52,966 nucleotides of DNA. Origin: a virus. The stretch lies in IMG/VR virus record IMGVR_UViG_3300025012_001675, positions 1 through 52,966 of that record. One strand, 5' to 3'. The notes beneath the pieces were generated by a model. The model was given only the letters and a program-made list of their open reading frames with translations, had not been told where the DNA came from and made no database searches. The translations under genes were made by a program, and so were the position numbers. Positions 1 through 52,966 of this stretch are shown piece by piece (position 1 is the first letter of the stretch; every line of letters begins with the position of its first letter).

Positions 1-607
1 TTTTTACTGCCCGTTCAAATACTTGAGCGACCCAAGAAGGATCTACTTTGATATCTCGAACTTCTTCATTAAAATTTAACTTCTTATCAAATTTGCCAAC
101 GCTTTTATCAACGACAAAGAAAACAAAGTAGGCCTTATCGCTTACTTCGAATCCATTTTTATTCAATAGATAAGTGTAAACATCCATCTGCTTCTGGTAG
201 TCATCGTAGATGTGTGGTTCTTTTGATCCGGTAGATTTATAATCCACTACGGCAAGAGATCCATCGGCAAATTCTAGGATATCATCAACAGCACCATATA
301 GCATTGCATTTAAATCTTCATCAAAGTATTGAACACCCGTAAAATTATGCCGCCACTCCGGCAATTGCGAGCCGTTGAATAGCTTAGCATCAATTTTGTA
401 GTTAGAAAAAACTGGCGGTAATGTTCCTTCCTTGCGATAAATATCAAATTCTTGTTTAACCAAGAAATCCACGGCCGAAGCAAGAGTATACGGAAACGAT
501 GGTGGTCTTTTAACTTTGTGTTTGTTATCCAGCCAAAAACATCTTGGACATTCCAAGAATAGTTTTAATCCACTTCGAGAAACTTTGAATGATGAATTAA
601 TTACCAT
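1..607 (-). CDS. PD-(D/E)XK nuclease family protein (3' end outside window)
   Basis: My own reading of the minus strand gives an open frame from ATG at 605-607 to the window edge, about 202 residues. It contains GAVDDIL followed by LAVVDYKST, which matches the D...(D/E)xK core of RecB/Cas4-like nucleases (PDDEXK_1 type). A cysteine pair near the start (LECPRC) may be part of an iron-sulfur cluster as in Cas4, but the C-terminal cysteines would lie outside the window. The family cuts DNA in repair, recombination or CRISPR adaptation; which role applies cannot be told here. No cas gene is near. It lies in what I read as host flank. Confidence 0.75.
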   Translation of the reverse strand, partial: MVINSSFKVSRSGLKLFLECPRCFWLDNKHKVKRPPSFPYTLASAVDFLVKQEFDIYRKEGTLPPVFSNYKIDAKLFNGSQLPEWRHNFTGVQYFDEDLNAMLYGAVDDILEFADGSLAVVDYKSTGSKEPHIYDDYQKQMDVYTYLLNKNGFEVSDKAYFVFFVVDKSVGKFDKKLNFNEEVRDIKVDPSWVAQVFERAVK

Positions 608-640
608 AGATAGATAGTATCTTTATTTGTATCTTTCGGC

Positions 641-668
641 AAATAAAAAAGGCCCGACTATTCGGGCC
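641..668 (-). terminator. Rho-independent terminator after the M16 peptidase gene
   Basis: Minus-strand hairpin with stem GGCCCGA/TCGGGCC, loop ATAG, followed by a run of Ts. It overlaps the stop codon region of the gene at 658-1995. Confidence 0.8.
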
Positions 669-1995
669 CAAAGTAAACTTTAGCATAATTGAAACTCTGT
701 GGAGTAGAAAATAGTTTTCTTGCCATCCGTTTCACCTTATCAATATTTAGACTCTTGATCTTATCGACTCTGGTATGAAATTTCCTCAGATCCCAATCAC
801 CGTTAACTATATGACTAATGACCTCTTCAGCCAAGATATCAGTATAGCCCTTAAACATGGACGTCCAACTAGCATACTTCCTGTATTTTAAAGCCTCGAA
901 TAGAATAGGATCAATAAAGCCATCGAATATCCTGCGACATTGCCTAAGTATTTCAGCTTCGGCAATTTCGATGCCTCTCTTCGAGGAAGTGGCTGTCCAA
1001 AAATACATTAGACCATTGATAAACGAGATATTAACCACCGGGATAACTCGATAGGCACCTGTATAGAAATTGAAGTTGCCAGTTCTTAGGCTTTCAAACG
1101 ATTCAAAGGCAATAATATCGGCTACCATTTCGATCAGCTCGTCTCTTTGGACTAATTTTTCTGGGATCGGGAATCCCATGACTAAATAGTATCCGCTGAT
1201 TCTGGAATCAATTTTTTCCCTTTCCCTTGGTTCGGTTAAAATCGGAAAATTGTCAGAACCATCATAGCCAGCCACGGCCCTTTTCTCTCTAGTCCGGCCA
1301 CTCGTGCTATTATCGCCACTATTATCACTGGTAACCGTCCAGTCACCAATTAGACGACGCGCAAGCTCCATGGATTTACCATGACTGGGACCAAATATAT
1401 TAACGAAAGTTCTGTGGGGTACGAGCTTCTGCTTGAACAGCCTTCTTATGGCTGAAGTGTGATTAATTTTCATCAATTCATCTATCTCGGAATCAATTCT
1501 TCGATGCATGGGATTAGTTGTATACACTAGACGCATTAAAGCTAGTTCTAATTCCGAAACAATATCGTCAAGACCAAATATTCTTGTTTCAGTGTGAATT
1601 GCGGCCTTCTCACTTTGTAGACCGCTTTCTCTCATAAAAGGATTAATATAGGCCCCTGCCAATAGCGTAAGTATGGAAACCATGTCGCGAGCATCACACA
1701 ATAAACCATGGCCGAGTAAAAAGCTCAGCCAATCAATCCTGACATTTAGGTCGCTATCGGCTGCTTCGCCCCAGCCAGTTAATTTTCTAAGTTCAATATG
1801 CATTGCCCGAGCATTCATTTGAGGAGTCTCTCTGGCAATCATGTGTTCGCTAAGATGGACTAAGCCTGTTTTAAGTAATGGGTCATCAATAGCGCCTAGA
1901 TCTGTTCCTATGCCAGATACGAATGAAACCTTATCGCTCATACAATTGACCTGAACACCATTTGGTAGGTGCCCTATGGTCACTCGTCTATGCAT
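658..1995 (-). CDS. M16 (insulinase-like) zinc metallopeptidase
   Basis: The 445-residue product has the inverted zinc motif of M16 proteases, HxxEH, as H47-L-S-E-H51, and a glutamate (E129 in SEKAAIHTE) at the usual distance for the third zinc ligand. The length fits a single half-size M16 subunit, which usually works as a pair. The second half shows no clear motif. No signal peptide is seen, so the enzyme is probably cytoplasmic. It ends at a strong terminator and the next upstream gene is separated by its own terminator, so it seems to be a single-gene unit. Substrate unknown. Confidence 0.75.
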   Translation of the reverse strand: MHRRVTIGHLPNGVQVNCMSDKVSFVSGIGTDLGAIDDPLLKTGLVHLSEHMIARETPQMNARAMHIELRKLTGWGEAADSDLNVRIDWLSFLLGHGLLCDARDMVSILTLLAGAYINPFMRESGLQSEKAAIHTETRIFGLDDIVSELELALMRLVYTTNPMHRRIDSEIDELMKINHTSAIRRLFKQKLVPHRTFVNIFGPSHGKSMELARRLIGDWTVTSDNSGDNSTSGRTREKRAVAGYDGSDNFPILTEPREREKIDSRISGYYLVMGFPIPEKLVQRDELIEMVADIIAFESFESLRTGNFNFYTGAYRVIPVVNISFINGLMYFWTATSSKRGIEIAEAEILRQCRRIFDGFIDPILFEALKYRKYASWTSMFKGYTDILAEEVISHIVNGDWDLRKFHTRVDKIKSLNIDKVKRMARKLFSTPQSFNYAKVYFGPE

Positions 1996-2056
1996 AGATA
2001 CTCCTTGTCAAACAACTATGGGTAAAAATACAGAAAAATAATCATTCGGTCAACAT

Positions 2057-2086
2057 AAAACCGTCCCACCTAAGTGGAACGGTTTT
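2057..2086. terminator. Bidirectional terminator hairpin
   Basis: Near-perfect inverted repeat AAAACCGT-CCCAC / GTGGA-ACGGTTTT with A and T flanks on both sides. It sits just downstream of the deaminase gene on the minus strand. Confidence 0.75.
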
Positions 2087-2118
2087 ATTATTTCTCATGA
2101 TATTTTTGGATTTATTCT

Positions 2119-2607
2119 TTATCCCGCATAAATATATTCGTATGATAGCCGATTATATTCATCTGTTGAATATTCGCATACTCCCTCTTCGTGCCAAAGC
2201 AGGAACTTATCTATTCCAGCATCTAACGCCATACGGCTACATACAGTACAATATGGCTTACCTGATTTCTTAATTTCTCCATTTTCATCCACTCGTGTGA
2301 AATAAAGTTTTGATCCTTCTATCTTTCTCGGATTTCGCTTCAATGTATCCATAATTGTTCGCCATTCGGCGTGCATGCAACATGTTCGATCGAAGTTTGG
2401 TTTTCCAGGACCAAATTCTTTATCGCACGTTCGGTTTTCTTCTTTGTCTAATGGGGGCGCATTATATCCTTGCCCGATCACTTCGCCATCTTTCACAATA
2501 ACCGTTCCACATTTGTCTTTAAGACATAAAGCATTCTTAGCAACTTCTGCTGCTCTGTTCATCCACGAAATCGCTTCTTTCTCTTTTTGATCTTTCAAAT
2601 ATTCCAT
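2119..2607 (-). CDS. dCMP/cytidine deaminase-family zinc enzyme
   Basis: The 162-residue product carries the deaminase zinc site: CMHAEW (H79-A-E81) and PYCTVCSRMAL (C120-x-x-C123). This HAE...PCxxC arrangement is typical of the cytidine/deoxycytidylate deaminase fold, and the insertion between the two motifs resembles dCMP deaminases and ComE-like proteins. A role in pyrimidine nucleotide supply (dCMP to dUMP) is likely but other bases are possible. It starts at ATG 2605-2607 shortly after a repeat that resembles part of a SEC-C coding sequence. Confidence 0.8.
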   Translation of the reverse strand: MEYLKDQKEKEAISWMNRAAEVAKNALCLKDKCGTVIVKDGEVIGQGYNAPPLDKEENRTCDKEFGPGKPNFDRTCCMHAEWRTIMDTLKRNPRKIEGSKLYFTRVDENGEIKKSGKPYCTVCSRMALDAGIDKFLLWHEEGVCEYSTDEYNRLSYEYIYAG

Positions 2608-2620
2608 AGTATTTACGCAT

Positions 2621-2640
2621 TCCTACTTCTCATGACACTT
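2621..2640. repeat. SEC-C-like repeat copy 1 (possible old attachment site)
   Basis: Matches 52847-52866 at 19 of 20 bases, and a CCGCAA block 24-25 bases further on is also shared. On the minus strand, with one base restored, it would encode the end of a SEC-C motif (CGNSNKLK..CHEK, stop). It lies between two host-like genes. Confidence 0.45.
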
Positions 2641-2655
2641 TTCAACTTATTACTA

Positions 2656-3039
2656 TTACCGCAAGATTATTGATTTAGTTGCCACTTCAATAATATATCC
2701 ATCTGGATCTCTGAAATCTACGGTGTACGAGCTTCTATCGTTGTACTTCGATTCTAGGGGCCCTCGAATTATGTCTGCTTGAATTTTTAAGAGAAATCCA
2801 GCGACTTCATCTACGACATTCTGTGAAGCCACCAAAAAACATATGCGCCTTGGGCCTATAGTTTTTTCAGGCTTAACATTTTGTTCAACAAAGTATATTT
2901 TGGTTTCTCCGTTATTAAAAGCATTGGATTCAGTTTTATCCCATCCAATAAGTCCGAAGATTCTTTCATAAAACCCTATCGAACGCTCTAAATTAGAGAC
3001 CCAGAATTCTATATGTTTTATAGTCGCTTTATTTTCCAT
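2656..3039 (-). CDS. Glyoxalase/VOC-fold protein
   Basis: A 127-residue single-domain protein starting IKHIEFWV and ending DPDGYIIEVATK. Both ends match the metal-binding beta-alpha-beta-beta-beta halves of the vicinal oxygen chelate fold (H9 and the late glutamate in IIEVA are likely metal ligands). Members include glyoxalase I, dioxygenases and antibiotic-resistance proteins, so the substrate cannot be named. Its ATG lies inside a SEC-C-like repeat. It may be host flank or a passenger gained with an earlier insertion. Confidence 0.75.
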   Translation of the reverse strand: MENKATIKHIEFWVSNLERSIGFYERIFGLIGWDKTESNAFNNGETKIYFVEQNVKPEKTIGPRRICFLVASQNVVDEVAGFLLKIQADIIRGPLESKYNDRSSYTVDFRDPDGYIIEVATKSIILR

Positions 3040-3058
3040 GACACTTTTTCCATTTCTT
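3031..3058. repeat. SEC-C-like repeat copy 2 (candidate attL)
   Basis: Aligns without gaps to 52851-52878 at 23 of 28 positions, with an exact 11-base core CCATGACACTT. It lies just beyond the integrase end of the element, where an attachment site would be expected. Confidence 0.4.
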
Positions 3059-3217
3059 CTAGTGTAAAAAGTGCCACAGGGGGTTCGGTGCTGGGGAAGC
3101 CACCCGTGCTTTGATTCTCGACTGCTCGTCTGCGAGGAGTCGCAACCGGCCCTTTTGCCTGTTGTGCTTTCCCCCTCGTAGACGAGTAGGCGTATTCGCT
3201 TTTCAATGATCCTATTG

Positions 3218-3436
3218 TCATTTTACTCGTCTGTCAGTTTTTGTCAACTTCTTGGAAGTGGATAAACTGTCGTGGTCTTTTACGGCCTCCCATACCCAAG
3301 TATGGCTTCGTTTGAAGCCATGTAATTCCTTGAGCATCTTCGCAACGGTGCGCGTGTCCAGCCCCTGCTGGTACAGGCGCACCGCTTTGTCTTTCATTTC
3401 CTGAACTTGTTTTTGTTTGAATGTTGATAGAGGCAT
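3218..3436 (-). CDS. Small HTH protein beside the integrase
   Basis: About 72 residues from MPLSTFKQKQ. The stretch AVRLYQQGLDTRTVAKMLKE resembles the helix-turn-helix of resolvases and transposases (repeat of 'RLYxxG...VAxxL'). I chose the internal ATG at 3436 because AAAGGA lies upstream at a workable distance. Its place between the integrase and the likely attachment site suggests a recombination directionality factor or a small regulator, but this is inference from position only. Confidence 0.55.
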   Translation of the reverse strand: MPLSTFKQKQVQEMKDKAVRLYQQGLDTRTVAKMLKELHGFKRSHTWVWEAVKDHDSLSTSKKLTKTDRRVK

Positions 3437-3482
3437 AGTTGTGAATCCTTTCACTACTATTATATTCCCCTGTCAACTCCTG

Positions 3483-4601
3483 TCAAGTTACGTACTGTGG
3501 ATAAGGCACTTTAGTCTTGGATCGAGTTCGTTGCATGTAGAGCCCGTGCTTTGAGAAGTGCTCGGCCTGTCGCTGAAATTCATCGACGGTAATAGCTTCT
3601 TTGCCCTGGTTTTCGTTCCGGAGGAATGTGACCAGTCCTTGCAATGCATCATCGAATCCTGGGTCGCGTTCCCTTTCTCCGGCGAAGTCGTTTTTACTTT
3701 CCGTAAGGAAGAGGCGTGCGCGCTGTTCCAGCTCTTTACCGTGCATCATCGTGTAGATGGTCGTGCTTTGCACCGAAGCGTGGCCCAGAATATTCATGAC
3801 GTCTGCCGTCGATCCACCGCTCTTAATAATGTGATGTCCGCGGTGGTGCCGGAAGCTGTGGGCATTCATGTACGGCATTTTTGCTCTGTTGCAGTATCGT
3901 CGCAACATTTCGCCCACACCCTTAATCGAGAACCTGTCGCCACATTTCACGCTAGTCACCGATACGAAGAGTGCTCCCGGCTCTTCGAACTTCATGACTT
4001 TCGTAAGGTGATCTCGCTTCTTAAGCCAACGCACCAGATAGTCATTGGTATCGTCTGTCCAGAAGATCTCTCGGAATGGTCGGCGAGACTTTGCTTTCTC
4101 TGTTCGAATTATCGCTCTCTTTTCGTTCAGGTCTAGGTCATCCACGTTAAGGGAGCATACTTCTCCGTTTCGTGCTCCTGTGTCCCAAAGGAGGCCGAGA
4201 ATCGCTAGATTTCTAATGTGTCGTGGGTCGTTGGTGTCTTGCGGAATTGCCGCGACAAGCTGCTTATACTGTTCATCGCTCGCTACGCGAGGTAGTTTTG
4301 GTTCTTTGTCCGGGATCGGAATGAGTTCTTCGTCGATTACTTTGTAGCCTTGCAGCCGGTAGAATTCGAAGAATTTTCGGAGTGCCATGCACTTGCCGAC
4401 GAAGCTATTTCTGTCCCATCCGAGCTCTGCCATGCCATTCAGGTATTCCATCACGTTGCTCAGGGTGATGTGCTCAATGTCGGGGTTGCGGAGAAACAGG
4501 CAGAAGTTTCTCAGCTCGCGGTCGTAGCCGCGCACTGTTGTTTTTTTAACCTTGAACTGTCTCCAGTTCGAGAATTGATTTATTGCGTCTTTAGTTAGCA
4601 T
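3483..4601 (-). CDS. int: Tyrosine recombinase (phage integrase)
   Basis: About 372 residues from MLTKDAINQF. An N-terminal SAM-like domain (residues 1-90) is followed by a catalytic domain with R144 (GARNGEV), H248-x-x-R251 (HSFRHHR), H274 (LGHAS) and Y283 (TTIYT), the full R-H-R-H-Y set. It joins and excises DNA at att sites. A longer frame opens to 4754 but that part reads as non-coding, and the start at 4601 fits the family better. A hairpin at 4610-4639 would pair with the only SD-like sequence (GGTGGG), so translation may be controlled. Adjacent to candidate attL. Confidence 0.9.
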   Translation of the reverse strand: MLTKDAINQFSNWRQFKVKKTTVRGYDRELRNFCLFLRNPDIEHITLSNVMEYLNGMAELGWDRNSFVGKCMALRKFFEFYRLQGYKVIDEELIPIPDKEPKLPRVASDEQYKQLVAAIPQDTNDPRHIRNLAILGLLWDTGARNGEVCSLNVDDLDLNEKRAIIRTEKAKSRRPFREIFWTDDTNDYLVRWLKKRDHLTKVMKFEEPGALFVSVTSVKCGDRFSIKGVGEMLRRYCNRAKMPYMNAHSFRHHRGHHIIKSGGSTADVMNILGHASVQSTTIYTMMHGKELEQRARLFLTESKNDFAGERERDPGFDDALQGLVTFLRNENQGKEAITVDEFQRQAEHFSKHGLYMQRTRSKTKVPYPQYVT

Positions 4602-4609
4602 ATACACGA

Positions 4610-4639
4610 AACCCACCAGGATGCGACTCGTGGTGGGTT
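4610..4639 (-). promoter_or_regulatory. Hairpin covering the integrase ribosome-binding region
   Basis: Stem ACCCACCA/TGGTGGGT with a 12-base loop. On the minus strand its 3' arm is the only purine-rich SD candidate before the ATG at 4601, so folding would hide it. Confidence 0.5.
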
Positions 4640-4642
4640 CGT

Positions 4643-4658
4643 GCCGTTTCCGTCCGCA
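4643..4658 (-). repeat. 16-base repeat shared with the right end
   Basis: TGCGGACGGAAACGGC on the minus strand; the same 16 bases occur on the plus strand at 52818-52833, beside the candidate attR. Possible integrase arm site, but one such match in a window of this size could be chance. Confidence 0.3.
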
Positions 4659-5053
4659 GACCGAAGTCAGCGATCGGGACGCGAAGCGCCTTGCAAGGCG
4701 CGCATGCTTCAGTGTTATCCGGGTATCCCCGGCACATAAACCATGCAGAGCCATTTTAGCTCTTATGCGGCTTTCTGTCGAACCCCATTGTGTCGCATCC
4801 TCGACCTTGCGGTCGATTGATCCCTATCGGGAACAATGAGATAGGTATTTTTAGTTAATGTGTTTGACGACAGACCAGTCGACACCAGTCTCCCGCTATG
4901 CCAAACGGAAAGATATTCCTTCGCGCCAAGGAAGTCAAACACGAAAGCCATAGTAATTGAATTTTATAAGTCATTGTCAGACAAGTCCAGATTTTGATCG
5001 CTTCAACCTTTATATTTTCATTATATTTTTATTTGTCAGACCAATTAAAACAC

Positions 5054-5080
5054 AAAAGCCCGGTGCGACGCCGGGCTTTT
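5054..5080 (-). terminator. Terminator of the lysis operon
   Basis: Perfect 10-base stem AAAAGCCCGG/CCGGGCTTTT with a 7-base loop, just downstream of the last small lysis-region gene on the minus strand. Confidence 0.85.
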
Positions 5081-5095
5081 GATAAACTTTCGACT

Positions 5096-5272
5096 TTATT
5101 TTCCTGCAAACGGCTGTGTCGTATCTCCTTTATTGGAAAAGTAGAACGAGAAAGCCATTCCAGCAAGAAGCAAGAATTGATCGCCTGAAATTTTGCCCAA
5201 GAAGAGCGCGCCGATCGTTGCAAGGGCCATCAGGACGAATACAACTTTGCTCGCGGATTTAAGAATTTCCAT
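5096..5272 (-). CDS. Small two-helix membrane protein (holin candidate)
   Basis: A 58-residue frame too short for a standard ORF cut-off: it begins MEILKSASKVVFVLMALATI and ends TTQPFAGK. It has two hydrophobic stretches (about residues 9-24 and 32-49) separated by KISGDQ. It starts two bases after the endolysin stop and ends just before the operon terminator. Small two-span proteins beside an endolysin are commonly holins or phage-tail-holin relatives, so I read it as a second holin-type protein. No sequence family recognised. Confidence 0.7.
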   Translation of the reverse strand: MEILKSASKVVFVLMALATIGALFLGKISGDQFLLLAGMAFSFYFSNKGDTTQPFAGK

Positions 5273-5274
5273 AT

Positions 5275-5850
5275 TTATTTTAAGGAATTTTTTATTTGTG
5301 CGAGTCCTTCTTCAATTTTTCTCACTCCTTCTTCGACCTGCGAAGGATGTGGTGTTTGCTGACCACCGGCCAACGCGACGATCTCGTCAATTATTTTTTT
5401 GTCGCGTGCCGGGCAATTCGGCTTCTTCGAAAATATTTCGAAGTGGCCGACGATGTGATTGCGGTCAATTGGTATCTGCCATCGTTGGCAAATCTCGCGA
5501 ATCAATGCTGCACTCGACTGCTTCATCGCATCTGTCCAAACATCATCCGGCTTTCCTTCGTGCTCGATGCCAACCGTGTAAAGATTAGGATTAATGTTCG
5601 ACTTTATCAGTTTCCAGACCGGCGCATCTACCCGGCCCGCATGCCAGGCAGTATCTTCTTCTTTCACATACTGATGGACTTCACCGGTTCGTCCGATGCC
5701 GTAGTGCGAGCTCACTAACGAAGCTGGATTTGCGAACCACGAATCGGTGCCGACGAGCGTGCCATCCATAATGTGAATGACCACTCCTTCCGGTCGATAA
5801 CCTTTTCGTCCGGCCCAGAAGTTAGGAGACTTTTTTTGAATGATATTCAT
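5275..5850 (-). CDS. Endolysin: N-acetylmuramoyl-L-alanine amidase (Amidase_2)
   Basis: A 191-residue product with the Amidase_2/PGRP fold: H26 in VVIHIMDG, H136 in HIVGHFEI and C146 in KPNCPARD are the expected zinc ligands, with VGIEHEG in the centre. It cuts the amide bond between N-acetylmuramic acid and the stem peptide. The C-terminal 40 residues (QVEEGVRKIEEGLAQIKNSL) form a likely helical tail. No signal peptide, so it needs a holin for release. It sits between two small membrane proteins in a lysis cassette. Confidence 0.9.
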   Translation of the reverse strand: MNIIQKKSPNFWAGRKGYRPEGVVIHIMDGTLVGTDSWFANPASLVSSHYGIGRTGEVHQYVKEEDTAWHAGRVDAPVWKLIKSNINPNLYTVGIEHEGKPDDVWTDAMKQSSAALIREICQRWQIPIDRNHIVGHFEIFSKKPNCPARDKKIIDEIVALAGGQQTPHPSQVEEGVRKIEEGLAQIKNSLK

Positions 5851-5854
5851 GGCG

Positions 5855-6082
5855 TTATTTATTAAGGGTAATTAGCAAGTTAAGCAAGGCCGCGATAAGC
5901 CCGCCGACCGAGGCTGTAGTGACAATCCAGAAAAACCGCTTGAGCCAATCGACATCGGTGCCTACCCGCGTCAGTTTCCCATCGATGTGGGGCAGATGGT
6001 TGTTCTTGATCTCGTCGACGCTTTTTTCGAGGTTGTCGAGCCTCTTGTCCTGTATTTGGTTTTGGTAATTTGGGTGTTCCAT
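5855..6082 (-). CDS. XhlA-like holin-associated membrane protein
   Basis: A 75-residue protein: coiled-coil N-terminal half (RLDNLEKSVDEIKNN) and one C-terminal membrane segment (WIVTTASVGGLIAALLNLLI) ending in K. This matches the layout of hemolysin XhlA, which helps phage lysis in Bacillus prophages. It lies 4 bases upstream of the endolysin, in the same direction. The role as holin or holin partner follows from family and position. Confidence 0.75.
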   Translation of the reverse strand: MEHPNYQNQIQDKRLDNLEKSVDEIKNNHLPHIDGKLTRVGTDVDWLKRFFWIVTTASVGGLIAALLNLLITLNK

Positions 6083-6129
6083 AACGGATTTGCTTTTTGA
6101 ACCAAGTGTAAGCTACAACACAAGGGTCT

Positions 6130-6303
6130 ATGTCTACAGCTCAAAAAAGATTATTTGCGCTAATCGCGGTGCTTGCGGTGGTGAGTCTCGGCATCGGGCT
6201 TTATCTATTGTTGAATTTCGACCCGATGGTGCGAGATGCTGTTCAGTCAGACAAGCTCCGGGAAATGCGCCAGCAAATTGAACCGAAGCCTTCATTACCG
6301 TAA
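6130..6303 (+). CDS. Small single-span membrane protein on the opposite strand
   Basis: A 57-residue plus-strand frame below the usual length cut-off: a short basic start (MSTAQKR), one strong membrane segment (about residues 8-29, LFALIAVLAVVSLGIGLYLL) and a polar tail ending EPKPSLP. It fills the gap between the large virion protein and the holin gene and overlaps the last 9 bases of the former. It runs against all its neighbours. The composition is typical of a real membrane protein, but no clear SD is seen (only AAGGG close to the ATG). Could be a spanin-like or regulatory peptide; function unknown. Confidence 0.5.
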   Translation: MSTAQKRLFALIAVLAVVSLGIGLYLLLNFDPMVRDAVQSDKLREMRQQIEPKPSLP

Positions 6304-9300
6304 TCCCTGCCTCATATGCTTCAGGTCTGTCTGCTGAAGTTCCTCAGTCGGGAACATTTGTCCGATCGTTGCGAGCGGGTCTTCTTTGCCTGTGCGAATT
6401 GAGCGGAGACTGTCTTTCGTCAGCTTCAGATTAAGCTGGGGTGTTGTTCCTTTCCGCTCCGCTTCCCCGACTTGTTCGTCGTAAACCGACCTTTGCAGCC
6501 TGGCAATGTCTTGCGGCTGGAATGTCACCGACGAACTTATTTTTTGCGCTTCCTGCGGATCATCTTGGGCGAGGTATGGCAGGATGTCCGGCAATATCTT
6601 TTCCGCTGATGCGTTCCAGTTTTCAATGATTGCCGTCGCAGTTTTTATATCGTTCTCCTCAATCGCCCGCTTAGCCTGCTCGCGCGCGGTGCTGTATCCG
6701 ACCACCGCTTCGTCTTTCAGATTCCATGCTTGATTTCGCTTCTCGCCTCCGGCGGATCGGTAGAATCGGCTGGCGGTGCTTTGCAGAATTTTTGCCGGGT
6801 CTATTGCTTCACGGCCGAAACCTCCAAGGAGGCCGCCAAGCCCATAGGCCATCTTCATTGGCGAAACACCGAGCGCTCGACCTACGACCACCGCCGCCTG
6901 CGGTGTTTTTTCGTCGTACTGCTCGGTTGGCGAAACTTGTTCGAGGCGTCTAGGAACAATCGGGCCTCCGGTGAAGAATGATTGATTCGTAGCAAGTTCT
7001 ATTGGAGTACGCAGAATCGGAGGCATCGCTCCGGAAAGGAATTGGGTCACGGATAGCTCTCCATCACGCGTGAATGGGATCGGAGCCAGTTGACTCATCC
7101 ATTCCAATGCGAGCTTGCTGAAGTTGCTCGGCTCGCCTTTGCGGACATAGTCGAGGGCGTACTCGATCGGGTTATAGAAGATCTGCCCGACGTCGCCTTT
7201 GGGAATCAGCACCATCTTAGGCACGCGATTGCCTTGCTCGTCCTTTTCTTCACCGACAATGATTGGGAAATAGGTATCTTTGATCCAGCGAGGCACATCT
7301 TCATAGAGGTCTGGAAAATTCAGGGAGTTCCAGAAGTATGTCGTCACGCCTGGCGCAACGATCAATGCGCCCGCTTTTGCTGAGGCTTTGACGGGACTTT
7401 CTTTAAACACGCGGGCTGTGTTGAGCAGTGCCTGCCATCGCGCATTCACAAATGGCACCCACATATTTATGATTCGCATCTCTTGACCGGCTTTGGCAAA
7501 ATCAATCGTAGCGTTGCGGGCTTCAAATGCTGCCTCGAAGCCAGTTGCTCCCCCCTTCAGCGCGCGCTTGTACACTCCAAGGCGAGGCGCGAGTTCTATG
7601 GCTTCAGCGAAATTGCTTATAAGATTGAAGGGGTTGACGACCGCTTTGGTTCGTTTCCACCATGTTGGCTCAAACAATTGTTTCTTCACGCCGCTGATCT
7701 CGCGTGCCCCCTGAATGAATCCACCAAAACCTCCGCCATCGCGACTGAATTCTTCCAGCAGTTTTGAGTCCCAGCCAAATGCCCCTTTGAGACCTTGAGC
7801 AAAACCAGTGATCCAATCGGCCGGGTTGAAGCCGTACTTCGAAGTCATGACTGCCATCTGTGCATCACGCACGGCGTTGGAAAGCGAGAACGGTATATAT
7901 AGTGTGGTCGCTCCTTTCCTGAACGCACCGGAGGTAAACTTTACAAAGTTTCCCAGCATGCCAGCTTCGACCTCATTCATCTGATGCATTGCCCAAGAAA
8001 GCTCTTCGGGTACAACCCACTTCGTGTTCTTTCCATCCACGAATACGCTGATGGAACCCCAGCCTTTTGGTACACGCGCATCTTTGGCCAGAGGCTGTAT
8101 AAGCTCTTTGGCTTCCGGCAACACTTCACGGATGTTGATGAGTTTGCGGGCTACGTCGTTGCGCTTGGCAAGGTTTACCGCGTTCGATAGTTTGTCGATG
8201 ATTGCTTCAAATGGGTCGCGGATTATTTTTTCCGTACCTTCAAGGCCTTTAACGATACCTTGCTTGCTTACCGAGAAGATCTCGCCGCCTTTCGGCAGAC
8301 TGTCTACGAATGCGGAGTCCGGCAAATAATCGAGGACTTGGAACGGAATCCAGTGTTTATTTTTTACTACGATCGAATTGTATGCCTGCTTCGATATAAG
8401 TCCCGATTCTGCAGCTGGCCGGAGTATCGCTTCGTCTGCCCATTTCTGTATCGCTTGTTCTGCCGCTTCAAATTGTTTGAATATGCCAGGGCCAACTTTT
8501 GTTTTCAGTTCGTCCATAGCTTGCTTTGCTGTATCGGCCGTAACTCCGGCAGGATTGGCAAATCCACGCTCGGCTCGTTCAAGAGCTCGGCGCGACAAAA
8601 CAAAGCGCGTGAAGTCGGCGCGTTCTTTTCTCAATGGTGAGATGACTTTTTGTAGATCGTTTAAGAAAGACTCCACCGTCCCCATGCGTCCCGCGTACAT
8701 TCGCGCCGCGGTGTATGCACTTGAGTTAATATCGATGGGCTTTCCGGCCATGTCGCTCACCATTTCCTCGAACCGTTTGATTGGTGCAAAGCGATCGCTG
8801 AATGCTTCGGTGAATTTTTTCGGTGCGCCCTTTATCCACTCAAGTAAATTTTTTGGCGTGCTTGTTTTTCCAACCATGCCGTCAATGGCTTCCAACGCAC
8901 TCCCTTTCGGGGAATCCGGAACTCCTGATAACGGCACCTCGGTGGATATGCGAGGAGGGGTTGAGGGTGGAGGTGTTAGCTCGTCAGCCCTTGGTTTTGG
9001 CGGCGCTACTTTCTTTCCTGCCTTTATAACAGGGTGTCCTTTTGAATTGACACTATCCAATGCGCCTTCCGCCGCTGAAGTGCGATTGGTGGGTGTGCCT
9101 GCTTCAATCTCTTTGATCGCCTGTTCGCGGGCTTTTATAAATTCTTCGCCTTGATCCGATACCCCTTTGTCTTTTTTTGCCAGATCAATAAGCTCTGATT
9201 CTCTTTTTTCAATATCCTTTTTCATTAGACCCAATAATTCGTCGCCCTCTTTACCTTCAACTGCTATTTCTAATTTTCGCTTAAGCTCAGGCAAGGACAG

Positions 9301-10008
9301 ATCGGCGTTTTCAAATTCCATCAGGTTACGCCCTTCTTTCTCAAAATAATTAACTGGCTTCACTGATTTGATAACTTCTTCCGCGGTCTTCACCGCTTCC
9401 GTGATCGGCTTCGCTTCTTTAGCAATGGCGATGCCTGCTTTTTCCACGAGCTTTTCCCCGCCTTCTTTAATAGCTTGTTCGGCAAGTTTCTTCCCGCCTT
9501 TTTCTACAATGAGCTTAGCGACGTCATCGCCGTATCTTTTGATGAGTTGTTCACCGAGTTCTTCCGCTACTTTCTTCTTCGGAATGCCGGGGACGATATC
9601 AAGTGCGGTCAAGGCAAAACCGAGTGGCAGCCCATACTTCTTTGATGCTTTCTCGCTGCCGCCGAATGTTTTAATTGTTTCTTCTCCGGTTCCGCGTATG
9701 TCCTTAATAGGCTTATCGCCCATAAGGAACTTTTCCAGCTTCGGAGCCACTCCTGTGCCAGGTATAAATTCTTTTTGATCCTGAAGCGAGAGCATCGCCG
9801 AAGCCGCTGCGCGATTGGGGGCACGAAGAACATCTTTGCCAAAATTCAAGACCGCCATTCCGACTGTCTTCGTTGCCCCCGGCAATTCGCGCACAAAGTC
9901 CCGCACGCGTACTTGGTCAGGTACGGGTGCGAAAAAGTCGCCGATAGTCTTCTTTGTTTTCTCGGCCGCTTTCTTGAAAGGTGATGTTATTTTGTTCCAG
10001 AAATTCAT
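6295..10008 (-). CDS. Large phage protein with polyvalent-protein (LPD38-like) region
   Basis: About 1237 residues from MNFWNKITSPFKK. The start at 10008 is preferred to the longer frame because it follows the upstream stop by 8 bases. The first 350 residues are helical and rich in K and E; a Pro-rich linker follows. The second half has LYIPFSLSNAVRDA and IINMWVPFVNARWQALLNTA, which resemble the LPD38 domain of large polyvalent phage proteins. Such proteins are often packaged and ejected with the DNA. Position before the lysis genes and after the tail genes matches internal (ejection) proteins in T7-like phages. Function inferred. Confidence 0.6.
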   Translation of the reverse strand: MNFWNKITSPFKKAAEKTKKTIGDFFAPVPDQVRVRDFVRELPGATKTVGMAVLNFGKDVLRAPNRAAASAMLSLQDQKEFIPGTGVAPKLEKFLMGDKPIKDIRGTGEETIKTFGGSEKASKKYGLPLGFALTALDIVPGIPKKKVAEELGEQLIKRYGDDVAKLIVEKGGKKLAEQAIKEGGEKLVEKAGIAIAKEAKPITEAVKTAEEVIKSVKPVNYFEKEGRNLMEFENADLSLPELKRKLEIAVEGKEGDELLGLMKKDIEKRESELIDLAKKDKGVSDQGEEFIKAREQAIKEIEAGTPTNRTSAAEGALDSVNSKGHPVIKAGKKVAPPKPRADELTPPPSTPPRISTEVPLSGVPDSPKGSALEAIDGMVGKTSTPKNLLEWIKGAPKKFTEAFSDRFAPIKRFEEMVSDMAGKPIDINSSAYTAARMYAGRMGTVESFLNDLQKVISPLRKERADFTRFVLSRRALERAERGFANPAGVTADTAKQAMDELKTKVGPGIFKQFEAAEQAIQKWADEAILRPAAESGLISKQAYNSIVVKNKHWIPFQVLDYLPDSAFVDSLPKGGEIFSVSKQGIVKGLEGTEKIIRDPFEAIIDKLSNAVNLAKRNDVARKLINIREVLPEAKELIQPLAKDARVPKGWGSISVFVDGKNTKWVVPEELSWAMHQMNEVEAGMLGNFVKFTSGAFRKGATTLYIPFSLSNAVRDAQMAVMTSKYGFNPADWITGFAQGLKGAFGWDSKLLEEFSRDGGGFGGFIQGAREISGVKKQLFEPTWWKRTKAVVNPFNLISNFAEAIELAPRLGVYKRALKGGATGFEAAFEARNATIDFAKAGQEMRIINMWVPFVNARWQALLNTARVFKESPVKASAKAGALIVAPGVTTYFWNSLNFPDLYEDVPRWIKDTYFPIIVGEEKDEQGNRVPKMVLIPKGDVGQIFYNPIEYALDYVRKGEPSNFSKLALEWMSQLAPIPFTRDGELSVTQFLSGAMPPILRTPIELATNQSFFTGGPIVPRRLEQVSPTEQYDEKTPQAAVVVGRALGVSPMKMAYGLGGLLGGFGREAIDPAKILQSTASRFYRSAGGEKRNQAWNLKDEAVVGYSTAREQAKRAIEENDIKTATAIIENWNASAEKILPDILPYLAQDDPQEAQKISSSVTFQPQDIARLQRSVYDEQVGEAERKGTTPQLNLKLTKDSLRSIRTGKEDPLATIGQMFPTEELQQTDLKHMRQGLR

Positions 10009-10015
10009 AGTAGTT

Positions 10016-11110
10016 TTAGACTCCAATACGGAAGAGCCGTCCGAGGAATCCGCCAACGCCTCCTGCGGTTTTAATTCGCCATTCGTCGTCAATTATTTCT
10101 GAGGCCGACTTCTTTGAATCAGTAAACTGGACGCTTCCATATACCTGCTTCAGCTGTTCAGCGTTGTATCCTTCTTTCCAGGCGTCGCGGACTTCTCGTC
10201 TGAAAGTGCTCTCGGCAGTCGTGCCGGATGCCTGGGCCGGAGCTGACGCTTTTTCAGGGGACTGTTTTCTGAGGTATGCGATTTCAGATTCAAGCTGAAC
10301 GGCCAAGTCGCCGCTATAGCCCAATCGAGTCGGATCATTGATGCCTTGACTCATCAAGCGTTCAGCCGTGGCTCTTAGAGATGGGTCGGGCTCCAAGCCT
10401 TGATCTATTCGGGCAGAGAACCTTTCACCAGCCGTGCTGTTGCCGTTCCCGCTGGATGCCTCTTTTGCCCTTTGATCGGCTTCCTGGAGCTTGAGCATAA
10501 ATTCCGCCTCCCAATGCTGATCGTCGCTCTCGCGGTCCAGTTCGCTTCGAAGAGTGTCATTGTAATCGCTCATCTGCTTTGTCAGACTGGCTAGGTTGTA
10601 TTTAAGCTCGTCGACTTCGCGCTCTTTTTCACCCGTCTCAGCCGCCACCTTTTTGGTTACTTCGTCGAGCGTGCTGTTGTATTCCCCCGCAAGACTGTTT
10701 CGCTCGTCCACATAGTTATTGATCGTGGAATTTGCCAGCCGTTCAATCTCCGAAGACTCGCCGGTAATTGTTGCCGCCGAATAGTACGGATTGCGTCGAG
10801 TCTTGCTGATTGACTCGTCGCGAGTTCCTTTTTCACCCGCAATTTTTGAATCGAGATTTGCGATTTTTGTTTTAATGTCCCCAAGGCCGCGCGTGTTGTA
10901 CTCTTGATCGTAGCGGGTCGTGTAATAATTCTTGAGCGCGCTCTGCGCTGAATCCAATTTTTGCTGAGCCGTGCCGATCTGAGTCTGAAGAGACGACAAA
11001 TCGTAGCCGGCCGAGTCTGTTCCATCCGGTGCGTTTGCCGATGTCGGCCTGGCGAAACTTTTGCGAAGATCTGCAAACTGCTTTTCAAATTGTGTCCAGT
11101 CAATAGCCAT
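10016..11110 (-). CDS. Coiled-coil virion protein candidate
   Basis: A 364-residue protein, mostly predicted coiled coil (SLQTQIGTAQQKLDSAQSAL near 40-60, and long E/K/L-rich repeats to about residue 215), then a Ser/Gly/Ala linker and a C-terminal segment with GGVGGFLGRLFRIGV. No family recognised. The gene sits between the tail-fiber gene and the large polyvalent protein. I infer an internal virion protein or a short tape-measure substitute. The C-terminal amphipathic stretch could touch membranes. Confidence 0.55.
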   Translation of the reverse strand: MAIDWTQFEKQFADLRKSFARPTSANAPDGTDSAGYDLSSLQTQIGTAQQKLDSAQSALKNYYTTRYDQEYNTRGLGDIKTKIANLDSKIAGEKGTRDESISKTRRNPYYSAATITGESSEIERLANSTINNYVDERNSLAGEYNSTLDEVTKKVAAETGEKEREVDELKYNLASLTKQMSDYNDTLRSELDRESDDQHWEAEFMLKLQEADQRAKEASSGNGNSTAGERFSARIDQGLEPDPSLRATAERLMSQGINDPTRLGYSGDLAVQLESEIAYLRKQSPEKASAPAQASGTTAESTFRREVRDAWKEGYNAEQLKQVYGSVQFTDSKKSASEIIDDEWRIKTAGGVGGFLGRLFRIGV

Positions 11111-11114
11111 AGAT

Positions 11115-11327
11115 TTATATATTTGGTTTGGCTTCCGTGATCCGGCCAGTTTTCAAGTCAATGTCATGCTTTCTGTTCGGATCGAGTCTGTACTTGGGAA
11201 AGCGACTCATGATGTATTGCTGTTTTTGCACTTCTAAAGCCTGCGTGATGAGCTGGTGTTGATGAATAAGCTCCTGCCGTTTGCGGAGTTCTTCAAGGTC
11301 TGTTTTGTCTAATTTTTTTGTAAACAT
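11115..11327 (-). CDS. Small helical hypothetical protein
   Basis: A 70-residue protein with a Lys/Glu/Gln-rich helix (DLEELRKRQELIHQHQLITQ) and a basic C-terminus. It stops 4 bases before the next structural gene and has an AAGGTCGA leader motif about 29 bases before its ATG. Not recognised; likely a virion assembly factor by position. Confidence 0.55.
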   Translation of the reverse strand: MFTKKLDKTDLEELRKRQELIHQHQLITQALEVQKQQYIMSRFPKYRLDPNRKHDIDLKTGRITEAKPNI

Positions 11328-11356
11328 GGTATGGATGCCAATTGTTTTTTAATTGA

Positions 11357-11364
11357 TCGACCTT
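11357..11364 (-). promoter_or_regulatory. AAGGTCGA leader motif (gene at 11327)
   Basis: AAGGTCGA on the minus strand, 29 bases before the ATG, followed by an A/T-rich leader without an SD. Confidence 0.55.
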
Positions 11365-11370
11365 TTATTG

Positions 11371-12480
11371 TTAGATGTCATCGAACCAAGCGACTGCATG
11401 CCAGCTGAACCCGTTGTAAATCATGAGGCGTCCGCCCGATCCCATTCCGCTCGGACTGGGATCGTAGTACATCTCGCCGTTTGCAGGGCTGGCTGGTTCA
11501 TTTGTTCCGATTCGAAACGATGTTTGGACATCGACGAAGCCACCCGAAATTGCGTTGTTCCCGTAGAGGCGCAGAATGTCGTTTCCGCTCGATGCTTTGA
11601 AGAAGATGCGGTCGTTGATGGTCGTGTCTATGACGAGTGGCCGGTTACCCGAAGTATCGACCCACATTCGGGCGTATCCGTTTGCGCCGTCGTCGAGCAT
11701 CAATCCGTGGCCTGGCCCTGCCTGGATGCCGTAAATCGGTGTCCCTCCTATGTCGCGGAGATAACCGATCCTTATGCCGCCATATGGGGTGGAGAGATAT
11801 CCGGTCGAAGTCAGATTGATTTGCCCTGCTGTGATCTTGGTCGCACTGACGCTGCCGATCTTGGCATCGTCGACCGCGAGGTTGCCTATCTTCGCGTTGG
11901 TGACTGCCAAGTCTTGAATCTTTGCCGCGCTTACGGCCAAGTTTTCGATATTGGCATTTTTTACTTCCGCCGATCCGATCTTTACCGAGGTGATTTGCGC
12001 GTCTCCGATTTTGGCCGTCTGGATTGTTCCATCCACTATTTTCGCGTTGGTGACGATGGCATTGCCGAGATGCGCGTTTTGAATTACACCCGTGCCGACA
12101 TGAGCCGATATGATCACAGCGTCTTCTATCTGCGCGGACAGGGTCACCACCGCTTCGGTTTGGATTAATTTTGATGCGGTAACCGAGCCATTTTTTATTT
12201 TAGCCGTGGCCACCGCAGCATTTGCGAGTTTCTGTTCAGTGACTGCGAGTGCATCAAGATGCTCGGTAAGGATGGCTTGATCGATTATTTTTGCCGAGCT
12301 GACCGAATCGTCAGCCAGGGCAAGAGTTCCGATCGCTCCGGACTTGATCTGTACGGAGTCAATCGATGCGGGTGCGAGCAATGGCGAACTCTGTCCGTCG
12401 TGGGTGTGCGGCGGAACTTCCGGAAATGGCTGATCGTCCACTTCTTGGTTGCCGAATATTTTTTGCAAGAATTCGCTCAT
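11371..12480 (-). CDS. Tail fiber-like protein with beta-helix repeats
   Basis: A 369-residue protein. Residues about 40-210 hold about ten degenerate repeats of the form 'xIxNAKIxxxxV' (IVTNAKIVDGTIQTAKIGDA), the pattern of trimeric tail-spike and fiber beta-helices. After ATKITAGQINL the C-terminal part (residues 220-369) is Gly/Asn-rich, ends in NGFSWHAVAWFDDI, and probably forms the receptor-binding tip. Its place between tail tube and internal proteins supports a host-binding role. It is not the DGR target; no template match was seen in it. Confidence 0.7.
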   Translation of the reverse strand: MSEFLQKIFGNQEVDDQPFPEVPPHTHDGQSSPLLAPASIDSVQIKSGAIGTLALADDSVSSAKIIDQAILTEHLDALAVTEQKLANAAVATAKIKNGSVTASKLIQTEAVVTLSAQIEDAVIISAHVGTGVIQNAHLGNAIVTNAKIVDGTIQTAKIGDAQITSVKIGSAEVKNANIENLAVSAAKIQDLAVTNAKIGNLAVDDAKIGSVSATKITAGQINLTSTGYLSTPYGGIRIGYLRDIGGTPIYGIQAGPGHGLMLDDGANGYARMWVDTSGNRPLVIDTTINDRIFFKASSGNDILRLYGNNAISGGFVDVQTSFRIGTNEPASPANGEMYYDPSPSGMGSGGRLMIYNGFSWHAVAWFDDI

Positions 12481-12484
12481 AGCT

Positions 12485-13927
12485 TTATAAGATTCCTATT
12501 GGTTCGAAGTAGGTGCTTGCGGCGACAATCTCTGGCGTGTTATTCCCTGAGGGGTGTAAATCAAACGCCAGTTCGAATGTTTCGCCTTTGCCTTTTTCTT
12601 CTTCCTCCTCATCTCCGGTTTCGACCGTGAACACCACTTTGGTATTGCCTTCTTTGTCAAAGCTGTCTGCTCCGTCTTCGAGGTATGCCTGCTTCCATTC
12701 ACCCTGCTCATTAATGCGGTAATAAGTTTTTAGCCAGCACTGAGAAGGCAGGGGTTTGGTCAGAAGTTTGATGTGACGGAAGCCTTTCTGTAATTCCGGT
12801 TCGCCAGCATCGAAGACCAGTCCTTCATATCGTGCATCGGCTTTATTGTCAGGATCGACTGTATCCACGCCGTATGTTGATCCGTCTTTCCACGATGCGA
12901 AGGGCTGATCTCCGTATACCGTCACCGCGCCAATTTCAACGTCGGTGAGTTTGCCGTGTGAAGGAACATATTCGAGGTTCATCGAATAAGGTTCGTTTTT
13001 GCTTAACCGTCCGTAGGAATACAGTCCGCATTTATCTGAGCCTGTTACTCCCATTAGAGCTACGCCTTTAAGGTTGGCTGCCGCTCCGGGGTTTACCCAT
13101 CCGCCGCCGGGGAATGCTTTGAAACGCAAAATGTTTACCGTGTCCCAGTAGTAGAGTCCCCCGCTGATGCCTGCCTGCACCATGATGAAGTCGGTTTGGA
13201 TCATCGCGTTCACTCCCTTTTCTGCAATCATTCGGCGGAGAATCCATGAGGGTTGCTGCTTATCCCATGTCCACAGCCAGCCTTCTTCGATCTTGTCGCC
13301 TTTGGTCGAACCGATAATCGCGATCTGGTCCTGAGGTAGTAAAGTTTTGGTGCGGTTGCCCGCGATAAGATCGAGTGCTTGATTGTTGAAGTTGCCTTCA
13401 TAATCCACCAGTGCGATGTATCGGCCGTCGCAAATCTGGAGAACGCCAACCGCTATCGTCATGGTGTGCCATGCGGGATCGCCGTTTAATGTGCCGAATG
13501 TTTCCACGCCTCCGGGGAACGAGCCGGAGAACGGAATACGTTTGAGCTTTGTCTCGGTTGCCCAATAGAGATACGGCACGTAGCTTCCGGACCCGTTGTT
13601 ATTGGTGTACTCAGATGCGCCCATGATCTTGCCGTCGGGGTCGGTGTATCTCAGCACCCATGCTGATGCGGGTGTATCTTTGCTGTAGATATTTCCGGTG
13701 TTGCCGAAGCCGTATAATTTTCCATTTGAAGCTGGCACAAAAAACAGAATAAGGTCAGTGACGACACTCCCCGAATCTTTTTCAAGCGCTTGATTGCACT
13801 TCAGAGTGTCCGCGCCATTTCGAATGTCGAGGCTATAGCCAAACCTGAACGCACCAGCCACGCCCTTATAGGCATCGTCTGCGATACCTCCGCGGAAACC
13901 TTTTATTCTGTATGCATTAAGTGCCAT
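12485..13927 (-). CDS. Beta-rich tail (nozzle-like) protein
   Basis: A 480-residue protein with many Gly, aromatic and short strand segments (YGFGNTGNIY, YLYWATETKL, GLYYWDTVNIL), a pattern like the beta-propeller of T7 gp12-type tail nozzles. An acidic stretch (TGDEEEEEKGKGE) lies near residue 440. It follows the adaptor-like gene by 5 bases and precedes the fiber gene by 4. No exact family is recognised; function by architecture and order. Confidence 0.5.
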   Translation of the reverse strand: MALNAYRIKGFRGGIADDAYKGVAGAFRFGYSLDIRNGADTLKCNQALEKDSGSVVTDLILFFVPASNGKLYGFGNTGNIYSKDTPASAWVLRYTDPDGKIMGASEYTNNNGSGSYVPYLYWATETKLKRIPFSGSFPGGVETFGTLNGDPAWHTMTIAVGVLQICDGRYIALVDYEGNFNNQALDLIAGNRTKTLLPQDQIAIIGSTKGDKIEEGWLWTWDKQQPSWILRRMIAEKGVNAMIQTDFIMVQAGISGGLYYWDTVNILRFKAFPGGGWVNPGAAANLKGVALMGVTGSDKCGLYSYGRLSKNEPYSMNLEYVPSHGKLTDVEIGAVTVYGDQPFASWKDGSTYGVDTVDPDNKADARYEGLVFDAGEPELQKGFRHIKLLTKPLPSQCWLKTYYRINEQGEWKQAYLEDGADSFDKEGNTKVVFTVETGDEEEEEKGKGETFELAFDLHPSGNNTPEIVAASTYFEPIGIL

Positions 13928-13932
13928 AGTTT

Positions 13933-14580
13933 TTAATCCTGCGGATTACAGTTCTTGTAGAGAAAACGCGAGCTTGTTGCCTGCCCGGTGAATCCGGCCT
14001 CTCCGCCTTCCTCGTCCTGGCGGTCTTTTATTTGCTGAAGAATTGCGGTCGCTTCCAGAATCTGCTTGTCCGCATCTGAGCTTCTGTTCGGTTCTTTCTT
14101 TAGACAGATGCCGAGAGCCAGCTTGATGATCGCTTCTTCCATTTCCTCAGGGGTGATCGGTTCGTCTGTGTCATTCACCAGCGGAATCGGACGCCTGCGG
14201 TAGTAGATATCGATGAGTTTGCCGTCTTCAAGCGGTGTGGGCTTGATCAGGTACTGGTCGCCAAGAATGCAGAACACCCGCTCCCACACATGATTTCCGC
14301 TTTGATAATTTTCAACGCTCGTTTTTGCATGCTCTTGGCCGTCGACTTTGATGAACATCATTCCACCCGGTTTGTAGTCGAAGGGGTTGAAGTAAGCCTC
14401 GACATCTTTCTCGGTCAGCTGAGTTGAGTGGTGGTTGAGAAAGTTCCATTTGGCAAAGTTGCATGCCCGAATAATGGATTTATTAATCCATCTTTTTTTA
14501 TCGACTTCACTCCAAAACCCGGTGGTCTTGGCCGCCGACATTCGTGCGTTGAGGTCTTGTAGGAATTCTTGTAATTGCAT
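13933..14580 (-). CDS. Head-tail adaptor-like protein
   Basis: About 215 residues from MQLQEFLQDLNARM; this start follows the upstream stop by 5 bases, whereas a longer frame overlaps it. The helical N-terminus (LNARMSAAKTTGFW...RWINKSIIRAC), the loop-rich centre, and the late helix (EEMEEAIIKLALGICLKKE) recall gp11/gp4-type adaptors that sit under the portal of short-tailed phages. Position between capsid and tail genes fits. Moderate certainty. Confidence 0.5.
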   Translation of the reverse strand: MQLQEFLQDLNARMSAAKTTGFWSEVDKKRWINKSIIRACNFAKWNFLNHHSTQLTEKDVEAYFNPFDYKPGGMMFIKVDGQEHAKTSVENYQSGNHVWERVFCILGDQYLIKPTPLEDGKLIDIYYRRRPIPLVNDTDEPITPEEMEEAIIKLALGICLKKEPNRSSDADKQILEATAILQQIKDRQDEEGGEAGFTGQATSSRFLYKNCNPQD

Positions 14581-14585
14581 GGTAT

Positions 14586-16232
14586 TTAGGGAAGAAGCTT
14601 TCCGGTTGTTCGATATCGTTTTACGTACTCGAGTAAATTGTCGCCGGGACAATCAGTGGAATCTGGAGTTTCCCGATGTCCAAGTACCCGCTCTTTTGGG
14701 ATGCCCCGTTCTTTTCTAATCGTGTCGAGGAGTGTTTGGAGGGTGGCTAGCTGTTCTGCGGTTGGCTGTTCGTTTCCGCTTGATGGATGGAAATCTCCGC
14801 ACATTGCTATGCCGACAGAACGGTAGTTCATTTTTTGCGTATCGGCGTGAGCTCCGATCTTGTTTTCCGGACGACCCGCAATGTGTACGCCGATGCCGTC
14901 TAACGCTCCTGCGATCCAATGGTGGTAAGCGATATCCCCCCAGCCGATTCCTATGTGGTTATTTTTTATCGTGCTGAAGTGTGTCGAGTCACGCGGTGTC
15001 GCCGAGTGATGCACGATAATAAATTCCGGGTAATTTGATTTATCGAATTTCGCAATATCTTTTTTCGTTGATCGGAATGTGCGGAGCGTGTCCCACACGA
15101 CCACGAGCTTTGCGGCGAATTCACCGGAGTTTTTCACATAGTCCCAGGGCAGTTTGTATTGGCCGTCCCAGGATGATTGGCTTTCCAGGACAAGACCCAG
15201 CTTGCTTGATGTCGTCCAGCCTTCGCGGTCGACGATCTCTTGCACGATTTCGCGCAAATCAGGCGATTCATACACGCTGTTGGCTGACCAATGAATGCCG
15301 ACAAAGACTCCAGCTACTGTTTCTCCGATAGTCCATTCGGCCAATGCATTTGTTTTTTGCCGAGTCGATGGTCGGTTTGATCCGTTGCTGGCGAACACCG
15401 GAGCATCATCTTCCGCAAATCCTTTAATGATGAGATGCGGAAATCGGTTGTTCTGATCTGCCTGCGTAAGCAGAAGGTAGGCACCGATGATGTTTGCGTA
15501 TCGAGGAACGGCGAGCGAGCTGAATATAAAGCTACCGTCATTTACCGATGGCCCATCATCACCGACAGTTATCACGTTGCCGGTCGGACTCGACTGCCAT
15601 GTGGTCTTATCCGTTTCCATTCCATCGCGGTCAGTGCCAGCGATAGTGCCGATACTTACATTCTTTGTCGTGTACCAGACTTCAAGTTCGGCCTGATAGC
15701 CGTCGCCCTTGCTCCGGTCATAGCAAGTTTCAGCCTGGTTTGAGGAAGATCCGTTGTCTTCTATTGTTAAGGCCAGGGCATTGCCCGGCTTCCATCCGTT
15801 TTGGGCAACAATTTCTTCAATGATCAGTTTGAGGTTTGGTGTCTGCGTCCATTCGTGGACTTCCCATTTCTTGATGATGTGCCACGCGACAGTGTTTACT
15901 GTTTTCGTTCTCTGGCTGGGACGCGAGGTTTGAGTGAATAGTTTTGTATCCGGCTCTTTTATTCCTTTTACAACGAGCTTCACATCCGGGTCTGCGCCGT
16001 CCGTAACCGACGGCCGAATCTTCAACCTGGCCAGGACAATCTTCGAATTTCGCGGAATACTCAGATTGCGAAAACGAAACGCGCCGGAATACACGGAACC
16101 GCTCACGTTACCGAGAGTAATTACGTTGCTGGCATTGCCGTTGCCGTTCCAGGTTGTTGCATCCTGTTCACGGCCGTCATCGACGTTTTCAGCAACTTTG
16201 CTTTGAAACTTGGCAACATAATTCATCGGCAT
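14586..16232 (-). CDS. Virion-associated amidase with two N-terminal beta domains
   Basis: About 548 residues. Two homologous beta-sandwich-like domains (roughly 5-185 and 190-380) share the pattern 'TTW...GNVITxG...GSFxFxxLxxPR', followed from about 400 by a peptidoglycan-recognition/amidase domain: FIIVHHSATPRD, HHWIAGALDG, VLGHRETP and STDCPGD supply the zinc site. It likely cleaves the muramoyl-alanine bond during entry, with the repeats binding cell surface or virion. It is the second amidase in the phage; lying among virion genes, it is probably a tail-associated lysin. The start could also be 16226. Confidence 0.8.
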   Translation of the reverse strand: MPMNYVAKFQSKVAENVDDGREQDATTWNGNGNASNVITLGNVSGSVYSGAFRFRNLSIPRNSKIVLARLKIRPSVTDGADPDVKLVVKGIKEPDTKLFTQTSRPSQRTKTVNTVAWHIIKKWEVHEWTQTPNLKLIIEEIVAQNGWKPGNALALTIEDNGSSSNQAETCYDRSKGDGYQAELEVWYTTKNVSIGTIAGTDRDGMETDKTTWQSSPTGNVITVGDDGPSVNDGSFIFSSLAVPRYANIIGAYLLLTQADQNNRFPHLIIKGFAEDDAPVFASNGSNRPSTRQKTNALAEWTIGETVAGVFVGIHWSANSVYESPDLREIVQEIVDREGWTTSSKLGLVLESQSSWDGQYKLPWDYVKNSGEFAAKLVVVWDTLRTFRSTKKDIAKFDKSNYPEFIIVHHSATPRDSTHFSTIKNNHIGIGWGDIAYHHWIAGALDGIGVHIAGRPENKIGAHADTQKMNYRSVGIAMCGDFHPSSGNEQPTAEQLATLQTLLDTIRKERGIPKERVLGHRETPDSTDCPGDNLLEYVKRYRTTGKLLP

Positions 16233-16234
16233 AA

Positions 16235-16822
16235 CTACGCTTTGCGTAAGGCAATGAGCGGCACGTTCAGACTCCAATCCGTCGGGCTTGCTGTCGGATA
16301 TGTTGCTGGCAGCGCACCGTAGCTTTGTGTTACCGCATAGCCCAGATACGGCGTGCCAGTCAGTCCGTTGTCAAAACCGAGGAATGTCGCCATCGCATCT
16401 GCGGCAGGAATTGCTGCAAGCACGAGTGCAGTGGTGTCTTGGCCTACAAAAGCAAGCCAGTAGAGTTTCCCGCCCTTGAGCGTGAGATTGATCGTGATCT
16501 CTTTAAGCCCCGTGGTATTAACATCCACCTCGCCCGCATCGAGCACGAGCTTTGCCGGATAGACACTTCCGTCGCCTTTGTCTTCGTACACGCCGAGACG
16601 AGCCTTCGGAGTTGTGCCGCTGGCCAAAGTCGTGACACGAATTGCTATCCGATCAAACTTTTGCGTCTTCGGTACAAAGAATGGAAAGGCGCGCAGTGAG
16701 TTTGCAGACGCTGCCGACTGCGTGGTCACTGTTCCGCCTGTCATGAATGGCCCGAAGTATCTGCCGGTTTTTCTGAACCGCAGGAAGCTGAAGTCTCCCT
16801 GTTGAGGAATAAAATCTGACAT
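16235..16822 (-). CDS. Beta-rich structural protein
   Basis: A 195-residue protein with lectin-like beta pattern: FDRIAIRVTTLASGTTPKAR, then KGGKLYWLAFVG and a C-terminal SLNVPLIALRKA. This resembles carbohydrate- or fiber-associated jelly-roll modules in phage tails, but no named family is recognised. It lies 3 bases upstream of the virion amidase gene and 6 bases after the decoration-like gene. Confidence 0.5.
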   Translation of the reverse strand: MSDFIPQQGDFSFLRFRKTGRYFGPFMTGGTVTTQSAASANSLRAFPFFVPKTQKFDRIAIRVTTLASGTTPKARLGVYEDKGDGSVYPAKLVLDAGEVDVNTTGLKEITINLTLKGGKLYWLAFVGQDTTALVLAAIPAADAMATFLGFDNGLTGTPYLGYAVTQSYGALPATYPTASPTDWSLNVPLIALRKA

Positions 16823-16828
16823 AGGAGC

Positions 16829-17122
16829 TTATTGCTCAACGATCAGCTCGACTTTGTCGCCAGTGACTTCCGCGTCAATGTAGCCCTTGTTCGCATTGCT
16901 GATGCGGAGCTTCACCGCTTCGCCCGGCTCTAGGGTGAATTTCCCCGCCTGAGCCTGGGGTGCAGATTCTCCGACTTTAATCGCGCCGAGATTTGTGCGC
17001 TTTGCCTTTACGACGAGATCGCACCCCTCTCCGACAGGAATGTCGGGAAGCTGAACGGCAGTGCCTGCGCTGGCTACGGTCGCTTCGTTCACCACGAATT
17101 TTGATTTACTTTCTATCGCCAT
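16829..17122 (-). CDS. Small beta-rich virion protein (decoration candidate)
   Basis: A 97-residue protein of alternating strands (GCDLVVKAKRTNLGAIKVG, KLRISNANKGYIDAEVTG, DKVELIVEQ). It resembles small head-decoration or Ig-like phage proteins in length, composition and place two genes after the capsid gene. An AAGGTCGA leader motif sits about 32 bases before its ATG. No family named. Confidence 0.5.
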   Translation of the reverse strand: MAIESKSKFVVNEATVASAGTAVQLPDIPVGEGCDLVVKAKRTNLGAIKVGESAPQAQAGKFTLEPGEAVKLRISNANKGYIDAEVTGDKVELIVEQ

Positions 17123-17154
17123 ATCGTTGTGCCTTATGTTTGGTTGATAATGGT

Positions 17155-17162
17155 TCGACCTT
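17155..17162 (-). promoter_or_regulatory. AAGGTCGA leader motif (gene at 17122)
   Basis: AAGGTCGA on the minus strand 32 bases before the ATG; the leader that follows is A-rich. Confidence 0.6.
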
Positions 17163-17177
17163 TAACGAGCCGAGAGT

Positions 17178-17612
17178 TTAGAACTTTGGCTCTTTCTTTT
17201 TTGTCTTCCCCTCGCTTTTGGTTTCTTTTCCGGATGAGGAGTCTGATCCTTCTTCTTTGCCTTTGAGCGCCATCTCTCTGCGCTTCAGATCTTCTTCTTT
17301 CTCCTTCAATTCAGATTCCTTTTCCGACAACGACTTGGCTTCAAGAGCCGAAGTCACTGCCTTTGTGACTTCCTGATAGTCGATGCCGACAAACGGAGAA
17401 TTATCCAGGAAGTCTTGTTCGGCAGAATCCTTCGTTTCGTAAATGCCATTCTTGAATTCGATCGTTTTTCCTGGACGCGTTATTGCCATTCCGTTGATGA
17501 TCTCGGTTACAGTCGGGATCATTACGATCGCGTAATGCTGTCCGTAACGGGTTGCGTAACGCTTGCTCTTTGTCTTCGGCTTTTCAGCCGTCGATGCTTG
17601 ATTTTTTGCCAT
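17178..17612 (-). CDS. Small structural protein with charged coiled-coil tail
   Basis: About 144 residues from MAKNQASTAEK; the in-frame extension to 17684 runs through a hairpin region and has no support. Residues 20-85 look like a compact domain (YAIVMIPTVTEIINGMAIT, TIEFKNGIYETKD), residues 90-125 a coiled coil, and the tail is K/E/S-rich. Lies directly after the capsid gene. The first part could be a head completion or spike protein; unknown. Confidence 0.5.
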   Translation of the reverse strand: MAKNQASTAEKPKTKSKRYATRYGQHYAIVMIPTVTEIINGMAITRPGKTIEFKNGIYETKDSAEQDFLDNSPFVGIDYQEVTKAVTSALEAKSLSEKESELKEKEEDLKRREMALKGKEEGSDSSSGKETKSEGKTKKKEPKF

Positions 17613-17651
17613 ACAAATTAATGTGAAATTATTTTTGTAATAACCGCGGAA

Positions 17652-17659
17652 TCGACCTT
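17652..17659 (-). promoter_or_regulatory. AAGGTCGA leader motif (gene at 17612)
   Basis: AAGGTCGA on the minus strand 39 bases before the ATG, with an A/T-rich leader and no SD. Confidence 0.6.
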
Positions 17660-17688
17660 TCATTTTCCGCGGAAAACCCCTCAAGGGC

Positions 17689-17740
17689 TTTCCACTCGGT
17701 CAGGCGGGTTCGGAAAGCATGCCCGTCCGACCGAGACTTG
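17689..17740 (-). terminator. Strong hairpin after the capsid gene
   Basis: Long inverted repeat (CTCGGTC..GCGGG with CCCGT..GACCGAG) just after the capsid stop; further along the minus strand a second short element CCCTTGAGGGG is followed by TTTT. Likely a partial terminator or mRNA stabiliser that sets capsid expression apart. Confidence 0.6.
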
Positions 17741-17749
17741 AAGGATTAC

Positions 17750-18928
17750 TTAAGCGAACTTAACGATTGCGTGACGCTCAGGCTGTTCCATCTGGAGGCC
17801 ACATTCGGTCAGGTACTCGTCTACTCGTGAATCTTCGCCAGGTGCTTGTCGATTCGTGAGAAGCTTGCTGTCACGGTTGGCGAGATATCGGTAGGTCAAA
17901 GCTTCCATGTCTACACCGACACCGCTCTTGCCGTACAGATCCCCCGCAAGCAGATCGTGCTTGATGATGTTGAGCGTGCCGTGCGGAGAAAGATACTTAA
18001 GGATGGTTAATCCAAAAGTTTTTTCTCCTTGCAGTACCTGCAACTTGTCGTGAGCGAATCCGTTGATCTTGTCGATCACGTAACCGGAAGCAAGCAGGTA
18101 TTTCTCGGTGTTGCCGTGAGCGAACAAGATTCTCAGGTAGCTGTTGAAGTCGTCGCGGGTTGCTACGTTGCTGGTGACCTGGCTGATGCGAGGGAGAACT
18201 CCGCCGGTAAATCGTTTCGGATGAGTACCGGAAGTGATGATCTCCTTTTTCCCGAATAGGAAAGCTCGCTCGATGTCCACCAAGTGTTCGATGCCTTTCT
18301 TGCGAATCTGATAGTCAAAGTCGTTCTCCTTTGTCAGGCCCTTGGTGTTGCGTGAAGTTTCAGTGACTCCAATCGTAGTTCGGAAAATCTGGCAGTAGTT
18401 GAGCACTTCAGCGATCGTCGTTCCTTTCATTGTGCGGAGATCCGCACCTTCCTCGTTGGCATTGCCAATGATCCAGACGATATCGTTCTGCTGAAGCAGA
18501 CCGCCGCCTGAACCACCGTCACCGATCTGACGCACAAGAGTGAGCGTGTTGGTTGCCACGTTCGTTACAAGCATGACTTCGCCGGTCGGGTTGTTTGTAC
18601 CCTGGGCCGACTTCACCACGAGTAAGACGTCGCCAATACTGAAGTACGCACCGTTGGTCACAACCAGCGTGACTGCTGCTCCCTGGTTGGCCGCAACGAT
18701 GTCTTCGCGTGCACCGAACTTATCTTCGAACCACTTGAAGTCCGGATCGCTCGTTTCTTTTTTCTTGAGTGCCTTGCCTTGCTTGGTTGCTGGGTCTTTT
18801 CCAGCGTTCGTGAGAATGCCGAGCAGCGGATAACGCGCTACGTCAAGAAGCGAGATTACATCCGCTACGTCGTACTTGCGCGTAACACCCAAGTTCGCGG
18901 TTCCTCTAATTCCATTTGCTGATGACAT
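17750..18928 (-). CDS. Major capsid protein (SU10/DUF5309-like)
   Basis: A 392-residue protein. The opening KYDVADVISLLDVARYPLLG followed by KWFEDKFG and a strand-rich E-loop/P-domain (about 80-140) resembles the HK97-fold capsid family represented by SU10-like phages (DUF5309). The middle holds TSRNTKGLTKENDFDYQ and IERAFLFGKKE, typical of that family's A-domain spine. It follows an acidic scaffold-like gene and has strong hairpins after it, as expected for the most abundant virion protein. AAGGTCGA leader motif 37 bases before the ATG. Confidence 0.8.
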   Translation of the reverse strand: MSSANGIRGTANLGVTRKYDVADVISLLDVARYPLLGILTNAGKDPATKQGKALKKKETSDPDFKWFEDKFGAREDIVAANQGAAVTLVVTNGAYFSIGDVLLVVKSAQGTNNPTGEVMLVTNVATNTLTLVRQIGDGGSGGGLLQQNDIVWIIGNANEEGADLRTMKGTTIAEVLNYCQIFRTTIGVTETSRNTKGLTKENDFDYQIRKKGIEHLVDIERAFLFGKKEIITSGTHPKRFTGGVLPRISQVTSNVATRDDFNSYLRILFAHGNTEKYLLASGYVIDKINGFAHDKLQVLQGEKTFGLTILKYLSPHGTLNIIKHDLLAGDLYGKSGVGVDMEALTYRYLANRDSKLLTNRQAPGEDSRVDEYLTECGLQMEQPERHAIVKFA

Positions 18929-18965
18929 ATCTTGTTGTTAGTTGATTAATTAACTGATAGGAGGT

Positions 18966-18973
18966 TCGACCTT
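18966..18973 (-). promoter_or_regulatory. AAGGTCGA leader motif (capsid gene)
   Basis: AAGGTCGA on the minus strand 37 bases before the capsid ATG; the rest of the leader is A/T-rich and lacks an SD. Confidence 0.65.
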
Positions 18974-18986
18974 GCTATTTGAGGGT

Positions 18987-19856
18987 TTAAACCCCAAGGC
19001 CTCCTAAGGGGCCATTTGACCCGCTTGTTCCGAAGATGTTTTCGAGGCGGCGTTCTTCCGCACCCTTTTCTTCGCCCGGCGAGGTCGGAGCGCCCACTCC
19101 TCTCTCGACTTGCGCTTTGGCTTTCTTGAGGCGAATCTTCTCAGTGTCAGAAACCTTTGTGTCTCCCTTTACTTTTCCAGCGAATCCATCGACCTTCGCA
19201 CACGCTTCTTTGAGCGGCATAACCGTTCCTTTTTGGGAAGCGGCGTCGATCAAAGACAGCACGAGTTCGCGGTACTCTGGACTGGTCTTCAGGAGAGGGT
19301 GATCTTTCTGAGCCTCTCGAATTTCTTGCGCGGCGGAATCTCGCATCCGGCTTCGCGCATCGTAGGTTTTGCCAACGATGCTTTGAACTGTCGTAACCAT
19401 CCATTCTGCGAACTGCTTGGGAGTCATCTTGGCCAGTTCTTCGTCATTAGGCACATCTACTCCCTCGCCCTTACCTTCATCGTTTTCCTTCTTGGAATCA
19501 GGCTTGGTTTTTGTTCGCTTGGGCGGTTGGTTTTTTGTTTCGAGCTCCTCATACATTCGGATCACTTCCTCACGGCTTTTGCCGTGCCACTTGTTTTTCT
19601 GCTTGGATGCCTCGCCCCCTGCATCTTCCTCGGTTTCTTCTTCATCATCGGAATCATCCGATTCGCCATCATCCGATTCTTCCTCATCAGTTTCTTCGTC
19701 TTCGTCGGTTTCTTCTTCAGAATCTTTGGTGTCGGTTTCCTCGTCTTCTTCCTCACCCTTATCTTCCTGGATGTCTTCTTCTTCGGTATCCGTTTCCTCA
19801 TCTTCCGAGTTTGCGTTGAGGAGAGCGTCGAGCTCCTTTTTACGATCTTGATTCAT
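18987..19856 (-). CDS. Scaffold-like acidic protein
   Basis: A 289-residue protein whose first 90 residues are almost only D, E, T, S and K (EEDEETDTKDSEEETDEDEE), then a basic helical part (KWHGKSREEVIRMYEELETK, LAKMTPKQFAEWMVTTVQSI) and a C-terminal helix pair. Highly charged, helical, located directly before the capsid gene: the usual profile of a phage scaffolding protein. Such proteins guide capsid assembly and then leave. An AAGGTCGA motif lies 43 bases before its ATG. Confidence 0.75.
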   Translation of the reverse strand: MNQDRKKELDALLNANSEDEETDTEEEDIQEDKGEEEDEETDTKDSEEETDEDEETDEEESDDGESDDSDDEEETEEDAGGEASKQKNKWHGKSREEVIRMYEELETKNQPPKRTKTKPDSKKENDEGKGEGVDVPNDEELAKMTPKQFAEWMVTTVQSIVGKTYDARSRMRDSAAQEIREAQKDHPLLKTSPEYRELVLSLIDAASQKGTVMPLKEACAKVDGFAGKVKGDTKVSDTEKIRLKKAKAQVERGVGAPTSPGEEKGAEERRLENIFGTSGSNGPLGGLGV

Positions 19857-19899
19857 AAAAGCGCTTGTTAAATTGAATTTTTATTTACTAGTTTGGGGT

Positions 19900-19907
19900 T
19901 CGACCTT
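19900..19907 (-). promoter_or_regulatory. AAGGTCGA leader motif (scaffold gene)
   Basis: AAGGTCGA on the minus strand 43 bases before the ATG. GGGGC upstream and ACCCC just after it could form a short stem that frames the motif. Confidence 0.6.
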
Positions 19908-19945
19908 GCCCCAATGTTTTTGCCATGTACTCCATAGGCATCGTG

Positions 19946-20224
19946 CTACTCTTGGCTCATTGCACCCGCCGCTTCGTCTTTTTCACGAATAGCATCGTCG
20001 ACCAATGCGAGAATTTTCTCGTAAGCGTTAGCATTGGCTCGGTGCTGAAGATAGTCGGAAGCAATTTGCTCGGCTGTCTTTCCCGAAATGTCAAAATCCC
20101 GAAGCTCCGCATATTCAATTGCGATCTCTGCACGAATTTTTGCTTCGAGCCATTTCCAGCCAGCCGTTCTGACCATCCCCAGCACCGCCAACCCCATATC
20201 GAATTTTTCTTCATTGGTCTGCAT
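19946..20224 (-). CDS. Small helical structural-region protein
   Basis: About 92 residues from MQTNEEKFDMGLAVLG, starting 4 bases after the upstream stop; a longer frame to 20284 overlaps that gene and is not supported. Fully helical (WLEAKIRAEIAIEYAEL, ANAYEKILALVDDAIREKDE). Not recognised. Lies between portal-side genes and scaffold. Confidence 0.55.
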   Translation of the reverse strand: MQTNEEKFDMGLAVLGMVRTAGWKWLEAKIRAEIAIEYAELRDFDISGKTAEQIASDYLQHRANANAYEKILALVDDAIREKDEAAGAMSQE

Positions 20225-20228
20225 AGAT

Positions 20229-20561
20229 TTATTGCTGTTCTTCTTCCGGTGCGGGCTCCGGCGGAAGATCCATCTCCGGACCATTCGTCATGAGTCCGCC
20301 GAGATCTCTGCCTCCAACATCGGTATCAAGCATGTCTTGAAGGGTGGCAATCAGGCTTTCCAACACTTCGCTGAAGTCAGACTTACCTGATTGATAGGCT
20401 TCCTTTGCCGCGCCTATCACGCTTTCGACCTTTTTCCAGCGAGCTTCCATTTGCCCACTCTCCTCTCGCATGGTTTTCTGATTCTTAAACTCGATCTTGT
20501 CGCCTTCTGGAAACCTTTCGTCGGCTAGATCGTTCTTCTTTTTCATTTTTTTGTCTTGCAT
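20229..20561 (-). CDS. Hypothetical helical protein with acidic Pro-rich tail
   Basis: 110 residues: basic start (MQDKKMKKKNDLADERFPEG), helix (EARWKKVESVIGAAKEAYQ), SDFSEVLESLIATLQDMLD, and an acidic Pro-rich end (PEMDLPPEPAPEEEQQ). Could be a small head-assembly chaperone or a portal-associated protein, but nothing specific is recognised. The start may also be the ATG at residue 6. Leader motif 26 bases upstream, inside the end of the preceding gene. Confidence 0.5.
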   Translation of the reverse strand: MQDKKMKKKNDLADERFPEGDKIEFKNQKTMREESGQMEARWKKVESVIGAAKEAYQSGKSDFSEVLESLIATLQDMLDTDVGGRDLGGLMTNGPEMDLPPEPAPEEEQQ

Positions 20562-20580
20562 ATGAATGTGATTAAATTGA

Positions 20581-20775
20581 TTAATCCTCGACCTTTTCGA
20601 TGGTTAACTTGAGTTTGTGACCCAAGTCGATTTTGGAAGATTCCTCTTTGGAGAGGTAAACCGTATGCACTCGGCCTTGGTCTTCCTGCAAGGACACGAT
20701 GCAATCGCCGCCACTCAAGGTCTTGCTCAATACAATTGCGGTGATCACCTTGGTTGTCTGATTATTTTTTGCCAT
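20581..20775 (-). CDS. Small beta-rich hypothetical protein
   Basis: 64 residues with strand pattern (TKVITAIVLSKTLSGGDCIV, VHTVYLSKEESSKIDLGHKL) and a closing KLTIEKVED. It looks like a small OB- or SH3-like barrel. Five bases separate it from the portal stop. Unrecognised. Confidence 0.5.
   Translation of the reverse strand: MAKNNQTTKVITAIVLSKTLSGGDCIVSLQEDQGRVHTVYLSKEESSKIDLGHKLKLTIEKVED
20588..20595 (-). promoter_or_regulatory. AAGGTCGA leader motif (gene at 20561)
   Basis: AAGGTCGA on the minus strand 26 bases before the ATG, inside the last codons of the upstream gene. Confidence 0.55.
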
Positions 20776-20779
20776 AGCG

Positions 20780-22663
20780 TTATTGGTTAATTGTTTTTCG
20801 ACCTCGACCGATAATTGGAATTCTCGACAGCACGCTTCTTAAGAAGCCGGGACGCGCTTGCGGAGATGGTGGTGGCAACGCGTCCGGTGGAGCACCTGCT
20901 TCCGATATAGGTGGAGGTTCTCCCGGCTGAATTACTGGTTCTTTACCTTGAGTAGTTTCGTTTTTTTCTTCACCAAGAATTACGACTCGATACGCCTCTT
21001 TGCCCATTTCTTCGAGGATCATTTCCTGAATCGCGCGCTTTCGCTTTTTCCATTGTTTGATTTCATCGGGGCTGTTCGGATCAGGTTTGTCCTGCGCCAC
21101 AAACTTGTCGTAAAGGAGCAAAGACTGATTAAGTCGAGCCTGCTGGTCGGGAGGCACGACCGGATCAACAGTCACCACGGCATCGACCTTTACTTCTTTG
21201 TCCGCCATTGTGAATTCCTTAAAGCTGACTTCGTCCCCGATTACGCGATATAATTTGTCTTCTTCAATAAATTCCTGGTTCATCTCTATCAGCATGTTGG
21301 CCAAGCTGCTCAGCGTCTCGGATAAGTTTTGAGCGAAAGAACTTAAGCGTAAGTTGCTCTGACCGATGAGCATAGCCACTTTGCCCAGCGGTTCATCGGG
21401 AGACTTTGGCATGCCTTGGGCATATTCGGAGATAGCCAGCGTCCGCTCAATCTCATCACGCAAGGCTCTTTCTTCGTTCACTCCCATGAGGCTAATATCG
21501 GGCAATCGTTCGACTACCACGTCATCCATCTTACGAAGCTCCCATTTTGCACCCGGCGCGAAAATAATATCGTTTTTGGAAATGCCGGAGTCTTTGCGAA
21601 TCTTAATTACCGGATCAAGCATGAGAATGACATCGTCCATGCGCTGGTTGCGAAGATCGGCGATTTCAACAATAGTCGTTTCAACCGGCTCAATATGGCC
21701 AATGCCCCAAAGTTCCCAGTTGACTTCGTGATCTGCCAAGTTCAGGAAGATTCGGCCGTGATTCACTTTTTTATATGGATTCTCATCATCGCGCATTATC
21801 ACTTCACGGTTGCCGAACGTGATCAGTTTTCCTTCTTCAAAGTCGTAGCACTCCCACAGCTCGATCTGCTTTTCCGGTTCGTACTTTTCTCCGGTGACTT
21901 TAATTACTGAGTTGGAAGTTTCTACCGATTCTGAACTTTGAATCTGTCCCATCTTTTTGGTGTTCACCTCATATCGTTCCTTTTTCCAATCCTCGACTTG
22001 TTTTGCTTCGAGGAAATTCACATTTTTATAAAGTGCGTTTTCGCCGCGGGCTTTTTCTTCGCGCTCGATCTTGTCTTTTGATTTCAAAATGCGGCGGATA
22101 AGCCACGGGCAATCTTCTTCTAAGTCTTCAGTTTCGGGAGCGGGCAAAATGTCCCACAGGTCGCAGATGGTGAGGAACGGATCATCGTGATCAATACTTT
22201 CATCGGTAAGCCAGGTCAGCATGCCGATTCCGTTCCCATATGTAGAAGCGGATTTTACCCACTTGGGAAGTTTTTTCGACAGTTTAATAATGTCGAAATC
22301 GTAGCCAACCAGATCATTCCAGGCACCAATAGATTTTGATTCAGTGTCTTTTTTGTCTCGTGGAAGAATGCGCGTTTTTCGTTTAGCGGTCGCAAGACGC
22401 GAGGCTACTGTTTCCACGATCTGAAATGCAATCGGAGGCATGAGCCTGGTCTGGTACGCGTAGTTTGTTTTTTCCTGATAGGCCCGGTAGTGCTTGTACA
22501 TGCGAAGCCACTTTGCACGATAAGGGCGCAGGTATTCTTCTGCGCGTGTGAATCGCTTTTTCCATTTTTCAATGAGCACCTGCTCGTCGGCCGATGGCGA
22601 ATAAACCTCCTTTTTGGAAGTTTCTTCTTCTTTAATTTTTTGAGGTGATGCTGATTCCGCCAT
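20780..22663 (-). CDS. Phage portal protein
   Basis: About 627 residues from MAESASPQKIKEEE; a longer frame to 22705 reads through a terminator-like hairpin. N-terminal residues 40-120 (RFTRAEEYLRPYRAKWLRMY, RLMPPIAFQIVETVASRLA) match the helical stem/wing start of portal proteins; ASTYGNGIGMLTWL, the region from GIGHIEPVETTIVEIADLRN, and a late helix (YAQGMPKSPDEPLG) fit the portal fold. The C-terminus is Pro-rich. It forms the DNA-entry ring and is the first gene of the virion operon. Confidence 0.8.
   Translation of the reverse strand: MAESASPQKIKEEETSKKEVYSPSADEQVLIEKWKKRFTRAEEYLRPYRAKWLRMYKHYRAYQEKTNYAYQTRLMPPIAFQIVETVASRLATAKRKTRILPRDKKDTESKSIGAWNDLVGYDFDIIKLSKKLPKWVKSASTYGNGIGMLTWLTDESIDHDDPFLTICDLWDILPAPETEDLEEDCPWLIRRILKSKDKIEREEKARGENALYKNVNFLEAKQVEDWKKERYEVNTKKMGQIQSSESVETSNSVIKVTGEKYEPEKQIELWECYDFEEGKLITFGNREVIMRDDENPYKKVNHGRIFLNLADHEVNWELWGIGHIEPVETTIVEIADLRNQRMDDVILMLDPVIKIRKDSGISKNDIIFAPGAKWELRKMDDVVVERLPDISLMGVNEERALRDEIERTLAISEYAQGMPKSPDEPLGKVAMLIGQSNLRLSSFAQNLSETLSSLANMLIEMNQEFIEEDKLYRVIGDEVSFKEFTMADKEVKVDAVVTVDPVVPPDQQARLNQSLLLYDKFVAQDKPDPNSPDEIKQWKKRKRAIQEMILEEMGKEAYRVVILGEEKNETTQGKEPVIQPGEPPPISEAGAPPDALPPPSPQARPGFLRSVLSRIPIIGRGRKTINQ
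20798..20805 (-). promoter_or_regulatory. GAGGTCGA leader motif variant (gene at 20775)
   Basis: GAGGTCGA on the minus strand, 22 bases before the ATG, overlapping the end of the portal gene. Confidence 0.45.
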
Positions 22664-22676
22664 AGGAAATAAAATA

Positions 22677-22703
22677 AGCCGAGACCCTTTTAAGGCTCGG
22701 CTC
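22677..22703 (-). terminator. Terminator-like hairpin just before the portal start
   Basis: Stem AGCCGAG/CTCGGCT with inner pairing CCTT/AAGG; on the minus strand it is followed by TTATTTTATTT and lies about 15 bases before the portal ATG at 22663. Could end a leader RNA or act as an attenuator. Confidence 0.55.
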
Positions 22704-22770
22704 AATTATTTCCAATCTGGTTCCTGTCGGTTCAATGCGAGGCCGAAGCCTCAAGAGGATAAACAAAAAG

Positions 22771-22841
22771 CGGGACTACCACTTCTCGTCATCACGACAG
22801 CCATAATAAAATAGCTGTTGATGACAGAAGTCGTAGCCCCG
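22771..22841 (-). terminator. Long imperfect hairpin with T-rich tail
   Basis: Arms of about 27 bases pair (CGGG.CTAC.ACTTCT.TCATCA with TGATGA.AGAAGT.GTAG.CCCG) around a loop with its own ACAGC/GCTGT stem, then CTTTTTGTTTA on the minus strand. Terminator, attenuator, or a domain of a structured RNA. Confidence 0.5.
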
Positions 22842-22897
22842 TCTCGTTTAGCCCGGTAAACCCGGACGCCGTCAGGCAATCGCTTTCTGTTGAGTAA

Positions 22898-22927
22898 ATT
22901 ATAGCACAATACAAAAACACCTTGCAA
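22898..22927 (-). promoter_or_regulatory. Promoter candidate for the portal operon
   Basis: On the minus strand TTGCAA, 18 bases, then TATAAT. The expected transcript would start near 22890 and have a leader of about 225 bases before the portal ATG. Confidence 0.5.
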
Positions 22928-23068
22928 TAGGTGCTCTGTGTACAACGATTCTACTCTTTGCGGGATCGTTTTGCATAAAGCCCGCCGCCAAGAGTAGAAA
23001 CCTTTCGGTCTCAACGTATGAGTTTCCCCACACGACCATCCAAGGATCCCTGACGACGGGTTCTATAC

Positions 23069-23120
23069 CTTGGATGGATTAATGCCATGCCTGTCGAAAA
23101 TTACTACGACAGGTTTAGGC
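23069..23120 (-). repeat. Structured motif copy A (GCCTAAACC..GGCATGG..CCATCCAAG)
   Basis: Minus strand: GCCTAAACC, a CCTGTCG/CGACAGG stem, GGCATGG, six bases, then ATCCATCCAAGG. The same order of elements recurs at 26304-26344. Confidence 0.5.
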
Positions 23121-23137
23121 AATTCAATTGTACCTTC

Positions 23138-23146
23138 ATTATATCA
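23138..23146 (-). promoter_or_regulatory. Extended -10 promoter candidate
   Basis: TGATATAAT on the minus strand, an extended -10 element; the -35 region is poor. It would start transcription of the structured RNA stretch. Confidence 0.4.
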
Positions 23147-23182
23147 ATAAAATTAAATTTTGAACATATGTAAAAAGAGAAA

Positions 23183-23214
23183 GGGGCTATCCACGATGTG
23201 TTGTGGATAGCCCC
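23183..23214. terminator. Bidirectional terminator after the DGR variable protein
   Basis: Perfect 12-base stem GGGGCTATCCAC/GTGGATAGCCCC with T-rich flank on the plus side and TTTCTCTTTTT on the minus side. It lies 70 bases after the variable-protein stop. Confidence 0.85.
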
Positions 23215-23286
23215 AATTTTTTCGACCGCCTGCGGCGGAATTCAAGGGATCAAAAGCCCCAAGAATTCAAGACCTCAAGGATCGAT

Positions 23287-24180
23287 TTACTGCGAGAGGA
23301 AGCCGGACACCGACCCGAAGAGGTCGAGCGGGCTGCCAACGAAGTACGCGTCGAACCCGACCCCGCCGCCGTGGAAGCGGAAGTAGGGAGACCCGGAGAA
23401 GCCGCCAAAGGCCACCGGAGAGAACTCGTCGCCAGAACAATCCATGTCCAGTTCCTCCCAACGGACGAGCCGTTCGGGATGAGTCAGAACGATGGAACCG
23501 ACTGCGAGACTTCCGAGACCGAACTCGTTGGCCACGAAGACCTCACGAGCCCGACGGACGGACTTGCCGCGATGGCGCATGCCGAGCTGGGCAGCGACGA
23601 TCAGGATGTCGCCCTTCTGCGTTTCGGCGATGAGATCCAGCGCGTGCGCCGTGCGAGCGTGAACCCGCAGTTGCGCCGGCGTGATCTGACCCTCACGGTA
23701 GTTGTAGAACGACCGGGAGTCGGCGATCTTGGTGTGAACGATCTGGACTGCCTGGCAGTACTTCTGGATCGGATCGGTCACTTCGGGGAAGTGCTTTGCC
23801 GCCAGTGCGTCCACCGAGGGAATCGCGAACCATCCTTCGGCACCGTTCGGGAGTTCCGGCAAGGTCTTGGCGAATTCGAGCGCGTGGCTCGGATCGAGAC
23901 CGAAGATCTTGGCGATCGCCTTGATCTGGTCGTTGATCGGCTTCGGCCCTTTGTACTCCTTCGGGTACGTGTAGTTGGAACGAACTTCCTCGTTGGCGTA
24001 CTGGTTGGACTGGGACAGATCAGCGATGAGCTTCGCGATCCCGTCCTGCAGTTCGCCACCGCGCTCGTTGAGCCGCTGTGCACGTGCCTCGTCGAGCTTG
24101 GACTTGTTGTAGACGGCCTCGAAGAGACCGGTTGCGTGGAGACCTTTCGGGTCTCGGCTGGTGATCAATGTCTGTGACAT
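23287..24180 (-). CDS. DGR variable (target) protein
   Basis: About 297 residues from MSQTLITSRDPKG. I chose ATG 24180 because AAGGAGG lies 6 bases upstream; the frame to 24261 is longer but starts inside a leader hairpin. The first 230 residues form a conserved-looking domain (TPAQLRVHARTAHALDLIAE, QKGDILIVAAQLGMRHRGKS) of a type I associate with Patescibacteria. The last ~55 residues (from FGGFSGSPYFRFHG) are the variable end and match the template at 24672-24785, with substitutions almost only at template adenines. Likely a ligand-binding display surface. Own promoter and terminator. Confidence 0.9.
   Translation of the reverse strand: MSQTLITSRDPKGLHATGLFEAVYNKSKLDEARAQRLNERGGELQDGIAKLIADLSQSNQYANEEVRSNYTYPKEYKGPKPINDQIKAIAKIFGLDPSHALEFAKTLPELPNGAEGWFAIPSVDALAAKHFPEVTDPIQKYCQAVQIVHTKIADSRSFYNYREGQITPAQLRVHARTAHALDLIAETQKGDILIVAAQLGMRHRGKSVRRAREVFVANEFGLGSLAVGSIVLTHPERLVRWEELDMDCSGDEFSPVAFGGFSGSPYFRFHGGGVGFDAYFVGSPLDLFGSVSGFLSQ
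23293..23406 (-). repeat. DGR variable repeat (VR)
   Basis: 38 codons at the end of the variable-protein gene. Against the template: 94 of 114 bases identical; 19 of the 20 differences sit at template adenines, the other is T to G. The last 21 bases (TCGGTGTCCGG through CTCTCG) are identical, as expected for the IMH-side anchor. Upstream of 23406 the match is partial with a length difference. Confidence 0.95.
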
Positions 24181-24240
24181 CGTCATCCTCCTTCTATGTT
24201 TGGATTTGCCAGAGTCGCTCCGGCTAACGGCTTCCTCTGC

Positions 24241-24294
24241 ATGAGGTAGCGCAATAGGCATAAAATAGCCCTTACGCCCAATGCGCTACCTCAT
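24241..24294 (-). promoter_or_regulatory. Long hairpin in the variable-protein leader
   Basis: Perfect 13-base inverted repeat (ATGAGGTAGCGCA at 24241-24253, complement at 24282-24294) around a 28-base loop, in the 5' leader about 60 bases before the chosen ATG. Could control translation or hold a regulator. Confidence 0.6.
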
Positions 24295-24332
24295 AAATAA
24301 GCCTGTTTTTAAAGAACTGATTCTGACGCTTA

Positions 24333-24361
24333 AGTATAGCAAATATAGGCCGTTATGTCAA
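24333..24361 (-). promoter_or_regulatory. Promoter of the DGR variable protein
   Basis: On the minus strand: TTGACA (consensus), 17 bases, TATACT. Expected start near 24326. Confidence 0.8.
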
Positions 24362-24365
24362 GTAT

Positions 24366-24395
24366 TTGGCCATATCCCCTTCTTTAGGATATAAT
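24366..24395 (+). promoter_or_regulatory. Promoter of the DGR template RNA
   Basis: On the plus strand: TTGGCC, 18 bases, TATAAT. Back to back with the variable-protein promoter; its transcript would pass through the template repeat. Confidence 0.65.
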
Positions 24396-24573
24396 ACGCT
24401 TGAGTATAGGCTAATGTACAGTCGTCCATGGATTACTGTCGCCGAACTCTATCATTTCAACGATAACAACCAGAGTCATGGAGACTACGGTTTCCAAGAG
24501 AGTGTTGTGTTGAGGAGATACTGCTTGTCCTCGTCTGGTGCAGGTTTCGCCGCAAGGCGGATGCTGTTAAATT

Positions 24574-24629
24574 AAGTTCAAGGCTAAGAGCGTATAGTTC
24601 CGTTTCCAACGGGAAGTAAAGTTCAAGGC
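24574..24629 (+). repeat. Direct repeat AAGTTCAAGGC upstream of the template
   Basis: Two identical 11-base copies, 24574-24584 and 24619-24629, starting 45 bases apart, about 40 bases before the template. Possibly part of the RNA fold. Confidence 0.5.
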
Positions 24630-24671
24630 CTGGTGACACAGATGGATGAGGGCAATTATCCGGAGGCCGAT

Positions 24672-24785
24672 GGCGACTTCTCCAAGTCTCCCTACTTCAA
24701 CTTCAACGACGGCAAGGTCAAGTTCGACACGAACTTCGTTGACAACCCGAACGACAACTTCGGTTCGGTGTCCGGCTTCCTCTCG
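24672..24785 (+). repeat. DGR template repeat (TR)
   Basis: 114 bases with 25 adenines, many in AAC, AAG and GAC codons, the pattern that allows broad amino-acid change. 19 of these 25 adenines are altered in the variable repeat. It lies on the same strand as the reverse transcriptase and on the opposite strand from the target gene. Confidence 0.95.
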
Positions 24786-24801
24786 AAGTCTCTCCGCAGC
24801 A

Positions 24802-24834
24802 AGAAAGGGTATCCGCAAAACGGATACCCTTTCT
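24802..24834. terminator. Bidirectional terminator between template RNA and Avd
   Basis: Perfect 14-base stem AGAAAGGGTATCCG/CGGATACCCTTTCT with a 5-base loop, 16 bases past the template and 5 bases past the Avd stop on the other strand. Confidence 0.85.
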
Positions 24835-24839
24835 CTTAA

Positions 24840-25187
24840 TCAAGACTTGGTGGATCGAATCCAACCGCCAAGCATGCGGCCGATCTCATCCACTATACTT
24901 TCCAATGCTACGTACTTTTTCGAATCGATGGCCCTAACGTCTTTCATAAGGCGAATAAAGACCCTGAGAAGGTTGAGCTTGAGGCTGCATCGTTCCAATG
25001 TCGGCCCTTTCGCTTGCTTCTGTTCGCCGCTCGCTTGAAGTATGCTTTCAATCACGTCAAGAATCAGTTGCTCGCATCGTTCGAAGATCGTGAATCGATC
25101 TTGTTTGGGCACGACCTTTCTGTACTCATGAAAGAGTTTGAACAGGTCGTACGCTTTCTTGAAGATCGGGATATCGAAGTCATTCAT
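24840..25187 (-). CDS. avd: DGR accessory protein Avd
   Basis: 115 residues, four helices: IFKKAYDLFKLFHEYRKVV (8-26), RFTIFERCEQLILDVIESIL (31-50), LKLNLLRVFIRLMKDVRAI (70-88) and KYVALESIVDEIGRMLGGW (91-110). This is the bAvd four-helix bundle, related to the 23S rRNA intervening-sequence protein fold. It binds the reverse transcriptase and template RNA to allow cDNA synthesis. Unusual: it is head-to-head with the RT gene and the two start codons overlap (CATG at 25185-25188). So each gene's leader lies inside the other. Confidence 0.85.
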   Translation of the reverse strand: MNDFDIPIFKKAYDLFKLFHEYRKVVPKQDRFTIFERCEQLILDVIESILQASGEQKQAKGPTLERCSLKLNLLRVFIRLMKDVRAIDSKKYVALESIVDEIGRMLGGWIRSTKS

Positions 25188-26241
25188 GGTTATGAAGATT
25201 TATAAGGAATTATTCAATCGAATCGCATCGCTAGAAAACATCGTTGCGGCGTGGGAGGAATTTCGAAGCGATAAAGGCAAAAAGGCCGATGTTCAGGCTT
25301 TTGAGTTTTCGCTTGAGCAAAATCTCTTTTCCCTACATCGCGATTTGATTGCCAAACGCTACTCACACGGGCCGTATAAGGGTTTCTATATCCGCGATCC
25401 GAAAGTGCGCCACATTCACAAGGCCACGGTGCGCGACAGGGTTTTGCACCATGCGGTTTTCCGAATTCTGAATCCCATTTTTGAGAAGACCTTTATCGCC
25501 AATTCGTTTTCGTGTCGCATCGGCAAAGGAACACACAAAGGCGTGCTGGCCGCCGAGAGCATGATCCGAAGAGAGAGCCGAAACTACACAAGACCTTGCT
25601 TCGCACTCAAGTGCGATGTGCGGAAGTTTTTTGATTCGATTGATCACGAAATTCTGTTGGCAATTCTCAAGAAGCGAATAGTCGATCCGGACACCATGTG
25701 GCTTATGGAGCAGATTGTTCGAAGTTTTTCGGCCGGACAGACGACACTTTTTGAGCGTCATGGTGTGCCGATCGGCAACCTCACTTCGCAATTGTTCGCC
25801 AACGTCTACATGAACGAATTCGACCAATTCGTTAAGCACGATTTGAAGGTCAAACATTACGCGCGCTACACCGACGACTTTGTGATAATTTCCACCGACG
25901 AAAAATATCTGGAAGGGCTTCTTGACCCGTTCCGGAAAGTTATCGGGGACAAATTGAAGCTCTCTTTGCATCCCAAGAAGTGCGCCATCCTTGATGCAGG
26001 TCAAGGCGTGGACTTTTTGGGATACGTGATTCTGCCGCACTATCGCCTACTTCGAAGCAAAACGAAACACCGGATATTTCGCAAGCTCAAAGACCGAGTG
26101 GCGCAGTTTCGCCGGGGCGAGATCGACGAGCATTCTTTGTCCCAATCGCTTCAGTCGTACTTGGGTGCGCTGTCTCATGCTCACACTTATCAACTGAGTC
26201 AAGACCTTAGAAACCAGTGCTGGTATTGGATTCACGAGTAA
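25186..26241 (+). CDS. DGR reverse transcriptase
   Basis: 351 residues from ATG 25186 (or 25192). Catalytic residues: D144 in LKCDVRKFFD, and YTDD at 228-231. IGNLTSQ at 196-202 is the DGR-type replacement of the usual motif 4 QG, and GFYIRDPKVRHIHKATVRDR is the conserved N-terminal palm/finger region. The C-terminal thumb (SLSQSLQSYLGALSHAHTYQL) is complete. It copies the template RNA with errors at adenines and delivers cDNA to the variable repeat. On the plus strand, head-to-head with Avd. Confidence 0.95.
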   Translation: MVMKIYKELFNRIASLENIVAAWEEFRSDKGKKADVQAFEFSLEQNLFSLHRDLIAKRYSHGPYKGFYIRDPKVRHIHKATVRDRVLHHAVFRILNPIFEKTFIANSFSCRIGKGTHKGVLAAESMIRRESRNYTRPCFALKCDVRKFFDSIDHEILLAILKKRIVDPDTMWLMEQIVRSFSAGQTTLFERHGVPIGNLTSQLFANVYMNEFDQFVKHDLKVKHYARYTDDFVIISTDEKYLEGLLDPFRKVIGDKLKLSLHPKKCAILDAGQGVDFLGYVILPHYRLLRSKTKHRIFRKLKDRVAQFRRGEIDEHSLSQSLQSYLGALSHAHTYQLSQDLRNQCWYWIHE

Positions 26242-26254
26242 AAATAAAATCCCC

Positions 26255-26344
26255 GCAAAACCATCTTCTGCGCGAAAGCACAGAAAAATCCTTGCGAGGA
26301 CAGCTTGGATGGTTTTGCGACCATGCCCGGTAACGGGTTTAGGC
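26255..26344 (-). ncRNA. Candidate structured RNA/terminator between RT and methylase
   Basis: An 11-base stem GCAAAACCATC/GATGGTTTTGC (26255-26265 with 26308-26318) encloses further pairs, and on the minus strand it ends in GGGGATTTTATTTTT. Upstream of it lies motif copy B. It could end the methylase operon transcript or be a small RNA. It converges with the RT gene. Confidence 0.4.
26304..26344 (-). repeat. Structured motif copy B
   Basis: Minus strand: GCCTAAACC, short CCGT/ACGG-like stem, GGCATGG, TCGCAAA, then ACCATCCAAG. Same element order as 23069-23120. Confidence 0.5.
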
Positions 26345-26421
26345 CTTTATTCAGTTGTTGAGCTAGTTTAGCAGGTCTATTAAGTTATGAACAGTTTTAC
26401 TTAACAAATTAAATGGTCGCA

Positions 26422-27447
26422 TTATTTCCCTGCAGCCACCAGGTGATTCATGATATTTGAAGATTGAATATAGCTGAATTTTGGCGGCAGAGCGTTTCCT
26501 ATTAAAAGAGAAATCGAGGTTTTGGAAATGTCAGTCGGAAACTTGTATGTTTTAGGAAATGTTTGCAGAAGTGCGGCTTCGCGAGCGGTGATGGCGCGAT
26601 CTTCCTGCGGATGCAAGAACCTGCCTTTTGAAGGGTTGAGGCAACCGCCGGTTATGGTGGATGAATAATCATCCCAACGCAACCGACCGTATACATCGTT
26701 AAATCCCACGCCATCTCCCTTGTGGCACTTCAGCTCAAATCTTTTCGGCAAATCGGTGCGGCTCCCGCCGTTTTTTGGCGTCGCCTTTATGCGCTTCATT
26801 ATCTTGGGTGTATGAGACGCCACTATTTTATGCACGGGGTCTGCAGTCTTTGAAACAGATTCTATGTGTCCAATCATGTCCCGTACTGTGACCTTTTCTC
26901 CCGTAGCCGGTGCGATGTCTATATCGCCCAACAATGATCCCACAACTACCAAGCGTTTGCGGCGTTGAGGAATGCCATACTGTTGAATGCTGACCGGTTT
27001 AAATTTTGGATTATACCCCAATTTTTGCAATTCCCGAACCACATATTTGAATAAATTGTAGTTAACCAGTCCGGGAACATTTTCCATCATGATCGTTAAA
27101 GGCTTCAAAGCTTTTACAAAACGCAGGTACTCCAGAACAAGGTTGTTTCTGTTGTCGCGTTTGCTGCGTTTCTTGTTCAGCCTACGCATTGAAGAAAACC
27201 CTTGACAGGGCGGACAACCGGCCAAGAGATGCAAAGGACTGCCGTTGAGAATTTTCTTTATATCGGCGGTGTTCACATTGCGTATATCACCCTCGAACAC
27301 TTTCGTGTCGGGGTGATTCAGACGATAAGTGGCGACCGAATCCGCGTCATTATCAAAAGCGGCGGACACATCGAATCCTGCATTCCTGAGTCCTTCGGAA
27401 AGTCCGCCGCATCCGGAAAATAAATCTATTGCAAAATATTTTTTCAT
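26422..27447 (-). CDS. C5-cytosine DNA methyltransferase (Dcm-like), last gene of operon
   Basis: 341 residues with the family motifs in order: DLFSGCGGLSEG (motif I, residues 8-19), GCPPCQGFS (motif IV, catalytic C81), ENVPG (motif VI), and QYGIPQRRKRLVVVG (motif VIII). It transfers a methyl group to C5 of cytosine in a short target. Four-base ATGA overlap with the upstream receiver-like gene. As a second C5 enzyme in the same operon, it may methylate the other strand of an asymmetric site or protect against a different enzyme. Confidence 0.9.
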   Translation of the reverse strand: MKKYFAIDLFSGCGGLSEGLRNAGFDVSAAFDNDADSVATYRLNHPDTKVFEGDIRNVNTADIKKILNGSPLHLLAGCPPCQGFSSMRRLNKKRSKRDNRNNLVLEYLRFVKALKPLTIMMENVPGLVNYNLFKYVVRELQKLGYNPKFKPVSIQQYGIPQRRKRLVVVGSLLGDIDIAPATGEKVTVRDMIGHIESVSKTADPVHKIVASHTPKIMKRIKATPKNGGSRTDLPKRFELKCHKGDGVGFNDVYGRLRWDDYSSTITGGCLNPSKGRFLHPQEDRAITAREAALLQTFPKTYKFPTDISKTSISLLIGNALPPKFSYIQSSNIMNHLVAAGK

Positions 27448-28895
27448 ACGATTGTTTGTGTTGACGACGTTGGCTCTTGCGCAGTTGCAACCGGGCCGAC
27501 TGCGGCAAAGTCGTCAAGAATTTTTTTCAAAATCTCCGTCATGTGCTCCGGATAATCCGGAACACCGTTGCCGCCCATGACATTTAAAATATGCTGTATG
27601 ACGGGAGTCAAAAAGGGTTCCGATATGGTGCACACCCTTTCGGCGTTTGGCCAATACGAATATTTCATCGGATCTTCTTTTTTCTGTCTGTCGGTAAATA
27701 CGTTCCAATCTGAAGGCAGGGTGACTCGCGTTGAAATAAAATCCTTGGGAATGGCTATAAAATTTTTAGTTTCGCCATTAATCGGGACAAAGGGAAGCAC
27801 GAAAGGCCCCTCCGATAATTCGCCGATCCTTCCCAGCAAACTCGAAACCTTCCCAGAAATTTTTTCCGGCCTTACACAGAGAGTCAACCAATCTTTGAGG
27901 TCGGAGTTGGTCTGACATAATTCATGCAACGCCACAGTGTTTATTATACCAAGATTTTTCTTCCAAAAATAGCCCAGGTCGCAATCTGCCGATAAAACGA
28001 GATGGAATTTATCGTCGACTTTTACTACATCGCCGCGTCTGACCAAATCATCGCCGGTTTCCCGATAAAAATACAATCGGCAGGACCAAACCTTAGCCGC
28101 GACACTCTCGTCCTGCGCGGGTGATCCCGTGGCGGGTTCGGGTATTTGATCCACCAAATCGTAAATATCTTTTCCGGCAATGGCCGTACGAAATCTTTCG
28201 GCAAGAAAATCAATAAAGTCTTTTTTTCCTCCGTCGCCGACAACCACGTGATTCTTTATGTCATTCAAAGAAGCCCTTCCCATGTCTGAAAGAATTTTAT
28301 CCATCGTTTGCACGGCTTTTTTTCTGAGAACGCTCGCAAATCTGAATGAAAAATTGTTGTTGTACATCTCCTCTGCTTTTTGCAGGAGAACATTGGTTTG
28401 ATCGACCCCCGCGACTGTTTTATCAAGATACGCCAAACGCTCTTTGTACTCTTGAAATTCAGGCTTGGCGAGAATCACATCGATCTCGGTTTTTTTGTCC
28501 GCTTTTGAAAATATAAAAACAAGCGAAAACGTGCGATCCAAAATTTCCTTCAGAATGCTTTCTGAGTCAGTTCCCGATCCGGCCGCCGCTCCGGGGTATT
28601 CCCAATCAAAAACCACCAGATCGGAACGAAAAAAACCATTGTCGATGGAATTGATGTAAAAAGAAGGGTTTGTAAAACCGTACACCTCCCATTTCGGACT
28701 GATGCCATCGGCGTCTTTTTGATCCAACAACGTCTGAGTCAGATTCTTTATAACTTCATCTGTCCACGTTTCTTGGGACAGCAAAAGCTGTAGGTTGGAT
28801 GCATTCAAAAGATCGGAATCCTTTATCCCTAAAGATTGGGCTTGTGATCCAGCTGCCGGAATATCATTATCGATGATACAAACGGAGTATCGCAT
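27444..28895 (-). CDS. Receiver-like protein partner of the GHKL ATPase
   Basis: About 483 residues from MRYSVCIIDNDIP (start 28895 follows the ATPase stop by 4 bases). The N-terminal part looks like a divergent receiver domain: IIDND (acidic pocket), DLVVFDWEYPG (phospho-acceptor position) and VFIFSKAD (the usual T/S-K). The remainder (residues about 200-480) has no named family: helices, then KFHLVLSADCDLGYF and a hydrophobic YSYWPN stretch. No DNA-binding output domain is seen. By place it may receive phosphate from the preceding kinase-like protein. Function not known. Confidence 0.55.
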   Translation of the reverse strand: MRYSVCIIDNDIPAAGSQAQSLGIKDSDLLNASNLQLLLSQETWTDEVIKNLTQTLLDQKDADGISPKWEVYGFTNPSFYINSIDNGFFRSDLVVFDWEYPGAAAGSGTDSESILKEILDRTFSLVFIFSKADKKTEIDVILAKPEFQEYKERLAYLDKTVAGVDQTNVLLQKAEEMYNNNFSFRFASVLRKKAVQTMDKILSDMGRASLNDIKNHVVVGDGGKKDFIDFLAERFRTAIAGKDIYDLVDQIPEPATGSPAQDESVAAKVWSCRLYFYRETGDDLVRRGDVVKVDDKFHLVLSADCDLGYFWKKNLGIINTVALHELCQTNSDLKDWLTLCVRPEKISGKVSSLLGRIGELSEGPFVLPFVPINGETKNFIAIPKDFISTRVTLPSDWNVFTDRQKKEDPMKYSYWPNAERVCTISEPFLTPVIQHILNVMGGNGVPDYPEHMTEILKKILDDFAAVGPVATAQEPTSSTQTIV

Positions 28896-28899
28896 ATAT

Positions 28900-31620
28900 T
28901 TATTTCTTTTCGCCAATAGGTCGTTCGGACGCGACCTTGCCGAAGTCAAGCGTAAACTGAGCACCGCCAAAACCTGATACCTTCTCACGATCCGTGGTGA
29001 GATAAATATCACCCTTCATGCTCTGCATGTAGTGTCTGCAAATATAAAGACCGAGACCGCTCGGCGGAATTCTGAGACTGTAACCAGGTTGAAATAAATA
29101 AGGCATTATCACTTCATCAATACCTGGCCCCGAATCGGCGACGGTCACGGTTCTGTGTTTCGAGTCGATGTGAATGTTGATTTTACGATTTTTCTTCGAA
29201 GCCATTCCCAGCCAATATGAACTGTTATCGAAAAGATTTGAAAATATTTGGATCAGAGCTCCGTATCTGCCGTACACCGGAAAGCTTTCTTTGGCATTCA
29301 CTTCGACTTCAATGCCTATCTTTTCGAGACGCGAACGGAACACGTCGACCACATATCCGATCGGCTTTGTTATTTCAAATTCAGCCTGAGTTTCGTTTTT
29401 TATCGCGCGGAGCGGACTCAGTCTCTTTAGTTCCGATTGTAGAGAAGCCGAAGCTTCTTTAAGATTTTTCAATTTATCCACGTCCGGTTTTTCGGACTTC
29501 AGCATATGCGAAACACCCGCGTAAAAATTGGCGGCTATTTTGGCAATTTCATGCACGGAAACGGCGACTGCCATGCCGTATCCGGCCTGCTCGGTCAACA
29601 AATCCTGTGCTTCTTGAATCAAGTCGATGCTTTTCTGCAAATTTTTTAAAGAGTTTGAGAGATTGACCAACTTCTCTCCGCGTTCGCTTTTCTTACCCAT
29701 CGGGTCAAGAATTTTATACGGGTCTTCTTCGAAAGGATATTTTTCTTTTATTTGCCCAACCAGAGCCGACCCTTGTTTTGCATAGTCTTTTAAGACCTTG
29801 GGGTCTCGAATCACGTCTCCCACAAGGTCATTATACTCATCGCGCTTGCCGATAAATTTAGTTTCAATTACGGTGGCGACAACGGCATGCACAAGTTGGG
29901 TCAGGTCTTTGAAGGCCTTGTTCTCTATCAATCCCTCTCTGTTTGTTTTGTCTATCAAGTCGATATTTTTTGCCTGATCGACCTCAAGATTTCCGAGGAT
30001 GTTGTAATAAGAAATTCTGAACCCTTGTTTGATGTGTCGTTTGCTTAAATCCAGCCAATCGGTTTCAGCACCCCATTCCGCCGGAAAAATATTGATGCCA
30101 TCCCGAAATATGGAAATGCCTCCGAATTTTGTGAGGTAGTCTATAAACTCTTTGCCTTCCGGACCGGTGCTGCTGATCCACGGGTCTTTGCGATACCAGA
30201 CATCGACGTGCATATAAAAAGGTCCGCATTCCGGCTTTCGCAGGCCGTTTCCATCGGGCAATGACCAGTGATCGAGTTTGGCTTTGCGCAAATCAAAATT
30301 TTCCTCTTCGATTTTTTCTTCGGACATCGGCACTGTTTTGGGAGGTTGAAATTTCAGCGAATATTCCATGACGCCGTTTTCATCCACAAGACCGTCGAAA
30401 GAAAAAGTCGAAGTAAAAGCGTCCGCCGGGTTATCGGTCGATAACATGCCAACTTGAGGACATTCCAGATAAGCATTGAAGCCCTGTCCGGCTTTTGCGC
30501 TTTTCGGCGATGGATTGGGAGAATTGAGACTGATAATCGAGCGATGCAATTCTTCCACGGTTTCCCGGTCCCAAGAAAATCCGTTGCGACTGCCATAAAT
30601 CACCAGTCTGGTGCCGGACCCCTTTTTGCCATAATCTCGCGATGGGCTTTGACGTGTCAGGCTGACGCCGACCGTCTCCAAATCTTTTGATCCTTCTTCT
30701 CCCGCTTCGAATTTATCCCAATCCACCTCAAGGAGATACTCGTAGTTCAGATCGCTGACTTTTGTTTTAAGCAACAGTTGGCGTCCGAGCCGATGAGATG
30801 CGAATCTTCCGACACCTTTTTCTCCCAACGGAATACGACCGCCGCGTTCCTTTTTTATTTCCGAAATCAGCTTATCGTACGAACCCAGTTTGCCGGCGGC
30901 TGCGGCCTTTTCTCTTTCCTGTCTTATATTTTCTTTAACCGCAGTTTTGATTGTGGAAGCCGGACGAAGCCAACCGTTTTCAATCACTTCACGCGTCATC
31001 CCTGAGCCATCATCTTCGATTATTATTACGGGTCCGGGCAATTCCGGAAAAAGATTGTCGGACTTGTCCACTTCTGACAAAGATGGAATGTTCTCAATTC
31101 GCACACGGCAATACGATGCGCCTGCGTCATAGGCATTTTTTATAAGTTCCAGGATGCCAACCTTTTCGGATGCGATAAGCTGCTCTCCCAGGACTTTGAT
31201 CAAGTGCGCATCCGCTCTGAAATTGAGTCTGATTTTTCCGTCAAGACATATCTCGTCGAGAAGCAGAGATGGAATTTTTCGTACTGCGTTTTGAGGATTA
31301 TAATGGGGGGATTCCGCCTCCCGTATTTTGCCTGCGCCGTCCTTGAACGAAACTGGTTCGACAAACGGTTTGTAGTCGATAACCTCGACAAAATAATGGC
31401 CACCATCTTTTTTGTCTTTTGTGGGTTGAGCCTTTATTTTTCCGTAACCGAAATAAACACCTTCGCCGCCGCTTTTGATCGGATCGTAATAAATGAATTC
31501 AATTGGTTCGTTTTTAAACTGGCCGATGTATTTATCTGGAAAATGATAAAACCGCCCGACAAAGTCGTTGTATTCGCTGTTTTCTCTGGATTGTGTAAGC
31601 ACCAGGCAGTTTCTTGACAT
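28900..31620 (-). CDS. Dual GHKL ATPase with MutL/Hsp90-like and histidine-kinase-like halves
   Basis: 906 residues. Residues 1-95 (YHFPDKY, EFIYYDP, GVYFGYGKI) look like a PUA/EVE-type module found in modification-dependent nucleases. A first GHKL domain follows: ELIKNAYDAG (N box, 158-167), EDDGSGM (G1), GEKGVGRFA (G2). About residues 680-900 hold a kinase-like half: VHEIAK (possible phospho-His), IFSNLFDNSSYWL (N), VADSGPGI (G1), GLGLYI (G2). So one protein joins a DNA-machine ATPase and a signalling kinase. It overlaps none of its neighbours; 4-5 base gaps suggest one mRNA with Vsr and the receiver-like gene. Confidence 0.7.
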   Translation of the reverse strand: MSRNCLVLTQSRENSEYNDFVGRFYHFPDKYIGQFKNEPIEFIYYDPIKSGGEGVYFGYGKIKAQPTKDKKDGGHYFVEVIDYKPFVEPVSFKDGAGKIREAESPHYNPQNAVRKIPSLLLDEICLDGKIRLNFRADAHLIKVLGEQLIASEKVGILELIKNAYDAGASYCRVRIENIPSLSEVDKSDNLFPELPGPVIIIEDDGSGMTREVIENGWLRPASTIKTAVKENIRQEREKAAAAGKLGSYDKLISEIKKERGGRIPLGEKGVGRFASHRLGRQLLLKTKVSDLNYEYLLEVDWDKFEAGEEGSKDLETVGVSLTRQSPSRDYGKKGSGTRLVIYGSRNGFSWDRETVEELHRSIISLNSPNPSPKSAKAGQGFNAYLECPQVGMLSTDNPADAFTSTFSFDGLVDENGVMEYSLKFQPPKTVPMSEEKIEEENFDLRKAKLDHWSLPDGNGLRKPECGPFYMHVDVWYRKDPWISSTGPEGKEFIDYLTKFGGISIFRDGINIFPAEWGAETDWLDLSKRHIKQGFRISYYNILGNLEVDQAKNIDLIDKTNREGLIENKAFKDLTQLVHAVVATVIETKFIGKRDEYNDLVGDVIRDPKVLKDYAKQGSALVGQIKEKYPFEEDPYKILDPMGKKSERGEKLVNLSNSLKNLQKSIDLIQEAQDLLTEQAGYGMAVAVSVHEIAKIAANFYAGVSHMLKSEKPDVDKLKNLKEASASLQSELKRLSPLRAIKNETQAEFEITKPIGYVVDVFRSRLEKIGIEVEVNAKESFPVYGRYGALIQIFSNLFDNSSYWLGMASKKNRKINIHIDSKHRTVTVADSGPGIDEVIMPYLFQPGYSLRIPPSGLGLYICRHYMQSMKGDIYLTTDREKVSGFGGAQFTLDFGKVASERPIGEKK

Positions 31621-31625
31621 AATTT

Positions 31626-32054
31626 TTACTTGTTAAGCAAAGCCATTATTTTGTTTATCGGCTCATCGCCTTTGTTTTTTAAAGCATGCTCCCAAAACCT
31701 TATCGCCTTCCAACCCATTTTTTTATATTCAAGATTCGTTTTTTTGTCCCTCTCTTTGTTGGCCAATATTTTTTTCATCCAGAACTTCTTGTTTGATGTC
31801 GGCATGGTTCCATGCCATCGACATCCGTGCCAAAAGCACGAATCAACAAATACAACCACTTTTTTATCGACAAAGGCTATGTCGGGCTTGCCGGGTAAAT
31901 AGGACACGTGTTTTTTGTAACGAAGCTTCGCTTTGCCGAGGTCGCGCATCAAAGACTTTTCTATTTTTGAATCCTTGCTTTTGATGCGAGACATTATTTC
32001 GCTTCGTTTTTGTTTGGTTACCGTATCCATACTTTTTACATTTGAATTTGCCAA
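31626..32054 (-). CDS. vsr: Vsr (very short patch repair) endonuclease
   Basis: 142 residues (or 134 from the internal ATG at 32030). It has KRSEIMSRIKSKDSKIEK, the catalytic KPDIAFVDKKVVVFVD (D and xDxK part of the Vsr fold) and FWHGCRWHG with the conserved histidines. Vsr nicks T:G mismatches that arise from deamination of 5-methylcytosine, so it protects the sites of the two C5 methylases in this operon. Also known: Vsr-like proteins may act as restriction enzymes, which cannot be excluded. It overlaps the end of the endonuclease gene by about 19 bases. Confidence 0.9.
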   Translation of the reverse strand: MANSNVKSMDTVTKQKRSEIMSRIKSKDSKIEKSLMRDLGKAKLRYKKHVSYLPGKPDIAFVDKKVVVFVDSCFWHGCRWHGTMPTSNKKFWMKKILANKERDKKTNLEYKKMGWKAIRFWEHALKNKGDEPINKIMALLNK

Positions 32055-33103
32055 TCGGAAGGCAAGACGATCTTGTCGTAACCCCTGCTCTCCACGAACG
32101 GTTTAATGCCCTTGCTTGAGGGAAATTCGCAATCAAATTCTCTTTGAACGTCCTTCAACAAATTTTTTCCGAGATTGTCTCGATATTTTTTGCTCAAGCA
32201 AAGTTTGTACCAGTCGTCCAAATCGTTGATTGTAATGATTCCCTGTATCTTGTCGCCCCAGCCAACCTGCAACAAGAGAGACTCGATTGATTCTCTTTCA
32301 GTGTCAAGACACACGATAACGATGCGATCGGCCGTCACGCTGTCGACTATGTCTTCCATGAGCTCCGGGGTCAAGGTGAGGTGTTTGACCTGTATTGCCG
32401 GTCCAAAATTCGCCCAGATATCCAAGCCTCGATCGGCCGCGTTGGTCACACCGACGCGATACAATGCGGCCGGCAAGATAAGCCTTGTTTGTTTCGAGTC
32501 GATGCCAAGAACCATCTTGATGAATCTCTCAAAGTCTTTGAGGATTTCCGCGTCCTTGTTCCCGATTTCCAATGTGACCTCGGCTTTTAGAGCTCGAACG
32601 ATGGTTGCGAAAAGAGCGTAGACCAAAATCTCGTACATTTTGTCGATGCTTCTCCTGAGACCCGGGGTTGTTTGAAAAAACGAAACTAGTTCTTTCAAAG
32701 AAAAGGCGTCGGATGTGGAAGACTTGATGTAAGTGTCGATCTCTCGAACGGACGACAAACGCGCTTCCAATGCTTTGTAGATATACGCTTCCACAAATCC
32801 CTTGCCCTTGCTGTTGATTTTTCCCAGTTCCACAAGCAATGTCGGCGGCATGGCGTTGGCTTCAAAAATGTTGTCTTGGAATTTTTGGCTTGAAGTGCTG
32901 TGTCGTCCGACCAAAAGATTGGACACCTCATCCCTCCATCTTTTCGATATGTTGCGATACGATTGGAGTTCGCTCAGATCCAAGTCTTTATCGATTCTGT
33001 GATGATAAAGAATTTCCGCGATCTGAATCGGTTTGTACAGGTGGACGCGGGACTTGCGTATCACCGTATCGAGAGCTTGTTTTGGCAGGTTATTTGTTGG
33101 CAT
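32036..33103 (-). CDS. Type II restriction endonuclease (HaeII-like)
   Basis: 355 residues. Around 225-242, RGLDIWANFGPAIQVKHL gives D228...Q238-x-K240, the (D...QxK) variant of the PD-(D/E)XK active site that I associate with the HaeII family. The first 220 residues are helical. It overlaps the upstream C5-methylase gene by 14 bases, as expected for a matched pair. The family assignment is from memory of this pattern. If HaeII-like, the target would be of the RGCGCY type, but that is inference. Confidence 0.65.
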   Translation of the reverse strand: MPTNNLPKQALDTVIRKSRVHLYKPIQIAEILYHHRIDKDLDLSELQSYRNISKRWRDEVSNLLVGRHSTSSQKFQDNIFEANAMPPTLLVELGKINSKGKGFVEAYIYKALEARLSSVREIDTYIKSSTSDAFSLKELVSFFQTTPGLRRSIDKMYEILVYALFATIVRALKAEVTLEIGNKDAEILKDFERFIKMVLGIDSKQTRLILPAALYRVGVTNAADRGLDIWANFGPAIQVKHLTLTPELMEDIVDSVTADRIVIVCLDTERESIESLLLQVGWGDKIQGIITINDLDDWYKLCLSKKYRDNLGKNLLKDVQREFDCEFPSSKGIKPFVESRGYDKIVLPSDWQIQM

Positions 33104-34106
33104 AAATTTTTTGTACTTTTTCTTTATTGAATAAATCGACTTGGGACGGTCCGCTTCGAGGATTCTGACTCATCGCTTTGACCATCGCTTGCGCCACGGC
33201 TTGGATTTGCGGAACCACCACGCTATTCCCGGCTTGTTTTCTGGCTTGATTATCACGCACTACAATTTTATATGTGTCCGGAAATCCTTGCAGGCGAAAC
33301 ATTTCCCGGGGGGTAAGTCGCCGCTCCCCGTTAACCGTCAAATAATTATAGGAACCATTGGCTCTTAGGGCGCAAGAGTGGGGGTGAATTCCAAGATTGC
33401 TTCCCTTGTTTTCGTGCAAGACCGCAGGCCGATAAGTCAAAGTTTTGTTTTGCTCTTTAAGTCTCCGTTGTATTTTGTCTCGCATGTGCTGACTGAGAAA
33501 ATGTTTCCGATCTATCCGGTCATCCGACTCCAAAACATCAGCCAAGGTTTTTGCTTCGGTTCCCTTGATCGGGAACTCAAAAGGATAGTTCTCCTTGAAC
33601 CCAACGATCATTATTCGTTCTCTCTTTTGCGGCACTCCGAAATCAAGACCGTTAAGAACTTTATAATGCACATAGTACCCTAAGCCTTCTAAAATATCTA
33701 AAATGACTTTGAATGTTCTTCCACCATCATGGGATGTGAGCTGTTTTACGTTTTCGAGCAGGAACGCTTTTGGTTGTTTCGCTTTGAGTATCCGCTCGAC
33801 GTCGAAAAATAGAGTGCCGCGCGTGTCTCCAAATCCTTTGCCGTGGCCAATAATACTGAAAGCCTGACACGGAAAACCGCCCGTCAAAATATCATGATCT
33901 GGAATTTCATCGGTATGAATTTTTGTTATATCGCCTTGTGGCTTTTCACCGAAGTTCGCCTCGTAGCTTACCTGACAAGGCTCATCGAATTCAGAGGTAA
34001 AAACGCATTTGCCGCCGTTGCGTTCAAATGCAATTCTAATGCCACCGATTCCGGCGAATAAATCGATGAAAGTGAATTTTTTTACCTTTTGAATCTTTTT
34101 AGCCAT
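33090..34106 (-). CDS. C5-cytosine DNA methyltransferase paired with the restriction enzyme
   Basis: 338 residues: DLFAGIGGIR (motif I), GGFPCQAFS (motif IV, catalytic C80), ENVKQL (motif VI), FGVPQKRERIMIVG (motif VIII), QAGNSVVVP (motif X). It marks the host target so that the adjacent endonuclease does not cut it. Starts 15 bases after the Fic stop; an AAAACCATCCAAG motif lies just before its ATG. Confidence 0.9.
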   Translation of the reverse strand: MAKKIQKVKKFTFIDLFAGIGGIRIAFERNGGKCVFTSEFDEPCQVSYEANFGEKPQGDITKIHTDEIPDHDILTGGFPCQAFSIIGHGKGFGDTRGTLFFDVERILKAKQPKAFLLENVKQLTSHDGGRTFKVILDILEGLGYYVHYKVLNGLDFGVPQKRERIMIVGFKENYPFEFPIKGTEAKTLADVLESDDRIDRKHFLSQHMRDKIQRRLKEQNKTLTYRPAVLHENKGSNLGIHPHSCALRANGSYNYLTVNGERRLTPREMFRLQGFPDTYKIVVRDNQARKQAGNSVVVPQIQAVAQAMVKAMSQNPRSGPSQVDLFNKEKVQKIYANK

Positions 34107-34109
34107 GTT

Positions 34110-34118
34110 CTTGGATGG
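34110..34118 (-). repeat. Short motif copy D (CCATCCAAG)
   Basis: AAAACCATCCAAG on the minus strand, 4 bases before the methylase ATG at 34106. It is the core shared by copies A, B and C. Confidence 0.4.
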
Positions 34119-34120
34119 TT

Positions 34121-35191
34121 TTAATTTGACAATTTAATGTAGCGAGTCCCGCGGCCGCGGCCGACTCGTTTAATCTTGCCCAGCTCGACCAAACTCCTAA
34201 GTGCTTGGCGAACGGTGCCGAGCGCGATGCCGGTTTCTTTTACAATATCGCCGGGACCCGACTCTCCAACATTTGAAATATATTTCCACACTTCATACTG
34301 CTTAGGTGAGAGAGTATCCTCAATCTTTTCTTCTTGTAAATACGATAGTGCTTTCGTTGCTTGCTCTCGCACGACAGACAAAAAGAAATTTAGCCACGGC
34401 GAGATAGTGTCGTGATCGGTTTTGAACGTCTCCTGGGATTTGCGGAGCGCAATATAATATTCATCTTTGCGGCGTTCAACGATTTGTTCATGCGAGACAT
34501 ACTGCACAAAGGTATAGCCGGAGCGTAGAAGTAAAAGATTTGTGAGGACGCGCGAAAGACGTCCATTGCCATCTTCAAATGGGTGAATTTTCAAAAATTC
34601 GACAATAAAATTGGCGATGATTAAAAGTTGGTGGAAACGATTCTTTTCCATCGCATCTTCCGTCCACTCGACAAGCTCTTGCATTTCTTTTGCAGTGAGG
34701 AATGCCGGTGTCGTCTCAAACATAATCTTTGCGACTTTTCCATCTGGCCCAAGTACCCCGACTGTGTTTTCTGTTTTTTTGTAACCGCCGCGATGCGTGT
34801 CATCCTTATGAGAATATTTCAGAAGCTGATTATGAAGAGAAGTGATCACACCCTCTCGAAGTGGCAGGGTCTGAAAGCTATCGAAAACATTTTGAAGTGT
34901 CTCTAGGTACCCTTGCACTTCCTGCGAATCACGATCGGCAAACTTTGAGACCGCGAGGCCACGCATAACGTCCTCGACTTTTTCATCGGTTAGTTTTGCC
35001 CCTTCTATACGAGTGGATGCGCCGGCAGAAGTGATCAGCGTTGATCTTTTGAGATTAGTAATTGCCTGAGGCGTCATTCTTAAGCCTCCTTTGAACTCGC
35101 CACGAATACCATCAATCTCAGCCAAAAGAGCCACGATATGCGGTTCTGGATTTTTAATACGATGATCAAATTTTCGTGTAATGTCGTTCAT
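34121..35191 (-). CDS. Fic family protein with C-terminal wHTH
   Basis: 356 residues. Fic motif HPFEDGNGRLSR at 203-214 is complete (catalytic H203), so AMP transfer to a protein is likely. STRIEG at 59-64 fits the inhibitory (S/T)xxxE(G/N) helix in the class II position. The last 70 residues (PKQYEVWKYISN, GDIVKETGIALGTVRQALRSLVELG) form a winged helix. It is the first gene of the restriction operon, and 10-base direct repeats overlap its promoter. That fits autoregulation by its own wHTH. Confidence 0.85.
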   Translation of the reverse strand: MNDITRKFDHRIKNPEPHIVALLAEIDGIRGEFKGGLRMTPQAITNLKRSTLITSAGASTRIEGAKLTDEKVEDVMRGLAVSKFADRDSQEVQGYLETLQNVFDSFQTLPLREGVITSLHNQLLKYSHKDDTHRGGYKKTENTVGVLGPDGKVAKIMFETTPAFLTAKEMQELVEWTEDAMEKNRFHQLLIIANFIVEFLKIHPFEDGNGRLSRVLTNLLLLRSGYTFVQYVSHEQIVERRKDEYYIALRKSQETFKTDHDTISPWLNFFLSVVREQATKALSYLQEEKIEDTLSPKQYEVWKYISNVGESGPGDIVKETGIALGTVRQALRSLVELGKIKRVGRGRGTRYIKLSN

Positions 35192-35224
35192 AAAATAGCT
35201 TAACTTTTAACGTTATAGTCTATA

Positions 35225-35250
35225 TGACGGATTATAACGGATTATGACGG
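35225..35250 (-). promoter_or_regulatory. Operator-like tandem repeats over the Fic promoter
   Basis: Two and a half copies of a 10-base unit TRACGGATTA (35225-35234, 35235-35244, 35245-35250). The unit length is one helical turn. TATAAT of the likely promoter (-10 at 35231-35236) lies inside. Confidence 0.65.
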
Positions 35251-35352
35251 CAAGTGCAAGTTTCCCCCCTGTGGAGATCCTCTCCTCCCCCAATACTCGC
35301 AGAAGCATCAAAAGCTCGTCACAGGGCCAAATAATGGCAAACACGGGCTAAT

Positions 35353-35376
35353 AAAAAGGACTTTAGAGCCCTTTTT
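35353..35376 (-). terminator. Terminator of the peptide-kinase-synthase unit
   Basis: Stem AAAAAGG/CCTTTTT with inner CT/AG pair. On the minus strand it ends the unit 35389-38328. Confidence 0.75.
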
Positions 35377-35388
35377 AGGTCATTGCGG

Positions 35389-36756
35389 CTATCCTTGGAT
35401 ATCGGCGTATTCCTTGAGTAGAGCATCGGAATCGACACCCTCTCTTTCTGCTTGCCGGGCTATGTTCTCGGTCGTCGTAATAATGTTCTCAAGGGGGGCT
35501 GGGTTCTCAATTATCGAGATCGCATGAAGTGCCTTCCTTGATGTTTCTGTTTGGGATAGCACTGTTTTGACGTATTGGGGCATGGTGACGAACCAGAATG
35601 TTTTTCTGATTTCCGGGAGATCCGCACTCAGATCAATCGTTGGTTTTTCCCATCCGCTCTTTTTGAGGTCGTTGAGAAGAAGTGTGACCACGGTACTCAA
35701 GTGACCGCGCTGCAGATCTTCTCCCCAGTCGTGAGCGTCATCATTCAATTGCATTGCGACCAGATAGTGTTTGAAGTATGAGATGATATTTCCCCAGTCT
35801 TCAGTTTTTAATTCTTTGCCGAATTGGGTGAGTATAGCCACCGAAGAAAGGATGTGTCCGGAAGCAGGACGATATTTATTTTCGTAGTCTCCAAAGTCGG
35901 GTAGGGTTGTTGGAATATGGAAAATGTTTCCATCAACTTTGGCACGACAGTTTTCAACTTCCCAGGCATTTGAACCATCCAGCTTATCCATCAGGTCATG
36001 GAAGAACGGACGGAATTCTTTGTCATCAGGTAGGGCAATAAAAAAGTCTATGTAGTGACGAGCAAAAATGTTGGCGATGGGAAGCAAGCGCGGATCGGCC
36101 GCTTCGTCTCGATCCCAAAAGTCGTCATAGATTATAAATGCCGTCCAGAAGAAAATGTTGGCAAGCCCAATGTCGGCGACCAATTCATCGGGAATACTCT
36201 CCCCGCTCTTTCCGAGGGATATCTTTGTGTAATAAGCCATGAGTGACATTTGCTTGTCTCGGTTGCCGCGGATGGTCTTTTCGATCGCTGACTTCGCTCG
36301 TTCCCGTAGTGTCGGAGAAAAAGCTTGGAATCGTTCGTCAAACTTTTTTCGTATCATATTCATGATACGCTGCTCATTCTCGTCATAAGCAATCGGCTGT
36401 TTAATCGGCTCTTCCTTGTCGACACTGCCGACAAGCGTTTGGTATTTATCAATGAGACTGCGAACTGTTTTGTCGTCGACGACACTGCCAAACGGTTCTG
36501 CGATATTTGAGAGACGCTTTTCCAGAAAATCATCAAGCTTAGGTAGGCGAATATCCTGCAGCACAAGAAAACAAGCAATCGCCAAGTTAAGACCGACATC
36601 GGTTGCCCCCTGTTTTGGTTCCAAGGAGTAGGGACCCCCTTCGTCGACCTCCATCTCGGTGAGACGTTTTACAATCTGCGCGAGCTTTATGCCTCCGATA
36701 CTCTCGCCGGATTTTAAGCTTAAAATTAAATTGTCGATAAATTGATTATGCTGCAT
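35389..36756 (-). CDS. Isoprenyl diphosphate synthase-like protein (ComQ-like candidate)
   Basis: 455 residues from MQHNQFIDNL. Two aspartate-rich motifs of class I isoprenoid enzymes are present: IIYDDFWDRDE (D211-D212-x-x-D215) and LNDDAHDWGED (D339-D340-x-x-D343). The N-terminal 80 residues (EGGPYSLEP, DVGLNLAIACFLVLQD, LPKLDDFLEKR) recall an alpha-alpha-toroid piece seen in terpene cyclases. It may make or transfer a prenyl group. It overlaps the kinase gene by 11 bases and shares its transcript. In ComQXPA systems, an enzyme of this superfamily prenylates a peptide on Trp; here that is inference. Confidence 0.65.
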   Translation of the reverse strand: MQHNQFIDNLILSLKSGESIGGIKLAQIVKRLTEMEVDEGGPYSLEPKQGATDVGLNLAIACFLVLQDIRLPKLDDFLEKRLSNIAEPFGSVVDDKTVRSLIDKYQTLVGSVDKEEPIKQPIAYDENEQRIMNMIRKKFDERFQAFSPTLRERAKSAIEKTIRGNRDKQMSLMAYYTKISLGKSGESIPDELVADIGLANIFFWTAFIIYDDFWDRDEAADPRLLPIANIFARHYIDFFIALPDDKEFRPFFHDLMDKLDGSNAWEVENCRAKVDGNIFHIPTTLPDFGDYENKYRPASGHILSSVAILTQFGKELKTEDWGNIISYFKHYLVAMQLNDDAHDWGEDLQRGHLSTVVTLLLNDLKKSGWEKPTIDLSADLPEIRKTFWFVTMPQYVKTVLSQTETSRKALHAISIIENPAPLENIITTTENIARQAEREGVDSDALLKEYADIQG

Positions 36757-38161
36757 ATTCGGTAACTTGTTTACGCATGGGCAGAGATACTTTAAAGGAT
36801 GATCCTCTACCGGCTTCGCTCTTGGCAATAATTGCACCTCCGAAGTCTTTTTCCACGATTCGCTTAGCCATTGAAAGACCGATGCCAATTCCTTGCCCGT
36901 TTATTTTCGTAGTAAAAAATGGTTCGAATATTTTACTCATGTGGTGTTCGGGTATTCCAACACCGTTATCCTCCACGATCATGATTATAATCTCCGGTTC
37001 TTCCACCAGAGATATCTGCACCCATCGATCGGCCAAGCTTACTGGCACCAGTTCCGCTGTGGGTGGCATGCACGCATCAATGCCGTTGGCAACGAGATTC
37101 AGCACGATCTGATTAAATTTTATCGCATCGCCAAACATTCGGATATCACTTCTCGGCGCGAAGCGCAATTCGACATTGGCTTTTTGTGCCTTGTGAGCAA
37201 GCACCTCAATGACATGTTGGATTTCCTGCTCAAGTAAAAATAGGGCTTTTGTTTCTTCACGCGCCAATTGCTTGCGTACCGCAGCAACCAAGTCTTCTAA
37301 TTTCTTCGCGGCTCGTACCGCATTGCCTACACACTGCTTAGTTTCCTCGGCTGTGCCATCCGTCTTTCCCAAATTGAGCGATACCGCATTTAAAGGATTT
37401 ATCAGATCGTGAAATAAGCCTGAAGAAATTCGGCCAAACTCAGCAAATCTATATAACTGTGTCATCTTTTCTGCTTGAGTCTCCTTCAGCTCTTTAGTGC
37501 GTTGATCGACTTTAATTTCTAAAGAGTCACGCTCCTCTTTCAATTCCGCCTCTGATTTTCGTAGTTTAAAAATTGATTTTTCTATCTCCCGATTAGAAAG
37601 CCATGTGATTGTTGCTATAACAAAGAAAATAATTATAGCAGCGGATGTTTCTGCTATGCCCCATGTTTCTAAGGTCCAATATCTTTCTGCTGTAATCCTA
37701 CTAGTTGCTTGCAGGTACGCGGTAATTACCAGCATACTTCCAACCGCAAGAGAATTAATAAAAATATATCTTTTATTCAGAAGTATTCCTGTCAGGACTA
37801 TGGTTAAAGCATAAAAGAGAAGAGAAGCGACTAGGTCAACGCCCCACGTATAACTCATAAACGCTGCTAGGGTGAAGAATATCGCTATTAATAGGTAGGA
37901 CGATAAATTAAAGTAGCCTCTACGCGAGAGATAAAAGAACGATAAAAAAGCAAATAAAATAACCAGGGTTATTAGCGGAGATAACCCTCTGTATGATGAT
38001 CCAAGCAGTATTGATTCCGCAAGGGTAGCTACATTTGCGAATATTAAAAGAACGATCAGCGCTGAAAGAATTATATTGAAAATAAACTCGCGCCGTCGCA
38101 GATCGTCCGTTTTGGATCGTGGTTCGATTAAACGGTATAAAAAAGAAGTAATCCTTTTCAT
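36746..38161 (-). CDS. Membrane sensor histidine kinase
   Basis: 471 residues from MKRITSFLYR (GGAAG SD 6 bases upstream; the longer start at 38182 is TTG). About six membrane helices in residues 25-190, a coiled coil (SEAELKEERDSLEIKVDQ), H box SGLFHDLINPLNA, then N, G1 and G2 boxes: NLVANGIDACMPP, VEDNGVGIPEH, GQGIGIGLSMAKRIV. The layout of many spans and no extracellular domain resembles peptide-sensing kinases such as ComP. It follows the 37-residue peptide gene and overlaps the synthase-like gene. Output partner probably the response regulator at 38423. Confidence 0.85.
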   Translation of the reverse strand: MKRITSFLYRLIEPRSKTDDLRRREFIFNIILSALIVLLIFANVATLAESILLGSSYRGLSPLITLVILFAFLSFFYLSRRGYFNLSSYLLIAIFFTLAAFMSYTWGVDLVASLLFYALTIVLTGILLNKRYIFINSLAVGSMLVITAYLQATSRITAERYWTLETWGIAETSAAIIIFFVIATITWLSNREIEKSIFKLRKSEAELKEERDSLEIKVDQRTKELKETQAEKMTQLYRFAEFGRISSGLFHDLINPLNAVSLNLGKTDGTAEETKQCVGNAVRAAKKLEDLVAAVRKQLAREETKALFLLEQEIQHVIEVLAHKAQKANVELRFAPRSDIRMFGDAIKFNQIVLNLVANGIDACMPPTAELVPVSLADRWVQISLVEEPEIIIMIVEDNGVGIPEHHMSKIFEPFFTTKINGQGIGIGLSMAKRIVEKDFGGAIIAKSEAGRGSSFKVSLPMRKQVTEYAA

Positions 38162-38214
38162 GGGACTTCCACTGTTAAACAAAAGCGCAGGGGTACCGAA
38201 TCGATTTGGCAGAA

Positions 38215-38328
38215 TTATTTATCGACCCAAGGTACACCAACGCCCATGACAGTCACAATTAGTGCCATCAAAGCCGAGCTATTGCGAACCGCTTTGTTTG
38301 TTAGAATTTCTTTGATGATTTTTTTCAT
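38215..38328 (-). CDS. 37-residue membrane peptide before the kinase (candidate signal peptide)
   Basis: My own reading; below the usual length cut-off. It begins MKKIIKEILTNKAVRNSS, has one hydrophobic stretch (ALMALIVTVMGVGV) and ends PWVDK with a single Trp four residues from the end. It has its own promoter at 38386-38414 and is followed by kinase and isoprenyl-synthase-like genes before the only terminator. The position of the Trp recalls ComX pheromone precursors, in which a near-terminal Trp is prenylated. It differs by its longer hydrophobic part. Could instead be a small membrane regulator or a holin-like peptide. Confidence 0.55.
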   Translation of the reverse strand: MKKIIKEILTNKAVRNSSALMALIVTVMGVGVPWVDK

Positions 38329-38385
38329 AAAACTTATGCTATTTCTTTAAGGTTCGGATTCCTCGACCACAGAATCCATGGATTA

Positions 38386-38414
38386 ATTATAGCAGATATT
38401 TTTAAATATTTTAA
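38386..38414 (-). promoter_or_regulatory. Promoter of the peptide-kinase-synthase unit
   Basis: On the minus strand: TTAAAA, 17 bases, TATAAT. The leader holds a GGATTC/GAATCC stem. Confidence 0.65.
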
Positions 38415-38422
38415 GCCATAAT

Positions 38423-39088
38423 TCAGTCAATTACATATCCGGTACCGGAAACAGTTCTTATAAAATCACCTTTATTCCTGCCTTGCAGTTTTCGCCGAAG
38501 GATCGTGACGTGCGTCTCAACCGTATTGGTAAACAAGTCGGCATTCATGTCCCAAACATGTTCCAGGATTGTCTGCCGTGTGAGCACCCGCCCTCGATTG
38601 CGTAGCAAAAATTCTAAAAGGAAAAATTCTTTTGGGGCCAGATGCACTTCCCTGCCTGCCCGATGAACAGATCGCTTCGGCAAGTTGAGTTCTATATCGT
38701 CCACGCGAAAAATTTCATCCTCCACTTTCTGCGGTCGACGTATCAATGCCTTCACTCTTGCCGCCAGTTCAGCGTATGAAAACGGCTTCGTAATATAGTC
38801 ATCCGCTCCAATGCTTAGAAGATCTACTTTCGTCTCAATCTCACCCTTTACCGAGAGTATGAGAATTGGCATGCCCTTACCCTCTGATCGGATTTCCGTG
38901 CAAACCTGCCGTCCGTCTTTTTTCGGCAATCCAATATCTAAAATTATTAAGTCGTAGTCATTGATTTTTGCTTTGTATGCGCCCTTTTCTCCGTCTTCCG
39001 CCACGTCAACAACAAAACCCTCTGCCTTCAGCGAAGGCCTTAGAAAGTCTACTGTTTCTTTATCATCTTCGACGATAAGAAGGTTCAT
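38423..39088 (-). CDS. OmpR-family response regulator
   Basis: 221 residues: receiver domain with D8-D9, phospho-acceptor D51 (LIILDIGLPKKDG), and TKPF lysine; C-terminal winged helix (VHLAPKEFFLLEFLLRNRG, VETHVTILRRKL, RTVSGTGYVID). A DNA-binding transcription regulator that likely answers to the kinase at 36746. It starts 2 bases after the MltG stop, so it is on the MltG transcript, while the kinase is on a separate one. Confidence 0.9.
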   Translation of the reverse strand: MNLLIVEDDKETVDFLRPSLKAEGFVVDVAEDGEKGAYKAKINDYDLIILDIGLPKKDGRQVCTEIRSEGKGMPILILSVKGEIETKVDLLSIGADDYITKPFSYAELAARVKALIRRPQKVEDEIFRVDDIELNLPKRSVHRAGREVHLAPKEFFLLEFLLRNRGRVLTRQTILEHVWDMNADLFTNTVETHVTILRRKLQGRNKGDFIRTVSGTGYVID

Positions 39089-39090
39089 AG

Positions 39091-40209
39091 TTAGTCGCTT
39101 AGATAAGTTGCAATGTTTGCCTTATGTTCCTCGAAGGTTTCGGCACAATGGATGGTCTTTGATTTATCGTGGAGGTAAAACATGCATTCCGTTTCCTCTG
39201 GATAAAGCACTGCCTTGATCGCGTCGATGCCAGGGTTGGCAATCGGATGAGGAGGGAGACCTTCGTTTCGGTAGGTGTTATAAGGCGAGGGAATATCTAT
39301 GTCTTCCGGTTTGATTGGCATCCACCAGGTGCCTTCGCTGGTATATGTGCCTGGTTGCTTATCGTATCGGGCTTCGCCGTAGTGAATCTGATCATCTCGA
39401 ACATACTGTACGGTGGCATCGACTTCTAGCTTCATGTCTTTAAGCAGACGATTCCACAAGATTCCGGCGATGAGGGGCATGTCATCTTTGCCAGCAGCTT
39501 CTCTTTGCACGATCGAAGCGAGCTTGAGTGCCGTTGTCCATTTGATGTTCTGTTTGAGGGCTTCCTGAGTATAGGGCTGGAATTTTTCGTTAAACTTTGC
39601 GCGCAATCTATCTGCCACTTTAAGCGGTTCTTCGTCGACAGGAATCAGGTAGGTGTCGGGAAAATACAGACCTTCAATCTCATCGTAATTCATTGACGTA
39701 TAGGTAGTGACCCATTTCTTTTCTACATCTTCATTCCACCCAAGTTGATTGGCGAGAATATCTGCAATTTGTTCTTTGCGAAGCCCTTCAGGAATCACGA
39801 CCCATTTCATATAAGGTCCTTCCTTGAAAGTTTCGGCCACCTGCCAAGCCGTCATACTCTTGGAGATTCTGTAAGCACCGGGCGTGAAGCAGTCCACGCA
39901 AGTCGTCGCTGTTATGCCGATTCCGTTTGTTTTGAAATAAGCGATCTTGAATCCTGCTTCACTTTTGATGAATCCTTTTTCTTTGAGCAACGCTGAGAGA
40001 TCCTTAAAGTCTCCAGAGCCCAGTGGCATGGTGAATTGTTCCAGTTCTGCATTCGTCTGCGGAGCAGCAAACTGGCTGCTGTATGAGATGTACCATACCA
40101 GAGATCCCACAGCTATGATTGCTATGCCGATTCCAACAGCAATGGCACGCTTTGTCTTCAGAAAACTGAATCGTGAGGGTGGTGTATTGGATAAAAGTTG
40201 ATCTGTCAT
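39091..40209 (-). CDS. mltG: Endolytic murein transglycosylase MltG
   Basis: 372 residues: N-terminal membrane anchor (21-43), LysM-like part, then the YceG catalytic domain with ALKLASIVQREA (E237 is the expected catalytic acid), EVDATVQY and SPYNTYRNEGLPPHPIANPG. It cuts nascent glycan strands to end their growth. Found here in the same operon as a response regulator and an HTH protein. In a phage element it could alter host wall; in host it is core. Catalytic residues look intact. Confidence 0.9.
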   Translation of the reverse strand: MTDQLLSNTPPSRFSFLKTKRAIAVGIGIAIIAVGSLVWYISYSSQFAAPQTNAELEQFTMPLGSGDFKDLSALLKEKGFIKSEAGFKIAYFKTNGIGITATTCVDCFTPGAYRISKSMTAWQVAETFKEGPYMKWVVIPEGLRKEQIADILANQLGWNEDVEKKWVTTYTSMNYDEIEGLYFPDTYLIPVDEEPLKVADRLRAKFNEKFQPYTQEALKQNIKWTTALKLASIVQREAAGKDDMPLIAGILWNRLLKDMKLEVDATVQYVRDDQIHYGEARYDKQPGTYTSEGTWWMPIKPEDIDIPSPYNTYRNEGLPPHPIANPGIDAIKAVLYPEETECMFYLHDKSKTIHCAETFEEHKANIATYLSD

Positions 40210-40213
40210 AAAA

Positions 40214-40396
40214 TTATTTATTACTGCTTGCCTTCACAAGCCGGTCAATGTCCGCTTTTTTAATTCGCCATTGGCCAATCTTGGTAGCAAGTAATCGTTT
40301 AGTTTTAATGTACCGCATGATTGTCCGTTCACTCACATGAAGGATGTCCGCGGCTTCTTTGGCTGTGAAATAATCTTTGGGAGTTTTCTTGGTCAT
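40214..40396 (-). CDS. Excisionase-like helix-turn-helix protein
   Basis: 60 residues with a MerR/excisionase-type winged helix: YFTAKEAADILHVSERTIMR and WRIKKADIDRLVK. Typical DNA-binding domain of the excisionase family, used both as phage Xis and as small host regulators. It lies 4 bases upstream of MltG, far from the integrase, so a role as operon regulator is more likely. Confidence 0.8.
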   Translation of the reverse strand: MTKKTPKDYFTAKEAADILHVSERTIMRYIKTKRLLATKIGQWRIKKADIDRLVKASSNK

Positions 40397-40397
40397 A

Positions 40398-41309
40398 TTA
40401 ATTCTCGAATAATGGGATCGTGTTGTTATACTGAAGTAATTTCCCAGAGCTTGAAATAAATATTCTTATGGTTGGCTTGGAATCGACGGCCGACCTGCCG
40501 ACGAGTCCATCCGAAAGCTTATAATTCGCATCTTGCCACTTCCATTGCCATCGACTCATATCATCAACGGGAGTGACGGTAAACGATTGCTTAAGCCTAA
40601 GATTTTTAAGATACGTTTGACCAACCTCTTTTATTTTCGCTTCAGAAGTCTTAGGGGAGAACAGATCGCCTTTCGTGCATTTGCCTTGATAGTTGTCCGG
40701 GTAGACTACGCGTACCTCTATCAGCTCATGGGTTTTGGGGTAGACCTCGTACTCGTAAACCTGGCAGGTATTTTCTATTTCTTCTGTGGCCCGGTAAATA
40801 TTAACCGTGCGCTTCCAAGCTTCAGGCTTTTCTATTTTCTCATCGCCATAATCTGAAAGCTTGGTGAGTACTCCGACATCAAAGTTTGCAGGAGATTGGC
40901 TGCGAGAATATTCCACCTCGAAGATAGCGTCACCCATAAATTTCTTGATCGCTTCAGCATCAGCCTGTATGGTTGCACTGTCTGGCATTGTCGATGCTTT
41001 TACCGCTGCGTTATATCGAGCCTCAGCAGCATCTACCTTTTGTTTTGATTCGCCGCAGAAAACATCCTGACCTCGGTCGTTCTTTTCAACGCACCCGTGT
41101 TCAAATTCGTACTGGGCAATCCGGGACATCTCTTGTTGGAGTTCTTCGACACTCGGACTTTTGTCAGACATGACGGTTTGAGTGTCGCTTGCTGTTTTCG
41201 TATTAATAAAAATGGCAATGCCAGCTACTGCTGCAATGCCAAAGATTCCTAAAAGGATTTTCGTATGTTGTGGTTTGGGGGTAAATATCATATCAATTTG
41301 GCCTTTCAT
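40398..41309 (-). CDS. Membrane-anchored extracellular protein, paralog 1
   Basis: 303 residues (alternative start at residue 7, 41291). N-terminal membrane anchor (ILLGIFGIAAVAGIAIFI), then an exposed part with QYEFEHGCVEKNDRG and DVFCGESKQKVDAAEARY. It matches the protein at 41998-42819 in order: anchor, VEEL/IESI helix, GC..FCG cysteine pair, coiled coil, and a C-terminal beta domain (FISSSGKLLQYNNTIPL). The pair of cysteines may form a disulfide. Unknown function. First gene of the operon with the HTH, MltG and regulator. Confidence 0.6.
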   Translation of the reverse strand: MKGQIDMIFTPKPQHTKILLGIFGIAAVAGIAIFINTKTASDTQTVMSDKSPSVEELQQEMSRIAQYEFEHGCVEKNDRGQDVFCGESKQKVDAAEARYNAAVKASTMPDSATIQADAEAIKKFMGDAIFEVEYSRSQSPANFDVGVLTKLSDYGDEKIEKPEAWKRTVNIYRATEEIENTCQVYEYEVYPKTHELIEVRVVYPDNYQGKCTKGDLFSPKTSEAKIKEVGQTYLKNLRLKQSFTVTPVDDMSRWQWKWQDANYKLSDGLVGRSAVDSKPTIRIFISSSGKLLQYNNTIPLFEN

Positions 41310-41323
41310 TTTGGCTTATTTCC

Positions 41324-41352
41324 AGTATACCCTATCTGTCCTGTTTTGTCAT
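41324..41352 (-). promoter_or_regulatory. Promoter of the paralog 1-MltG-regulator operon
   Basis: On the minus strand: ATGACA, 17 bases, TATACT. Confidence 0.65.
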
Positions 41353-41370
41353 GTTTTGACTAGTGGATAA

Positions 41371-41407
41371 CTAAAGAGGCTCCCGGATTGGCAGGAGCCC
41401 CTTTTAG
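41371..41407. terminator. Terminator between exported-protein operons
   Basis: Stem GGCTCC/GGAGCC with A-rich and T-rich flanks (CTAAAGAGGCTCC ... GGAGCCCCTTTTAG), after the gene at 41452 on the minus strand. Confidence 0.75.
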
Positions 41408-41451
41408 CTATGCTTCCAAATACCGATCTGACTATCGGTCAGGTTGCCTAG

Positions 41452-41991
41452 TTATACTTCCAATTTGACCTCGTCGAATTCAACTTGAAGTCCGCTCACG
41501 CCGTTACAGATGTAAGCGTTTCCCCAGCCGTCGGATTCCCATACGATGGAAGTCCTGTACTTATCGAGTGCGATGGTTGCCCACGCTTCGTAGTAAGCAC
41601 TTTGATCAACTGTCGAGCCATACGTGCTCGCATAGTTGTAGACTACATCGTAATCTGCTCCGTACATGTTGCCTGTCGAGCTGTCGATCCAAGCGTAGGT
41701 GTCGCCGTTGTAGGCAACCACCGACGCCATGTCATAGCGCGCATCGGCATCATAGCCGCATCCGCTGTGGTTGTAGTTGTACTGGAGGTACCAGAGGTCT
41801 GAGCCGCAGGGACCACGTCCACTGACGCAATACCCATCACTGCTGATTGAATTCCAGCCACTGCCCGACTGAGTCCAATACCCACCACCATTGGCATGAA
41901 TGTAAGTCTGAGCCGACGCGATGCCTGCGAACGATCCCAACATGACAACAGCCATGAGGAAAGGCGCGACTCGTGAGAGTGTTTTCTTCAT
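41452..41991 (-). CDS. Secreted aromatic-rich protein
   Basis: 179 residues. A clear signal peptide: basic start MKKTLSRVAP, hydrophobic FLMAVVMLGSFAG, cleavage likely after IASA. The mature part has four Cys (GYCVSG, RGPCGS, HSGCGY, YICNG) and many Tyr, Trp, Gly, Asn and Ser. Such composition suits an exposed beta-rich, disulfide-held protein. No family recognised. The gene lies between two paralogous membrane-anchored proteins, suggesting that all three act at the cell surface. Confidence 0.65.
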   Translation of the reverse strand: MKKTLSRVAPFLMAVVMLGSFAGIASAQTYIHANGGGYWTQSGSGWNSISSDGYCVSGRGPCGSDLWYLQYNYNHSGCGYDADARYDMASVVAYNGDTYAWIDSSTGNMYGADYDVVYNYASTYGSTVDQSAYYEAWATIALDKYRTSIVWESDGWGNAYICNGVSGLQVEFDEVKLEV

Positions 41992-41997
41992 AGTGTG

Positions 41998-42819
41998 TTA
42001 GTTAGAATATAGGCTACGCACGTCGTTGAAGCTCATGACCTCACCCGCCGGAGACAGGACGATTTGAACGAACGGAGTCACGTCTTCACCCTGAGGTTTG
42101 GACTTGGCCTCCCAACGGAAAGCGTAGCTGACGCTGCCAGGCTTTGACATCGTTCTAAAGCTAAAGTTAGCTTTGACCGAATCAAAGTCGGCGACGTGCT
42201 TCGCAAGATATTCCTCAGCCTTTGCTTGAAGCTCAGCTTTCGGAAGACTCTTACTCCCGTCGCGTTCGAAAGGAATCTTGCTACCAGGGCCAGGCCCAAA
42301 TTGAACAACATTGTTGTTAACCGGGTCGACGATGTACAAGAACCCTTTGTCATCCTGCCACTGCTCAATACGTTTGACGGCATTGGTGTAAGGATTCGCA
42401 GAGGTGCCCTCGAAGGTAACATTGGCTTTCCTCTCAGCGAGAGATTCAATGTTGCTCTTTACTTGGGCGAGCGATTCGGATGAACGACCAGAAAGTTCAA
42501 GCTTGTGAACTTCTTCAGTAAGCTTGTTCTCCAGCGTTTCTACGCGCTCTTTTGATGCTCCGCAGAATTCAGACAGGCCGTCTCGACCGAAGGTCAAGCA
42601 GCCATATGCCGATTCGTATTGAGTAACGCTATCCAGCTCTGCTCTAATGGACTCGATCGCGGCGTTAGTGTGAGGGCCTGGTACAGCAGAATTATCCGGT
42701 TGGACTTGCGCCGACACCGGGGAACCTTGACTGAACGTAAAGCCACTCGTTACGCCGAGAGCGAGGCCGAAGACAATTGCTAGTGCGCCTGCTCCGATGA
42801 CGAATTGTTTTTTAGCCAT
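41998..42819 (-). CDS. Membrane-anchored extracellular protein, paralog 2
   Basis: 273 residues. Anchor (FVIGAGALAIVFGLALGVTS), then IESIRAELDSVTQYESAYGC and EFCGASKERVETLENKL; the GC..FCG pair and the C-terminal beta domain (VQIVLSPAGEVMSFNDVRSL) match paralog 1. Starts in a leader with GAGGTCGA 38 bases before the ATG. It ends 6 bases before the secreted protein gene, so the two form one unit. Function unknown. Confidence 0.6.
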   Translation of the reverse strand: MAKKQFVIGAGALAIVFGLALGVTSGFTFSQGSPVSAQVQPDNSAVPGPHTNAAIESIRAELDSVTQYESAYGCLTFGRDGLSEFCGASKERVETLENKLTEEVHKLELSGRSSESLAQVKSNIESLAERKANVTFEGTSANPYTNAVKRIEQWQDDKGFLYIVDPVNNNVVQFGPGPGSKIPFERDGSKSLPKAELQAKAEEYLAKHVADFDSVKANFSFRTMSKPGSVSYAFRWEAKSKPQGEDVTPFVQIVLSPAGEVMSFNDVRSLYSN

Positions 42820-42857
42820 AAATTTCTTTATGCGTTTCTAATTTACCGCGGCTCCAG

Positions 42858-42865
42858 TCGACCTC
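42858..42865 (-). promoter_or_regulatory. GAGGTCGA leader motif variant (gene at 42819)
   Basis: GAGGTCGA on the minus strand 38 bases before the ATG; it follows a 9-base stem (GTCTTGCAT/ATGCAAGAC, 42873-42897). It links a cargo gene to the phage leader motif. Confidence 0.45.
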
Positions 42866-42914
42866 CCTTACCGTCTTGCATTCCAATCATGCAAGACCGG
42901 GCAAGAACCGTTTC

Positions 42915-42936
42915 CTTGGATGGTTTACGCTCTGCC
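42915..42936 (-). repeat. Structured motif copy C (GGCAGAGCG..AACCATCCAAG)
   Basis: Minus strand: GGCAGAGCGTAAACCATCCAAGG-like, close to copy B from GGCA to CCAAG. Confidence 0.4.
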
Positions 42937-43099
42937 AAAGTTCTCCGCTAATCTGCGTATTTAGAAAGGTAGTCAGATTACGGGCAGCTTGGCATTGCAT
43001 AATAATTTTCGCTGATGGGGTAATAGGATTTCCTAAACATTTTCTAAGGATTTTCTAAAGACCATTCATCCATCCACGACACAACATTGACCAAGGTTT

Positions 43100-43327
43100 T
43101 TACGAAGTCAAATGATCCACGTTTCCTCGCGCTTTACGCCAAAAACCTCGTGCGGTTCGGGAGGAGACCTTCCACCAGTTAACGATCCGGTGGTTCTTAA
43201 CTTCAATCACGATACGACCGAAGCCCTCCTCCTCGACGGCCGCCAAGTCTTTGGCGATTTCCACAAGCAGAAGAGCTTGTTCTTCCATGGTGGGATTCGA
43301 TATTTTTTTGTTAGCTGTTTGGTTCAT
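43100..43327 (-). CDS. Small basic protein (DUF2292-like)
   Basis: About 75 residues from MNQTANKKIS. The part RIVIEVKNHRIVNWWKVSS resembles the small DUF2292-type beta-hairpin (EVKNGKVV..), which is common in Gram-positive genomes. It overlaps the 3' end of the terminase gene by 17 bases. The longer frame to 43495 runs inside terminase and is rejected. Function unknown. Confidence 0.5.
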   Translation of the reverse strand: MNQTANKKISNPTMEEQALLLVEIAKDLAAVEEEGFGRIVIEVKNHRIVNWWKVSSRTARGFWRKARGNVDHLTS

Positions 43328-44852
43328 ACTTGAGTCTCTTTTTGAAAGCGACATGCCAGTATAGAAGTGCATGCCATGCGTGATCGACGCCGGTCGTCGA
43401 CTCCCATTCACGTTTTTCTTGGCCGTATTGATTTGTGACTGTCCGTGCATACATTGTTTGTGCGTGTTCGATGAGCATTTTGAATGTCGGGTCATCTGGC
43501 TTCATCGCAAACTTTATTTCTCCCCGGCGCAGGGACGATATTGTGTCGTCGATAATTCGATTGCGGGAGGTGAGCACCTTTACTTCTTCTTCAAACGGCT
43601 TTTCGTCTTCTTCTTTCTCATCGTTCCAGCGGACAACCTCTAACATTTTCGGATCGTCTTTGTAGAAGTTAACGTAGATGCGATACGGGAATTTGCGGGC
43701 CAGGCGCAATGCTTCTTCCGTCCAGGGCATTGCGTCAATAACGCAAACCCGCACGTCGTAGAATTGAATCAGCTCGGCCATGTATTCCCAGCGTGTCTTG
43801 TTCGGCCGGTCTTTTATTTTTCCGATCCAGAATATTCCTTTAGCGTTGCCGATGACTATGTGGTTTTCGTCTCCGGTATCCGCTCCCATTACATTCCAAC
43901 CTGATGTTTCCACTTCCTCATTCGTTGTGTTGCGAAGGAATAGGCTCTGCGGAATTTTCTGATCCGACGCTATATAAGGCAGGCCCAGCACGAAGTTGTA
44001 GAAGTATTGCTGGTCTTCAGCATTGGCTTCTTCGGTGAGCAGGTCGGATGCGGTGCGCCACGGACACATCATTTGGCTTATCCAGTAGCCGCTTATTGGC
44101 TCTCCCGGATACCTGGCCTCCCACCAGCCCGTGTCGTTTACATGCCGCGATGTAATTTCACCGTGGCATTTTTGGCAGACGTATATTCTGCGTTCACGGT
44201 CAACGTTCTTTTCCCAATCCATGTGCTGCTCGTAGCTGCAACGAGGGCAATTGAATCGCCAATGTTTCTGATCCGATTGTCCAAACAGTTTGTCGACGCC
44301 CATGTCCGGAATGGTTGGGGTCGAGAAATAATGTTGGCTTCGTATTTTTGAGAAGCCCATGCGAGAAGTGAAGTCTCGGATAACTTCCGGCTTGGACTTG
44401 TCGAGTTCATCGTGGATGTTGCGATCGGAGGTAAGCATAATTGCTTCCTTTTCCGTGTAGGTTCCTTTGAAGAACAGGAAGGACTTGCCTATCTGTTTTT
44501 GTTCCACCGAATCTACGTCTTTTCCACTTACGCCTTCGAGCATGCAGGGATTCACTTTCACGATGCGGTTCACTTTGCTTTTTACGAACTCGGCCACGTC
44601 ATCCACGGTTGGGAGCGTATAAATTTGGTTGATGCCCCAAAAGCGCGCAGCATGAACAGATCGCAGGATTTCCATCGTGCTCGCTCCGATCTGTGATCCT
44701 TTACGTATCACCTGGATCGGCGCGCGGTCGGAATAAATATCCAGCATGAAGCGGTGGTCGGCGAACTCGATCGGGTCACCGCTTTCGCTTTTTATTCCGT
44801 TCTGCTTGATCCAATACAGGATGCTACTTTTTTGCTTTTCCTTTTCGTCCAT
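43311..44852 (-). CDS. terL: Terminase large subunit (GpA family)
   Basis: 513 residues. ATPase part: IRKGSQIGAST (Walker A region), SDRNIHDELD (Walker B). A zinc ribbon CPRC...CQKC follows at about 210-235, then a nuclease part with GADTGDEN, CVIDAMPW and GVDHAWHALLYW. Together these are the marks of the lambda GpA-type terminase, which packages DNA into the procapsid. It overlaps the small-subunit gene by 29 bases. Notably, portal lies 20 kb away. Confidence 0.9.
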   Translation of the reverse strand: MDEKEKQKSSILYWIKQNGIKSESGDPIEFADHRFMLDIYSDRAPIQVIRKGSQIGASTMEILRSVHAARFWGINQIYTLPTVDDVAEFVKSKVNRIVKVNPCMLEGVSGKDVDSVEQKQIGKSFLFFKGTYTEKEAIMLTSDRNIHDELDKSKPEVIRDFTSRMGFSKIRSQHYFSTPTIPDMGVDKLFGQSDQKHWRFNCPRCSYEQHMDWEKNVDRERRIYVCQKCHGEITSRHVNDTGWWEARYPGEPISGYWISQMMCPWRTASDLLTEEANAEDQQYFYNFVLGLPYIASDQKIPQSLFLRNTTNEEVETSGWNVMGADTGDENHIVIGNAKGIFWIGKIKDRPNKTRWEYMAELIQFYDVRVCVIDAMPWTEEALRLARKFPYRIYVNFYKDDPKMLEVVRWNDEKEEDEKPFEEEVKVLTSRNRIIDDTISSLRRGEIKFAMKPDDPTFKMLIEHAQTMYARTVTNQYGQEKREWESTTGVDHAWHALLYWHVAFKKRLKYEPNS

Positions 44853-45387
44853 AAAAAGCCTTGATGGTTTCGTCTATCGCTTGACCTAGTTCCTCTTGCT
44901 CCGGAGTCGGAGGCTTTTGCTCGTCTTCATTGATGCTAAGTTCGTGCTTGCCAAGGGACTCTCCCATTTCAGTCCTGAACATTTCCCACAGCTTCTTGAT
45001 CTCATCTACTGTTGCGCCTTCTCCTTTTTTGATCTGCTTCTTCAGGGTCTGCAACTTTTCCCAGAAGACTTCACCGATGGCGAATACTTTTTTCTGTTTA
45101 ATCTCTTGTGCCTTTTTGCGGAGACCTTCTAAATCCTCGGTGAGCTTGAGGTCTTTCCGTTCGACCCAACGGTACTTCTTTGACCACGTTTCTAGGGTGG
45201 TATCGCTAGGTTTTTTGCCAAGTCGATCGACAAATTCCACCCCAGCTTCACCCAAGCTTTGCCCAACCCTGTTCCATAGCCCCTCGGTCTTCCGTAGGCT
45301 TCCGGCTTCGCAATACAAAAGCCACGCAGTGTACTGCTGTTCGGTTTCTCCCGGCATCTTTGAGGTGGTGAGTGCGGGCTTTGTCAT
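44824..45387 (-). CDS. Terminase small subunit candidate
   Basis: 187 residues. N-terminal HTH-like part (QQYTAWLLYCEAGSLRKTEG), then a long coiled coil (EDLEGLRKKAQEIKQKKVFA), and a charged tail (PEQEELGQAIDETIKAFYG). A charged helical protein overlapping terL is typical for a small terminase subunit that picks the packaging site. Confidence 0.7.
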   Translation of the reverse strand: MTKPALTTSKMPGETEQQYTAWLLYCEAGSLRKTEGLWNRVGQSLGEAGVEFVDRLGKKPSDTTLETWSKKYRWVERKDLKLTEDLEGLRKKAQEIKQKKVFAIGEVFWEKLQTLKKQIKKGEGATVDEIKKLWEMFRTEMGESLGKHELSINEDEQKPPTPEQEELGQAIDETIKAFYGRKGKAKK

Positions 45388-45426
45388 ATTGCTTTACTTT
45401 TTCTTTATTATTTATTCATCTTTTCT

Positions 45427-46698
45427 TTAACCTTTTACCTTGACCTTCTCCCAGCGATTGCGAATCACATCGCACCAACGTGGATCAAGCTCAAGCAGAT
45501 AGCAGGTGCGTTCTAGTTTGTTCGCGGCGAACAGGGTGCTTCCTGATCCGCCGAAGAAGTCGACCACGACGTGACCGACTCGGCTTGAGTTCTTTATGGC
45601 GCGCATAATAAGCCACTCCGGTTTCTCAGTCGGGTGAGCCATCTTGGTAATTGCTTTGCGTGGCATATCCCATACGTCGCTCTCGTTGTTATCGCCGTAG
45701 AAGAAGTGTCTCTCCCCCTTCTTCCAGCCATACATAAGTGGTTGCGCTTTGGTCTTGCCTTTGCTCCGCTTCGCTTTCATGACCTGTTCGTATTGTTTTT
45801 TGTAGTCTCCCCAGCCAATAGCAAAGGACGGTTTAACCCATACGATTGTCGAGGAAAATTCAAACCCGGCGTTCAGCATTTCGTAGTACCACAGTGGATA
45901 GCTGGTATAGCCCGTGCAGACGTACATCGTTGCACCTGGCTTCAGAATTTCATGGTAGTTGGCGAATACTTTTTCGCTGAAGGCTTCGAAGTCTTCTTGG
46001 CTCTGCTGATCGCCGAGAATCTTTCCCTGCTCGGTTGGAAACTTCCCGCGCTTTTCGTGACTGACGTGAGCCACGTTGTAAGGAGGATCGGTAAAAACCA
46101 TATCCACCTTGGTTGTGCCGAGCAATTTCTTGATGTCTTCAATCTTGGTTGCGTCTCCGCACATAAGCCGGTGTCGGCCGAGCTTATAAACTTCACCGTA
46201 TTTCGACACAGGTTTTTTTATTTCCTCGTATTCTTCTTCGGCGGTTTTATCTTCCTCATCCGGCTCTTCGAGCATTTGGCTGTCGAGGAGATTGCTTATC
46301 TCCACTTCATTGAAGCCAGTGAGGGTCAGGTCAAAGTCGGAGTGATTGAGCTCGACCATGAGTTCGGCCAGCCTCTCGTCATTCCAATCGCGCCGTTGAG
46401 CAATCTTGTTTAAGGCAAGACTCAGTGCTTTTTCTTCCTTCTCCGGCATGTCTACCAAGTCTACATTCTCTTTCGGTATTGTTTCCCACCCCAACTCTTT
46501 GAGGGCCATGACAGTCATGTTGCCGCCGATAATGAAGCCGTCGCGTCCCTTGCTGGTGTTGACCGTGATGAGTCCGCGCAATCCAAACCTTTCAATCGAT
46601 CGTTTTAATGCATCGATGTCTTCGCGCTTTATCTCGCGCGGGTTGTAGGCCGGATGCTTGAGGTCTGTAATTTTTATTGTCTTCGTATTTTTTTCCAT
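45427..46698 (-). CDS. ParB-domain adenine DNA methyltransferase
   Basis: 423 residues. Residues 10-110 form a ParB/sulfiredoxin-like domain (NPREIKREDIDALKRSIERF). The C-terminal 240 residues are a methylase: TDPPYNVAHVSHE (catalytic DPPY), TEKPEWLIMRAI, FFGGSGSTLFA (SAM site). This fusion is common in phages and mobile elements. The usual product is N6-methyladenine; it may protect phage DNA or regulate packaging. Lies next to terminase. Ends 40 bases before the small terminase gene. Confidence 0.9.
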   Translation of the reverse strand: MEKNTKTIKITDLKHPAYNPREIKREDIDALKRSIERFGLRGLITVNTSKGRDGFIIGGNMTVMALKELGWETIPKENVDLVDMPEKEEKALSLALNKIAQRRDWNDERLAELMVELNHSDFDLTLTGFNEVEISNLLDSQMLEEPDEEDKTAEEEYEEIKKPVSKYGEVYKLGRHRLMCGDATKIEDIKKLLGTTKVDMVFTDPPYNVAHVSHEKRGKFPTEQGKILGDQQSQEDFEAFSEKVFANYHEILKPGATMYVCTGYTSYPLWYYEMLNAGFEFSSTIVWVKPSFAIGWGDYKKQYEQVMKAKRSKGKTKAQPLMYGWKKGERHFFYGDNNESDVWDMPRKAITKMAHPTEKPEWLIMRAIKNSSRVGHVVVDFFGGSGSTLFAANKLERTCYLLELDPRWCDVIRNRWEKVKVKG

Positions 46699-46913
46699 AG
46701 GTTTATGAAGAATAGTTTGATGCGAATCCGGACCCTTCTTCGAAGCGGGAGCGCAAGGTATGCCTGCGTTGCTATCTCGCGCTCGACCATTTCAATGCGC
46801 CGCTTTTGAGCTTCAGCCAGCAGGTCGGCCGGAATGTATGCACCGCCTATAAGCCGCGGCCTATTCTTTCTTCGTGCCAGCGGGTTCTTTTTTGGGTTGT
46901 CGAGTCTGGTCAT
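46674..46913 (-). CDS. Small basic protein
   Basis: About 79 residues from MTRLDNPKKNP. Very basic (NPLARRKNRPRLIGG, LPLRRRVRIRIK) with a C-terminal hydrophobic-basic stretch (LFFINLWKKIRRQ). It overlaps the methylase start. No family recognised; maybe nucleic-acid or membrane binding. Confidence 0.45.
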   Translation of the reverse strand: MTRLDNPKKNPLARRKNRPRLIGGAYIPADLLAEAQKRRIEMVEREIATQAYLALPLRRRVRIRIKLFFINLWKKIRRQ

Positions 46914-47157
46914 GTTCTTCTTCAATTAATTTTTTAGTTGTTAAGATGGCGTGTTCGACTTTTTCGATCCGTTCCTGATATTCCACCACCAATTCTTTCT
47001 TGGTCTTTTGGCCCTCCATGTTGAATGGGGTCAGGCGTTGGATCACCACGTCATCGTCGCCGCGGTCTTCGAGGTTGCGTACCGCAATCTCCAGCCGCAC
47101 TTTTTCTTCTAGCAATGAGTCATGAATTGACTCAAGAGTTTCTAGTCTTGTTTTCAT
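46861..47157 (-). CDS. Coiled-coil protein of unknown function
   Basis: 98 residues, nearly all helical: TRLETLESIHDSLLEEKVRL and KKELVVEYQERIEKVEHAIL, with an acidic then basic tail (QPKKEPAGTKKE). Overlaps both neighbours by a few bases, consistent with coupled translation. Not recognised. Confidence 0.5.
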   Translation of the reverse strand: MKTRLETLESIHDSLLEEKVRLEIAVRNLEDRGDDDVVIQRLTPFNMEGQKTKKELVVEYQERIEKVEHAILTTKKLIEEEHDQTRQPKKEPAGTKKE

Positions 47158-47459
47158 ATCGTTATAATTTCGAACTTGTCCGTCTTTTCATTCCATCGCC
47201 AATATTCCTTTGTAGCGTTTACTGGCTTCGGGAATGCAAGCATTCGCTCTTGGTCTGCCCTCGACCTGGAACTGAAACGCTCCGAGCTAACCTGAATAAA
47301 GCGAATTTCTTTTTTGCCGACAGCCATCAAGTCCCAGCACCCGAATAGGTCTTGCTGTTGGAACTTTGCGCGCCGAGCCTTTTCGATCCAGTAGCCTTCC
47401 TGAGCGAGAAGGGCCTGGGCTTTTTGTTCAATGATTTTTCCTTTTTGGGTACGGTTCAT
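47154..47459 (-). CDS. Holliday-junction-resolvase-like nuclease
   Basis: 101 residues with NRTQKGKIIEQKAQALLAQE (N-terminal helix with E), DLFGCWDLMAVG (D) and IRFIQVSSE (the usual xxQVK site, here QVS). This arrangement is close to PD-(D/E)XK resolvase/nuclease small proteins found in phages. The usual lysine is replaced by serine, so activity is uncertain. Overlaps the coiled-coil gene by 4 bases. Confidence 0.6.
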   Translation of the reverse strand: MNRTQKGKIIEQKAQALLAQEGYWIEKARRAKFQQQDLFGCWDLMAVGKKEIRFIQVSSERFSSRSRADQERMLAFPKPVNATKEYWRWNEKTDKFEIITI

Positions 47460-47525
47460 AGCTGTTTGAGTTAACGGGTTTTGTGTCTTTGTCCCGTTCG
47501 TAGCGGCGGGGTCGCCGATGTGTTG

Positions 47526-47807
47526 TTAGGCCGAGGCCGACTCCGATCCCGCATTGCGGGGCAGATCCGGGACATTGAGCCGAACACTGACACGAGCTTT
47601 GCTTCTGCGGCCGACGAGGTTCATGACCGAGCGGATCGCTTTAATTGCGCGTCCCTCTTTGCCGATCACGATTCCCGCATCGCCCTCGTCAAGCTTCGCC
47701 GAGAGGAGCACGCCCATCTCGTCTACGTGCCTTGTCACTTCCACCTGTTCAGGGTGGTTGACTATTGCCCGTAGAATCGTTTCAAGTAGATTCTGATCTT
47801 GTTCCAT
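47526..47807 (-). CDS. KH-domain RNA-binding protein (KhpA/YlqC-like)
   Basis: 93 residues: LETILRAIVNHPEQVEVTRH then VIGKEGRAIKAIRSVMNLVG, where GKEGR is the GxxG RNA-binding loop. This is the single-KH KhpA type, normally a host RNA chaperone that affects division and translation. In a phage replication block it is unusual. It has a GAGGTCGA leader motif 47 bases before the ATG. Confidence 0.8.
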   Translation of the reverse strand: MEQDQNLLETILRAIVNHPEQVEVTRHVDEMGVLLSAKLDEGDAGIVIGKEGRAIKAIRSVMNLVGRRSKARVSVRLNVPDLPRNAGSESASA

Positions 47808-47811
47808 AGCT

Positions 47812-48840
47812 TTAATTTTTCTTTATAATTTCTTTATCTTTTCTTGACCGCCTGTCGACCTCAGACGGAATCTTTGCAGCCAGAACGCCGTTGGGGTTTC
47901 CCCCTAACGCACGCCCCAGCCGCTTATTTGCGATAGCCACATATGCCGGGTTGAGATCTATGCCAACGAAACTCCGGCCCAGCGAACACGCAACCACCGC
48001 AGTCGTGCCACTCCCGATAAAGGGATCGAGCACGATTCCTCCTTCCGGACAACCAGCCCTTATTGGAATTTCCACAAGTGATGGCGGAAAGGTGGCGAAG
48101 TGAGAATCTTTCTGCGGCCTAGTGTTGATTGACCAGACGCACCGTTTATTGCGTCCGGAAATATTCGGCCTCATGTTTCTGTTTCGGTAATTTTTTTGAC
48201 CAGTGCCCTCATCCCACTTGCTCTTTCCAGTGGCATCCAGCCGTGTTCCGCTCCAGCGATTAAGTGGTTTGGTATAGGGGTCGTATTGTTTTTCGAAGCT
48301 GTAGGTGCGCGATTTCACGAAGAAAAAAAGCTTTTCAAAATCAACGGTAAATCTGTCTTTGACCGATTGCGGCATGGCGTTCGGTTTGTGCCATATGATT
48401 TCGTTCCGGAGAATCCAGCCTCGATCACACATTGCTATTGCAAAGCGAGCCGGTATCTGCAGGAGACACTTCTCCATTCCTTTCACCCCGGCTTTGCCTT
48501 TTTCCTGCCAGCCGCAGTTGTAATGCGTGCCGCGGTTTGTGGCTTGCTTGCCGGTTCGCACACCGGACCCGCTCCCCGTACCGTAGGTATCGCCCATGTT
48601 TATCCAGCACGTTCCGGCAGGCTTGAGCACTCGCTTCGCCTCATCGAAGATTTCACAAAGTTTTTCGATGTATTGTTGAAATGTAGTCTCCAGTCCGATC
48701 TGCCGGTCGACGCGATAATCACGCAACGCCCAATATGGCGGCGAGGTCATCACGCAATCGATGCTTTCGCTCGGCAGTCTGCGAAGAGTTTCTTTTGCAT
48801 CGCCGAGCAGTATTTGATTTTTGTATTGCTCGACTTTCAT
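47812..48840 (-). CDS. DNA methyltransferase (N4/N6, TSPPYW type)
   Basis: About 342 residues from MKVEQYKNQIL; this ATG overlaps the upstream stop as ATGA, while the longer frame to 49095 lies inside that gene. VMTSPPYWALRDYRV gives the catalytic SPPY and the adjacent W; DPFIGSGTTAVVA is the SAM site. Target may be cytosine-N4 or adenine-N6. Four DNA methylases in one element is a high number. Confidence 0.9.
   Translation of the reverse strand: MKVEQYKNQILLGDAKETLRRLPSESIDCVMTSPPYWALRDYRVDRQIGLETTFQQYIEKLCEIFDEAKRVLKPAGTCWINMGDTYGTGSGSGVRTGKQATNRGTHYNCGWQEKGKAGVKGMEKCLLQIPARFAIAMCDRGWILRNEIIWHKPNAMPQSVKDRFTVDFEKLFFFVKSRTYSFEKQYDPYTKPLNRWSGTRLDATGKSKWDEGTGQKNYRNRNMRPNISGRNKRCVWSINTRPQKDSHFATFPPSLVEIPIRAGCPEGGIVLDPFIGSGTTAVVACSLGRSFVGIDLNPAYVAIANKRLGRALGGNPNGVLAAKIPSEVDRRSRKDKEIIKKN
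47855..47862 (-). promoter_or_regulatory. GAGGTCGA leader motif variant (KH gene)
   Basis: GAGGTCGA on the minus strand 47 bases before the ATG at 47807, inside the methylase C-terminus. May be coding coincidence. Confidence 0.35.
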
Positions 48841-49802
48841 AAGCTGTGTGTTGGTGATCGGAAATCCTGTGTCATTGCGAATGATTCTTTGAGTTTCTTC
48901 AGCGCCTCGACCATTGCCTGCGCTTCTCCACGGACTTCCTCCGGTTCGCGTCGGCTGTACTGCAGCGCGATTCGCTCTAGCGTGTTGTAGAATCCGTACT
49001 CTTTGAGGCTCGCCTGAATAAAATCGTCGATGACCTCTTTGCATAAAGCCGCACCGATTGTCGGTTTCATCTCTCGCTTGTTTTGCAAAAACCACACGAT
49101 CTCCAGCTCAAGTTGAAATTCAGTGAGATGGCGGAGGGCGTGTTTGAGCAGATTGCCGTCTTTGAACTTCACGAAGATCGGCCTGGTATGCCGAATACCC
49201 CAGGTGAGCTGAGAGAATTTCCCGAAGAAGTAGCGTGTTGGCAGGATTGGTTTATCCACAGGCTTATCCACATCCTTTTTAAATTCTTGAATCAAGCTCG
49301 CTTGTCCGAAGGACTTATCTTTTGTAAAACCGGTTTCTTTTGTAGCCCGAAAATTCTTCGCACGAAGATTTTTCGGGGGAGGTGAAAAGTTTGAGGTTTT
49401 TCCCGCCCCCGAACTTACTTCGGGGGTAGGTTGCTGGGGCCGTTTAAGACTCAGGCGGTAGAAGATTTTTCCTCCGCACTTCATGCGCTTCTGCGGCGAG
49501 TCTAGGAGTACGCCCGCTTCGTCGTGGGCCTGGATAATTCTCAGCTCGTCTACCAATCGCTTGAGTGAGTTTTGAATAGCGCGATCACTGCGGTTTATTT
49601 TCTTCATCAGCTGACCCTGACTGATCCAATCTTTCTCTTTGCGGCGTTTTGTCTCCGGGTCTTCAATCCAGCCCAACGTCTGGTCCGCAACGACAAGAAG
49701 AATCCTCAGCTCTACATCGCTCAGAAGTGGCATCCACTCCCGAATAATGAGGTGCGGGATTTGAGTCGAGTTTGGAATTATTGAGGTTATTTCGTTTTCC
49801 AT
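48837..49802 (-). CDS. Replication initiator-like protein with N-terminal winged helix
   Basis: 321 residues. The first 110 (HLIIREWMPLLSDVELRILL, WISQGQLMKKINRSDRAIQN) look like a replication O-type or replisome-organiser winged helix. A Pro/Ser-rich linker follows, then a C-terminal helical domain (LLKHALRHLTEFQLELEIVW). It may bind the phage origin and recruit the host helicase. Its stop is coupled to the next methylase by ATGA. Confidence 0.6.
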   Translation of the reverse strand: MENEITSIIPNSTQIPHLIIREWMPLLSDVELRILLVVADQTLGWIEDPETKRRKEKDWISQGQLMKKINRSDRAIQNSLKRLVDELRIIQAHDEAGVLLDSPQKRMKCGGKIFYRLSLKRPQQPTPEVSSGAGKTSNFSPPPKNLRAKNFRATKETGFTKDKSFGQASLIQEFKKDVDKPVDKPILPTRYFFGKFSQLTWGIRHTRPIFVKFKDGNLLKHALRHLTEFQLELEIVWFLQNKREMKPTIGAALCKEVIDDFIQASLKEYGFYNTLERIALQYSRREPEEVRGEAQAMVEALKKLKESFAMTQDFRSPTHSL

Positions 49803-49880
49803 GTTTTTGTTTGACGAAAGGGAAACAGCTCCCCGATTTCTGGCCTGACGCTCTCGCGGTCAGGACAGAATCGAGAGCCG

Positions 49881-50156
49881 TTAGAAGTAAATCGGGAAGT
49901 GAATTCGGATATCTTCCTCTGCTTCCTCTTGCTGGTGTAGGTCGTCCGGGTCAGGGTTGACTCGGCCGGTTCCACTGCAATGACTGCATGGCTTGCTGGC
50001 TTTTATGTCGCCTCGTTCCATTGCTGTAGGAATTTCTCCTACGCCGTCGCATTCTTCGCAGTCACGCTTGTCTCCGGCGAGGATATACTCCCGGATTTTT
50101 GCTTCCCTTAGTTCTTCCGGAAGCTCATTCCATTCGAGATTGAATGCGTATTTCAT
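49881..50156 (-). CDS. Small DnaJ-type zinc-motif protein
   Basis: About 91 residues from MKYAFNLEWNELPEE. Contains CEECDGVGEIP and CSHCSGTGRV: two CxxCxGxG motifs, the DnaJ zinc-centre pattern. Small proteins of this type are common in phages but their function is not known. Starts 3 bases after the upstream stop. Confidence 0.65.
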   Translation of the reverse strand: MKYAFNLEWNELPEELREAKIREYILAGDKRDCEECDGVGEIPTAMERGDIKASKPCSHCSGTGRVNPDPDDLHQQEEAEEDIRIHFPIYF

Positions 50157-50158
50157 GG

Positions 50159-50533
50159 TTAGTAGTTGGCGACGATTGTGCATGGCTCTCCGGTTTCTTT
50201 CTCTTTCCGTTCGCAGAGATCCACGAAGTCCACAAAGCTTTGCTTCACTTTGTCGATTTTCTTTTGATCCGTTTGCTTATAAATCGTGCGCTCTCGTTGT
50301 TCGACCACTTCGAGAGTTCTCGGCAATCGTTCGCGTAGAAGCTTTGCCGGAATTTTTGCTTCGTTATTTTTCCCAAAGGCTTCGCGGCACAGGTATCGCG
50401 TTGCGAAGTGCTCTCCCCGGTACGCTTCACGCAAGTACCCGACATTGCCGTGCTCCACTGAGAAGCCAGTGATCTGCTTTTTCTTTTGCTTTGGCGTCTG
50501 GTTTTTCCAGCGCGCGTAGATGTCTATTCCCAT
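50159..50533 (-). CDS. Hypothetical phage protein (MGIDIYARW type)
   Basis: About 124 residues from MGIDIYARWKNQTPKQKKK, a better start than 50575. It has GNVGYLREAYRGEHFATRYL, a conserved-looking region that I have seen in phage-like hypothetical proteins, then a helical basic part. Function unknown. In the replication block. Confidence 0.5.
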   Translation of the reverse strand: MGIDIYARWKNQTPKQKKKQITGFSVEHGNVGYLREAYRGEHFATRYLCREAFGKNNEAKIPAKLLRERLPRTLEVVEQRERTIYKQTDQKKIDKVKQSFVDFVDLCERKEKETGEPCTIVANY

Positions 50534-50616
50534 AAGATGTTTGATCCTTTGTCGGCTTCCGATCTCTGACCTCACGCTTCCGCGATGAGGGCAGAGTCGG
50601 AAGCTAACGCCGGTGG

Positions 50617-51867
50617 TTACTTTTTCTTAGTTCCTTTCTTTGCTGGGACCGGAGCGGGTTTCGACTTTTCTTCGGTGTGAGAGTGCCCATTCCCATTTCC
50701 GTTTCCATTTCCGTTGCCATTAGGAGGTAGCTTTGAGACTAGGCGTTTGCGCCCATCCGGGAGTTCTACAATTTCCGCGATGCCCATCGACACGGCTTCG
50801 AGGCCCAGCTTCTTGTAGCCTTCGGCGAGGCGTTCGGGCCGGAGCTCTCCGATCGCTGTCATTGAGGTCGTTCCGAATACTCGATCCAGTAGGTCGAGTT
50901 TCATCTGCTTGTCTCGACCGACCGCGCCGGGTGCGATGCGGATAAGGAGACCGTCCAGTTCCTCTATCCATTTGTCGCGCTCTCTGCGCCATTCGGCTTT
51001 TTCCTCCTCGGTTCGGAAGAGCAGTCCGGTGTCTGATTCAGGCATGACTACCGTGTCTCTCGGAATTGGATCGGTGAGCAGGGCTTCTACTATCGGCGCA
51101 AAGTTCTCATAGGTCGGGTTTTTATAAGTCCGGCCGTCGAGCAGGGTGCTTCGGTCTTTGATGATCGTGGCTTCGCGCCAGACCTTCTTGTCGTCTCCGA
51201 GCACTTCTTCGAAGCGTTCCATGAGGACGAGCATGTCCGGCTCGTAAGCGGTTTCGCCTTCGACCTTCATCTTGATTCCGGACTTGAAGATTTCGCGTTT
51301 GCCGGTGTCGGCGTTCTTTTCGTTGTCGTACTCGTACCCAGCGCGGCCGGTGAAGATCGCGTGGTACCCGTCACTCACGAATGGGTCGGAGAATTCTCGC
51401 TTCCATGTCGGCTTGATGATTCCCCAGTCCTGGAATTCCAGGCGTGTCCGGTGAACTTTTTCTGCGTAGGATTGGAGGAACCCCTCCCATACGTGCGAGA
51501 TTGAATCGATGAGAAGGATGTCCGATATTCCGGATCGCATCTTTTCCATCGTCTGCCGTAGGTCGGCCAGTGACTTCGATTCGCGGACGAGCACTTCGAT
51601 TCCGGCTTCCGCGAAAAGCGGCTTGAGGAATTTTGATGCTTGTTCGGTGTCGAAGATTACGATCGGTTTTTTCGAACCTATCCGCTTGTGCAGTCCGACC
51701 GCGACCTGCGCTGCGGTGAATGTTTTGCCGCTACCCGCGAAGCCTTGGAAGGCCGCTTTGAAGTAGGGCTTGGTGTTGCCGATCGGCGCGAAGAAGCTAT
51801 CTGTCATTTCCTTCGCCGTTTCTCTCGGCCGCACCCTCGTTGCTGTTGGTTGTGCTTGGTTGTTCAT
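50617..51867 (-). CDS. Phage RecA-like ATPase (Sak4-like)
   Basis: About 416 residues from MNNQAQPTAT. GFAGSGKT at 42-49 is the Walker A site; ILLIDSISHVWEG is the Walker B/sensor pattern; SGIKMKVEGETAYEPDMLVL is typical of the AAA_24/Sak4-type single-strand-annealing ATPases of phages. The tail holds (NG) repeats (GNGNGNGNGH) and a basic end. It likely pairs DNA in phage recombination or replication. The frame to 52014 is rejected as upstream junk. Confidence 0.8.
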   Translation of the reverse strand: MNNQAQPTATRVRPRETAKEMTDSFFAPIGNTKPYFKAAFQGFAGSGKTFTAAQVAVGLHKRIGSKKPIVIFDTEQASKFLKPLFAEAGIEVLVRESKSLADLRQTMEKMRSGISDILLIDSISHVWEGFLQSYAEKVHRTRLEFQDWGIIKPTWKREFSDPFVSDGYHAIFTGRAGYEYDNEKNADTGKREIFKSGIKMKVEGETAYEPDMLVLMERFEEVLGDDKKVWREATIIKDRSTLLDGRTYKNPTYENFAPIVEALLTDPIPRDTVVMPESDTGLLFRTEEEKAEWRRERDKWIEELDGLLIRIAPGAVGRDKQMKLDLLDRVFGTTSMTAIGELRPERLAEGYKKLGLEAVSMGIAEIVELPDGRKRLVSKLPPNGNGNGNGNGNGHSHTEEKSKPAPVPAKKGTKKK

Positions 51868-52120
51868 AATTGTTATTTGACTTGCCCGAAGGTGGATTGA
51901 TATAATTAATTTGCTGATCATCTCCCTTCGGGGAGATTTTCTTTTTCTGAGCGGCCCGGTTCGACTTCCGGAGCCGTATTTCTTTGTCCAGGAACTCCAC
52001 ATCGATGCGGTCACCTATCTTCAATTTGTAGCGATCCGTAAGCCATTTCCCTTCAAGGATCACTGCTGGAGTTCCGTATCTGCGGTAGGTGACTGCGCGG
52101 GTCGGTTTGAGATCTCTCAT
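51797..52120 (-). CDS. SymE/AbrB-fold small protein
   Basis: 107 residues from MRDLKPTRAV. The stretch ILEGKWLTDRYKLKIGDRID followed by VEFLDKEIRLRK matches the swapped-hairpin AbrB fold of SymE-like proteins. The tail is N/S/P-rich. SymE proteins act as toxins (nucleoid condensing) but may here be a regulator. ATGA overlap with the membrane protein gene; the C-terminal end overlaps the ATPase start. Confidence 0.55.
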   Translation of the reverse strand: MRDLKPTRAVTYRRYGTPAVILEGKWLTDRYKLKIGDRIDVEFLDKEIRLRKSNRAAQKKKISPKGDDQQINYINPPSGKSNNNYEQPSTTNSNEGAAERNGEGNDR

Positions 52121-52308
52121 GTGAAGAGTCTCAACACCATATCCGCTTGTGCCCGCCAGAAAGGACTCCAGTGTCCGGTCTGGCCCTCCACCATAATTTG
52201 GGCGAGCGATGCGAAGAGGATTAGCATGTCGAGGGTCACCAGGAAGGCGATGGCTTCGGATGCTATGGTGAAAGTTTTCTTCGCTTGCTCGTAAGTGATT
52301 GCGTTCAT
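52117..52308 (-). CDS. Small membrane protein of the replication block
   Basis: About 63 residues from MNAITYEQAKKT. One hydrophobic stretch (AIAFLVTLDMLILFASLAQI) and a polar C-terminus with WSPFW and MVLRLFT. Starts after a short leader; overlaps the next gene as ATGA, so the pair may form a toxin/antitoxin-like or membrane-anchored unit. Unknown. Confidence 0.5.
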   Translation of the reverse strand: MNAITYEQAKKTFTIASEAIAFLVTLDMLILFASLAQIMVEGQTGHWSPFWRAQADMVLRLFT

Positions 52309-52405
52309 ACGTTTTGTCGCTTGTCGGGGTCGTTGATGTAGCTCCGTTTGTTGTCGCATCCAAGTCTCTGACTAGACTTCGATTAGGCTACCCATCGACC
52401 CGTGG

Positions 52406-52768
52406 TCATTTGAGTTCTTTCTTGATCTCACCGAGCAGGGCGTCGTTGATCTGATCGAAGGCGTAGCCCATGAGCTCCGATTCGATTTCTGATCCTTCAT
52501 CCATGAAGTCCGTCGTCAGCTTTCCAGTCAGGTTGCCGACCTCATCGGCGATATCGTCTTCGAGGTCTTTAGCCAAACTTTCGGCGACGGCCCGGATGCG
52601 CTCCCGCATGACCTTTCCGCGAACTTCTTCGCATATGTTTTTCTTCACTTGTGTGATGTTTTTCATACTCGGTGTTGTGTCAACTTTTGTAAGCTTGCGG
52701 ACTCTGGTGCCGCGTACCTCGACCTTCGACGAGCAGTATTTATTTTTTCGAGATCGGGATTTTGGCAT
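52406..52768 (-). CDS. Hypothetical helical protein, first gene of the right block
   Basis: 120 residues. Basic N-terminus (MPKSRSRKNKYC) and a helical remainder (RGKVMRERIRAVAESLAKDL, EIESELMGYAFDQINDALLG). The ATG at 52768 lies 2 bases after the terminator hairpin, so the start may instead be the ATG at 52666 (MKNITQVKKN). Unrecognised. Confidence 0.45.
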   Translation of the reverse strand: MPKSRSRKNKYCSSKVEVRGTRVRKLTKVDTTPSMKNITQVKKNICEEVRGKVMRERIRAVAESLAKDLEDDIADEVGNLTGKLTTDFMDEGSEIESELMGYAFDQINDALLGEIKKELK

Positions 52769-52770
52769 AG

Positions 52771-52801
52771 AAAAACCCCGTGCTCATCGCACGGGGTTTT
52801 T
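52771..52801 (-). terminator. Terminator of the SEC-C gene
   Basis: Perfect 13-base stem AAAAACCCCGTGC/GCACGGGGTTTTT with loop TCATC. It ends the SEC-C gene and marks the outer edge of the element's right block. Confidence 0.9.
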
Positions 52802-52817
52802 CCCTTTATCCGCAGTT

Positions 52818-52833
52818 TGCGGACGGAAACGGC
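52818..52833 (+). repeat. 16-base repeat shared with the integrase leader
   Basis: TGCGGACGGAAACGGC on the plus strand, identical to the minus strand at 4643-4658. Near the candidate attR. Confidence 0.3.
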
Positions 52834-52846
52834 TCTATTTGTCAGC

Positions 52847-52878
52847 TCCTACTTCCCATGACACTTCTTGTATTTCTT
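52847..52878. repeat. SEC-C sequence (candidate attR)
   Basis: Contains TCCTACTTCCCATGACACTT (52847-52866), which copy 1 matches at 19 of 20; 52851-52878 matches copy 2 at 23 of 28. It is the 3' end of a SEC-C coding sequence. Confidence 0.45.
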
Positions 52879-52966
52879 GCCACTACCGCAAAGACATGGA
52901 TCGTTGCGACCAACTTCTGAAATAAATCCTATATTTCTTCCTAGCTTTGGAATAACTATTAAATCG
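52849..52966 (-). CDS. SEC-C zinc-motif protein (5' part outside window)
   Basis: The minus strand reads from the window edge: ...[13 protein letters not shown], then [21 protein letters not shown], stop at 52849-52851. This is the SEC-C motif (CxC...CH zinc site) found at the C-terminus of SecA and of many small proteins. Upstream sequence is not like SecA's usual tail, so the gene is probably a different SEC-C protein. Only about 38 residues are visible. Confidence 0.75.

Follow-up and report, generated by a model that had tools for sequence, protein, structure and literature searches.

Does a short operon carried by a temperate phage of Doudnabacteria (Patescibacteria) make and sense a prenylated peptide signal? 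The window, i.e. the whole stretch of 52,966 nucleotides that was analysed, contains an integrase, an SU10-type major capsid protein, a portal-like protein and a GpA terminase, which confirms its phage status, and a prophage of the same family is present in the Doudnabacteria contig MFEY01000008. In the first-pass annotation, the operon was regarded as a distant analogue of Bacillus ComQXPA, with ComQ as the model for its enzyme.

The operon and its phage setting

The genes come in the order response regulator, peptide (37 codons), histidine kinase (six helices) and class I isoprenoid enzyme, and the four ORFs were found where they had been annotated, all on the minus strand. The features are as follows.

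39091..40209, minus strand: MltG/YceG-like lytic transglycosylase, a phage gene beside the cargo site (Pfam YceG 1.1e-66)
38423..39088, minus strand: OmpR-type response regulator, receiver and winged helix (Pfam Response_reg 2.8e-27, Trans_reg_C 8.8e-25)
38386..38414, minus strand: promoter-like site, TTAAAA-17-TATAAT plus an extended TG (matches 10 of 12 in the scan)
38356..38377, minus strand: 5' leader hairpin GGATTC-tgtggtcga-GGAATCC with a GGTCG loop (GGTCG occurs upstream of peptide genes)
38215..38328, minus strand: signal-peptide precursor (putative), 37 aa, MKKIIKEILTNKAVRNSSALMALIVTVMGVGVPWVDK, ending GVPWVDK (conserved in 40/40 loci)
38227..38229, minus strand: codon 34, encoding the invariant Trp at the fourth position from the C-terminus (40/40 loci)
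36746..38161, minus strand: histidine kinase with an ATG start, six predicted membrane helices, a HisKA-like region and HATPase (Pfam HATPase_c 9e-23, hydropathy)
37562..38161, minus strand: residues 1-200 of the kinase, its hypervariable membrane sensor half (50-residue blocks are 26-48% identical to L003)
35389..36756, minus strand: enzyme of class I isoprenoid-synthase fold, a proposed prenyltransferase for peptide Trp (AlphaFold2 pLDDT 84, pTM 0.76)
36112..36126, minus strand: first Asp-rich motif DDFWD, residues 211-215 (alignments A1 and A2)
35728..35742, minus strand: second Asp-rich motif DDAHD, residues 339-343, in QLNDDAHDWGED (alignment A2)
35353..35376, minus strand: terminator-like hairpin with a T tail (-11.3 kcal/mol, 11 pairs)
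32036..35191, minus strand: cargo neighbours, a Fic protein and a HaeII-type restriction-modification pair (Pfam Fic 2.8e-15, DNA_methylase 7.9e-96, RE_HaeII 1.9e-130)

The regulator start codon lies 2 nt past the MltG stop, and the enzyme ATG overlaps the kinase stop by 11 nt; in the phage relative L002, the MltG/YceG-like gene is followed directly by the portal gene. The promoter proposed earlier at 38386-38414 is present as a site, but is not significant alone because the scan detects fewer promoter-like sites here than in shuffled sequences, and the proposed terminator at 35353-35376 does fold with its T tail but falls short of the scan criteria. GGTCG precedes 24 of 40 peptide genes, compared with 1.5 in shuffles; as it also occurs upstream of other phage genes and is not specific to the system, the leader hairpin was set aside. 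A candidate response-regulator box, seen by eye as direct repeats before the peptide promoter in L062, L053 and L035, showed no enrichment over shuffles, and an Rfam search returned no match. Relatives of the enzyme were found neither in viral contigs nor in phage records, and the kinase, used as a query against viral contigs, retrieved none.

Conservation of the peptide and its partners

A search with the enzyme only retrieved 40 loci with readable upstream sequence. Peptide and kinase are adjacent in 39 of these, kinase and enzyme overlap or adjoin, the regulator lies directly upstream in 31, and the four-gene set recurs in several Patescibacteria lineages. All 40 loci (the peptides of L044, L046, L060, L062 and L064 being picked by eye) encode a peptide with a Trp 2-8 residues from its C-terminus beside the kinase and/or the enzyme. 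Hence, the search of Patescibacteria for such frames, suggested in the first-pass annotation, was successful, and both the short frame and its Trp, on whose constancy that reading had been made to depend, are kept in every locus, held-out ones included. The Trp is preceded by Pro in 38 loci and is never the last residue (0/40), while Pro-Trp occurs within the last nine residues of just 1.3% of background ORFs of 20-65 aa; the conservation of the peptide is thereby confirmed to exceed chance. An HMM built from the peptides of 22 loci recognised the peptide in 8 held-out loci, immediately ahead of the kinase gene, with E values from 4e-15 to 2e-3, and comparison of the window peptide with that of L003 gave dN 0.147 and dS 1.34.

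Apart from the Trp, the peptides are diverse. Their lengths range from 22 to 40 aa (57 aa for L048 when counted from the annotated upstream start), the L060 ORF has no standard start codon, and the leaders form unrelated groups: type A carries MxxLIKxxLTxKxxR, and type B mostly keeps only NPGTPWR[DS]. The window peptide matched no Pfam family, and none of 22 peptides had an NHLP leader. Pfam ComX (PF05952) matched 0 of 22 peptides and nothing in two carrier genomes, although it is a weak probe, as the control B. subtilis genome also fell below the cut-off.

The kinase helices in the AlphaFold2 model span residues 19-53, 62-80, 84-106, 111-127, 131-152 and from 169 onwards. Compared with L003, the closest relative, the sensor half is only about 36% identical, whereas the kinase core reaches 92% overall (84-96% by block), the regulator 90% and the flanking genes 91-97%; the peptide stands at 76%. 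Across the loci, peptide distance tracks sensor distance even when kinase distance is accounted for (partial Mantel r 0.34, 0/2000 permutations).

An exporter, protease, immunity or output gene common to the loci was sought in their neighbourhoods, and none recurs. A divergent penicillin-binding-protein-like gene adjoins all type B loci, which is probably plain synteny.

The enzyme and its known relatives

The structure prediction proposed earlier for 35389-36756 gave a class I isoprenoid fold whose top Foldseek matches, with a target TM of up to 0.73, are trans-isoprenyl diphosphate synthases, and not a terpene cyclase or a protein with an unusable active site, either of which would have spoken against the original reading. 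Both DDxxD motifs reported in the annotation are in place and conserved among relatives; Q336, D339, D340, D343 and D347 are invariant in alignment A2. No Pfam family matched the window enzyme above the cut-off. A match to Terpene_syn_C_2 was weak, and PF00348 was weakly matched by 2 of 24 enzymes (best E 0.056). As for the Lys/Arg of the IPP site, the GKxxR of adjacent canonical synthases is not evident, in a residue alignment that is itself weak (hhalign probability 0.74%). Long relatives carry an extra class II cyclase-like domain, with DxDD in 14 of 15 proteins of at least 618 aa and a profile matching drimenol synthase at 1.5e-6. In the window enzyme, about 120 N-terminal residues are a remnant of such a domain: GGPY is kept, and the class II marks DxDD and QxxDGS[FW] are absent, DxDD having been lost.

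The system shares with Bacillus ComQXPA a short precursor with a near-C-terminal Trp, an enzyme of class I isoprenyl-transferase fold, a multi-span kinase and a regulator, all encoded together (PMC4008528, PMC5331326). The substrate rule of ComQ RO-E-2 (Trp 2-4 residues from the C-terminus) is followed by the window peptide, with its Trp at the fourth position, while the family ranges from the second to the eighth. As with ComX pherotypes, sensor and signal are more variable than the rest. However, the gene order is unlike that of ComQXPA, and so is the class II domain of the long forms; the regulator is OmpR-type instead of LuxR-type (PF00196; GerE only 0.26), and the kinase combines HATPase_c with a HisKA-like region (HisKA, PF00512, only below the cut-off) instead of HisKA_3 (PF07730, no match) with HATPase_c. 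ComQ is a PF00348-type enzyme with a pseudo-SARM (NDxxx/GDxxx) as second motif, whereas the motif here is a canonical DDxxD; according to the ComQ literature, ComQ could not prenylate Trp properly with DDxxD at this place (PMC5331326), which counts against prenylation of the peptide Trp. The window system, which judging from its genes would function like ComQXPA, is not a member of it: its kinase and its regulator are of other classes, and its gene order, its peptide family and its second Asp motif are also different. A 2014 census found no ComQXPA-like loci outside Firmicutes (PMC4008528, PMC5331326). The notion of a distant analogue is nevertheless supported by the conserved frame, the invariant Trp and the fitting fold, with prenylation and signalling presumed.

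The nearest characterised enzyme is not ComQ but Paenibacillus PalQ, an experimentally shown peptide-Trp prenyltransferase (PMC10853753). Homology was tested through a proxy, the PalQ-type protein L084 4839-5798 (P. cellulosilyticus), which has its first motif at D89/D93, as published for PalQ (PMC10853753), and adjoins PalX-like precursors ending NVRKxxW-x and a kinase. The enzyme family profile matched it with 58 bits (E 4.5e-15 at a database size set to 1e5; hhalign 98.4%), and canonical synthases scored at most 5.5 bits. In this comparison, 28 positions were common to at least 60% of the family, and Gln203, D206 and D207 (L084 numbering) were found in all aligned members, the Gln not being diagnostic, as canonical synthases have it too. 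Besides this homology, intact first and second Asp motifs, an adjacent histidine kinase and a peptide with a terminal or near-terminal Trp are common to PalQ/PalX/PalP and the window system, which differs in lacking an NHLP leader, in having a regulator in the operon and in occurring in Patescibacteria and a phage. PalQ requires Trp at the very C-terminus (PMC10853753), whereas here it lies 2-8 residues in, which counts against the prenylation reading.

The long forms resemble, by description, ChrPC, a prenyltransferase-cyclase RiPP maturase with a Trp-acting prenyltransferase domain and a cyclase domain (Hubrich et al. 2024, as presented in PMC13290415); the window enzyme, lacking DxDD, differs from them. 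In every characterised peptide prenyltransferase of the trans-IDS-like kind, such a Trp accepts the prenyl group (PMC13290415). Arbitrium and other communication systems encoded by phages likewise place a peptide signalling module on a temperate phage, here with a two-component kinase and a prenyltransferase-like enzyme instead of an intracellular receptor (PMC11945551).

Proposed function and alternatives

The gene set and its conservation, the invariant Trp, the enzyme fold and motifs, the PalQ-type homology, the hypervariable sensor and the phage context, all directly observed, make it likely that this phage-borne locus belongs to a peptide pheromone system of Patescibacteria-wide distribution whose enzyme prenylates Trp. 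We infer prenylation, export, sensing and outputs as follows: once the precursor has been produced, its near-C-terminal Trp would receive an isoprenyl group from the class I enzyme, and in long-form relatives the fused class II domain may also cyclise this group; the modified peptide would be trimmed and leave the cell; the six-helix sensor of the adjacent kinase would recognise the prenylated end, and the kinase would phosphorylate the OmpR-type regulator and so alter transcription, for which the operon itself and genes of phage or host are plausible targets.

An isoprenyl-diphosphate synthase gene adjoins 5 systems, and an IPP isomerase gene adjoins that of L006, which speaks for this reading. 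The supply of the prenyl donor fits less easily. Among the 42 carrier genomes, many of which are incomplete MAGs, IspH was found in 4, HMG-CoA reductase in 2, a trans-prenyl synthase in 16 and UppS in 19; for many carriers, therefore, no source of prenyl diphosphate is known, and the genes missing from most of them would count against the prenyl-peptide reading. As no known isoprenoid synthesis is present in most carriers, a bolder version has the donor come from the host cell lived on, so that a Trp-linked terpenoid pheromone of Patescibacteria and their phages would signal host contact as well as kin density, with polycyclic-terpene signals from the long forms and rival specificity types on Doudnabacteria prophages; taken as a whole, we consider it possible but rather unlikely.

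Peptide antimicrobials are often controlled by kinase/regulator pairs, and the window operon lies in phage cargo with restriction-modification genes, which would suit a prenylated, bacteriocin-like RiPP whose production is only autoinduced by the pair. Such a product is nevertheless improbable: no exporter or immunity family recurs beside the loci, the minimal gene set comprises just sender and receiver, closely related phages have hypervariable sensors, and some of the peptides, such as MSKQETETTPAEDNSPGTPWRS, are both short and acidic. That a free terpenoid or prenyl diphosphate is the signal, with the peptide an accessory, would agree with the isoprenyl-synthase fold, the class II DxDD domain of long relatives and the weak Terpene_syn_C_2 match, but is very unlikely, given that the sole universal feature of the peptide is the near-terminal Trp, the acceptor in all characterised trans-IDS-like peptide prenyltransferases (PMC13290415), and that the search for homologues led closest to a PalQ-type protein accompanied by PalX-like peptides. 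The hydrophobic stretch at residues 18-33 of the window peptide might suggest a small membrane protein which, unmodified, modulates the kinase by binding to it; this identity was rejected and is hardly credible, as many homologues (L039, L042, L063-L066) lack the stretch and keep the C-terminal Trp, and the conserved enzyme would be left unexplained.

Our literature search found no description of peptide pheromones in Patescibacteria. If true, the prenyl-peptide pheromone reading places such a system on a temperate phage and raises the biochemical question of where organisms without isoprenoid synthesis obtain the prenyl donor. Present in several lineages, a conserved sender-receiver operon would mean that this large and mostly uncultured group has a signalling language open to testing, for which predicted precursors, enzymes and receptors are available in 40 loci.

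Gene layout and the conserved peptide

All four open reading frames proposed in the first-pass annotation were recovered in place, in the order MltG-like gene, response regulator, 37-codon ORF, kinase (ATG at 38161) and enzyme. The regulator starts 2 nt past the stop of the MltG-like gene, and the kinase and enzyme genes share 11 nt, from the enzyme ATG to the kinase stop. A Pfam search of the window genes placed the regulator in the OmpR class and recognised the ATPase domain of the kinase, while no family was assigned to the peptide or the enzyme. The promoter and terminator claimed for the unit have counterparts in the sequence, but such signals alone are weak evidence. An Rfam search of the operon region gave no match. 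A GGTCG(A) element, often in a hairpin loop whose stem sequence varies, was noticed in the 5' leader at 38356-38377. It recurs 5' of 47526-47807, 40214-40396, 18987-19856, 17750-18928 and 41998-42819 of the window and of structural genes in the more distant phage L002. Overall, many phage genes and 24 of the 40 peptide genes have it 30-110 nt upstream; in the one host contig examined it was rare 5' of host genes.

Related loci were retrieved with flanking sequence. The frame proved conserved and its near-terminal Trp constant: each of the 40 loci whose upstream sequence could be read has a short ORF, 5' of the kinase except in L042 (5' of the enzyme), and all 40 peptides carry the Trp, which is the only one in 38 and follows Pro in 38. 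In L042 (5921-6031, - strand) the peptide is followed directly by the enzyme with no kinase or regulator nearby, making this locus a possible solo sender. Among the first 22 peptides (alignment A3) M1, L9, R15 and W34 are invariant. The profile of these peptides provided an unbiased test on eight further type A loci, five other peptides having been recognised by eye; it recovered the ORF in 8/8 (E 4e-15 to 2e-3), each time just 5' of the kinase and ending in Pro-Trp plus 1-7 residues. Pro-Trp within the last nine residues is found in 1.3% of background ORFs of 20-65 aa. The ten type B loci have different peptide leaders, and NPGTPWR[DS], or a sequence close to it, forms the C-terminus of nine of their peptides. 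Comparison of the window with its closest relative, the Doudnabacteria prophage L003, gave dN 0.147 and dS 1.34, which suggests purifying selection on the 37-codon frame.

The enzyme and its link to PalQ

The AlphaFold2 model of the enzyme (11 sequences; pLDDT 84, pTM 0.76) had as its best PDB matches only trans-isoprenyl diphosphate synthases (hexaprenyl-, polyprenyl- and farnesyl-PP synthases; target TM 0.5-0.73). No terpene cyclase, the outcome named beforehand as contrary to the proposal, was among them. Two Asp-rich motifs are kept in nearly all family members. Type A and type B enzymes are homologous (hhalign 100%, 1.8e-47), the latter being stand-alone, ComQ-sized proteins of 272-303 aa.

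What settled the comparison was a tblastn match, weak in itself (E 0.06), on a replicon of Paenibacillus cellulosilyticus. There a 319-aa protein adjoins several NHLP-type precursors whose C-termini read NVRKYTWV, NVRKFVWI or much the same, and the opposite strand carries a histidine kinase gene. This arrangement is the published PalQ/PalX/PalP (prenyltransferase, precursor, kinase) layout of P. alvei, in which the PalX core is DNVRRFFW, the first PalQ motif is D89/D93, and PalQ prenylates the C-terminal Trp in vitro (PMC10853753). ComQ lacks the second motif (PMC5331326), in contrast to the Patescibacteria and PalQ-type enzymes. The Patescibacteria profile scored the 319-aa protein at 58 bits, against at most 5.5 bits for canonical synthases of the same genomes. 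A cyanobacterial relative on a Tolypothrix plasmid likewise adjoins an NHLP peptide. In the P. cellulosilyticus locus (L084, 5861-7340), four to five tandem PalX-like precursors, differing in the residues around the terminal Trp, stand beside one PalQ-type enzyme.

A PYPxDLDDT-like DxDD motif is present in 14 of the 15 enzymes of at least 618 aa, most of which also have a QxxDGSF repeat; both are hallmarks of class II terpene cyclases. The family profile matched drimenol synthase in this region (E 1.5e-6), of which shorter enzymes, including that of the window, retain only GGPY. Because of these marks and the precedent of ChrPC, a Trp prenyltransferase domain fused to a cyclase domain (review citing Hubrich et al. 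2024, PMC13290415), we infer that the long forms may make cyclised terpenyl-Trp. The 340-aa protein encoded at L050 (5154-6176) combines squalene-hopene-cyclase-like/TED-like repeats with a membrane segment at its N-terminus; only the cyclase-like domain of the family profile matches it, and it has neither class I domain nor peptide.

Five systems (L045, L051, L054, L055, L056) lie next to an isoprenyl-diphosphate synthase gene and one (L006) next to an IPP isomerase gene, which is strong guilt-by-association evidence. Among 42 carriers, many incomplete, 16 have an isoprenyl-diphosphate synthase, 19 UppS, four IspH and two HMG-CoA reductase; at least one near-complete carrier, G1078 (977-kb contig), has none of these. 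The prenyl donor would most likely be scavenged from the host.

The kinase as a candidate receptor

Six membrane helices are predicted for the kinase, and its model matches PDB entries mainly through the kinase core. Between the window and L003, flanking proteins are 91-97% identical, the regulator 90% and the kinase core 84-96% in blocks, against 26-48% for the sensor half, about 7 residual SD below the family trend of sensor versus core identity. ComX-type and Agr-type systems diverge in the same pattern when specificity groups split. With kinase-core distance removed, peptide distance tracks sensor distance (r 0.34, 0/2000 permutations); shared ancestry may contribute. Variability figures for ComX-type systems have been published (PMC4008528).

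We regard a prenyl-peptide sender-receiver circuit as the probable function. A prenylated bacteriocin regulating its own production is unlikely. Less probable still is a free terpenoid signal, which the synthase fold would allow and which leaves the constant Trp aside; least of all do we expect an unmodified kinase-binding peptide, which would leave the conserved enzyme aside. The likeness to ComQXPA holds as a functional analogy; the system is not classed as a member, several of the defining features having been looked for and found absent. A 2024 Patescibacteria review mentions neither quorum, pheromone nor histidine kinase, and our open-access literature searches found nothing, although work may exist elsewhere, e.g. 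on enzyme homologues in Hubrich et al. 2024.

Phage setting and distribution

The integrase, SU10-like capsid, portal-like protein, GpA terminase and replication O-like protein identify the window, from its gene content, as a temperate phage. The related Doudnabacteria prophage has MltG-regulator-peptide-kinase-enzyme-Fic followed by a type I-like restriction system, not HaeII, and in L002 the portal gene directly follows MltG; the system is therefore cargo at a variable site of this phage family. Other window cargo (26422-31620: a C5 methyltransferase, a Response_reg_2-domain protein and a protein with two HATPase domains) resembles a defence cassette.

Several other carriers have chromosomal-looking neighbours (enolase, CTP synthase, FtsX, PBP2). 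All ten type B systems (L057-L066) are divergent to a penicillin-binding-protein-2-like gene, and with MltG in the Doudnabacteria phages peptidoglycan-gene neighbours are recurrent, which may reflect synteny or function. In two distant loci (L005 9476-9949; L009 about 9400-9530) the enzyme gene is followed by the start of a Mu-Com-like zinc-finger protein, which in L005 also has a PAS-like region; this protein may be a linked regulator.

With the enzyme as sole query against 84,980 species genomes of bacteria and archaea, a scan yielded ten loci. Those from records with a lineage title belong to Doudnabacteria (83% identity), Magasanikbacteria, Moraniibacteriota, Falkowbacteria, Paceibacterota and a Patescibacteria bin; two records are titled only 'bacterium'. 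Profile searches of sampled Patescibacteria genomes were positive in 15/380 at phylum level, in 18/381 and 6/384 for two classes, and in 5/49 and 3/41 for two orders. The system is rare, patchy and widespread in Patescibacteria.
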